A stretch of 33,055 bases of DNA from a virus. Shown here piece after piece: positions 1-33,055 of the stretch (the stretch's first letter is position 1; each line of letters opens with the position of its first letter). The stretch spans positions 1 through 33,055 of the IMG/VR virus record IMGVR_UViG_3300031753_000028; one strand, given 5' to 3'. Below the pieces are notes generated by a model. It saw only the letters and a program-made list of their open reading frames with translations, was not told the origin of the DNA and searched no databases. A program made the translations under genes and the position numbers.

Positions 1-1
1 G

Positions 2-412
2 GAGATTGGCGAACGGATCAGAACGTTTATGCGCCACAAGGGCATGACTCAGGAGCAGCTCGGCGCAGCTCTAGGATTAACAGGCAATGCCGTTGCTCAA
101 ATTTTTACCGGGAAGGGAACCGTGCAGTGGGCCAAACTGTCTAATATGGCCGACGTGCTAGGAATTGAGCCGAACGATATTCTTGGGTTCCCTTCACGTG
201 GGCGCGATTTGCTTATGGGTGCGGTAGAGGGGATGCTTCTTGGGTTAAATTATTCTCATGTGGAGGCGTCTGAAATCTCGTTAATTGTTCTAAGAGTGTT
301 AGACACACCATCAGGCGCTCATCTAGACACTGCGTCTCCCAAGCATACAGGCAAAGTGATCTCTGAATTTTTAACTCGGCAATACGTTGATGCAAAACGG
401 CGACCGCAGTAA
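2..412 (+). CDS. XRE-family helix-turn-helix regulator, 5' end outside window
   Basis: The frame is open from the first bases of the window. It reads IGERIRTFMRHKGMTQEQLG before the first ATG at 29, so the true start lies upstream and the ATG at 29 is internal. The N-terminal part is a Cro/C1-type helix-turn-helix, with GMTQEQLG as the first helix and GNAVAQIFTGKG as the turn and recognition helix. About 65 further residues are not recognised. No serine-lysine peptidase pair of a LexA/CI repressor is visible. A phage repressor or Cro-like control protein fits its place in front of a palindrome-rich gap, but which one cannot be told. Sure of the fold, unsure of the role. Confidence 0.85.
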   Translation, partial: EIGERIRTFMRHKGMTQEQLGAALGLTGNAVAQIFTGKGTVQWAKLSNMADVLGIEPNDILGFPSRGRDLLMGAVEGMLLGLNYSHVEASEISLIVLRVLDTPSGAHLDTASPKHTGKVISEFLTRQYVDAKRRPQ

Positions 413-580
413 TCCGTAGCTGCATGTTGCTTTGCTCCAAAAAACTTCACCCCTCGCGCCCAGATCTGGGTGGCTGTACATTACGCGGCAATGACATGTA
501 CGTGCCATTTTTCAAATGACAAATTTGTTAGGTTTCCACCTTAAAGCCAAAGCTGTTCATGGTCAGCCTTAAAATTGTTG
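413..580. promoter_or_regulatory. Non-coding control region with three palindromes
   Basis: The gap after the XRE gene carries no convincing reading frame. It holds the perfect 12-base palindrome CCCAGATCTGGG at 459-470, an inverted repeat TGTACAT/ATGTAC at 475-481 and 496-501, and the perfect palindrome ACAAATTTGT at 519-528. Palindromes between a helix-turn-helix gene and the next promoter are natural operator candidates. The three differ in sequence, so they are not three copies of one site. Binding is inferred, not shown. Confidence 0.4.
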
Positions 581-608
581 TTGCAAAATAATTAAATTAA
601 GGTTATAC
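581..608 (+). promoter_or_regulatory. Candidate sigma70-type promoter for the early/accessory operon
   Basis: TTGCAA at 581-586 and TTATAC at 603-608 are separated by 16 bases in an A/T-rich stretch just upstream of the first gene after the regulatory gap. It would drive the rightward gene at 639 and perhaps the genes beyond. The -35 and -10 boxes each differ from consensus at two positions. Confidence 0.4.
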
Positions 609-610
609 GT

Positions 611-630
611 CTCCATCAAATTGGATGGAG
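611..630 (+). promoter_or_regulatory. Leader hairpin that covers the ribosome binding site
   Basis: CTCCATC (611-617) pairs perfectly with GATGGAG (624-630) around a six-base loop. The right arm contains GGAG, the apparent Shine-Dalgarno sequence of the ATG at 639, so the folded leader would hide it. It lies directly after the candidate promoter, hence at or near the transcript 5' end. Confidence 0.45.
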
Positions 631-638
631 AGCTTGTT

Positions 639-962
639 ATGCGTACCGAAACAGAGAGACGCATTCTAGCGACAATCGAGGCACGCGCACGTACCGTAGC
701 AATCGATAACGTCAAGCGACGCGCTCGACATTATGCCCTTTACCCGTCCAGTCTCGAAAGCATAGCGGCAGGGCTCTCGTTCCTTCGCCCGTGCGGACTT
801 GTCAATCGACTCCTCATCATCATCGCGGATGAATTGCCGGTTGAGCGCTACTTCGGTTTCGGCGGAGAAATCCGCGCGGTCAATCGACGTGGTGCCATGC
901 TTTATGCGCGTTACTCCAGGTTCGTTTTTCACAAGTTACGCAAGGTAGCCGAGGTCGCGTGA
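639..962 (+). CDS. Small basic protein of unknown function
   Basis: This 107-residue protein is not recognised. It begins MRTETERR and is rich in arginine, notably NVKRRARHY and AVNRRGA. A hydrophobic patch (GLVNRLLIIIADEL, about residues 52-65) is too short and interrupted to call a membrane segment. The ATG at 639 is preferred over the in-frame TTG at 621 because GGATGGAG sits eight bases upstream of it. The stop overlaps the next gene's start (TGATG), so the two are probably co-translated. A small nucleic-acid-binding protein is possible from the charge alone. Confidence 0.6.
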   Translation: MRTETERRILATIEARARTVAIDNVKRRARHYALYPSSLESIAAGLSFLRPCGLVNRLLIIIADELPVERYFGFGGEIRAVNRRGAMLYARYSRFVFHKLRKVAEVA

Positions 963-1144
963 TGAACAAATATCGCGTGCTTCGAAACGGAAAGTTCGTT
1001 CGAGAAATCGATGCAGAAAATCTTGCGGAAGCTAAGAAAAAAGCTCCCCGCTTAATTGAGGGACGTAGAGGTAAGGACGGGAATTGGATGGCATATGAGT
1101 GGCAAAGACTCGAGGGCGGCAAGGGATGGATTTGGGTACCATGA
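962..1144 (+). CDS. Small hypothetical protein
   Basis: This 60-residue protein starts at an ATG overlapping the preceding stop; a GTG one codon earlier (959) is also possible. It reads as a compact domain with the N-terminal strand-like YRVLRNGKFVREIDA, a lysine-rich helix (LAEAKKKAPRL) and a Trp-rich end (GGKGWIWVP). No family is recognised. Its TGA stop is directly followed by the first copy of the intergenic hairpin repeat. Confidence 0.6.
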   Translation: MNKYRVLRNGKFVREIDAENLAEAKKKAPRLIEGRRGKDGNWMAYEWQRLEGGKGWIWVP

Positions 1145-1189
1145 CGTTTCGGCCTGCCGCTACTAGCCCGGCGGCAGTGCGAAGCGCCA
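1145..1189 (+). repeat. Intergenic hairpin repeat, copy 1
   Basis: It begins immediately after the TGA of the previous gene. The left arm CGTTTCGGCCTGCCGC (1145-1160), a 10-base loop and the right arm GCGGCAGTGCGAAGCGCCA (1171-1189) form a 7-bp CTGCCGC/GCGGCAG stem, extended outward by TTCG/CGAA pairing. There is no U-run after it, so it is not a standard terminator. This copy lacks the downstream GCTTC arm seen in the others. A GTG-free gap of 15 bases then leads to the ATG at 1205. Confidence 0.8.
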
Positions 1190-1204
1190 ACAAGGAAAAT
1201 GAAA

Positions 1205-1822
1205 ATGAGTGTGGTTCAAATGAAAAGACCAGGCAGGCCACCGGAAGGTACCGGGATGATTCTTTCCGGCGCGCCAGCTGATGAAGCGATCATCAAGGAA
1301 TGCGCACTCTACATCAAGGGCCGCATCAGGGACACAAATGCAGCTGACGCATGGATAGCAGTCGGAAAAGCACTTGCGCAGCTCAAAGGCCAGTTAGTCA
1401 AGCGCGCCAACCGTGGCGATAATGAGCGGATTGGTTGGGTGCAAGCGTTCCCTGGCCAGTTCGGGTTTGGGCGCAGGCATGCTGACAAGACGGTAGAAAT
1501 CTACGAATTTTTCAATGGCCGTAACACGGCCACCAAAAATCTTCCAGCCTCATGGGCTGCTCTTCATCTCATCGCCACCAAAATGCAGCTCAACGAGGTG
1601 AGCAGTCGCATCGAGGACGGCTCGATCTGCCCAGCAACAACCGAGAAAGAAATCAGCCAAATGGTGAAGAGGCCGCCTCAGCCAGCGCCAGAGCCCCCCT
1701 CTCCTGATGCGATTGCTAGTAAGGTCCTACGTTCACTCAAACAAGTCAACAAGCACAAGCAGGTTGATATCCTAATATCACTCTGTGATTCGCTAGGGCT
1801 CACACAAAAGGACTTATTTTAA
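1205..1822 (+). CDS. DUF3102-like protein, partner of the GHKL ATPase
   Basis: A 205-residue protein. The central part (AADAWIAVGKALAQLKGQ, then a Phe/Gly-rich FPGQFGFGRRHADKTVEIYEFF) resembles the phage/plasmid DUF3102 pattern, where a protein of unknown role describes a 'sampling' helix followed by a helix-turn-helix-like segment. That resemblance is from memory and is moderate. A proline-rich linker (PPQPAPEPPSPD) separates a C-terminal helical segment. The ATG at 1205 has AAGGAA at a better distance than the ATG at 1199. The stop overlaps the ATPase start (TAATG), which argues that the two proteins work together. Confidence 0.6.
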   Translation: MSVVQMKRPGRPPEGTGMILSGAPADEAIIKECALYIKGRIRDTNAADAWIAVGKALAQLKGQLVKRANRGDNERIGWVQAFPGQFGFGRRHADKTVEIYEFFNGRNTATKNLPASWAALHLIATKMQLNEVSSRIEDGSICPATTEKEISQMVKRPPQPAPEPPSPDAIASKVLRSLKQVNKHKQVDILISLCDSLGLTQKDLF

Positions 1823-3270
1823 TGGCTCGCCTAACACCAACGACAGGGTTTATTGAGACCATTGAGAATTCTCTAGAGCCAAAGGAAGCTGTATCAGAGT
1901 TGATAGACAATGCCATTGATGCTGGTGCAACGAGAATTGATGTTCAGTTTGGCGGCGATTATTTCCAAATATCCGATAATGGCTCTGGCGTCTCAGATAT
2001 GAACGCGCCATTTAAACTCGGCGTTTCACTATCGAAGGGTACGGGTAATAAGATTGGCCGATATGGATACGGTGGCAAGGCCGGATTATTGCATTTCGGG
2101 AGGGAAATTCTCCTTCGGACAGTCTATAGAAATGTATACAGAGAGTTTGAGGCAGACTTCTCTGATAATTGGCCAGAAGAATATTCCGGTAGTACTCTTC
2201 CCATAAATAGGGCTCATGAGTTCATATCCAATGGAGGATCTATCTTCACAGTAGCGCCGCTAACAAAAGGACGGCGACGAATTGTTCTAGATCCTCTAGC
2301 AGATGAACTATCGATACGATATTTCCCAGCATTAAAGGCTGGTAAAGAAATATCTCTTTGGAATGACAAGAGCGACAAATTCGTACCCTTGCGTTCTGAT
2401 GTGATGAATTTACTAAGTCCAAAAACAACAAAGGGATTCGCAGCAGGGAAACCATTTTCGCTCTACTACGGCGATCCAAAGGAAGCAAACAAATACACAG
2501 GGAAAATCCACGTCGATTATCAGTCTAGCCGAACACTGTTTTCGGTCGCCGCGCTTCCAAACATTATGGTTCACCCTCGTGTATATATCCGCTTAACACT
2601 CGGGGCCGAGTGGAGTGACTGTCTTGCTCCCGATAAAACTCGTCTTTGCAAACATGCTGATGAGCTTATGGAGGCCGCAGAGACTATCCTTCGGCCATGG
2701 TTAGAAGAATTCAGGTCCGAGCTAGAAGAACTAAGACTTGATCTGTTTCACCAAAAACTAAGTCAAAAAACCCCTAGGTTTTTCGCTGCCAAAGGAACTG
2801 GGTTCACTAGGACACAAGGTAGTGGGAAGGGTGGCCCACCTCATCCTCCACATCCCAACCCACAGAACAGAGTCAAGCCTGATCCTGATGGCAAAAGCGG
2901 CGCAGAGGAAGGTGACGCGCCAAAATGCTGTGTAAAATATGGAAGGGATGACACTCTCGGAGAATGCGCAGCAAGAACAGTAAAAGACGGCAACGATTTA
3001 ATGGTGTTGTTCAATGGCACTGTTCCAATGATCGATGCCGCGTACTGCTGGCCATACAAGGAGAAGATTTTATTTGGTGTGGCAGCTGCGGAACTAGCAG
3101 GATATTTTCGTAGGACTCCGGAAGAATGCGGGAGGCTTATCCCAGAAGTTAAAGAACTGCTTGGGAATGATCGTCACTACGGCGATGTACTACAACAAAA
3201 AATATTTTGGTGGCTTCTAAGCCAGTGCCCTAACATCAGCGAAACTGAAATCAATAAAGCAATGGCTTGA
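1822..3270 (+). CDS. GHKL-type ATPase (MutL/Hsp90/MORC-like fold)
   Basis: A 482-residue protein with the GHKL nucleotide-binding motifs in order. The N box is ELIDNAIDAGA (E26, N30), motif G1 is DNGSG (52-56), and the lid motif GRYGYGGKAG (79-88) follows. These predict ATP binding and ATP-driven dimerisation. The arrangement with a single N-terminal ATPase is most like MORC or MutL-type proteins rather than sensor kinases, since no histidine phosphoacceptor or receiver domain is seen. A Gly/Pro linker (about 330-360) leads to a C-terminal domain with several cysteines that I do not recognise. Synonymous codons look more A/T-rich than in the recombination genes, consistent with separate acquisition. 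It shares a stop/start overlap with the DUF3102-like gene and ends at repeat copy 2. The biological role (defence, anti-defence, DNA handling) is unknown. Confidence 0.85.
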   Translation: MARLTPTTGFIETIENSLEPKEAVSELIDNAIDAGATRIDVQFGGDYFQISDNGSGVSDMNAPFKLGVSLSKGTGNKIGRYGYGGKAGLLHFGREILLRTVYRNVYREFEADFSDNWPEEYSGSTLPINRAHEFISNGGSIFTVAPLTKGRRRIVLDPLADELSIRYFPALKAGKEISLWNDKSDKFVPLRSDVMNLLSPKTTKGFAAGKPFSLYYGDPKEANKYTGKIHVDYQSSRTLFSVAALPNIMVHPRVYIRLTLGAEWSDCLAPDKTRLCKHADELMEAAETILRPWLEEFRSELEELRLDLFHQKLSQKTPRFFAAKGTGFTRTQGSGKGGPPHPPHPNPQNRVKPDPDGKSGAEEGDAPKCCVKYGRDDTLGECAARTVKDGNDLMVLFNGTVPMIDAAYCWPYKEKILFGVAAAELAGYFRRTPEECGRLIPEVKELLGNDRHYGDVLQQKIFWWLLSQCPNISETEINKAMA

Positions 3271-3319
3271 CACTTCGACCTGTCGCAGCGGGCGGCAGTG
3301 CGAAGCGCCAATGCTTCAG
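3271..3319 (+). repeat. Intergenic hairpin repeat, copy 2
   Basis: It starts right after the ATPase TGA. Left arm CACTTCGACCTGTCGC (3271-3286), five-base loop, right arm GCGGCAGTGCGAAGCGCCA (3292-3310). The stem here has a T.G wobble (CTGTCGC with GCGGCAG). The right arm continues into GAAGC, which can pair with GCTTC (3313-3317) to make a second small hairpin. The next gene's AAGGA lies just downstream. Confidence 0.8.
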
Positions 3320-3333
3320 AAAGTAAGGACAAT

Positions 3334-3672
3334 ATGCAAATTCTCCAATTAACTCTAGCTGCCCTATTGGCTTCGACTATGGCCGCATCTGCTTGTCAAG
3401 TACAGGTTGTAGACAACGCTCAATTTGCTTGGGTCCGAGCGCGTCCAAACCTATATGCGGGTCAATTGTGGAAACTCGGAGCTGGCGTGGAGGTTCGTTA
3501 CTGCGGCCGGTCTTATATAGACGATCGCAACATCGAATGGCGGTGGATAGAATTTGGTTATGATCAAGAGCAATGGCCGCATAAGGGATGGGTCTCTGCT
3601 CGCATTCTTTCGCCAAAGGTTCCTGTAATCATACGACGGCGCGTTCCTACTTTTGAAGAAGGTGGAGAGTAG
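3334..3672 (+). CDS. Exported small SH3-like protein
   Basis: A 112-residue protein with a clear Sec signal peptide: MQILQLTLAALLASTMAASA with likely cleavage before Cys21. The mature part (AFAWVRARPNLYA-like AQFAWVRARPNLYAGQLWKL, then RWIEFGY and KGWVSARIL) has the spacing of a bacterial SH3 domain, a fold often used to bind cell-wall peptides. The ATG at 3334 has AAGGAC upstream. A GTG at 3298 would run through the repeat and is rejected. It could be a lipoprotein, but the residues before the cysteine are not a standard lipobox. Product acts in the periplasm or outside the cell. Confidence 0.65.
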   Translation: MQILQLTLAALLASTMAASACQVQVVDNAQFAWVRARPNLYAGQLWKLGAGVEVRYCGRSYIDDRNIEWRWIEFGYDQEQWPHKGWVSARILSPKVPVIIRRRVPTFEEGGE

Positions 3673-3848
3673 TGCAACAACCGGAGCACCGCTTAGCAGA
3701 TAAGGTTGACGAAGCTATTTCGCTTGCTAATCAGCTATGCGGTTGTCTTCAAGTAGTAAATGACACCGAAAGGAAGGCAATAGGACGTTGGATTGTACGT
3801 TGGCGTGCGATCAAGCAACGGCTGCTTAATGAGCGTATTTCAGAATGA
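3672..3848 (+). CDS. Small hypothetical protein, GTG start
   Basis: A 58-residue protein read from a GTG that overlaps the preceding TAG by one base, with GGTGGAG a few bases upstream. The sequence begins MQQPEHRLADKVDEAISLAN and looks helical (VNDTERKAIGRWIVRWRAIKQRL). No family is recognised. The case for a real gene rests on the coupling to the gene before it and on repeat copy 3 starting directly after its TGA, exactly as at other genes of this island. Confidence 0.6.
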   Translation: MQQPEHRLADKVDEAISLANQLCGCLQVVNDTERKAIGRWIVRWRAIKQRLLNERISE

Positions 3849-3896
3849 CGTTTCGACCTGCCGCCAAGAGCGGCAGTACGAAGCGACATGCTTCAC
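3849..3896 (+). repeat. Intergenic hairpin repeat, copy 3
   Basis: Left arm CGTTTCGACCTGCCGC (3849-3864), loop CAAGA, right arm from 3870. The right arm differs slightly (GCAGTACGAAGCG instead of GCAGTGCGAAGCG) outside the 7-bp stem. GAAGC can then pair with GCTTC at 3890-3894. This is a compact copy with minimal loops and probably shows the core element. Confidence 0.8.
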
Positions 3897-3919
3897 TCTC
3901 TAACTGATACGGAGAATTT

Positions 3920-4195
3920 ATGAGACGTTATCTTATAGCCGCTGTTACATCAATTGGAGTGCTCGCCGCGACACCTAGCTATGCGTGGGAAACCAATACT
4001 GTTCTCCTCGCTTCAGTGATTTGGAACGGCCCATCGTCGAGCTACATTGCAACTTTCAAGACTACGCCGTCCTGCGAGGCAGCCTTTGTTTCATGGTCGA
4101 CAGACTTGCGAGCAAGAATTATTGCCGCCAGGCCAACTCTTATTGCTCAGGGGATCTATCCAGTGTTTGGACACACTTGCTCGCCTGGTCAATAG
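3920..4195 (+). CDS. Exported small protein
   Basis: A 91-residue protein with a Sec signal peptide (MRRYLIAAVTSIGVLAATPSYA, cleavage before Trp23). The mature part is about 69 residues with two cysteines (PSCEAAF and HTCSPGQ) that could form a disulfide in the periplasm. No family is recognised. GGAG is correctly placed before the ATG. It stands alone between repeat copies 3 and 4. A second frame (3985-4203) overlaps it, but has no signal peptide or ribosome site and is a shadow. Confidence 0.7.
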   Translation: MRRYLIAAVTSIGVLAATPSYAWETNTVLLASVIWNGPSSSYIATFKTTPSCEAAFVSWSTDLRARIIAARPTLIAQGIYPVFGHTCSPGQ

Positions 4196-4203
4196 CTAAC
4201 TGA

Positions 4204-4392
4204 CCCTTCGACCTGCCGCTCGGACTTAGCGGGTCTCATTGAATGGGGAATCCCGGTTAAAGGCCCCCTACGGAAAAATGAGATGGATCCTATTCGTGAG
4301 ATGGGATCGGGCGGGCGGCAGTGCGAAGCGCCAGTATAGCCTGATCGCGTTTCTAGTCAGGCCGACAGGTTAAATGACTAGTGGCGCTTCAC
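4204..4392 (+). repeat. Intergenic hairpin repeat, copy 4, expanded
   Basis: Left arm CCCTTCGACCTGCCGC (4204-4219) and right arm GCGGCAGTGCGAAGCGCCA (4315-4333) are separated by a 95-base insert that itself folds: TCTCATT (4234-4240) pairs with AATGAGA (4277-4283), and GGATCC faces GGGATC further on. A second insert (4334-4380) sits between the right arm and GTGGCGCTTCAC (4381-4392), which pairs with GAAGCGCCA. Inside it CTAGTC pairs with GACTAG. A TGA at 4201-4203 precedes the element even though the gene stops eight bases earlier, as if the TGA were part of the repeat. Confidence 0.8.
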
Positions 4393-4414
4393 TAACAAAC
4401 GGAAGGAATGCAGA

Positions 4415-4582
4415 TTGACTAAAGAAGACATGATCGCACAACTACCGTCGTACGGCCCATGGCGCAAGTACGTTAGGGAGTGGACAAACGCGTATGGCAA
4501 CGCAAATGGCTTAAATGGCCATATCATGAGTATCTGGCCAACATTTTGGCGACGCTGCTATAAAAATAGCCAAAGGGCCTGA
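4415..4582 (+). CDS. Small hypothetical protein, TTG or ATG start
   Basis: A frame of 55 residues from TTG (4415) or 50 from ATG (4430). GGAAGGA at 4401-4407 is ideally spaced for the TTG. The nearby ATG at 4408 stops after four codons. The product is short, aromatic and basic (PSYGPWRKYVREWTNAYG, WPTFWRRCYKN) and not recognised. As with its neighbours, repeat copies sit on both sides and copy 5 follows directly on its TGA, which is the main support for its being real. Confidence 0.5.
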   Translation: MTKEDMIAQLPSYGPWRKYVREWTNAYGNANGLNGHIMSIWPTFWRRCYKNSQRA

Positions 4583-4680
4583 CATTTCGGCCTGCCACCA
4601 CGAGTGGCAGTGCGAAGCGCCAGTGAGAGCCTGTGCATTTCTAGTCCTATGTGCGGGCCAGCGGACTAGTGGCGCTTCAC
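4583..4680 (+). repeat. Intergenic hairpin repeat, copy 5, with compensatory change
   Basis: The left arm is CATTTCGGCCTGCCAC (4583-4598) and the right arm begins GTGGCAG (4604-4610). Elsewhere the stem is CTGCCGC/GCGGCAG; here the G-C pair next to the loop-closing pair has become A-T on both sides at once. The right arm's GAAGCGCCA (4614-4622) pairs with TGGCGCTTC (4670-4678), and CTAGTC (4641-4646) pairs with GACTAG (4664-4669) inside, as in copy 4. Confidence 0.85.
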
Positions 4681-4701
4681 CCACAAACAAAGAAGGTAAA
4701 A

Positions 4702-4974
4702 ATGACCATTCGTATAATTGCATTCGTTTTAATTGTCGCAGTAATGTTCACCTTCGGAATGTCTGCGCACGCTCATGGATGGGGCGGAGGTGGCTGGCAT
4801 GGAGGTGGCGGCGGCGGCTGGCATGGCGGCCACGGTGGCTGGCATGGCGGTGGATGGCATGGTGGCCACGGAGGTTGGCACGGTGGCGGCTGGCATGGTG
4901 ACTGGGATGATTATCGTCCTCGTCATCGCGGCGGCTGGTGCTGGGATGGAGATGACTGGTACCGCTGCTACTGA
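4702..4974 (+). CDS. Exported Trp/His/Gly-repeat protein
   Basis: A 90-residue protein with a signal peptide (MTIRIIAFVLIVAVMFTFGMSAHA). The mature part is built almost entirely of Gly-Trp-His-Gly-Gly units, seven or so between residues 27 and 65. The acidic-aromatic tail contains DWDDYRPRH and ends WCWDGDDWYRCY, with two cysteines. Similar proteins are common in alphaproteobacterial chromosomes. Histidine density suggests metal binding or a surface role, but no function is established. GAAGG precedes the ATG at 4702; earlier in-frame starts fall in the repeat. It looks like a host-derived accessory gene in the phage. Repeat copies 5 and 6 flank it. Confidence 0.75.
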   Translation: MTIRIIAFVLIVAVMFTFGMSAHAHGWGGGGWHGGGGGGWHGGHGGWHGGGWHGGHGGWHGGGWHGDWDDYRPRHRGGWCWDGDDWYRCY

Positions 4975-5128
4975 CGTTTCGGCCTGCCGCTGAGGCATTG
5001 CTTGGATGAGAAGGGGAAACCCGAGGCACAAACCAAGGAAGAAGGCGGCAGTGCGAAGCGCCAGAAATGGAGCTAATGCTGAAAGAGCTAGCTCAGAATG
5101 CGCGGATTCAACGCCCACGACGCTTCAC
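4975..5128 (+). repeat. Intergenic hairpin repeat, copy 6
   Basis: Left arm CGTTTCGGCCTGCCGC (4975-4990) follows the TGA directly. A 54-base insert contains CTTGG and CCAAG arms that can pair. Right arm GCGGCAGTGCGAAGCGCCA is at 5045-5063. A degenerate third arm, CGCTTCAC, lies at 5121-5128 after a second insert. This is the last copy; none was seen further right. Confidence 0.75.
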
Positions 5129-5150
5129 TAAATGGGTATGGACGAGGGAA

Positions 5151-5164
5151 GACATTTCGATGTC
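5151..5164 (+). promoter_or_regulatory. UUCG-tetraloop hairpin in a leader
   Basis: GACAT-TTCG-ATGTC is a perfect 5-bp stem closed by a UUCG-type loop, 29 bases before the ATG at 5193. It lies just after repeat copy 6. UUCG loops are unusually stable when closed by C-G; here the closing pair is T-A, so the stability gain is uncertain. Confidence 0.35.
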
Positions 5165-5192
5165 AGGACCCGGCCCAGTAGAGGAGAGGGAA

Positions 5193-5405
5193 ATGACTGT
5201 TAGCGCAAACCCAATCTACGATTATAAGGTAGGCGATGAGGTCCTGGTTGAGGGCATTGCCTTCGATCTTAATCAAACTCGAGCTTGGAGTACGGCAAAA
5301 ATCTTCAAACTGATCCCATCCGTTGCCGGTTGCTATGAGATTGAGTTCTTATCAACCGGGAAGCGCAGCATCGTGCATGAGTATCGTTTACGAAGGCAAG
5401 TCTAA
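5193..5405 (+). CDS. Small beta-barrel-like hypothetical protein
   Basis: A 70-residue protein. YKVGDEVLVEG, WSTAKIFKLIP, CYEIEFLSTGKRS and VHEYRLR alternate like the strands of a small SH3/Tudor-type barrel, a fold often used for binding nucleic acid or protein tails. This is a fold guess only. GGAGAGGG upstream makes the ATG at 5193 much better than the ATG at 5067, which lies in the repeat. The stop overlaps the next ATG (TAATG), opening the long coupled operon. Confidence 0.55.
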   Translation: MTVSANPIYDYKVGDEVLVEGIAFDLNQTRAWSTAKIFKLIPSVAGCYEIEFLSTGKRSIVHEYRLRRQV

Positions 5406-5578
5406 TGACTGATGCGGAGCGGGTTAGCATACTGCGAAAAGCCATCCGTTGTGTTCTAGAATTGGATGATCGCGTCAATACCATAGGTGAACTTCACATG
5501 AAGCTTATCAAGTCAGTTCTCAGGGAAGCGGACATTCAGTGTGGCGAGGAAATGGAGATTGGGGAGGCCCATTTATGA
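5405..5578 (+). CDS. Small hypothetical helical protein
   Basis: A 57-residue protein starting MTDAERVSILRKAIRCVLEL and continuing as predicted helix (TIGELHMKLIKSVLREADIQ) to an acidic end. Not recognised. Its start overlaps the stop before it by one base and its stop overlaps the next ATG by four, so it fits the coupled operon. Confidence 0.6.
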   Translation: MTDAERVSILRKAIRCVLELDDRVNTIGELHMKLIKSVLREADIQCGEEMEIGEAHL

Positions 5579-5766
5579 AACATTGGCTCTTAATTTTTAT
5601 CGGAATCGCTGCTATGTGGACCTTTATCGGATATATTTGGGGTTATCACGAAGGCGATAAACACGCGCTTGATACTATGCGGCTGATTGGGTGCCAAAAC
5701 TCAGATGTGGAATCGTTCGGAATGCGAGAATTGCCAACACTGCCAGAAACGAGTGACCCGTTATGA
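5575..5766 (+). CDS. Small single-span membrane protein
   Basis: A 63-residue protein. Residues 3-22 (HWLLIFIGIAAMWTFIGYIW) form one membrane span, followed by a soluble tail with a cysteine. GGGGAGG precedes the ATG at 5575; the ATG at 5539 is within the previous gene and lacks a site. Function unknown. Confidence 0.6.
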   Translation: MKHWLLIFIGIAAMWTFIGYIWGYHEGDKHALDTMRLIGCQNSDVESFGMRELPTLPETSDPL

Positions 5767-6476
5767 TCACATCGCAAGAGACCGGTGAAATCGCTGCCGC
5801 AATGGCGAAGGCCCAAGAGAAAATCGAGAACCCAACAAAACACAAGACGGCGAAGGTAAAGAGCGATAAAGGTAACTACGATTACATGTATACTGATCTT
5901 GCAGCCGGCCTTGAATGCATTCGTCCCGCGCTATCGGGCCAAGAGATCGCCGTGTTCCAAGTTCCGACAATTGACCGAAACGGCAATGTAATTCTGATTA
6001 CGCGGCTTATTCATTCGTCAGGCCAATGGGTTGAGGGTGATTATTTCGTTTGCGGCCCAAACCTAGATCATCAGAAAAAGGGCTCGGCCCTGACCTACTC
6101 AAGACGCCAATCATTGTTTGCAATGGTTGGCATTGCCGGGGCTGATGATGATGACGATGGGAAAGCTGCAAGCAGCAACGGTAATGACTCTGGCGGTGAC
6201 CCTGCCCCGGTAATGGTTGGCATTGCCGGGGCTGATGATGATGACGATGGGAAAGCTGCAAGCAGCAACGGTAATGACTCTGGCGGTGACCCTGCCCCGG
6301 TAACCAATGCCCAAGCACAACTCATTCGAGACAAGATCGCATCTACCAACGCGGATTTGGCGAAGTTTCTCGCATTTTTCAAGGTGGAATCGGTTGGGGT
6401 GCTTCGATCTAGCCAGTTCCGCGAGGCCATGAATCTGCTTAGCGCCAAAAAAACTTCGGCAAAAGAGCCGCTATGA
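5763..6476 (+). CDS. erf: ERF-family single-strand annealing recombinase
   Basis: A 237-residue protein of the ERF superfamily (P22 Erf type), which binds single-stranded DNA and pairs complementary strands for phage recombination. The domain covers about residues 1-130: it contains NYDYMYTDLAAGLECIRPAL, LITRLIHSSGQWVEGDY and the closing SALTYSRRQSLFAMVGIAGADDDDDG. The following 30 residues are then repeated exactly by a 90-bp DNA duplication. The C-terminal region (TNAQAQLIRDKIASTNADL onward) is a helical tail. The exonuclease two genes downstream is its expected partner. Start overlaps the preceding stop by four bases. Confidence 0.85.
   Translation: MITSQETGEIAAAMAKAQEKIENPTKHKTAKVKSDKGNYDYMYTDLAAGLECIRPALSGQEIAVFQVPTIDRNGNVILITRLIHSSGQWVEGDYFVCGPNLDHQKKGSALTYSRRQSLFAMVGIAGADDDDDGKAASSNGNDSGGDPAPVMVGIAGADDDDDGKAASSNGNDSGGDPAPVTNAQAQLIRDKIASTNADLAKFLAFFKVESVGVLRSSQFREAMNLLSAKKTSAKEPL
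6123..6302 (+). repeat. Perfect 90-bp tandem duplication inside the ERF gene
   Basis: Bases 6123-6212 and 6213-6302 look identical base for base. The unit is in frame and encodes MVGIAGADDDDDGKAASSNG and ten more residues twice. Exact identity indicates a very recent event or an assembly artefact. The second copy repeats the last strand-like segment of the ERF domain, so the protein carries a redundant piece between domain and tail. Confidence 0.9.
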
Positions 6477-6778
6477 CTATATACGCATTCGTTATCCGCA
6501 TTGTCTGCGCATGCGGTCTGATTAAAGCAGGATCAGCCATGAACAACGCAGCGATGTCTGCGAATGGCGGGAAAATGCCTTATTGGGGGACTGTCGTTGT
6601 TCCGGAAAGTCCTACACATATTCATGAAACTACCAAAGAAATGAATTTGTGGCCTCTCTGCGATATCATATTTGGATTTATGAGCATAGGCGATATATTT
6701 ATTTTTTTTGCTGCTTATCTATTTGCTTATACAATCATTGACCTCATTAGATACGCTTGGAAATGGGGTTTTTCGTGA
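6473..6778 (+). CDS. Small membrane protein
   Basis: A 101-residue protein with a hydrophobic N-terminus and a C-terminal span (about residues 69-92, IGDIFIFFAAYLFAYTIIDLI). The middle contains MSANGGKMPYWG, a pattern I associate loosely with small phage proteins that follow ERF genes. Function unknown. Four-base overlaps with both neighbours place it firmly in the operon. Confidence 0.6.
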   Translation: MTIYAFVIRIVCACGLIKAGSAMNNAAMSANGGKMPYWGTVVVPESPTHIHETTKEMNLWPLCDIIFGFMSIGDIFIFFAAYLFAYTIIDLIRYAWKWGFS

Positions 6779-7395
6779 TAGAGATTTTCGATTGCGAGCA
6801 GGGTTCCGACGAATGGTTCGCATTGCGAATGGGTATCCCAACAGCATCTAACTTTTCACTAGTTTTAGCAAGCGGTAAGGGCGGTGACGCAAGCAAAACA
6901 CGGCAGACTTATCTTTATAAGCTCGCCGGGGAAATCATCACTGGTAGACAGCCTTCGGAGGGGTTTTCAAATATTCACACTGAGCGTGGCCACCGCATGG
7001 AACCAGATGCGCGGGCGTTTTATGCCTATATGAATGATGTAGAGCCGAAGCAGGTTGGTTTTATCCGCAATGGCCGCAAAGGAGGTAGTCCGGACTCACT
7101 AATTGGTGAAAATGGCTTGCTGGAGATAAAGACAAAATTGCCGCACCTCATGATCGAAACCCTTTTGAAAGGTGAATTTCCGCCCGCGCACAAAGCGCAG
7201 TGTCAAGGAAATCTATGGGTGGCAGAACGCGAGTGGATCGACCTATTTGTTTACTGGCCAGCTATTCCGCCATTTGTCATTCGCGCGGAACGTGACGAGC
7301 CATATATCAGCAGATTGTCGGGCGAGGTTGATTTATTCAACGCAGAGCTTGATGAGGTGGTTACCAAGGTTATGGATAATAGGTTTCGGCTGTGA
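6775..7395 (+). CDS. YqaJ/lambda-exonuclease-type recombination nuclease
   Basis: A 206-residue protein of the YqaJ viral recombinase family, a PD-(D/E)XK nuclease that trims 5' ends to give single strands for the annealing protein. Visible motifs are GSDEWFALRMGIPTAS (entry helix), ERGHRMEPDAR, then the catalytic GGSPDSLIGENGLLEIKTK, giving the D...ExK core, and AQCQGNLWVAE. The GTG at 6775, overlapping the previous TGA, gives the usual N-terminus; the ATG at 6757 would add six residues and is possible. It pairs functionally with the ERF protein. Confidence 0.85.
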   Translation: MIEIFDCEQGSDEWFALRMGIPTASNFSLVLASGKGGDASKTRQTYLYKLAGEIITGRQPSEGFSNIHTERGHRMEPDARAFYAYMNDVEPKQVGFIRNGRKGGSPDSLIGENGLLEIKTKLPHLMIETLLKGEFPPAHKAQCQGNLWVAEREWIDLFVYWPAIPPFVIRAERDEPYISRLSGEVDLFNAELDEVVTKVMDNRFRL

Positions 7396-7799
7396 GCCGC
7401 GCGCTTATAATTCTCAAGGACCCGTTATCTAAATCGCTCGCGGTTAATTGGGTTTTTCGATCGCCGTACGGAACACGTATTGAGTTCAAGGGTGCAAAAC
7501 GCACGTTGCCACAAAACGATCGCATGTGGGCAATGCTAACTGATATAGCGACGCAAAAGGAACATTGCGGTCGTCGCTATACACCGGATCAATGGAAGGC
7601 AATTTTCATGCAGGCTTGCGGCCGCGAGGTTCAGTTCATCCCTAATTTGCAGGGAGACGGCGTCATTCCGTGGGGCCTTAACTCGTCTGACTTATCCAAA
7701 GAAGAGATGAGCGATTTACTCATGTTAATGGAAGTCTGGGGCCGCCAAAACGGCGTCGTTTTCCATGACAAGACTGAGGTCGAGGGACCCATGGCATGA
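7392..7799 (+). CDS. ninB: NinB-family recombination protein
   Basis: A 135-residue protein resembling lambda NinB/Orf, which binds single-stranded DNA and SSB and supports phage recombination. Family features include the basic segment RIEFKGAKRTLPQNDRMWAM, the helix YTPDQWKAIFMQACGRE and the end ELLMLMEVWG-like DLLMLMEVWGRQNGV. It starts at a GTG overlapping the exonuclease stop (GTGA) and lies with ERF and SSB, as expected for a recombination mediator. Confidence 0.75.
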   Translation: MSRALIILKDPLSKSLAVNWVFRSPYGTRIEFKGAKRTLPQNDRMWAMLTDIATQKEHCGRRYTPDQWKAIFMQACGREVQFIPNLQGDGVIPWGLNSSDLSKEEMSDLLMLMEVWGRQNGVVFHDKTEVEGPMA

Positions 7800-7885
7800 T
7801 GCTTTTCTACTGCGCGCTCATTCGCTATATCGGGCCAATCATTATCGTCATGCTCTATTGGATATCGGTTAGCAGTGAAGCGTAA
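7799..7885 (+). CDS. Tiny hydrophobic peptide
   Basis: A 28-residue frame, mostly one hydrophobic segment (CALIRYIGPIIIVMLYWISV). Its ATG overlaps the NinB stop by one base and its end overlaps the HNH start. Ribosome-site support is weak, and it may be a by-product of tight packing. Confidence 0.35.
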   Translation: MLFYCALIRYIGPIIIVMLYWISVSSEA

Positions 7886-8231
7886 GGAGTTCCCGACAAG
7901 AGTCCGTGTTGCGGTTATCAAGCGAACGACGAAGGACTGCGTTATCTACTGCGAGGGGTGTGGGTTACCGACGAAGAACTTCCAGATTGATCACATAATC
8001 CCAGCCGCACTTGGCGGTCCGGCAACTCTGGAGAACGCTCGGCTATTAGGAAGATGCTGCTATTCTGTTAAGAATCCGAATGACACGAGGAAGGCGGCAA
8101 AGGCGAAGCGCGTAGAAGCGAAACACCTGGGCGCTGATCAGCCTAAGCAGCAGATCAAATCAAGGGGATTTAAGAGGGTTGAAAGAAAAGAAAAGTTGCC
8201 AGTGCCACCAGCGAGGCAGCTCTATGAATAG
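7875..8231 (+). CDS. HNH endonuclease-like protein
   Basis: A 118-residue protein. CEGCGLPTKNFQIDHIIPA gives the first cysteine pair and the Asp-His of an HNH site; GGPATLENARLL supplies the Asn; the closing cysteines are GRCCYSVKN. The C-terminal part (KRVEAKHLGADQPKQQIKSRGFKR) is the basic tail seen in small alphaproteobacterial phage HNH proteins. The last metal-site residue, normally His after Cys in CHxxK, is Tyr here, so catalytic activity is uncertain. GTG start at 7875; the alternative is AAGGAG-preceded but has no start codon nearby. It sits in the recombination operon. Confidence 0.7.
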   Translation: MKRKEFPTRVRVAVIKRTTKDCVIYCEGCGLPTKNFQIDHIIPAALGGPATLENARLLGRCCYSVKNPNDTRKAAKAKRVEAKHLGADQPKQQIKSRGFKRVERKEKLPVPPARQLYE

Positions 8232-8319
8232 GAACACCCAGGCGGTTAGCCTCCTCCGGCAGCCGGCGCGAGAACACGGGCTATTGTTTAAGGCAATACA
8301 AGACAGGGTTCGGGAATGA
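8224..8319 (+). CDS. Tiny hypothetical peptide
   Basis: A 31-residue frame (MNRNTQAVSLLRQPAREHGL and eleven more residues) that overlaps the HNH gene's end by eight bases. No good ribosome site. It fills most of the gap before SSB and fits the coupled layout, but this is thin support. Confidence 0.3.
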   Translation: MNRNTQAVSLLRQPAREHGLLFKAIQDRVRE

Positions 8320-8387
8320 TCGCTTGGGGCGCAGCAAGTACCGTGAAACTCTGTAAATTCTCGCAATTATGTAGGGAGTGGATCCAA

Positions 8388-8825
8388 ATGGCAGGCAGCG
8401 TTAACAAAGTAATTCTACTCGGCAACGTTGGCCGCGATCCGGAAGTCCGTCATACCAATAATGGCAACATGGTTGTGAGTTTCTCACTCGCAACTTCTGA
8501 AACTTGGAGAGATAAAGCAACCGGCGATCGCAAAGAGCGCACCGAGTGGCACAATGTGGTTATCTTCAACGAGGGCATTGGCCGAGTTATAGAGTCATAT
8601 GTGAAGAAGGGCTCTAAGATTTACCTCGAGGGCCAGCTGCAGACACGCGAATATACTGACCGCGACGGGAACAATCGCAAATCCGTCGATGTCGTCCTGC
8701 AGCGCTATCAGGGCACTCTGGCTCTGCTCGATAGCAAAAATGGATCTTCCGGTCCGCGCCTCTTAATGCCGGAACCGGATACGCGCAGCACGGCCGAAAT
8801 CATCGACGATAATATGCCATTTTGA
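8388..8825 (+). CDS. ssb: Single-stranded DNA-binding protein
   Basis: A 145-residue SSB. The OB-fold starts SVNKVILLGNVGRDPEVRHT, with the typical VVSFSLATSE, RTEWHNVV and SKIYLEGQLQTREY segments, and the protein ends in the acidic DDNMPF tip that recruits partner proteins. The linker is short (about 30 residues) next to bacterial SSBs. GGGAG precedes the ATG at 8388; a frame extending to 8316 would add an unrelated N-terminus. It coats strands made by the exonuclease. Confidence 0.95.
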   Translation: MAGSVNKVILLGNVGRDPEVRHTNNGNMVVSFSLATSETWRDKATGDRKERTEWHNVVIFNEGIGRVIESYVKKGSKIYLEGQLQTREYTDRDGNNRKSVDVVLQRYQGTLALLDSKNGSSGPRLLMPEPDTRSTAEIIDDNMPF

Positions 8826-8837
8826 GAGGATAGCGAG

Positions 8838-8960
8838 ATGACTTTTATTTTCGGTCTAGGATATGGCATTGGCGCTTATTGGCGATGCGAAGAGACAAAC
8901 ACCTATGTGGTGGCATGGGAAAATAACGAGGGATGCATAGCAGTGCAGTTTGTGCCCTAA
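8838..8960 (+). CDS. Small hypothetical protein
   Basis: A 40-residue protein (MTFIFGLGYGIGAYWRCEET at the start) with a glycine-rich hydrophobic beginning. GAGAGGATAGCGAG precedes the ATG. Its TAA overlaps the next ATG by one base. Not recognised. Confidence 0.5.
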   Translation: MTFIFGLGYGIGAYWRCEETNTYVVAWENNEGCIAVQFVP

Positions 8961-9448
8961 TGACAGTCTTAAGCGCCCAATCGATCCGAGCCTGCTGCCT
9001 ATCTTATGGAGACCCTCTGGGGCGGCCGCTGATATCGCCATTTGTGGAGCGCGGCATATCCAACGGGCGATCCTACGGTCTTTCCGCGTGTTCGTACGAT
9101 GTGAGAATAGATCATACACTCAGGATTCGCTCAGGACATTACTCACTCGCAAGCACAATGGAGCGCTTCATTTTCCCGGACGATATTTGTGGCCATGTTC
9201 GGGACAAATCGAGTTTGGCGCGGCGATTCATCTCAGTATTTAACACACATTTTGATCCTGGCTTCGAGGGCTTCGCAACCATCGAGATTGTAAATCACGG
9301 CCCAGGAACGGTTGAATTCGAAAAAGGCGATCCGCTTTGTCAATTCGTGTTCATGTCACTTGATGAGCCGACGCTTTATCCATACCGCGGGAAATATTTC
9401 GATCAAGAGCGCGGCCCTCAAGAAGCGAGATATGAGGAAGTGAAATGA
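8960..9448 (+). CDS. dcd: dCTP deaminase / dUTPase-family enzyme
   Basis: A 162-residue protein of the trimeric dCTP deaminase/dUTPase fold, controlling dCTP and dUTP pools. Motifs: YGLSACSYDVRI, the signature GHVRDKSSLARR, then HFDPGFEGFATIEIVN with the likely catalytic Glu in TIEI, and GDPLCQFVFMSLDEPT. The Glu context favours dCTP deaminase, but a bifunctional enzyme cannot be excluded. The ATG at 8960 overlaps the preceding TAA; an earlier start at 8933 would be inside the gene before it. Confidence 0.85.
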   Translation: MTVLSAQSIRACCLSYGDPLGRPLISPFVERGISNGRSYGLSACSYDVRIDHTLRIRSGHYSLASTMERFIFPDDICGHVRDKSSLARRFISVFNTHFDPGFEGFATIEIVNHGPGTVEFEKGDPLCQFVFMSLDEPTLYPYRGKYFDQERGPQEARYEEVK

Positions 9449-9606
9449 GCCCGGAAGAAAAAGACTTGCGTATTGAACGTTGGGTGGAGCGCTCTAAGCG
9501 TGTGATTAAACAACAGAGGAAACTCAGGCGCGATTTTTGGATCAACATTCTGACTGGGGGCGCGCTGCTGTTTCTGGCGATGATTTTCCTGGAGATTGTG
9601 ACGTGA
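9445..9606 (+). CDS. Small membrane protein with basic cytoplasmic part
   Basis: A 53-residue protein: a charged N-terminal helix (ERWVERSKRVIKQQRKLRRD) then one membrane span (about 33-52, INILTGGALLFLAMIFLEIV). Four-base overlaps join it to both neighbours. Unknown function. Confidence 0.6.
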   Translation: MSPEEKDLRIERWVERSKRVIKQQRKLRRDFWINILTGGALLFLAMIFLEIVT

Positions 9607-9839
9607 CCAGGGAAGAAATATTAAGGGTAACCAGGAACGTGACCAAAGAGGGAATCTTAAGAGTAATGGAGGCCGCCATGATCGAGCTTGGTCATAATGC
9701 AGCGTGGTGGGATCGTGCGGAAGCCGCTTTCTATGCTATCAGCTTTATGGGCGGAGCCATAGTGGATAGGCATGAACTCGAGCTTTTAAAGAGTACTTAC
9801 GGGTTCCCCCTGCCAGACCTTACGGAACCACAGGAATGA
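9603..9839 (+). CDS. Small hypothetical protein
   Basis: A 78-residue protein starting at a GTG that overlaps the previous TGA, with GGAG eight bases upstream. The start shows a short internal repeat (VTREEILRVTRNVTKEGILRV), reflected in the DNA. It is followed by AAFYAISFMGGAIVDRHELELL. No family recognised. Confidence 0.6.
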   Translation: MTREEILRVTRNVTKEGILRVMEAAMIELGHNAAWWDRAEAAFYAISFMGGAIVDRHELELLKSTYGFPLPDLTEPQE

Positions 9840-10162
9840 AGCGATCATTTCGTCCCGACGAAGTTGCAGAACGTTGGCAGTGCTCTAAGCGCCTAGTCTA
9901 CGCTTTAGTTCAAAAGGGAGATTTGCAAGGTTTCAAAATTAGCGGCAAATTGCTTCGTATCTCGATCGAAGCAGTTGAGGCTTACGAAACATGCAACCGC
10001 GGTTCAGGGCTGTCCTCTTCCGAGGCTGGTATTACGCAGCTTGGCGAGAGCGTGGCGAAACCCGTCGAATCTCACTCCGTACCAAAGATCGTGATGCTGC
10101 CGAGCGGGGACTTCGAAGTTTTGCCGAGCAATACGAAATCGTCAACCGGCCGCAAACCATAA
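9836..10162 (+). CDS. xis: Excisionase-like helix-turn-helix protein
   Basis: A 108-residue protein. Residues 4-51 (SFRPDEVAERWQCSKRLVYA then GFKISGKLLRISIEAVEAYE) match the MerR-like winged helix of phage excisionases and helix_turn_helix_17 proteins, which bend DNA at attachment sites. The remaining 57 residues are encoded in DNA that is also the integrase start in another frame, and look unstructured. Placement just before the integrase supports the excisionase role. It could also be a simple regulator. Confidence 0.7.
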   Translation: MKRSFRPDEVAERWQCSKRLVYALVQKGDLQGFKISGKLLRISIEAVEAYETCNRGSGLSSSEAGITQLGESVAKPVESHSVPKIVMLPSGDFEVLPSNTKSSTGRKP

Positions 10163-11010
10163 CGGTGGAGTTTGTCTGGAATGGGTATCGCGAAACGCTT
10201 AAGGGCAGACCTGCTTATAATACGATGGGGTTTGAGGCATCGGCAGTATTGGCAAGCTTTGGCTTATGCCATGCGGATCAAATCATCGATCAAGATTGCT
10301 TGGGATACATCGAGAGAAGACGAGCATCAGGTCGTAGAGATGGGACTATTGCCACAGAACTCGGACGACTTAGGAGCGCGCTAAAATGGGCAGAGAGAAA
10401 GAACCTGATAGCCAAGGCGCCTTTCATATCCCGTCCGGCTATGTCGCCACCAAGGGATTTGCGACTAACTCGGACACAGGCGAGGGATTTCCTATCTTCT
10501 TGTGTCACCCCGCACATAAGACTGTTCGTGATCTTGTCAATGACAACCGGGGGCCGGGCTGGCGCATTGCTTGGCTTGACGTGGAACCAAGTGGACCTCG
10601 GGAGGAAGGTGATAGATCTACGGTCTCCGTCAAGGGGATTACCGTCCCTTCCGATTGGCTTAAAAAAGGGCAGGGCAGTAGTTCCGATCAACAGAACCCT
10701 GCTGGAAGCCCTTTTAGAGGCGCGCACGAACTCATTAAGCCCCTTCGTGATTGAATGGGATGGTAGACCAGTCAAATCAGTTAAAAAGGGCCTGCAAGCC
10801 GCCGGACGGCGTTCTGGGCTACCCTGGGTCACTGCCCATGTATTCCGCCACAGCGCAGCATCATGGATGGCCGAGGCTGGAGTTAGTATGGATCGAATCG
10901 CTGCCTACCTAGGGCACGTCGACAGTCGGATTACCTCTAAGGTGTATGCCCGTTTTAGTCCTGACTACCTGAGGGACGCGGCCGAGGCGCTGGAGATTGA
11001 CCACAAATGA
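9991..11010 (+). CDS. int: Tyrosine recombinase integrase
   Basis: A 339-residue site-specific recombinase that would integrate and excise the phage. The N-terminal arm-binding domain is seen as GWYYAAWRERGETRRISLRT; the core-binding helices span roughly 70-150. Catalytic residues are in order: R189 (TTGGRAGALLGL), K225 or K226 (GLKKGRAVVPI), H283 and R286 (HVFRHSA), H309 (YLGHVD) and nucleophile Y319 (SKVYARF). It overlaps the excisionase gene by 172 bases in another frame. The ATG at 9991 gives the usual N-terminus for this family, so the overlap appears real. A tRNA-derived attachment site lies 290 bases downstream. Confidence 0.95.
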   Translation: MQPRFRAVLFRGWYYAAWRERGETRRISLRTKDRDAAERGLRSFAEQYEIVNRPQTITVEFVWNGYRETLKGRPAYNTMGFEASAVLASFGLCHADQIIDQDCLGYIERRRASGRRDGTIATELGRLRSALKWAERKNLIAKAPFISRPAMSPPRDLRLTRTQARDFLSSCVTPHIRLFVILSMTTGGRAGALLGLTWNQVDLGRKVIDLRSPSRGLPSLPIGLKKGRAVVPINRTLLEALLEARTNSLSPFVIEWDGRPVKSVKKGLQAAGRRSGLPWVTAHVFRHSAASWMAEAGVSMDRIAAYLGHVDSRITSKVYARFSPDYLRDAAEALEIDHK

Positions 11011-11204
11011 AGCTAATTATTTACGCCGATGCCGATAAATTGATCCTGGCCGTTAGGGCCGCAAAAGGGTTAGACGAAGATAAAAGGGAGACCATTTTTG
11101 TATTCGAAGATGGAACCACATTCTTCGTTAGTAGAAACAAAAATGGAAGCTTAACCGTTAGGCAAGAGAGGGGTGGCATAAAGAGCGCTCCGGTGTTCAA
11201 GTGA
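11007..11204 (+). CDS. Small hypothetical protein
   Basis: A 65-residue protein, start overlapping the integrase stop (ATGA). Alternating strands such as MKLIIYADADKLILAVRAAK and TIFVFEDGTTFFVSR suggest a small mixed fold. Not recognised. Last gene before the attachment site. Confidence 0.6.
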   Translation: MKLIIYADADKLILAVRAAKGLDEDKRETIFVFEDGTTFFVSRNKNGSLTVRQERGGIKSAPVFK

Positions 11205-11238
11205 ACAGTCCACAGAGACATACAAGGGACAAAATGGC

Positions 11239-11276
11239 ACCAAATGCGCAACCAAATTAACATGAAGATACCAAAA
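11239..11276. other. Candidate integrase arm sites beside attP
   Basis: Three direct ACCAAA-type repeats (ACCAAAT at 11239 and 11251, ACCAAAA at 11270) lie in the gene-free stretch 11205-11300, on the integrase side of the tRNA-like core. Spaced direct repeats beside a core are what arm-type integrase sites look like. The motif is short, so this is tentative. Confidence 0.4.
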
Positions 11277-11300
11277 GTCCTTAGATTCCAATAGAACCTA

Positions 11301-11349
11301 TCCCTTCACATGGGAGGGGTCACAGGTTCAATCCCTGTCGCGCCCACCA
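11301..11349 (+). other. attP: Attachment-site core: 3' half of a tRNA gene
   Basis: The sequence from the anticodon stem to CCA of a tRNA is present and no 5' half. The anticodon stem is TCCC/GGGA, with loop TTCACAT, giving anticodon CAC (Val). The T arm is ACAGG-TTCAATC-CCTGT (11322-11338); the acceptor strand CGCGCCC is followed by A and CCA. The base before 11301 breaks the stem (A opposite G), so homology starts there. tRNA 3' halves are classic cores for tyrosine integrases, restoring the host tRNA on insertion. Phage-like genes on both sides suggest attP rather than attL/attR. Confidence 0.75.
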
Positions 11350-11399
11350 ATAATATCAATAGGTTAATGGCAGAGAAGAACAAAAGAGGGGGTGTTCAA

Positions 11400-11828
11400 A
11401 TGAACACGGAATTCTACGATCCATTCCAGATAGATCATTTAAGAGAGCGCATCGCCAAGCTTGAACAAATATGGATCTTGCATGAGCACGAATTGGAAGA
11501 GCGCATCGCCGCGCTTGAGAAACACTTTCAGGAGGAAATTCTTTTGCTCTCAGCATCTACTTCGCGAACTGAGCTACATAAGCGCATTGCCGCACTTGAG
11601 GAGATTATCGGGCAAACGGTAGCGGCTCATGATCGTATCGACTCTCTCGCGAGAGACTGTTTCATCTATGATGGTAGAATTTCTAGTCTGAAAGAACGCA
11701 TCGCCACGCTCGAAACCCAATTTTCGGAGTTTAATGAACTGCCGGATATGCAACACGAAATCAATAAATCCACCGCAGAACGCATCGCCGCGCTTGAGGA
11801 CAAGGTCCACCTGCGCCGCGGATGTTAA
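11400..11828 (+). CDS. Coiled-coil protein with repeated RIAALE units
   Basis: A 142-residue protein. The unit (E/K)RIA(A/K/T)LE occurs five times (beginning near residues 16, 35, 61, 99 and 125), and the DNA of these units is also similar (GAGCGCATCGCCNNGCTTGA). A long coiled coil, probably oligomeric, is predicted. GAGGGGG lies upstream of the ATG at 11400. No function is recognised. It is the first gene past attP. Confidence 0.6.
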   Translation: MNTEFYDPFQIDHLRERIAKLEQIWILHEHELEERIAALEKHFQEEILLLSASTSRTELHKRIAALEEIIGQTVAAHDRIDSLARDCFIYDGRISSLKERIATLETQFSEFNELPDMQHEINKSTAERIAALEDKVHLRRGC

Positions 11829-11871
11829 TCCAACACAAATTTGCCCATCTCCAACATCATTCATTTTAAAG

Positions 11872-11900
11872 GTCTCCCACCGTAGCAACACGGAGGAGAC
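11872..11900 (+). promoter_or_regulatory. Hairpin covering a ribosome binding site
   Basis: GTCTCC (11872-11877) pairs with GGAGAC (11895-11900), and CCGT (11880-11883) with ACGG (11890-11893), around loop AGCAAC. The right side contains GGAGGAG, the Shine-Dalgarno for the ATG at 11902, so the fold would repress translation. Second such leader in the window. Confidence 0.5.
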
Positions 11901-11901
11901 A

Positions 11902-12096
11902 ATGAATAGATTATGGATTGTTTTGTCTGATATATGTCAGATAATAAAAGGGCAGATTAAGTTTATATTGATTTGTATCATCATAGGTGCGGCGCTATTG
12001 TGGCCATACCCCGTGATTGCTTATTACCCGCTCATGGGGATACCGATATTCATAATAATGGTGGCGTTGGCTATGAGTAGTCATGAGAAATGGTAA
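11902..12096 (+). CDS. Small two-span membrane protein
   Basis: A 64-residue protein with spans at about 20-41 (FILICIIIGAALLWPYPVIA) and 44-58 (LMGIPIFIIMVALAM). Strong GGAGGAG ribosome site, hidden in the hairpin upstream. Function unknown; a membrane role in lysogeny or infection exclusion is conceivable. Confidence 0.6.
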   Translation: MNRLWIVLSDICQIIKGQIKFILICIIIGAALLWPYPVIAYYPLMGIPIFIIMVALAMSSHEKW

Positions 12097-12319
12097 GATG
12101 ATGAAATCAAAAATTATTTATGAAGCATACACTAGAGCCACATACGAGACAATTTTTGTTAGGGTCTCCGTCGCAAACGGTATGACGGAAATTCAAGCTA
12201 CAGGCTGTGAAGAAATTGTAATCGTTCCGGATGGCCAGGCAGTCCTATTTGAAATAGGCGCGCGTAGTACAGAGATCCCGATTAGAATTAGGGCCTCTCG
12301 CACCGAAACCATGGAGTAG
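12083..12319 (+). CDS. Small hypothetical protein
   Basis: A 78-residue protein (MRNGKMMKSKIIYEAYTRAT at the start) that overlaps the gene before it by 14 bases. The ATGs at 12098 and 12101, just after that gene's stop, are equally possible starts; none has a strong ribosome site. Strand-rich (TIFVRVSV, EEIVIVPDG, AVLFEIG). Not recognised. Confidence 0.55.
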   Translation: MRNGKMMKSKIIYEAYTRATYETIFVRVSVANGMTEIQATGCEEIVIVPDGQAVLFEIGARSTEIPIRIRASRTETME

Positions 12320-12328
12320 CCTGGAGAA

Positions 12329-12442
12329 ATGATAGATATGACGGATATGTTGTTGCTCGGGCTTGTCGGACTGCTCCTCGGCTTTGCGGCAGGATATTGG
12401 TTCGGCTGGAAAGATGGCTGTAAAGATCGTGATTATTGTTAA
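12329..12442 (+). CDS. Small single-span membrane protein
   Basis: A 37-residue protein: MIDMTDMLLLGLVGLLLGFA starts a span, followed by a charged Cys-containing end (WKDGCKDRDYC). GGAG lies close to the first ATG; the second (12338) is better spaced. It converges with, and overlaps by four bases, the leftward gene ending at 12439. Confidence 0.5.
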   Translation: MIDMTDMLLLGLVGLLLGFAAGYWFGWKDGCKDRDYC

Positions 12443-12669
12443 GCTCTCAGAGACGTAATATTCGAGACCGGAACTTCAGGCGGCTTCCGAGTTCTTTTCG
12501 CCCGCTCTGCAATATCAAGAACGATAGCCGCAAGCGCGTTCATCTCGGCCTCTTCGGTTTCGGAATCGCCGTCATTTGTGCAGCAGGCGATCGCACACGC
12601 GACGGGAATAAGCTTACGAAGATCCCTCTCGAACCTATTTCGGAATGTATGAACCTTCACGTTTGCCAT
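12439..12669 (-). CDS. Small hypothetical protein, last gene of the late operon
   Basis: A 76-residue protein beginning MANVKVHTFRNRFERDLRKL. GAGGGGGAAG lies just before the ATG, which decides the start over the frame's earlier Met. The middle has a CAIACC segment and an acidic patch; the end is basic. Not recognised. It overlaps the ribbon-helix-helix gene by 35 bases. Confidence 0.6.
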   Translation of the reverse strand: MANVKVHTFRNRFERDLRKLIPVACAIACCTNDGDSETEEAEMNALAAIVLDIAERAKRTRKPPEVPVSNITSLRA

Positions 12670-12814
12670 GATCTTCCCCCTCAAGCCATTCGAAATATTC
12701 TGCAAGAATGTCCGTTATGATTGCGGAAATTGGCATCTGTTCCTTATCAGCCTCAGCCTGCACCATTGCTAGAATGTCCGAAGGCAGCGAGATTTGGACA
12801 ATTTTTTCGGTCAT
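12635..12814 (-). CDS. Ribbon-helix-helix (CopG/Arc-like) protein
   Basis: A 59-residue protein. KIVQISLPSDILAMVQAEAD then MPISAIITDILAEYFEW gives the strand-helix-helix pattern of dimeric RHH DNA-binding proteins, with the strand VQISLP as the DNA-reading element. The ATG at 12814 overlaps the phosphoesterase stop (ATGA); an earlier Met at 12907 would be inside that gene. It could regulate late genes or be part of a small control pair with the next gene. Confidence 0.7.
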   Translation of the reverse strand: MTEKIVQISLPSDILAMVQAEADKEQMPISAIITDILAEYFEWLEGEDHGKREGSYIPK

Positions 12815-13818
12815 TTGAACGATTCCAATTGCTGTGCCGTAACAGTGGTTCGATATCTCTCCCCGTAGTCCTTGTGAAACGCGATCGCTGTCATGCTTCG
12901 CCCGCAAATAGGCCCAGCTCCGTATCCCTGTCTCTTATGCCAAGCATCAGGCGGGCAAAGCGTCTCAAATGCCTCGACGATCGCACCGCCCTTGCGAAAC
13001 TTATCTATGTGATGGGTATGCCCGACAAGCGCATAGCGGTAGTCTGATTCTCCCCACTCCCTTGGAAAGTCTCGCGCCATTATTTCAGGGGCATTCTTCG
13101 GTCTGGCATTGTTGCCATGATACGAGACGATAAAGTTTCTGCCGAAAGTCCATTTCCAGAAAAATCCTGGATCGCAGTTTACTTTGACACGCGGTTCATT
13201 GTGGAACCACGACCAAAGGCCCAGAGCAAGCCATGGGGCGCTGAATTCATCGTGATTTCCGGGGAGAAATTCAACTTCAATCTCTTGATACTTCTGCAGC
13301 GCTAGCTCGATCATTGAGCGTGCGGAGATTAGCGCCGCATGGCACACTCGGGAGCGCCGTGTATCAACATCAACTTGCGTCCCTGCGGTAGTCGTCCCGC
13401 TCGCAGTATCAAAGTGGATGAAATCGCCAAGGCCGAGAATGAAGGCCTTTCGAGTTGCGGGCATGGAATTCACCAGATCGCACATGGCATCTAGATGCAT
13501 GCGTGATGCTATCTTGGTATCCCAGTTTGCAATTTTGGTTTCGAGGAAGTCGGCATACCCGCCGAAATGAGCGTCACCGATGATAAACCCGACAGCTAGA
13601 TCGTCAACAAAATGCTCTGGCGGGGGAGTAAGCTCGGCTCTTCCTTTGTATTCCTCAAAGGTCTGCTTTAGAGACTCAATAGTCAGACTGACTAGATCGG
13701 CATTTGGCGCGTAACGCGGCCATTGCCTTTCAACTCTACCATCTGGACCGGTTTGAACCGTCACCTTTTGCAGCGCGAAACCAAGGGGTGGAGCGAACTC
13801 GGATTCGGCATCAGGCAT
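12811..13818 (-). CDS. Calcineurin-like metallophosphoesterase
   Basis: A 335-residue protein with the full two-metal site: GDAHFGG (D82, H84), GDFIHFD (D132), PGNHDE (N188, H189), YHGN (H234) and GHTHH (H267, H269). Families of this type hydrolyse phosphodiesters such as nucleic acids, cyclic nucleotides or phosphoproteins; the substrate here is not predictable. The N-terminal 70 residues (DGRVERQWPRYAPNADL) resemble other phage-encoded copies. It has no visible ribosome site and is coupled to the short frame upstream. Position at the end of the lysis block is unusual for a replication enzyme. Confidence 0.9.
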   Translation of the reverse strand: MPDAESEFAPPLGFALQKVTVQTGPDGRVERQWPRYAPNADLVSLTIESLKQTFEEYKGRAELTPPPEHFVDDLAVGFIIGDAHFGGYADFLETKIANWDTKIASRMHLDAMCDLVNSMPATRKAFILGLGDFIHFDTASGTTTAGTQVDVDTRRSRVCHAALISARSMIELALQKYQEIEVEFLPGNHDEFSAPWLALGLWSWFHNEPRVKVNCDPGFFWKWTFGRNFIVSYHGNNARPKNAPEIMARDFPREWGESDYRYALVGHTHHIDKFRKGGAIVEAFETLCPPDAWHKRQGYGAGPICGRSMTAIAFHKDYGERYRTTVTAQQLESFK

Positions 13819-13990
13819 TATTCACAACCATGTGATGGCCATGAAAATGATGAAAGCGGTTATGATGAAGGTGATAGTGGCTGGTATGATGTGGCGAATA
13901 ACAAAATAGAAGACGTCCGGCATTTGATGAGATAGCCACAAAGGTTATTATTAACAATATGATGGAGAGGAATATGGCGTCATAATTCAA
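13811..13990 (-). CDS. Possible small exported His-rich protein
   Basis: A 59-residue frame from TTG at 13990, overlapping the gene before it by 11 bases and the phosphoesterase start by eight. Residues 5-24 (AIFLSIILLIITFVAISSNA) look like a signal peptide or anchor. The rest is His-rich (SPHHTSHYHLHHNRFHHFHG): 14 His among its last 30 residues. A run of nine Gs lies upstream and might serve as ribosome site. No alternative gene occupies 13819-13979, which supports it. The role is unknown; an accessory lysis or metal-binding protein is a guess. Confidence 0.45.
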   Translation of the reverse strand: MNYDAIFLSIILLIITFVAISSNAGRLLFCYSPHHTSHYHLHHNRFHHFHGHHMVVNNA

Positions 13991-14324
13991 CGTTTATGCC
14001 CCCCCCCAATTCCCGTTCTCGTCTCAGCAGCAATTTCAATTCCTCGATTTCAGCTGACGCCCTGTTTAGTCTCTCGACCGCCTGGGATAATTGATTATTG
14101 ACTAGCACATGAATGGTGTCCAGTTTTTCATTGGTATTGTGACTAGTTTCAACGAGCGCTGTTTTTACCTCTGCAACTCTCTGAGCTGCCAAAACCGCGA
14201 GATTTGCTGCCTTTATCGCATTCTTGTTTGCAATATAGCCAGCCCATATGCTAGAAAGTGTAGGCGCCAGTGCGGCGCCAGCAATCGTAGCCAAGGCCAA
14301 ATATGGCTGTAGTTCGATTGTCAT
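13980..14324 (-). CDS. Membrane-anchored coiled-coil protein of the lysis region
   Basis: A 114-residue protein. GGAG is six bases before the ATG at 14324. An N-terminal hydrophobic segment (about 9-34, LALATIAGAALAPTLSSIWA) is followed by a long helical region to the end (VAEVKTALVETSHNTNEKLD and AVERLNRASAEIEELKLLLR). This layout resembles spanin inner-membrane subunits or DUF-type lysis accessory proteins, but no definite assignment. A run of nine Gs at its 3' end (13999-14007) is a slippage-prone tract. Confidence 0.6.
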   Translation of the reverse strand: MTIELQPYLALATIAGAALAPTLSSIWAGYIANKNAIKAANLAVLAAQRVAEVKTALVETSHNTNEKLDTIHVLVNNQLSQAVERLNRASAEIEELKLLLRRERELGGGINVEL

Positions 14325-14370
14325 GTTGTGCTCCAGAAATACATCAATCGCATCCCAGAAATCCACCGTT

Positions 14371-14637
14371 CTAGCTCTGAAAGTTTCCGTCCGGTCCAAT
14401 GCGTGAGTTAGTCGATGGAACCCATCCGCCGGCGCCGTCTGGAACAGAATGATCGGGAGCGGTTAGATGATTAATCTGAATGAATGAATCCATTACCTTC
14501 TTGGCAATCAGAGCGGCGGGAAATGTTGCGCCTGCAATCTGAAGTATTTCGTCAAGGGTCTTAATTTCCTCGTTATATCTCCCGTGCGCAAGATCGAGCA
14601 GAAATTTGCTCGCAATTTCAGAAGGAGATGTGCTCAT
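14371..14637 (-). CDS. Small phage protein of unknown function
   Basis: An 88-residue protein (MSTSPSEIASKFLLDLAHGR at the start) with a hydrophobic helix near 30-50 (ILQIAGATFPAALIAKKVMD) and a Gly/Pro end (PDGAGGWVPSTNSRIGPDGN). AAGGTGAT is correctly placed upstream. It overlaps the tiny membrane gene by four bases. Not recognised; a lysis accessory role is inferred from position. Confidence 0.55.
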   Translation of the reverse strand: MSTSPSEIASKFLLDLAHGRYNEEIKTLDEILQIAGATFPAALIAKKVMDSFIQINHLTAPDHSVPDGAGGWVPSTNSRIGPDGNFQS

Positions 14638-14723
14638 ACGTAATCACCTTCATACCACAGAAAGAGGATTATAAACGCGAGGATGGTGGCCGCCATTAGC
14701 GGCCAATCTCCATCACCATTCAC
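14634..14723 (-). CDS. Tiny membrane protein of the lysis block
   Basis: A 29-residue protein from a GTG at 14723. One membrane span (MAATILAFIILFLWY) follows a short acidic start (NGDGDWPL) and precedes GDYV. It is coupled at both ends: GTGA with the holin stop, ATGA with the next start, which strongly suggests it is translated. Holin partner or antiholin-like role is possible. Confidence 0.55.
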   Translation of the reverse strand: MNGDGDWPLMAATILAFIILFLWYEGDYV

Positions 14724-14947
14724 TTAATAACCGTCTTTCCATCCGGAACGACTACAACAGTCTTTGACGCTTCCGGAATGATAGATGCAAGAATACCAGC
14801 AACCGCAACACCAACCGTGGTAATACCCTGAACCAATGTCGGATCGTTAGGCATCAGCTTCAAAGCAACCGCGAAAGATGCGAGCCCGGCATATGTGCTA
14901 GGCTCTTTCAGACGAGTGAGGATATAAGTTAGGACTACATTATCCAT
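14720..14947 (-). CDS. Holin-like membrane protein
   Basis: A 75-residue protein starting MDNVVLTYILTRLKEPSTYA, with two hydrophobic segments (about 18-33 and 41-61, ending ILASIIPEAS) and a charged tail. This layout matches small phage holins that lie beside lysozyme genes. AGGTAG precedes the ATG at 14947. It would time lysis by forming membrane lesions. Assignment rests on context and topology. Confidence 0.65.
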   Translation of the reverse strand: MDNVVLTYILTRLKEPSTYAGLASFAVALKLMPNDPTLVQGITTVGVAVAGILASIIPEASKTVVVVPDGKTVIK

Positions 14948-14963
14948 TATTCTACCTTTGGGT

Positions 14964-15830
14964 TTAGGTTGAGTGCTGCGCGGGAATTTGTATTTTCCCA
15001 AGCAGATCGGCAACTTCGGACATCATGGCTTTAACCAATGGCTGCAGTTGCGCGATTTGAGCATCGATCTCAGCTCGTTGCGCCATAAGCGCTTTAAGCT
15101 GCTCAACCGATGATGTTGATTGAACTGGTATTGGAGATGGTTTAGTATCAGGTTCCGCTGCTAGTTCCACTACTCCCGTATTTATTGCGGGTATGAGGAC
15201 CGGGGGCTTTCTGTTGATGACAAGGCTTGCAACCAGCATCACTATACCGGTTCCAACCCACATTAAAATGTGGCTGGGCGGGATATCTTTTAGTAGGTAT
15301 TGGAGTAATGGCGCAGACGCGACGAGAACGCCACCAATTGATGCTGCCGCTATATTTGGCGCAGCTACCGGCTCGGTTGGCGTAACCTGTGGAAGGGTAT
15401 GCATATGATCCAATAGCGCATGCGCATAGGTTATTCGATGATCTAGCCCTGCCGCTGCCAAATTTGGCCGTTCATATTGCACCATAACATTGGCGGTTAG
15501 CGTCTCGAGGGACTTCTTCCCCGCAACCAAATCCGCCCATAAACGAGGATAATCACGTTGGCATTCGGTTTTGAAAAATTGCGCTTGGACTTGGAGCGTA
15601 TTCCAATTCGCGAGACGTTCAAGCTCCGTCAGCCGGCTCAGACGCCATTGCATGACACCATCGGAACCGTGGTCTTTCGCTCCAAGGGTCAATGGGCGCA
15701 ACAGGTTCTCTTGCCACCCATTGCCGCCTACCGCGCAAGCGCTTGGGAGCGGAAGCGGTCCTGGGCCAGCCATTAGGGCTTGAATAAATATGCGACCGCG
15801 CGCGAGAATATCTGATTGAGTGTCGGGCAT
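14964..15830 (-). CDS. Lysozyme-like endolysin with membrane span and coiled coil
   Basis: A 288-residue protein. Residues 36-70 contain GNGWQENLLRPL, then GSDGVMQWRLSRLTEL, the pattern of phage lysozyme-like glycosidases, with a catalytic Glu in QEN and the QW...R segment that closes the site. Hydrophobic segments occur around 155-180 (IAAASIGGVLVASAPLLQYL) and 185-205 (ILMWVGTGIVMLVASLVIN). A coiled coil follows near 245-285 (AQRAEIDAQIAQLQPLVKAM). An endolysin with a C-terminal membrane anchor is unusual; the enzyme may be held at the membrane. AGAGGAA gives the start at 15830. Confidence 0.75.
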   Translation of the reverse strand: MPDTQSDILARGRIFIQALMAGPGPLPLPSACAVGGNGWQENLLRPLTLGAKDHGSDGVMQWRLSRLTELERLANWNTLQVQAQFFKTECQRDYPRLWADLVAGKKSLETLTANVMVQYERPNLAAAGLDHRITYAHALLDHMHTLPQVTPTEPVAAPNIAAASIGGVLVASAPLLQYLLKDIPPSHILMWVGTGIVMLVASLVINRKPPVLIPAINTGVVELAAEPDTKPSPIPVQSTSSVEQLKALMAQRAEIDAQIAQLQPLVKAMMSEVADLLGKIQIPAQHST

Positions 15831-15849
15831 ATTTCCTCTAATATTGAAT

Positions 15850-15885
15850 GGATCCCGCACCGCCAAGAGTGACGGTGCGGGATCC
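15850..15885 (-). terminator. Perfect hairpin between fibre and lysis genes
   Basis: GGATCCCGCACCG (15850-15862) and its exact complement (15873-15885) form a 13-bp stem with a 10-base loop, in the gap after the giant gene's stop. No U-run follows on either strand, so it is either a weak terminator, an mRNA-stabilising hairpin or a processing site. Confidence 0.6.
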
Positions 15886-15894
15886 AATTATTAG

Positions 15895-18800
15895 TTATGG
15901 ATGGTAGGTGAGAACCAGAACGCCTGGCGCTCCAGCTGTCGCAGTAGTTCCGTTATTGAGGCTTCCTGCACCATAAAGCCCAGGGGAGCCTATGAGATTA
16001 GAGCCGCCCCCGAAACCACCCGGACCACCACCTGACCCGACTGATATGGCTGACCACTCGTTACCGTTGCCGCCGTTGCCGCCAGCAGCATTGGTTCCTC
16101 CGCCGCCGCCACCGCCGCCATTAGTTCCGGACACGCCAGCAACCCCTGTAAGGCCGCCAGTTCCACTACCAGAGCCGCTATTGTTGTTTCCGCCATTGCC
16201 GCCTGTAGAGGTCGTCGTAGTGGCGCCAGCAGTCCCGCCGCCGTTGCCGCCACCTCCGCCACCGCCGCTAGCGGCCGCATTAGCGCCTCCGCCGGCACCG
16301 CCTACACCTAACGGACCGCCGGCTCCGCCGGCACCAGGCGAGGCTGCGAATGGGGCTACTGACGAAGCCGCGCCACCATGGTTGCACGTTCCGGTTCCAC
16401 CCGTTCCGCCCGCGCCGCCAGCTGATCCTGTTCCCGGAGAGCCGCCATGCGCGAGCAGGGTGCTTGTGTTCCAAGTCGTGTTAGTGCCAGCGAGGCCCGC
16501 AACACCTTGACCAACAGTGTAGGAGACCGTCGTAACACCAGGATTAGCAACAGTGAAGTTGGAGATTTTGCAGTATTCGGCTCCGCCTCCTCCATAACCA
16601 GGCACAGGTGAGCCGCCACCGGCTCCGATTCCTTCGATAGTATTATTCGACGAATTCCAATCCGGAGGAGATGTCCATGTGGTGCCAGAAAACAGGGCCT
16701 GCTGGCAGAAACCACCTGGAATCGAAGTCCATCCGGGTTGGCAACTAGGTATAAAGATAGCCGCAGCGGCAGCAACTGGGGCATCATTAACCCAACTACA
16801 TGTGAGCGGGGGGCCAGCCTGGCAATCAAGACGCGGTACAATGATTGTTACCGAAGATGGCGCAGATGTATCACATGTAACCGAGTATGTCGTAGTTATC
16901 GAAGGCGTGACTTGCACGCTTCCAGAAGTCGCACCATTGGTCTGAAAATTCACCCCCGTGCAAGCAGACGCATTGACTGAAGACCACGAAATTGTGGCCG
17001 CATTGCTCGGGACTGCCGTCACGTTAGACATTATCGATGCTGACGAACTGGCATTCACAGTAACCGTAGTGTTTGCCGGCGTAGTTGCCCCACCAGCATC
17101 GCATGCAACCGAATAGGTAGTTGTTGCGGTTGGGCTGACCACAAAAGTTCCCGACGCAGCATTCGCAGTAGGGAATCCAGTTCCTACGCAACGTGTGCCA
17201 TTAGAGGACCACGCTAGTGTGCTGTTATCTCCCGAAAGCGCCGCCGGCGAACCAGTGTTTGCTGGATCAAAAGTGGTCGTTGGTCCCCACGCCGTGAACC
17301 CGGATGGCGGGGTTACAATATTAAATGTGGGGCCGGTATTTAAAGATAGAGATTCACCATTTACGGCACCAACGTCTGCCGTAATAAAATACGGCCCAGC
17401 ATTTAGACCGGCAATTGAATACCCTCCAGTGTTGGTCGCCGGATTCTGATTGGCTATGATATCGTTGTTCCAGCCACCGCTATGAGTAACATTTTTTACC
17501 CAAAGTTTTTGATTTGTGAAATCAACCGCGAAACCGATAACATCGTTGGCGACTCCTGTTACGAAGTTCGTATTGGTGTGCGCATTGTTTATAAAGATAT
17601 TACCATTGTTCCACTCCCAACCAATTCCGTTTAAATCAACGCCAACAAAATTTGTCAGACTTTCTGACGAATTGGCAATGCCTACCATCGTGTTTGCTGA
17701 ACTAATTCCGGTTCCGAGCTTAACCTCGAAATAGGCTTGTGCTGGAGCCGCTCCGGAAGAAGTCGTCGAACGAGATGCCCCAATAGATGCGCCAGTGGAA
17801 TTAGTAAGAACTGAATTCATCGATATCGTAGGCGGGGTAGCGGAGAGGCTTGCCGTCACTGGGTTGACAGTAACATTGGTGCTGGCCGGGGTAGATACTC
17901 CTCCATTGTCACACACGATCGTGTAGGTCGTTGTTTGCGTCGGGCTAACTAGCAACATGCCTGACGGAGCAGTGCCAGGCCCTACGCCCGTGCAACGCGT
18001 GCCATTCGAAGACCATGTTAGCGTGCTGCTCTGTCCATTTAGGATTGTCGATGGATTGGCAGATATGGTATCTGTTACCGGAGACACGCTGACCGTGGCG
18101 CTAGCATTAACCGGAGTTCCACCACTATCACAAGCGATGCTGTACGTAGTGTTGGCTGTCGGGTGAACAACAAGCGTTCCAGTCGTGAGGTTGCTGGTTG
18201 AGAAATTGGTTCCCACGCACTTGACTGTGGCGTTTGACATCCAATTCAGCGTCGACGCGCCGCCGCTTACAACAGTTGTTGGCGATGCGGTCAATGATGC
18301 GCTTAGCACGCTGCTGACTGTGACCGTTTGACTTGCAGTCGCGGCCACCCCTCCGGCATCGCAAGATATGCTATAGGTTGTATTTGCGCTCGGAGTCACC
18401 ACTAGTGAACCTGAAGCCGGGTTTCCAGTTCCGGTAGAAAACCCAGTTCCTATGCAGCGGGTAGAATTAGTTGAAGACCATGTTAGAGTGCTACTATTCC
18501 CGGCATTGATCGTTGCGGGATTGGCAGAAAGAGAAGCCGTCGGCATATTTAGAACTTCTACGCCGTCTATCTTTGCATTGGCATCCACAGATGCCGCCGT
18601 AGCAGTTAAGGTAATAGTAATCTTTCCAAACTGGTCCGCGACCTGGCTGAAGCATTCAACAACTGCCTTGTGTGCTGCGCCGGCTGTGGAGAAAATATCG
18701 AAGTTTGAAAGAACCGTCGTACCATTTAATGCAATATTAAAGATGCGCTTACCGACGAACTCGTCGGCTGGCCAATCTTCAGTGAAATGGAGTCTCACAG

Positions 18801-20553
18801 AATAGGCCTTATTCGGCGTCAATCCATCTATCGTATAAGTAAGAGGATTATCCCAACGTTCCGTGCGGTAAACGGCTGTGGGAGCCGGATTCACCACCAG
18901 AGTAGTATCAACGGTGCCGGTTGGATTATTATTTGCTATGCCGCCATGGACCACCGTAAAGTGAGTATCGGCGATGAATGATGCTTGCGGTGGGGTGCCA
19001 GCTATCGCCGGACCACCAGCATTGATGCTGACCGGACCCAAACCAGGGCAGGGCGGTAACGGAGATATTCCGCACCCTGCAACCGCAACATTGAACGCGC
19101 CCATGTTGGGAGGGCTCGGAGGAGTCTGGCCATCCGGAGTCATGAACGCAAAGTGAGAGGAGGTTATATTGGTTACGCCTGAACCTAGAGCTGGCGATCC
19201 GCTCTGCGGATGCATATCTCTCGGACTGCCGTTAAGATTTGCGACGTTAGGATTAACCCCCAAAAGAGGATTCGCAGCCGCTACGGCAAGGCCGCCCTGA
19301 AAGCTAGCTCCACCGCTGACCGTGTCGAAAGACTCGTTATGCGTGATGCCGGTCGCGTTGGCGCCGACGACATTGTACGCAGCTTGAGAACCCGTCCCCA
19401 GCCGGATTGCCAAATTGTTTTGCAATGTGCTTGATGTGCCGTTTTGATTCCAGCCGAGTGAGTTGATGCCGGCCGATTCAAATTCCTTACAGCCGCGATT
19501 CGTTACCACTGTGGGATCTAAACAGTTATTTACAAGCGTGTTGTTTTCAAATACCCCATTGCCGGAGGTATATTGTAAAATGCCCTTGCCGCCTATGTTA
19601 TAGACATAATTGTAGGCTACTAGCGCCTGGCCCGTGTATTGTGTATGGGGAAGACTTTGAGTATGAGCCCAATCATCAAGGATAATCCCCTCGCCATCGG
19701 TGTGTGCGGCACCAATCGCTGCAGTCTCGCCGCCGTCGTGGATCACATTGCCTATGATCTGAACGACATATGGATCACTTTCCCACGTTCCGGTTCCCGT
19801 AGTAGCTAGTTCCTCGTAGAAATCGAGGCCTGAGGTATGACTAGCATTTACCCCAGAAAAGTCATATGCCTCGTTTGCAATCAGATAATCATGATCATTC
19901 GATCCAGAGGTTCCGAGAACACCAGCGCCGCAGCTATGAATAATGCTGTTCATAACGATATGATGGCTGCTGTTATTTGCAAACATTTGGTTGCAGGAGT
20001 ATGTGTTTGTATTAGTTTCTTTGTAACCGGTGTACCCTTGGACGTTGTGCCCGTCTATTTCAAATCCATCTAATGCAATATACATGGCATTAAGATTGAT
20101 CGGGTTATTGGCGGTTGAACCGATATAACAACCATGATTTACCGAGCACACATAGGTGATAAAACCATTTGCTTGGTTGGCAGTACCCCCGCGGCTAAAC
20201 GTTGCTGTGGTGGTTTTATTATAGGCAGTCCAGCCACTTGAGCCGAGAGCCGTCTCTGTTGGCGTAGTGCCCAAAACATTGACGCAATCACCACCGGTTA
20301 GCGTAGTTCCTGTGGCACCTATACTCGTAGCCGCATCTGCGCCCCATGGTGTAGCGCAATTAGAAGCGCCATATGGATTGGTACCGGCAGAAGCGCCGCA
20401 AGTAGCTGTGTCAGAACCCGAGGGGCTAACATAGAAGTTGCGAGTGCATGTAAGTGGCGATGGATAGTGCGCGGGCGCAGCAGTCGTTGCAAAGGCCTGC
20501 CCGGAAAAAAGAAAAGCACCAAACGCGGCGCCAATTAAAGCCTTGAAATTCAT
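15895..20553 (-). CDS. Giant Sec-exported multidomain adhesin-like protein
   Basis: A 1552-residue protein. Residues 1-22 (MNFKALIGAAFGAFLFSGQAFA) form a Sec signal peptide, unusual among phage tail genes. In order: right-handed beta-helix (about 35-470, e.g. GNGVFENNTLVNN), a malectin-like sugar-binding domain (about 505-670, YRTERWDNPLTYTIDGLTPN), Ig-like repeats each ending in TTTYSVACDAGG-type strands (about 673-898), a fourth Ig repeat split by a SPRY-like domain (about 915-1095), a fifth Ig repeat to about 1241, a cysteine-bearing link, and a Gly-rich domain (1310-1552) ending GAPGVLVLTY. The last resembles the end of the neighbouring fibre. It may be an exported surface or biofilm-type protein of the lysogen, or a tail component. 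AAGGAAA fixes the start. Confidence 0.8.
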   Translation of the reverse strand: MNFKALIGAAFGAFLFSGQAFATTAAPAHYPSPLTCTRNFYVSPSGSDTATCGASAGTNPYGASNCATPWGADAATSIGATGTTLTGGDCVNVLGTTPTETALGSSGWTAYNKTTTATFSRGGTANQANGFITYVCSVNHGCYIGSTANNPINLNAMYIALDGFEIDGHNVQGYTGYKETNTNTYSCNQMFANNSSHHIVMNSIIHSCGAGVLGTSGSNDHDYLIANEAYDFSGVNASHTSGLDFYEELATTGTGTWESDPYVVQIIGNVIHDGGETAAIGAAHTDGEGIILDDWAHTQSLPHTQYTGQALVAYNYVYNIGGKGILQYTSGNGVFENNTLVNNCLDPTVVTNRGCKEFESAGINSLGWNQNGTSSTLQNNLAIRLGTGSQAAYNVVGANATGITHNESFDTVSGGASFQGGLAVAAANPLLGVNPNVANLNGSPRDMHPQSGSPALGSGVTNITSSHFAFMTPDGQTPPSPPNMGAFNVAVAGCGISPLPPCPGLGPVSINAGGPAIAGTPPQASFIADTHFTVVHGGIANNNPTGTVDTTLVVNPAPTAVYRTERWDNPLTYTIDGLTPNKAYSVRLHFTEDWPADEFVGKRIFNIALNGTTVLSNFDIFSTAGAAHKAVVECFSQVADQFGKITITLTATAASVDANAKIDGVEVLNMPTASLSANPATINAGNSSTLTWSSTNSTRCIGTGFSTGTGNPASGSLVVTPSANTTYSISCDAGGVAATASQTVTVSSVLSASLTASPTTVVSGGASTLNWMSNATVKCVGTNFSTSNLTTGTLVVHPTANTTYSIACDSGGTPVNASATVSVSPVTDTISANPSTILNGQSSTLTWSSNGTRCTGVGPGTAPSGMLLVSPTQTTTYTIVCDNGGVSTPASTNVTVNPVTASLSATPPTISMNSVLTNSTGASIGASRSTTSSGAAPAQAYFEVKLGTGISSANTMVGIANSSESLTNFVGVDLNGIGWEWNNGNIFINNAHTNTNFVTGVANDVIGFAVDFTNQKLWVKNVTHSGGWNNDIIANQNPATNTGGYSIAGLNAGPYFITADVGAVNGESLSLNTGPTFNIVTPPSGFTAWGPTTTFDPANTGSPAALSGDNSTLAWSSNGTRCVGTGFPTANAASGTFVVSPTATTTYSVACDAGGATTPANTTVTVNASSSASIMSNVTAVPSNAATISWSSVNASACTGVNFQTNGATSGSVQVTPSITTTYSVTCDTSAPSSVTIIVPRLDCQAGPPLTCSWVNDAPVAAAAAIFIPSCQPGWTSIPGGFCQQALFSGTTWTSPPDWNSSNNTIEGIGAGGGSPVPGYGGGGAEYCKISNFTVANPGVTTVSYTVGQGVAGLAGTNTTWNTSTLLAHGGSPGTGSAGGAGGTGGTGTCNHGGAASSVAPFAASPGAGGAGGPLGVGGAGGGANAAASGGGGGGGNGGGTAGATTTTSTGGNGGNNNSGSGSGTGGLTGVAGVSGTNGGGGGGGGTNAAGGNGGNGNEWSAISVGSGGGPGGFGGGSNLIGSPGLYGAGSLNNGTTATAGAPGVLVLTYHP

Positions 20554-20572
20554 AATAAATTTCCTTGTAAAA

Positions 20573-20869
20573 TTAAGCCGCAACAACTGCGTCTGTAGAT
20601 TGAACACGCCAAAGCGCATTCGAGAAATAAACAGGAACGCCGGTACCTAGTCCTGCGCCCTCACCAACCTTTCGCCCATTAGTAGCGTAAGCTCTCATAC
20701 CTTCAGTTCCCGCCGGAAGCGTGGCAACTGTGAATGTGTTGAGACCTTGGGAGTCAAGAATGTCCTGCGCCACGCCACGCAAGACACCGGGGGTAATCGC
20801 ACCAACCGTGTTGTCTGCAAGCGACGTTCCTATTTCGGTCGTAAGAGCCGCGTATGTTTTAAGAGTCAT
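20573..20869 (-). CDS. Small fibre-associated structural protein
   Basis: A 98-residue protein. The N-terminal ALTTEIGTSLADNTVGAITP and VLRGVAQDILDS pattern is typical of short phage fibre/attachment segments, and the C-terminal YATNGRKVGEGAGLGTGVPV occurs in phage tail fibre ends. AGGAACG precedes the ATG. It probably belongs to the host-binding complex with its neighbours. Confidence 0.65.
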   Translation of the reverse strand: MTLKTYAALTTEIGTSLADNTVGAITPGVLRGVAQDILDSQGLNTFTVATLPAGTEGMRAYATNGRKVGEGAGLGTGVPVYFSNALWRVQSTDAVVAA

Positions 20870-20882
20870 TTAATCGTTCCTA

Positions 20883-22643
20883 TTAACCAAATTCGATCAC
20901 GACAATAAGACCATCGCCTCCTGGCATTCCTGGAACGCTAGGTGCATGGGCAGAGCCGCCACCACTTCCGTTTGATCCTATTGTTGGGTTTCCACCAGGA
21001 ACGTTGCTACCAGCCGCGCCACCTCCGGCCCAGAAGGATGAACCGCCATTTCCGCCCTGATTACCACCAGTTGGATATTCACCAGCGCCACCCTGCAACC
21101 ACAAATTTCCAGCAAGTCCGGTTCCGGGAAGAGTATCAGCGAAGCCAGAAGGCCCCCATCCTCCAGGACCACCGCTTGCCTGTGCGTAAATACCGAATAT
21201 GGTAGCACCTCCGCGATATCCGCTCAGTGTTGGTACTGTCTGCTGTGCGCCGCCATGTCCTATTGTAAAGGCAACAGAAGCCACGCCAACCATAGACATG
21301 AATGTAAATGCTGTACCGCCTCCCCAGCCACCGGCAGCATTATTTTGTGGGCCGGCACACCCAGCAGACCCGCCGCCGCCCGTTGCAAATACGATAGCTG
21401 AACGCGTGCCAGTGGTTGGGACATATGTCCCGGAATACCCAACTGTGAATGGTGTAAGAAATTGGACGTTAAGAAGGGAAAGAGTTAGCCCATTTCGGAT
21501 ATTGGTAAGAAGTTGCGCCCATGTTTCAACACGGTGATGGGTATCGGCTGCGCTGTAGAACCCAAATAGATCTGTATTGGCGATAATCGGCTGATCGACC
21601 AACCCGGGCAAATACCAATTGACAACGGCGCCCCCGGTGACGTTGATGCCTTCTCCAGAGCTTGCCGATAGATTGCCGACAGCGGTGGCAATTTTTGAAT
21701 TCATCAATCGATAAGAGGTGCCGTCCCAATTCAAGTGCATCATAAAATTGCCAGGAACATCGCCGGAAACAATCGCCGCTCCTGATGCATGAATTACAGA
21801 ATAGGGTCCTAAAAGTCCGGCCGAACCTACGATCGTAATCACCATAGCGCCGGTATTGGTAAAGTTTATTCTTCTGACGAACAAATTGGCAGGAGGCGCC
21901 GCTGGAACAGGAATTGGCGAAACGACTATCCCGTTACCGGCTCCAGCATCAATGCATTGCGCGAACGTGCCTCCCTGCACCCAATAAGGAATCTGCGGCA
22001 ATTTCTCCAAAATGAATGGCGCGGCCGCATATTGCGATATCTGCGCACTTGATAGCTGTGTCGCTCCATTGGCGACTGTAACAACCCACATCCCGACATA
22101 GCCGACATCTGGAGCAGGTGTAACCTGGGTTCCTGCGGTTGCTGCAACGCCAGCTTTTGCGACTAGACTTATAAGCCCCTGCCTCAGGGTAGGCTGAGAT
22201 ACGCCGGAACCGGCAGGGCCTGAGAAAGGAATAAGCGGATTTGCGGAATTGAAATAAGGCAGTACCTGAGAGCCTGTGTCTTGCTCCGAGAACGCTGCTT
22301 CGATTAAATAATTGATCGCCTGCCCGGATGTTCCAGGTGGCGTCAGTGTAAGATTTACAGGATCAAGGCTAATGCCTTGTTTGATTATCTGATGGACAGT
22401 ATCTAGCGAAAGGGAACTCCAAGATGTGCTATCGACAGGCTCGAGTTGATATATTGAACCAGGATTAATCGTTATCGCAAGAGACGCAGGGATTGTCGGA
22501 ATACAGCTGAGTCCATCTACTACGGTGCCTGTTCCGAGGATACCCTGCGCGAGATAGCCCTGCGCTATCATTTTCGCCTTCTCGGCACCCAACCAAGTAG
22601 TTGCTGTTGGTTGCTCGGTAGGGTAGACAGTCGTCCTATCCAT
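20883..22643 (-). CDS. Tail fibre with glycine-rich tip
   Basis: A 586-residue protein. The start (MDRTTVYPTEQPTATTWLGA then YLAQGILGTGTVVDGLSC) reads like a baseplate-attached fibre N-terminus. The middle is strand-rich. From about residue 400 it becomes Gly-rich (FATGGGGSAGCAG, GGAGEYPTGGNQGGNGGSS) and ends PGGDGLIVVIEFG, as in phage adhesins whose tip is made of packed polyglycine helices. It shares this end type with the giant protein. GAGG precedes the ATG at 22643; the TTG at 22655 is less likely. A terminator lies just upstream. Confidence 0.75.
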   Translation of the reverse strand: MDRTTVYPTEQPTATTWLGAEKAKMIAQGYLAQGILGTGTVVDGLSCIPTIPASLAITINPGSIYQLEPVDSTSWSSLSLDTVHQIIKQGISLDPVNLTLTPPGTSGQAINYLIEAAFSEQDTGSQVLPYFNSANPLIPFSGPAGSGVSQPTLRQGLISLVAKAGVAATAGTQVTPAPDVGYVGMWVVTVANGATQLSSAQISQYAAAPFILEKLPQIPYWVQGGTFAQCIDAGAGNGIVVSPIPVPAAPPANLFVRRINFTNTGAMVITIVGSAGLLGPYSVIHASGAAIVSGDVPGNFMMHLNWDGTSYRLMNSKIATAVGNLSASSGEGINVTGGAVVNWYLPGLVDQPIIANTDLFGFYSAADTHHRVETWAQLLTNIRNGLTLSLLNVQFLTPFTVGYSGTYVPTTGTRSAIVFATGGGGSAGCAGPQNNAAGGWGGGTAFTFMSMVGVASVAFTIGHGGAQQTVPTLSGYRGGATIFGIYAQASGGPGGWGPSGFADTLPGTGLAGNLWLQGGAGEYPTGGNQGGNGGSSFWAGGGAAGSNVPGGNPTIGSNGSGGGSAHAPSVPGMPGGDGLIVVIEFG

Positions 22644-22653
22644 TAAAAACCTC

Positions 22654-22681
22654 AAAAAAAATCCCGGCGATGGCCAGGATT
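22654..22681 (-). terminator. Rho-independent terminator after the tailspike gene
   Basis: On the minus strand AATCCTGGC-CATC-GCCGGGATT (with one T.G pair) is followed by a run of Ts. This is a standard intrinsic terminator. It lies downstream of the tailspike gene and ends just before the fibre gene's ribosome site, so the fibre would need read-through or its own promoter. The 147 bases at 22682-22828 hold no convincing gene. Confidence 0.8.
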
Positions 22682-22828
22682 GTTGATTAAAATAGGAGAA
22701 TTCGCTAAATCTAGCTTAGGGGCGGATCGGCGCTCTGCTGCGGCGTTGCCTCATGAGCGATGTCGAAAAAGAGACTTTGGCAGCTAAGAGTCTGTGGCGC
22801 ACAGTCGACGGCGCTCACGGACTCCCGA

Positions 22829-24793
22829 TTAGAATTCTATTGCTGTAATCTTCACATTGACAACTTGAGCAGTGAAAGAAGCATTAGTCGTTTCAATAGC
22901 AATATCCAACCAAACCGCAACATTTGTAGCTAAACCAGTGACTATGGCGTGAGTTGCAAACGAATTAACATAATTCTGGCCGTCAAATGTACATTGCTCT
23001 GTAGTGCTTATTTGCGTTCCCGTCACAGCAGCTCCATTCACTGGCGCCGTTCCGGTTCCGCGCCTAATCATAAGAAAGGCACCCTGCCCAGCCGAAGCGG
23101 CTGTGGGAGAAAAAACTCCGCCTGTGGCGACTACTAAAATTCTACCGGTAACCAATGGGGTTATGGATGCGGTACTACCAATTCCCATCATCACGAAGGC
23201 CGCTGCGCTAGTCGTTCCGGCTGGGCTTGTATTTCCGGAATCGACGAAGGCTGCCGCCACCGAGGCTCCCGCCGTAACATTGCCTGACGCATCAGTCAGC
23301 AGAGTCCCGGCCCCGTAGTGGCTTAATTGCAGCGTGCCGCCAAGAACAGATTTGGTCTCTGCGGTAGCCGGAAAATTCCCGATGAATTGCTTGGTTGTAC
23401 CGGAGCCGCCGTCTATCATACTAGCGGTTACATTGTCGTTGAGATCGTTCCCTATAATGGCGTAATTGTTTGAGGTTCCGGCGGCTATCTCAATCCCATA
23501 TTTTTGTGTTGCGGCCGAGGTTGGTGATTTCCCAATTCGGCATGTTCGAATGTCAAAACTATTTACGTTTGCCGCAACCTTAATTCCAGAGAGTGTTCCT
23601 GAGGACGATGTTGAGTTCCCGCCGATGTAACATCCATCAAAAAGAGAATAAGTGCTGGTGGTAGCTTGCAAATTTATGCCGGAAAGCGCATTATCAAGAA
23701 CCTGGCATCCGTGGAGTTGCGCACTCGTAATTGTTCCGGTAGTTCCGAAATTCACGCCGTTACCGCTGTTTAGTGACGAGCGCAATGCGCTAAATCTTAC
23801 CCCTTGAACAGTACCGCCTGCTGCAGGGTTTATAAAGACCCCGTCATTCGTACAGCTCGCAACGGCTGTGTTGTTCACCGTAACTCTTTGGACAACGGTG
23901 GCGTTAGGAGGATTTATAAGGATGCCAACTCCTGTCGATAAGAAATGACTGTTGTCAACCCAGCAGGAATCTGTAGCTAAAATCTGTAGCCCATTTAGGC
24001 ATTGGGTCCCAGTAGTGTACACTAGCGCCTTATCAAGGAAATGATTATTACCTCCATTTATGATTATGCCGGTTCCAGTTGTCACCTCCGGATTCTTGAC
24101 TGTGACACTATCCATAACAACGAATGTCGAGGAGATCGCATTTACGCCGATAAATGAACCTTCGATCTCAACCTGGCGGAGGGCCACAAGCGACACGGTA
24201 TTGAGCTTGATTGCGGCTCCAGCGGTGTTGACTACCGACGACCAGATGGATAGATCGGAAACGGATAGGTAGCTAGTTCCGCTACCAAAGCTGAACGTGT
24301 CCGCCGTTGTCGATGATTGCTGTATAACGCTTGTGCCGATTCCGGCGCCCATAAGTTTCACATTGCTTATCGTGATCGGAATTTGGGCGCTGACAAGATA
24401 AGTTCCTGGAGGAAAGTATATAATTCCTCCAGTTGAAGGAAGGGCGGCTATTGCGCTATTGATTGCTCCTGTATCATCGGCGATACCGTTTCCAACCGCG
24501 CCATAGCCTACTACATCAATCCATGGCTTGGGTCCCTTGACCGCAAAATTACCAGGAAGAATAGGGGGAACTTGTGTGGCAGTAAGATGAGAGGCGCCGT
24601 CAAGAGTCGCGATTCCATTTGGCGCTCCTAGGGTTGTTAGATTCGGGATGCCAAGGAGGCTCAACCAGTGTGCATTATCGATCTGAGCAAGTACGGTTGC
24701 GCTATATGCCGAAACGGCAGTTGCGGGAAAGTATTGCGCAAAAGTAGCATTGAGATCAGCCGACTTTAAAAGCTGGCCTTGTTGCCAAATCAT
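22829..24793 (-). CDS. Tailspike with pectate-lyase-like beta-helix
   Basis: A 654-residue protein. Residues 1-85 are a baseplate-binding segment (MIWQQGQLLKSADLNATFAQ start). VVGYGAVGNGIADDTGAINS (94-113) to YFPPGTYLVS is the signature entry of a pectate-lyase-3 right-handed beta-helix, which continues to about residue 470 (repeated NNG/GI turns). A separate C-terminal strand-rich domain follows. Such spikes bind and often cut surface polysaccharide. No active-site residues can be assigned by eye. The gene follows four bases after the tail protein I-like gene. Confidence 0.8.
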   Translation of the reverse strand: MIWQQGQLLKSADLNATFAQYFPATAVSAYSATVLAQIDNAHWLSLLGIPNLTTLGAPNGIATLDGASHLTATQVPPILPGNFAVKGPKPWIDVVGYGAVGNGIADDTGAINSAIAALPSTGGIIYFPPGTYLVSAQIPITISNVKLMGAGIGTSVIQQSSTTADTFSFGSGTSYLSVSDLSIWSSVVNTAGAAIKLNTVSLVALRQVEIEGSFIGVNAISSTFVVMDSVTVKNPEVTTGTGIIINGGNNHFLDKALVYTTGTQCLNGLQILATDSCWVDNSHFLSTGVGILINPPNATVVQRVTVNNTAVASCTNDGVFINPAAGGTVQGVRFSALRSSLNSGNGVNFGTTGTITSAQLHGCQVLDNALSGINLQATTSTYSLFDGCYIGGNSTSSSGTLSGIKVAANVNSFDIRTCRIGKSPTSAATQKYGIEIAAGTSNNYAIIGNDLNDNVTASMIDGGSGTTKQFIGNFPATAETKSVLGGTLQLSHYGAGTLLTDASGNVTAGASVAAAFVDSGNTSPAGTTSAAAFVMMGIGSTASITPLVTGRILVVATGGVFSPTAASAGQGAFLMIRRGTGTAPVNGAAVTGTQISTTEQCTFDGQNYVNSFATHAIVTGLATNVAVWLDIAIETTNASFTAQVVNVKITAIEF

Positions 24794-24796
24794 TTG

Positions 24797-25762
24797 TTAT
24801 CCCAAAAGACTTAAATCGAGAAAGAAATCAAAATCGACTGTACCAGCCCTAATAGGCGGCGGTGCAATATATACCCAGCAAGTCACACCGGCAGCACGGG
24901 TTGCCTCGATCGTGTCGTAAATATCTTGATTGGTGACCGTTCCCTGAATTTGCGATAAATCAGCAAGAGCGAACGCGCCACCGGTTCCGAATAATCCGTA
25001 TAGATAGCCAAATCCGTTCGAGAATCCTTTGCTAAATGCCACCCCTAACATCGCGGAGGTAACACCTTGCGGAACGCCCCATCCGCCGGAATAAGAATCA
25101 AAGCCAGCAAGGCTCGGAATGCCGGCGCCGATTGGCTCGACTGCCGTGATAAACATGGTATACGGTAGATCGGCACCCCATGCGCCACCGGCATCAAATG
25201 CAAATAGAACGCCCCACCCTCCGCTATCCTGCGGATTCATTGGCTCGAAGATGGTTACTTCGGTTTGCGTTAGATCTTCGACAGCCTGCTCAACGCCATG
25301 GCGGGTGACCTTTTCTCGGAATATTTCCTTCTGAATGGTTGCTATTAAAGAGGAATCAGTCTGACTCGGCTTGCGCTTTATGCGAAGGCCAAAGAAATCA
25401 TAGGCTGACAGATCGAGGAAAAAGTCTGACGACGTCGTGAGGCGAGTTTGATTCTTGACGTATTGAAATAGGGAATAGATCCACGCAAGTCCGTCCCCAA
25501 GGCCACCTTTGATCGCAGTTATAAACGAGGCGTCTAATACATTAAACGAGCCGTCATTCCACCACCCAGTGGGAAGCAACCGCGTCAAGCGGCCGATCAT
25601 ATCGTTTGAATTTCCGGTCGCAATCGGAGGCGCGGGCGGCACAACTAATGGACCAGGCACCAAGGCAGAGGCCGGAAATGGCGGCCAGACTTGCGTGTGC
25701 CAAACAAGAGCCTGATAGGGGCGCCGCCGGTTTTCCCAAAATGACTCCGGTGCAAACGCCAT
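24797..25762 (-). CDS. Tail protein I-like baseplate protein
   Basis: A 321-residue protein following baseplate J, the position of P2 gpI/DUF2612-type proteins at the baseplate rim that attach fibres. It contains DFFLDLSAYDFFGLRIKR and SSLIATIQKEIFREKVTRHG, and ends with TRAAGVTCWVYIAPPP, typical of this class. A proline-rich start (FPASALVPGPLVVPPAPPIA) is specific to it. Start is ATG at 25762 with weak ribosome site. Confidence 0.7.
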   Translation of the reverse strand: MAFAPESFWENRRRPYQALVWHTQVWPPFPASALVPGPLVVPPAPPIATGNSNDMIGRLTRLLPTGWWNDGSFNVLDASFITAIKGGLGDGLAWIYSLFQYVKNQTRLTTSSDFFLDLSAYDFFGLRIKRKPSQTDSSLIATIQKEIFREKVTRHGVEQAVEDLTQTEVTIFEPMNPQDSGGWGVLFAFDAGGAWGADLPYTMFITAVEPIGAGIPSLAGFDSYSGGWGVPQGVTSAMLGVAFSKGFSNGFGYLYGLFGTGGAFALADLSQIQGTVTNQDIYDTIEATRAAGVTCWVYIAPPPIRAGTVDFDFFLDLSLLG

Positions 25763-25766
25763 ATCT

Positions 25767-26900
25767 TTACACGACCGTTAGTGTGCCAATCTTGATCACA
25801 TTGCGAAGCGTTCCGACGAGATCAATATTATTGCCGTTAATCGTAAGCGGTGATATGTTCAAAACCCCGGGCGTTGCGTCGAAGATCACTTGCGCAAGGC
25901 GGTTGTAATAAAGCGGCTGCCCTAGAGGCAATGTGTTCACATAGTCCTGAACCGCTGTATCGACGACGCCGACAACAAAATTGTGATCGTATCCAGGTGC
26001 GGATACCAATATGATACCGATATTTGCATATAGAATCACCGGAGGGAACACGCCCCACATGATTCCACCGGCGCGCGTCGCTCCGACAGCCAGTGACGCA
26101 TTGGTTAGGAAGGTTGCATTTGGGGCACCGGTCCCATCGTCGACAGTGACAGTCAGGAATCCTAGATTTGCGGTAAGATCAGCGTTAAAGTTTTCGAGCA
26201 CAGTAACTTGCGCGCCAAGCTGTGTAGTTGTGACGGAAAACTCAATCGCCGCAACCGTTCCCTTGCTCAAAGCCGCAATGAAACCAATGAACCTGCTGCG
26301 ATATGCGGCATCAGCTTCAGATGCGAATCCGTTAGTAAACGCTATGGCATTAACAACTGTGTCGATGCCAACAAGCGGTGTCGTGATCTGACTCAGTGCG
26401 CCGGCAACAACGTTTCCAGCCGTGCCTACGGTAGTGCATTGCACGGGAACCGTGATGCTCGCGATATTCGCTGGCATATTGTAACCAGCTATGGGAGTTC
26501 CGACGTAATTAGGATTCCCTAGATCGACTGTGACTGTAAATGTTGCGGTGCCATCAATGCTTTGAATCGTCGCGCCTATCGGAATAAATGGCGAGTTAGT
26601 TCCGGCTGTATTGCGTGAAAATGTAACCGTTCCAGTGGCTGATTGCGCACCTAGCCGCAGAAAATTCCAATCGGCCATCCAGCTGTCGAGATCGGAACCC
26701 TGCGAAGTTGACGCGCGCGTTAATTGAGCTATCTGCAGAGCAATTGCCTGAAGCCACAGCAAAATTCCGCCGAACCCCTCAGCGAGGGCTCTAAGGCTGG
26801 AGCCAATCGAAAAGTCAAGAATGGTGTTCGCGCGGCCTTGTATCCCCGTCGCGATGTTCGTCACAATCGACGTGAATGATTTTGTCGGGATAGTAGCCAT
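25767..26900 (-). CDS. Baseplate J-like wedge protein
   Basis: A 377-residue baseplate J family protein. Recognisable features: the N-terminal helix (SIGSSLRALAEGFGGILLWLQ), DLDSWMADWNFLRLGAQSAT, the barrel segment GNVVAGALSQITTP, EADAAYRSRF near 200, and the C-terminal NRLAQVIFDATPGV. It builds the wedge around the hub of a contractile tail, with gp25 encoded just upstream (one-base overlap). Confidence 0.9.
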   Translation of the reverse strand: MATIPTKSFTSIVTNIATGIQGRANTILDFSIGSSLRALAEGFGGILLWLQAIALQIAQLTRASTSQGSDLDSWMADWNFLRLGAQSATGTVTFSRNTAGTNSPFIPIGATIQSIDGTATFTVTVDLGNPNYVGTPIAGYNMPANIASITVPVQCTTVGTAGNVVAGALSQITTPLVGIDTVVNAIAFTNGFASEADAAYRSRFIGFIAALSKGTVAAIEFSVTTTQLGAQVTVLENFNADLTANLGFLTVTVDDGTGAPNATFLTNASLAVGATRAGGIMWGVFPPVILYANIGIILVSAPGYDHNFVVGVVDTAVQDYVNTLPLGQPLYYNRLAQVIFDATPGVLNISPLTINGNNIDLVGTLRNVIKIGTLTVV

Positions 26901-27262
26901 TAAACTGCAATGGTAAGAGAAAGTTGCTGACTATTCCCAGCTGAAGTGTAGCCGATGCTAATAATAAACAGACCACCCGGCTGCTGAACCACGCTAATCG
27001 TAGGAGCAGGGTTGGGCGCTACCGAAGATTCTAGAGCAATTTGTGAACGCACGATGCTTTCAAGAAACTGCGTCGTCATCGGACGTCCTATCTTTTGTGG
27101 TAGGCCAGCACCATAATCCTGGTGAAATACATAGCCACCGACGACCGTGAACAAACGACGTAAAATACGCTGGCGCGCATAGATGTCACCATCTACAAGC
27201 GCAAGGTCATGACTAGGGGAAAGCTTATAGTCAGTGTCCCATTCAAGTGATGGCTCTGGCAT
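26900..27262 (-). CDS. gp25/gpW-like baseplate wedge protein
   Basis: A 120-residue protein of the gp25-like lysozyme-fold family that nucleates the sheath on the baseplate. Features are DLALVDGDIYARQRILRRL, GGYVFHQDYGAGL and SIVRSQIALESSV. It directly precedes baseplate J, the standard contractile-tail order. It lacks enzymatic residues, as expected. Confidence 0.85.
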   Translation of the reverse strand: MPEPSLEWDTDYKLSPSHDLALVDGDIYARQRILRRLFTVVGGYVFHQDYGAGLPQKIGRPMTTQFLESIVRSQIALESSVAPNPAPTISVVQQPGGLFIISIGYTSAGNSQQLSLTIAV

Positions 27263-28480
27263 TTAATATCTCCAGTTCGCACCGTCATAAAACACCGGCC
27301 GATTTACTGACGTCGATCCTCCTCCGACTGGAATAGCATTAAACGCGGGCACCGCATTGGCTGTGGTATCTGTTACATAAGCCATCATCCCTTTAGTAGG
27401 GGACGCTATTCCGGCTAATCCCGCAATGGTATATAACGGTAACTTGACCCAAGACGTCGCGGTCGCTTTATCAGTCGTTAACCCACCAGCAACAGACAGA
27501 CCCATAGTAGCTTGCGAAAGTCCGCCAGCACTATCTGGGGCCACTAAAAAAGCACCGGTACCAAGACCGCCTAGAAAGGTCGCAAGTTGAGAGACGCCAA
27601 GAGTCCCGGTGACATTGGTATTTCCATTATGCAGAATTGAAGTAGCTGTGTCTGTTATCGTCGTCTGCGCTGAGCGCGTGTGCGATTTAGTCGTACTCTC
27701 TGTAATCCCGTTAGCGATATCCAACACAAGGTAGTGTGTATCTGATCCGCCAGCTGCTTTATGTGTTAGTGTCTTAGCCAACAGATCCAGGATCATCGAA
27801 TGCGTATTGGTTCCGTCTGTGGAATAATGTACTACTCTGTTATTAGTTGACCTTAATCCACTCGAGAATCCGGTGCTAAACGCATTACTGTCAGACTTAG
27901 GGTCCATAGTTATGGAATGGGAGATTTGACTCCCGTCTGACGCCGTAAGCGTCATCTTTCCGCCCTTTCCATTAGCCTTCGTCGCAGTGGCGGCGTAATG
28001 TCCTGCCGTTGCACTATGGCTCATGTTAGGGGCTGTATTGTCAGTCTGTCCGTCTGCCTGCTTCTGCGTTGTGGCGTGAGATACTGATCCGTCCTTGTTC
28101 ATTTTGATTGAGGCGTTGAACTGCGAGACGATAGCAGTTTCACCTGATTGAACTTGCGGAGGCATATCCACGTCGGAATGTATCCGGCCAGATATTTTTC
28201 CGCTTTCGAAGTCTCCCTCCTGGTACCTCACAACCACCTGGTCACCAGTCGTCTTGCCGTCCCCAGGCACTAGACCGGTAACATGACCGTAATTATTACC
28301 CATCGCGTGGGTTTCGATCGGGATCGAGCCGGTTTCAAATTGTTCCGGCTGAAGCATGACTTTCGCAGTATGCGTCTTGGGGTCATAGCTCGTCACTAGC
28401 CCAATGCGCTCATGCCTCCGGCCTGCTGCCCAGTTCTCAATGGCGCGATAGATCGCCGGCTCTAAATCGGCGACGGTCAT
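27263..28480 (-). CDS. Baseplate spike protein (gpV/Mu gp45-like)
   Basis: A 405-residue protein. The N-terminal 100 residues (RIGLVTSYDPKTHTAKVMLQ, GDQVVVRYQEGDFESG) are the OB fold of gpV/gp45 spike proteins that pierce the host outer membrane. A repetitive strand-rich region (about 110-280) suits a triangular beta-prism. The end (GMMAYVTDTTANAVPAFNAI then RPVFYDGANWRY) is more like phage fibre ends and may be an added tip. It overlaps the hub gene by four bases. Confidence 0.8.
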   Translation of the reverse strand: MTVADLEPAIYRAIENWAAGRRHERIGLVTSYDPKTHTAKVMLQPEQFETGSIPIETHAMGNNYGHVTGLVPGDGKTTGDQVVVRYQEGDFESGKISGRIHSDVDMPPQVQSGETAIVSQFNASIKMNKDGSVSHATTQKQADGQTDNTAPNMSHSATAGHYAATATKANGKGGKMTLTASDGSQISHSITMDPKSDSNAFSTGFSSGLRSTNNRVVHYSTDGTNTHSMILDLLAKTLTHKAAGGSDTHYLVLDIANGITESTTKSHTRSAQTTITDTATSILHNGNTNVTGTLGVSQLATFLGGLGTGAFLVAPDSAGGLSQATMGLSVAGGLTTDKATATSWVKLPLYTIAGLAGIASPTKGMMAYVTDTTANAVPAFNAIPVGGGSTSVNRPVFYDGANWRY

Positions 28481-29493
28481 TCTGCGTTGCGTCCTTCGCC
28501 AGCTGTTGCGGCCTGAATTTGCATTGTGTAGCCGCCCATACCGAAGGAATGCCGAATCTCGTCTATCTGATACTGTTGATCAAATGGGCCGGTTCCGGAG
28601 AGCTGCACCGACATGGAAACGTCAATTGATGGATCTCCAACTAACTCGGCCTCAAGGTGATATGTATGGCGCGTCATTTCCTGCGCCTTCATCTTGGCAA
28701 AGTTCTGAATCTGATCCTGCATAAAGGCCGGTATGTGATAGCTAGTTGTAGTCTTACTGCTGCCGCCACCAACGCCCTGAACGGTTGCCTTGCTAGAAAG
28801 CATTTTTTTCTTACGAGAATGCCAACTAGCCGCAGTGGTTTCATTTGATTTAGCGGCTTGCGCGTTGAAAGAAATGGTTAGATGCAGGCAGTCGGAAACC
28901 ATTGGGCTGCCTGGAGATGGTGGGACGTAATTGAGGGAATAGGTGCCGCCGCCCTGCCCTCCTTGGGCCACGTAGTTTAGCGCTGTTCCTTTGACAAACC
29001 AGCGAGCGCCGTCTAGCTCAGCCATCTTGTGAATGACAGATGCGAACGAAACACCATCGGTAAGTTTAGCATATTCGTCTTTTAATATTCGCCCGGCCTT
29101 AATCATTCCCTGGCCGACTTGTGCCGTGAGGCCAGCGCGCTGAGCGAGATCTTGCACAACGTCGGTAGTTTTTTTATTGACCCATTTTTCGGCGCTCTTC
29201 ATTTCGTGAAGCTTGGCAGAGGCGTCTCGCCCAGTAACGGATATGACGCGCTGAATAAAGTCGCAGCTGACATTGTCCAGCTCTCCCTGAACAAGAAGCG
29301 AACCATTCACAAGGATAGAGGCTTGACTGCTTTCTAGAACTGCTCCCAGCGCGCCGCCGTCCATAGGCAGATTTGCGCTGAACGTTGCGCTCCGCCGTGT
29401 CGCAGTCTGCACAACCTGGCCGCTGGTAACCAAGAACTGGCCGCCACAGACCAGAAAAGCGGTGTGTGGCCTGACGCCAGTCGAGAGTGCCAA
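28477..29493 (-). CDS. Baseplate hub protein (gpD/Mu gp44-like)
   Basis: A 338-residue hub protein. VISVTGRDASAKLHEMKSAE and TTDVVQDLAQRAGLTAQVGQ, followed by SFASVIHKMAELDGARWFVK, are typical of the tube-to-spike hub. It begins at a TTG immediately after the previous TAA, with TGGGGGC upstream; the next in-frame Met is at residue 44. It links tail tube and spike. Confidence 0.8.
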   Translation of the reverse strand: MALSTGVRPHTAFLVCGGQFLVTSGQVVQTATRRSATFSANLPMDGGALGAVLESSQASILVNGSLLVQGELDNVSCDFIQRVISVTGRDASAKLHEMKSAEKWVNKKTTDVVQDLAQRAGLTAQVGQGMIKAGRILKDEYAKLTDGVSFASVIHKMAELDGARWFVKGTALNYVAQGGQGGGTYSLNYVPPSPGSPMVSDCLHLTISFNAQAAKSNETTAASWHSRKKKMLSSKATVQGVGGGSSKTTTSYHIPAFMQDQIQNFAKMKAQEMTRHTYHLEAELVGDPSIDVSMSVQLSGTGPFDQQYQIDEIRHSFGMGGYTMQIQAATAGEGRNAE

Positions 29494-29721
29494 TTATGCC
29501 CCCAAAATGCCGCTCGTATCCGTAGTATCAAAAAGCGCAGGTATAGCTATTTTGGTAAGTCCGTTAATCCACGGATCGACAAGATTGTTTTCCTTAGCTA
29601 GCACTGGCCAATACATGGCATTGCCAAGCTCTTGCGCGGCGATGTGGAATAAGGTCGTATTTGAAACTAGGATAGTCCTGAACGGAACGGCTTCGCCGAC
29701 ATATGGTTGAGCTACAGTCAT
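29494..29721 (-). CDS. LysM-like tail/baseplate protein (gpX-like)
   Basis: A 75-residue protein with a LysM-like pattern: TLFHIAAQELGNAMYWPVLA then NNLVDPWINGLTKIAIPA. Small LysM proteins (P2 gpX, T4 gp53 relatives) sit next to hub genes and bind the tube-baseplate junction. Four-base overlap with the gene before it. Confidence 0.7.
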   Translation of the reverse strand: MTVAQPYVGEAVPFRTILVSNTTLFHIAAQELGNAMYWPVLAKENNLVDPWINGLTKIAIPALFDTTDTSGILGA

Positions 29722-30047
29722 CCAGTTATCTCAATATTAAGAACCATGCGCCCAATAACGCCGCGGAGGTCAGATAGCGTTTGTTCGTCCTGAGCGCTCG
29801 TCAGAAGCCCAAGGAGGCCATTAACCGTGTCTCCGGGCATGATTGAGCCCTGAAACGTATCAAGGGCGCCAGCGGCGGTTTTTTCGGCCGTATCGATGGC
29901 CGTAGCGAGCGTTGCGGCCTGCTGGAGTAGCGCGCGGCGAATGGTTACGCTTGCTGACAGGTACGAGCCCATAGCCGCAAGCGCAGCATTAAGGCTCGAG
30001 ACGCCGGTTGTAATGGAGGACGGGATCATATATTTAGATAAGTCCAT
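29718..30047 (-). CDS. Tail protein of unknown function
   Basis: A 109-residue protein starting MDLSKYMIPSSITTGVSSLN, mostly helical (ASVTIRRALLQQAATLATAI). In its place one expects a small tail/hub-associated protein. No good ribosome site is seen; the upstream region is occupied by a rightward gene whose ATG overlaps this start codon (CATG). A longer frame to 30113 would run antisense to that gene and is not favoured. Confidence 0.6.
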   Translation of the reverse strand: MDLSKYMIPSSITTGVSSLNAALAAMGSYLSASVTIRRALLQQAATLATAIDTAEKTAAGALDTFQGSIMPGDTVNGLLGLLTSAQDEQTLSDLRGVIGRMVLNIEITG

Positions 30048-30231
30048 GAGCGAAGAGCCAAAAACTATGACACAAGAGCAGATTGATGCTTTTATCGGCT
30101 CTGACTGGGGCATCGTTCGACTACTTAAATCAGAAAAAGACGGTGGCGTTTTCGATTCAATTGCTCAAGTTTGGGTTGAATCTGACGATGATTTCAGAAA
30201 AAGAATCCTTGAAACTTTAACAAAATCATAG
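30046..30231 (+). CDS. Small rightward gene inserted in the tail operon (moron candidate)
   Basis: A 61-residue protein (MSEEPKTMTQEQIDAFIGSD at the start, ending FRKRILETLTKS), highly acidic then basic, with coherent helical pattern. It is on the opposite strand to all tail genes around it and fills exactly the gap between two of them, overlapping the start of one by two bases and the stop of the other by six. Codons are A/T-richer than the flanking genes. The ATG at 30067 is a possible alternative start. No promoter is obvious. Function unknown. Confidence 0.6.
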   Translation: MSEEPKTMTQEQIDAFIGSDWGIVRLLKSEKDGGVFDSIAQVWVESDDDFRKRILETLTKS

Positions 30232-30672
30232 CCCAACCAAACTCATTGCTGTGGCCATGTCTGCACCTAAGAGCTGATCAATTCCCGACGTTATGGCGCC
30301 TAGCGCGCCGGACATAGTATCAACGGCCACCACAACTGTTATGTCGTATTTCCACAATTGCGGATAGCGTACTGGACACGCCTTGAAATGAGAGACGATT
30401 ACCGTCCAGAAATTGCCGCCCCAAACTAACGGGACGGGGACACCAGATACTCGTAACGCATCAAGCGCGCGAACATTTTCTTGAGCGTTCGCCCCGTAAA
30501 ATGTTCCACTCCAGGAGTAATCGTCATCATCGGGGCCTAGGGTATCAATAAAGCGGGAGCCTCCTGGCAACTTATGCACTGCCATCGCTTGCGCGCCGCC
30601 GAGATGAATTTCTTGCGGAGTGGACCACTCATCGAAAGAAATACCACCAAGAACAAGCGTATCGGTAGCCAT
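30226..30672 (-). CDS. Tail protein resembling the DNA-circulation N-terminal domain
   Basis: A 148-residue protein. ISFDEWSTPQEIHLGGAQAM, HKLPGGSRFIDTLGPDDDDY and SWSGTFYGANA match the N-terminal domain of phage DNA-circulation/tail hub proteins that lie after the tape measure. LDALRVSGVPVPLVWGGNFW continues this. It probably joins tube end and hub. Confidence 0.7.
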   Translation of the reverse strand: MATDTLVLGGISFDEWSTPQEIHLGGAQAMAVHKLPGGSRFIDTLGPDDDDYSWSGTFYGANAQENVRALDALRVSGVPVPLVWGGNFWTVIVSHFKACPVRYPQLWKYDITVVVAVDTMSGALGAITSGIDQLLGADMATAMSLVGL

Positions 30673-30677
30673 GGCGG

Positions 30678-32819
30678 TTATGCCGTAGCAGTTTGGCGAT
30701 CGGCGCCCGCAAATGAATGGTAGCCATCAAAATATGCGCTTTGACGCGAATGCTCGCTACTTTTCAAGATATGGGTAACTGTATTAGACGCAATCATCTT
30801 TCCGTCGAGATATACGGGACTGTGAACATGAACCTCTTGCTGGCCCCTGCCAGCGCGGTACGGAGATACGCGACTGCCCGAACGTAGCGAGCCAATATGC
30901 TTATCTCTTAGCCCATGCCATATTTCTTGCGAATATCCGCCCGTGCGATGGCCATAATTTTTCATCCATTCAATTTGTGCCCGCACCGATCCGGGATCGC
31001 GAACATTAATTCCGGCCCTTAGCATTTGGTTTCCAATGCCGCCACCAGTATAAACCTGGAATGGACCGTAGCTCATCCCACTATCCCCGTGCGCGTAGCC
31101 TTGAGGCCCTTCCACGCGATAGATTTTCATCAAATTTTCGGCTTCATCGCCGCCATATTGCTTTATCATATTCGCGTATTGCAAATAAGATCCATGTGGC
31201 GATCCACCGATAGAGGCGCCGCTACCGTCGCCATACGATGCGTTAATAAGGCCGCCTCCGCCGCCGATGCCGCCATTACTAAGGCTTGTTTTTAATAGAC
31301 CACCTAATGACGTGATCCACTTCAACATTCCGGCTCCGGCCTCTTTAAGCCAATCCCAAAATCCCGTGATCGCTTCCTTAATCTTGTCAAAGCCTGCCGT
31401 TATTTCGCCCCAATTGAGTACCGCCAGCGCACCCAATGCAACGACCAACGCGGCAATCAATCCGCCTGCTGGACCAGCTACCATCGCTGCCAGTCCACCA
31501 ACAAGAGAGGCCGCACCAAGCTCTGTTAGCGATCTCGCTAGCCCAGTTATATGCTCAATACCAGACATCTTGTTGATCGCATCGGCAAGTCCATTTAACG
31601 CCTTGATAGACGGATCAACAAGCGGCCCTCCCAGCTTAGTCAATAGCGCATCCCACGCCGCGGTAAAGCGGTTCATGGCGGCGTATGGATCACGCTTTAC
31701 CAAAATGTCCGCCGCGCCAAGACCCATCGTTTGCCCGATGAGTGCGGCGTCTTTCTCAAAGCGCTGCGGCTGCAGGGTCATAATTGCCGCTGATTGCGCA
31801 GCTGTCCTCTGGCTAATTAGATCTCCAAGGGCACCTATTACTTTAGGATTGCTGGGAGAAATGTCATCGCCAAACTTCTTGCGTAATGCCGGGGCAAGGA
31901 CTTCCTGAGCCCATTTGTATGGATCTTTAACCAACAAGTCACTTTGTTCGACAGCACCATAATGGAAGCCCTTAACTTCTCCCTTCTTGTTCATAATTAG
32001 CTTGCTTGGATCTGTGAGTAGGCCGTACTCATCCAATGCTTGGACAGAACCTAGTGGTGTGTGGCCCTGCGCGATATTTCGGAACAAGGACATCAAGCCA
32101 GTACCGGCCTGCATTCCCCTTTGTTCCTGAATTAATGTAGGCAACCACTTTTCGACAAACTCTGGCGACCATCCCTGAGTTGCCACACGTCCATATTGTG
32201 CCGCGGCAAGGAAGCCCTCTGGGGTTAACTTTCCGCCAGTAGCAATAATTGCTTTCGTTTCTGCGTCGAATAAATTGCGAAAGTCTTCATTTGTTTTCAG
32301 GCCTCTTAGTTCACCTCCGCGTGCAGCGGCATAAAGAGATTCTTTGGCTTTATCGCCTGTGCCTTCCTTAAATGCATTAAGGACTACACGCATCTGCTCT
32401 AATGGCTCAGCAAAAGCTAGCGCATGTTCCATGCTGCCAAGAGGAAAGCGAATTTCTCGTATATCGCTAAGGGCTTCCGCATATTTCACGCCATATTTTT
32501 GTTGCAGTTCCAAGGCTTTGGCGGTTGCCTGTGCTTGTTCGGCAATTGAGATGCCAGAAATAGCAAGTTGGTTCTGAACATGTAGAAGCTTCGATGCGTG
32601 CTCGGTTGCCTTAACCAATCCTCCTATAATCCCGATCCCGGCAGCGGCCGTTCCGCCTCCCAATACAACCTGAGCCTTAAGACCCATGGCCTCAAAGCTT
32701 TTGCCGATATTCCCAATCTTACCTTCGAGATGGACCAACTCTTTTACAAGCTGACCTAAAACCGGACTTATCCGGTTGATCATCTCGATTTTAGTTGAGA
32801 TCGTATAAACGTCAGCCAT
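30678..32819 (-). CDS. Tape measure protein with C-terminal lytic domain
   Basis: A 713-residue protein. Helical N-terminus (ISPVLGQLVKELVHLEGKIG), small-residue-rich membrane segments near 50-75 and 435-480, and an alpha-helical body are typical of a tape measure that sets tail length. Near 545-640, YRVEGPQGYAHGDSGMSYGP and AQIEWMKNYGHRTGGYSQEI form a lysozyme/transglycosylase-like domain with Glu in RVEG; such domains open the wall during DNA entry. It is short next to many tape measures, consistent with a short tail. The ATG at 32819 follows a TTG at 32834; neither has a clear ribosome site. Confidence 0.85.
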   Translation of the reverse strand: MADVYTISTKIEMINRISPVLGQLVKELVHLEGKIGNIGKSFEAMGLKAQVVLGGGTAAAGIGIIGGLVKATEHASKLLHVQNQLAISGISIAEQAQATAKALELQQKYGVKYAEALSDIREIRFPLGSMEHALAFAEPLEQMRVVLNAFKEGTGDKAKESLYAAARGGELRGLKTNEDFRNLFDAETKAIIATGGKLTPEGFLAAAQYGRVATQGWSPEFVEKWLPTLIQEQRGMQAGTGLMSLFRNIAQGHTPLGSVQALDEYGLLTDPSKLIMNKKGEVKGFHYGAVEQSDLLVKDPYKWAQEVLAPALRKKFGDDISPSNPKVIGALGDLISQRTAAQSAAIMTLQPQRFEKDAALIGQTMGLGAADILVKRDPYAAMNRFTAAWDALLTKLGGPLVDPSIKALNGLADAINKMSGIEHITGLARSLTELGAASLVGGLAAMVAGPAGGLIAALVVALGALAVLNWGEITAGFDKIKEAITGFWDWLKEAGAGMLKWITSLGGLLKTSLSNGGIGGGGGLINASYGDGSGASIGGSPHGSYLQYANMIKQYGGDEAENLMKIYRVEGPQGYAHGDSGMSYGPFQVYTGGGIGNQMLRAGINVRDPGSVRAQIEWMKNYGHRTGGYSQEIWHGLRDKHIGSLRSGSRVSPYRAGRGQQEVHVHSPVYLDGKMIASNTVTHILKSSEHSRQSAYFDGYHSFAGADRQTATA

Positions 32820-32827
32820 GTGCGCAC

Positions 32828-32856
32828 TTGACAATCAAAAAGGTGGTGCATATATA
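32828..32856 (+). promoter_or_regulatory. Near-consensus sigma70 promoter for the rightward moron
   Basis: TTGACA (32828-32833), a 17-base spacer, and TATATA (32851-32856). This is the best promoter in the window. Transcription would start about seven bases past the -10, at or beside the ATG at 32863, giving a leaderless or nearly leaderless mRNA. Confidence 0.7.
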
Positions 32857-32860
32857 CACC
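32845..32860. promoter_or_regulatory. Candidate operator over the -10 box
   Basis: GGTGCATATATACACC is a palindrome with one mismatched pair, sitting on the -10 box and ending two bases before the regulator's ATG. Such a site would suit autorepression by the ribbon-helix-helix product of the next gene. Confidence 0.5.
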
Positions 32861-32862
32861 AT

Positions 32863-33012
32863 ATGACTAAGAATCCTAGGCTCTCAATAACATTCACCAA
32901 GCGACAGCTTGTGTTTATAGAGCGGAAGGCTGCGAGGCTTGGCATTACGGTTGCGGAAACCGTTCGCCGCATCGTTGATTTTCATATCGAACGGAAGGAG
33001 AAAACAAAATGA
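32863..33012 (+). CDS. Ribbon-helix-helix regulator of a moron
   Basis: A 49-residue protein: RLSITFTKRQLVFIERKAAR then GITVAETVRRIVDFHIERK. This is the strand-helix-helix pattern of CopG/Arc-type dimers, with the strand LSITF reading DNA. The ATG at 32863 follows the -10 by six bases; the frame's earlier start would lie upstream of the predicted transcript. It overlaps the next gene by four bases. It probably represses its own promoter. Confidence 0.7.
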   Translation: MTKNPRLSITFTKRQLVFIERKAARLGITVAETVRRIVDFHIERKEKTK

Positions 33013-33055
33013 GAACCTTCATCGTAATGGCGCTCTGCTTGGCTTTCTTAGGTAG
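33009..33055 (+). CDS. Exported protein, cut by window end
   Basis: Only the first 15 residues are inside the window: MRTFIVMALCLAFLG, the start of a signal peptide. GGAAGGAG precedes the ATG, and the start overlaps the regulator's stop. Together they form a rightward two-gene unit beside leftward tail genes. What the protein does cannot be seen here. Confidence 0.6.
   Translation, partial: MRTFIVMALCLAFLG

Follow-up and report, generated by a model that had tools for sequence, protein, structure and literature searches.

Why a very large gene lying within a phage tail cluster should begin with a predicted secretion signal is the question raised by the locus described here, since both synthesis and assembly of phage receptor-binding proteins and depolymerases are assumed to take place in the cytoplasm. 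The window, i.e. the whole stretch of DNA that was analysed, comprises all 33,055 bases of one IMG/VR virus record, and its right half is a minus-strand tail cluster in the order tape measure, baseplate genes, 654-aa tailspike, fibre with a Gly-rich end, 98-aa gene, giant gene and lysin. The giant gene encodes 1552 aa on the minus strand (15895–20553; ATG at 20553, stop at 15895). These coordinates had been given exactly, without a strand, by an earlier sequence-only reading, and the open reading frame proved to be real.

The giant gene is flanked by fibre-side genes and the lysin, all on one strand. Upstream, a 98-aa tail-cluster gene of no known family (20573–20869, minus) ends 19 nt before the giant start. 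It is preceded by a signal-less, virion-type fibre of 586 aa with a Gly-rich end (20883–22643, minus; start MDRTTVY; PHROG tail fibre families), relatives of which close the tail cluster in many phages, and by a signal-less, pectate-lyase-type tailspike of 654 aa (22829–24793, minus; Pfam PF12708, PHROG tail spike). Downstream lies a Phage_lysozyme2-type lysin (14964–15839, minus; PF18013, E 5e-12) with the start MPDTQS, as in the ortholog described below; the distance from the giant stop is 7 nt to the lysin ORF and about 55 nt to the conserved lysin ATG.

An RBS-like AAGGA was found 5′ of the giant ATG (ACAAGGAAATTTATT-ATG). Residues 1–22 (20488–20553, minus) were predicted as a Sec/SPase-I-type signal peptide with intact n, h and c regions and an AXA site; the N-terminus reads MNFKALIGAAFGAFLFSGQAFA↓TTAA, with predicted cleavage at QAFA↓TT. 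Signal peptides were called with our own rule-based predictor, using upstream ORFs of related tail clusters as control, of which 5/537 were positive, at least two of these five being themselves fibre-type. The ortholog (L002) is located at 8001–12704 of an independent 71-kb viral contig, with 84% identity to the giant protein along its entire length. It has the same start, preceded by AAGGG, and 21/22 identical residues in the signal peptide. Comparison of the two genes gave a dN/dS of 0.16 overall and below 0.3 in each domain, and all 29 cysteines of the giant protein, including one pair per Ig repeat, are conserved, which argues against a chance ORF and indicates purifying selection under which all domains are retained. 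Values of dS were uneven (SPRY 0.25, beta-helix 0.41, Ig repeats 1–3 1.9, Gly-rich end 2.1); parts of the gene were therefore probably swapped between phages.

Most of the domains named by the sequence-only reading were recovered. A right-handed parallel beta-helix occupies residues 30–490 (approximately; 19084–20466, minus), as judged by alignment with exported bacterial parallel beta-helix proteins and by profile matches to solved glycan-active proteins; it contains the family signature HTDGEGIILDDW (residues 284–295; 19669–19704, minus), which hardly varies among cellular and phage relatives. A malectin domain follows at residues 509–652 (18598–19029, minus; PF11721, E 1e-16, 61.8 bits against a cut-off of 23). 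Repeat alignment resolved five Ig-like repeats. Repeats 1–3, with one Cys pair each, cover residues 671–898 (17860–18543, minus). Repeat 4 is split into a first strand (residues 899–911; 17821–17859, minus) and a remainder (residues 1105–1168; 17050–17241, minus), and repeat 5 covers residues 1169–1242 (16828–17049, minus). Between the two parts of repeat 4 lies a SPRY-like domain (residues 912–1104; 17242–17820, minus). When the halves of repeat 4 were joined in silico, they aligned across the junction with the intact repeats 1 and 3 at 60–62% identity. The SPRY block is thus inserted into Ig repeat 4, a direct sign that modules have been shuffled. The domain can be called SPRY-like only: PF00622 matched residues 940–1018 at E 9e-4, but with 19.8 bits it stayed below the Pfam cut-off of 26.3. 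In the comparison with the ortholog, the dS of this block (0.25) was far lower than that of the surrounding Ig repeats (0.6–1.9), and the block has likely been exchanged recently.

The C-terminal end (residues 1286–1552, 267 residues; 15898–16698, minus) is Gly-rich by composition (34.5% Gly), as had been noted earlier, but its description as an adhesin tip is conjectural, the end having no match in a Pfam search and no significant match to the Gly-rich end of the neighbouring fibre. A tip common to the giant protein and this fibre was considered and rejected: the two Gly-rich ends gave no significant alignment, and a decoy bearing the phage's own tip is therefore not claimed. PHROG and Pfam searches gave no virion-attachment domain at the mature N-terminus, where residues 23–30 run straight into the beta-helix. 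No enzymatic residues were identified in the giant protein, and AlphaFold runs on residues 23–670 and 671–1264 with a two-sequence alignment gave no usable structure (mean pLDDT 32 and 47).

Cellular relatives of the beta-helix point to export. Among annotated plasmids these were mainly Rhizobium parallel beta-helix/choice-of-anchor Q proteins. The one inspected, on pRL9 of R. johnstonii, has an RTX C-terminus and is encoded beside genes of exopolysaccharide type, for an O-antigen ligase and glycosyltransferases. Genome relatives comprised two proteins of one alphaproteobacterium with N-terminal signals (L146, L147) and two more of RTX type. All cellular relatives share HTDGxGIIxDD or a near form of it, and identity to the giant beta-helix was 23–37%. 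By this homology the giant beta-helix belongs to a family that bacteria appear to export, with either a Sec signal or an RTX tail. The family profile matched three solved proteins, a fibronectin-III protein (7v6m), a lacto-N-biosidase (6kqs) and a PL6 lyase (6qps), and the glycan-active ones are distant relatives. Beta-helix relatives were rare across 783 sampled genomes, no close prophage of the giant gene was found in the first genome scan, and none of 50,697 isolate phage records carried the beta-helix or malectin part.

An IMG/VR scan with the beta-helix family yielded 19 viral contigs with relatives. A signal was predicted on the beta-helix copies of the window, L002/L150, L151, L153, L155, L156 and L166; the hydrophobic starts of L162 and L165/L168 pass the predictor only without the charge rule. 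L151 has signal, beta-helix and malectin in common with the giant protein, in the same order (44% identity over residues 32–669) and followed by an unrelated C-terminus; these three parts thus reappear together, as a cassette, in a phage that is otherwise different. The L151 gene (3329–5938) is located between the terminase large subunit and portal genes. A C-terminal domain common to L151 and another signal-bearing protein (L050), suspected by eye, was dropped after a non-significant alignment.

Signal-less copies were found as well. In L154 the beta-helix stands behind a phrog_4271 tail protein (E 6e-189), and L152, L157 and L158 have a common N-terminal region of another phage type, with a weak PHROG tail match in L158 only. 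Three contigs carry a signal-bearing together with a signal-less copy (L153/L152, L155/L157 and L156/L160), the latter being clearly tail-type in two of them (not L160). In the tree, L153 and L155 on the one hand and L152 and L157 (with L158) on the other form separate clades with 100/100 support each, while L156 groups with the cellular L146 (99/97). Because the copies of two contigs fall into separate clades, the signal-bearing and the tail-fused use have been kept apart; phages thus appear to maintain putatively exported and tail versions of the beta-helix side by side. On the L153 contig the signal-bearing copy lies on the helicase/DNA polymerase strand, opposite to terminase and portal, and is therefore not regarded as a late structural gene.

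Cysteine content was compared between signal-bearing and signal-less fibre-type proteins. The median was 17.1 per 1000 residues in the former (n = 23, a set assembled by following matches) and 7.2 in the latter (n = 153; Mann–Whitney p 4e-9, the proteins not being independent of each other). Cysteines as proof of export were set aside, as tail-fused beta-helix copies are equally Cys-rich and the beta-helix alone showed no difference between signal-bearing and tail-fused copies. The enrichment supports an oxidising destination, short of proof.

Taken together, the position in the late cluster, the conserved signal, the exported beta-helix family, the glycan-type modules and the conserved cysteines led us to favour, with a probability of about 0.52, a late, exported, disulfide-stabilised, glycan-directed phage protein that acts in soluble form outside the cell. 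From these sequence features we infer export, disulfides, release at lysis and action on polysaccharide. The protein would be made late in infection and moved across the inner membrane by the host Sec system, signal peptidase cutting after residue 22. Its disulfides would form in the periplasm, and it would reach the outside at lysis or, before that, by a type II pathway of the host. Once outside, its beta-helix and malectin domains may bind polysaccharide of the surface or matrix, or cut it, and the C-terminal modules may hold the protein to cell or matrix. The likely benefit would be that progeny are freed from exopolysaccharide and debris, or that glycan receptors are stripped or masked, and the giant protein would be the soluble equivalent of the tailspike on the virion. 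Points against soluble export include the following: Sec alone ends in the Gram-negative periplasm and the giant gene encodes no outer-membrane route, and the late position in the tail cluster would also fit a virion part. Of the proposals made by the sequence-only reading, Sec export and a polysaccharide-related function have gained support. A fibre gene fused to an exported protein, also proposed, comes close to what related loci display, where the same beta-helix is found both signal-bearing and tail-fused; for the giant protein itself, there is support for C-terminal modules of phage type having been joined to an exported protein of bacterial type.

The virion part could be an exported fibre that leaves the cytoplasm via Sec, forms its disulfides while folding in the periplasm and attaches to the virion when lysis mixes the compartments. 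The giant gene occupies a fibre slot, and signal peptides were predicted before tail-fibre-type proteins in L115, L135, L050 and L176 and, with an uncertain start, on a 741-aa PHROG tailspike of a prophage in an Acetobacterales genome (L257), which also encodes a signal-bearing esterase of 558 aa. These clear fibre and tailspike proteins make doubtful the earlier premise that tail fibres need no signal peptide. In L162, four proteins with hydrophobic, signal-like starts stand in a row (2445–9671) after a gp77-type fibre–tail adaptor; the first, a 646-aa spike, overlaps the adaptor gene by 4 nt, which would suit such a fibre. The same applies to a podovirus-like contig (G750; IMGVR_UViG_3300032180_000132; L180) with terminase, portal and virion lysin by PHROG, in which eight consecutive ORFs with hydrophobic, signal-like starts were observed at the tail-fibre position (18711–29915). 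This array stands after the virion genes, with several 4-nt overlaps and Cys-rich long ORFs, and three of its ORFs share a domain of ~110 aa (E 1e-10 to 8e-5) that follows the signal immediately, placed where docking domains would be expected. No signal-less fibre was recognised in G750, the proteins of which are mostly without matches, and its fibre slot is presumably filled by the signal-bearing ORFs; neither the portal nor the shared, docking-like domain led to isolate relatives.

Against an exported fibre in the window speak the two signal-less fibre/spike genes which this phage already has, the mature N-terminus of the giant protein, which opens with the beta-helix and no recognised docking domain, and the signal-bearing copy of L153 outside the structural genes. 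We therefore consider a virion-bound exported fibre unlikely, and hold as somewhat more doubtful still the wider proposal that some tailed phages export fibres via Sec, fold them with disulfides and attach them at lysis, the giant protein and members of the G750 array being examples. No description of Sec-exported tail fibres was found in the open PMC literature, an absence that is weak evidence.

Signal peptides on fibre-type genes are real but scattered. As a general rule of the Acetobacterales prophage family they were rejected, 3/116 downstream slot ORFs (one of the three probably with a wrong start) being positive compared with 1/180 upstream. The slot next to the fibre varies in content, with a glycosyltransferase in L018 and a signal-bearing SGNH esterase (phrog_8480) in L017, the family of which is signal-less in the isolate phages Lo5R7ANS, RHph_N2 and QDWS. 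The L018 slot (15587–17304) holds a GT2-type glycosyltransferase and a formyltransferase-like gene on the other strand, possibly surface-modification cargo. In MAGs labelled Polaribacter and Mycobacterium, fibre relatives of the Acetobacterales-type prophage family were seen (L037, L057); the contigs concerned are probably mis-binned.

The window phage itself is of temperate type, given an integrase-like ORF (9991–11010) and, at the window's left end, a repressor-like HTH (ORFs read by eye). Its host is likely a Gram-negative bacterium of the Acetobacterales kind, as suggested by the baseplate J family, which was found in 121/299 Acetobacterales genomes with an E limit of 1e-30 and in only 1/385 class-wide genomes with an E limit of 1e-60, this one being the centre genome itself; the best matches were about 40% identical. 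Elsewhere in the window, an ORF in which about 30 residues are duplicated in tandem and in frame (VMVGIAGADDDDDGKAASSNGNDSGGDPAP) was noticed at 5763–6476, and a 482-aa GHKL/MutL-like ATPase-type ORF (by eye: ELIDNAIDAGATRID), an unusual cargo for a temperate phage, at 1822–3270.

The temperate lifestyle is in line with the earlier suggestion of a lysogen surface protein, i.e. a prophage-made adhesin or superinfection block displayed by the host, like Lom, an exported protein encoded in the tail-fibre region of lambda. So are two hairpins, both conserved in the ortholog with compensatory changes, that bound the block of fibre, 98-aa gene and giant gene: a strong one just 3′ of the giant stop (15850–15886, minus) and a terminator-like one upstream of the fibre gene (22660–22681). 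The upstream hairpin leaves no room for a promoter behind it and hints at antitermination or attenuation of fibre expression. Promoter-like sites were, however, as frequent as in shuffled sequences (15 vs 14.9), with none above chance; the gene follows its upstream tail gene by only 19 nt and stands just before the lysin, and Pfam and NCBIfam gave no outer-membrane anchor or display domain (no autotransporter, RTX or barrel). A surface protein of the lysogen thus appears improbable, and late expression is the simplest reading. An ordinary cytoplasmic tail fibre with an accidental or unused hydrophobic N-terminus, for which the tail-cluster position and the SPRY and cyanophage Ig matches to phage structural proteins could be cited, is very improbable in view of the signal and start conserved in the ortholog, the signal-bearing relatives recurring on distinct phages and the 29 conserved cysteines.

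The favoured soluble, exported protein can be set beside several known systems. The Rhizobium choice-of-anchor Q/parallel beta-helix proteins (L006 on pRL9) have a homologous beta-helix with HTDGxGIIxDD and are of an exported kind, but differ from the giant protein in having an RTX C-terminus, no Sec signal, no Cys and no malectin, Ig or SPRY parts, and in not being phage-encoded. Phage tail proteins like that of L154 share the beta-helix family and differ by tail-type N-termini and the lack of a signal. WceF of Pantoea stewartii, which the cell exports, has a tailspike-like beta-helix fold and cuts exopolysaccharide (PMC7949094); it is likened here by fold and export, not by homology, and differs in its Tat signal and bacterial gene. 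The GH32 proteins of Bacillus phages SP10, phiNIT1 and SPG24 are free phage-encoded depolymerases proposed to act outside the cell (PMC4595243), polysaccharide-type like the giant protein, but without a classical signal peptide and from another enzyme family. Lys44 of phage fOg44 is a secreted endolysin with a true Sec signal (PMC6116005), which, unlike the giant protein, acts on the cell wall and is not fibre-like. Phage-encoded exported depolymerases and lectins, and exported proteins with a tailspike fold such as WceF (PMC7949094), are thus already known.

A missing signal peptide has been used as support for the phage origin of phage variable proteins (PMC6199706), and the giant protein, with its predicted and conserved signal, departs from this pattern. 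Genes of this kind would be mislabelled as host genes wherever annotation software uses the signal peptide to filter phage genes. One glycan-recognition module appears to be kept by phages both tail-fused and Sec-signal-bearing, sometimes in one genome, and this two-form module points to a soluble, exported means of attacking surface polysaccharides or, as a more radical reading, to fibres that may mature outside the cytoplasm.
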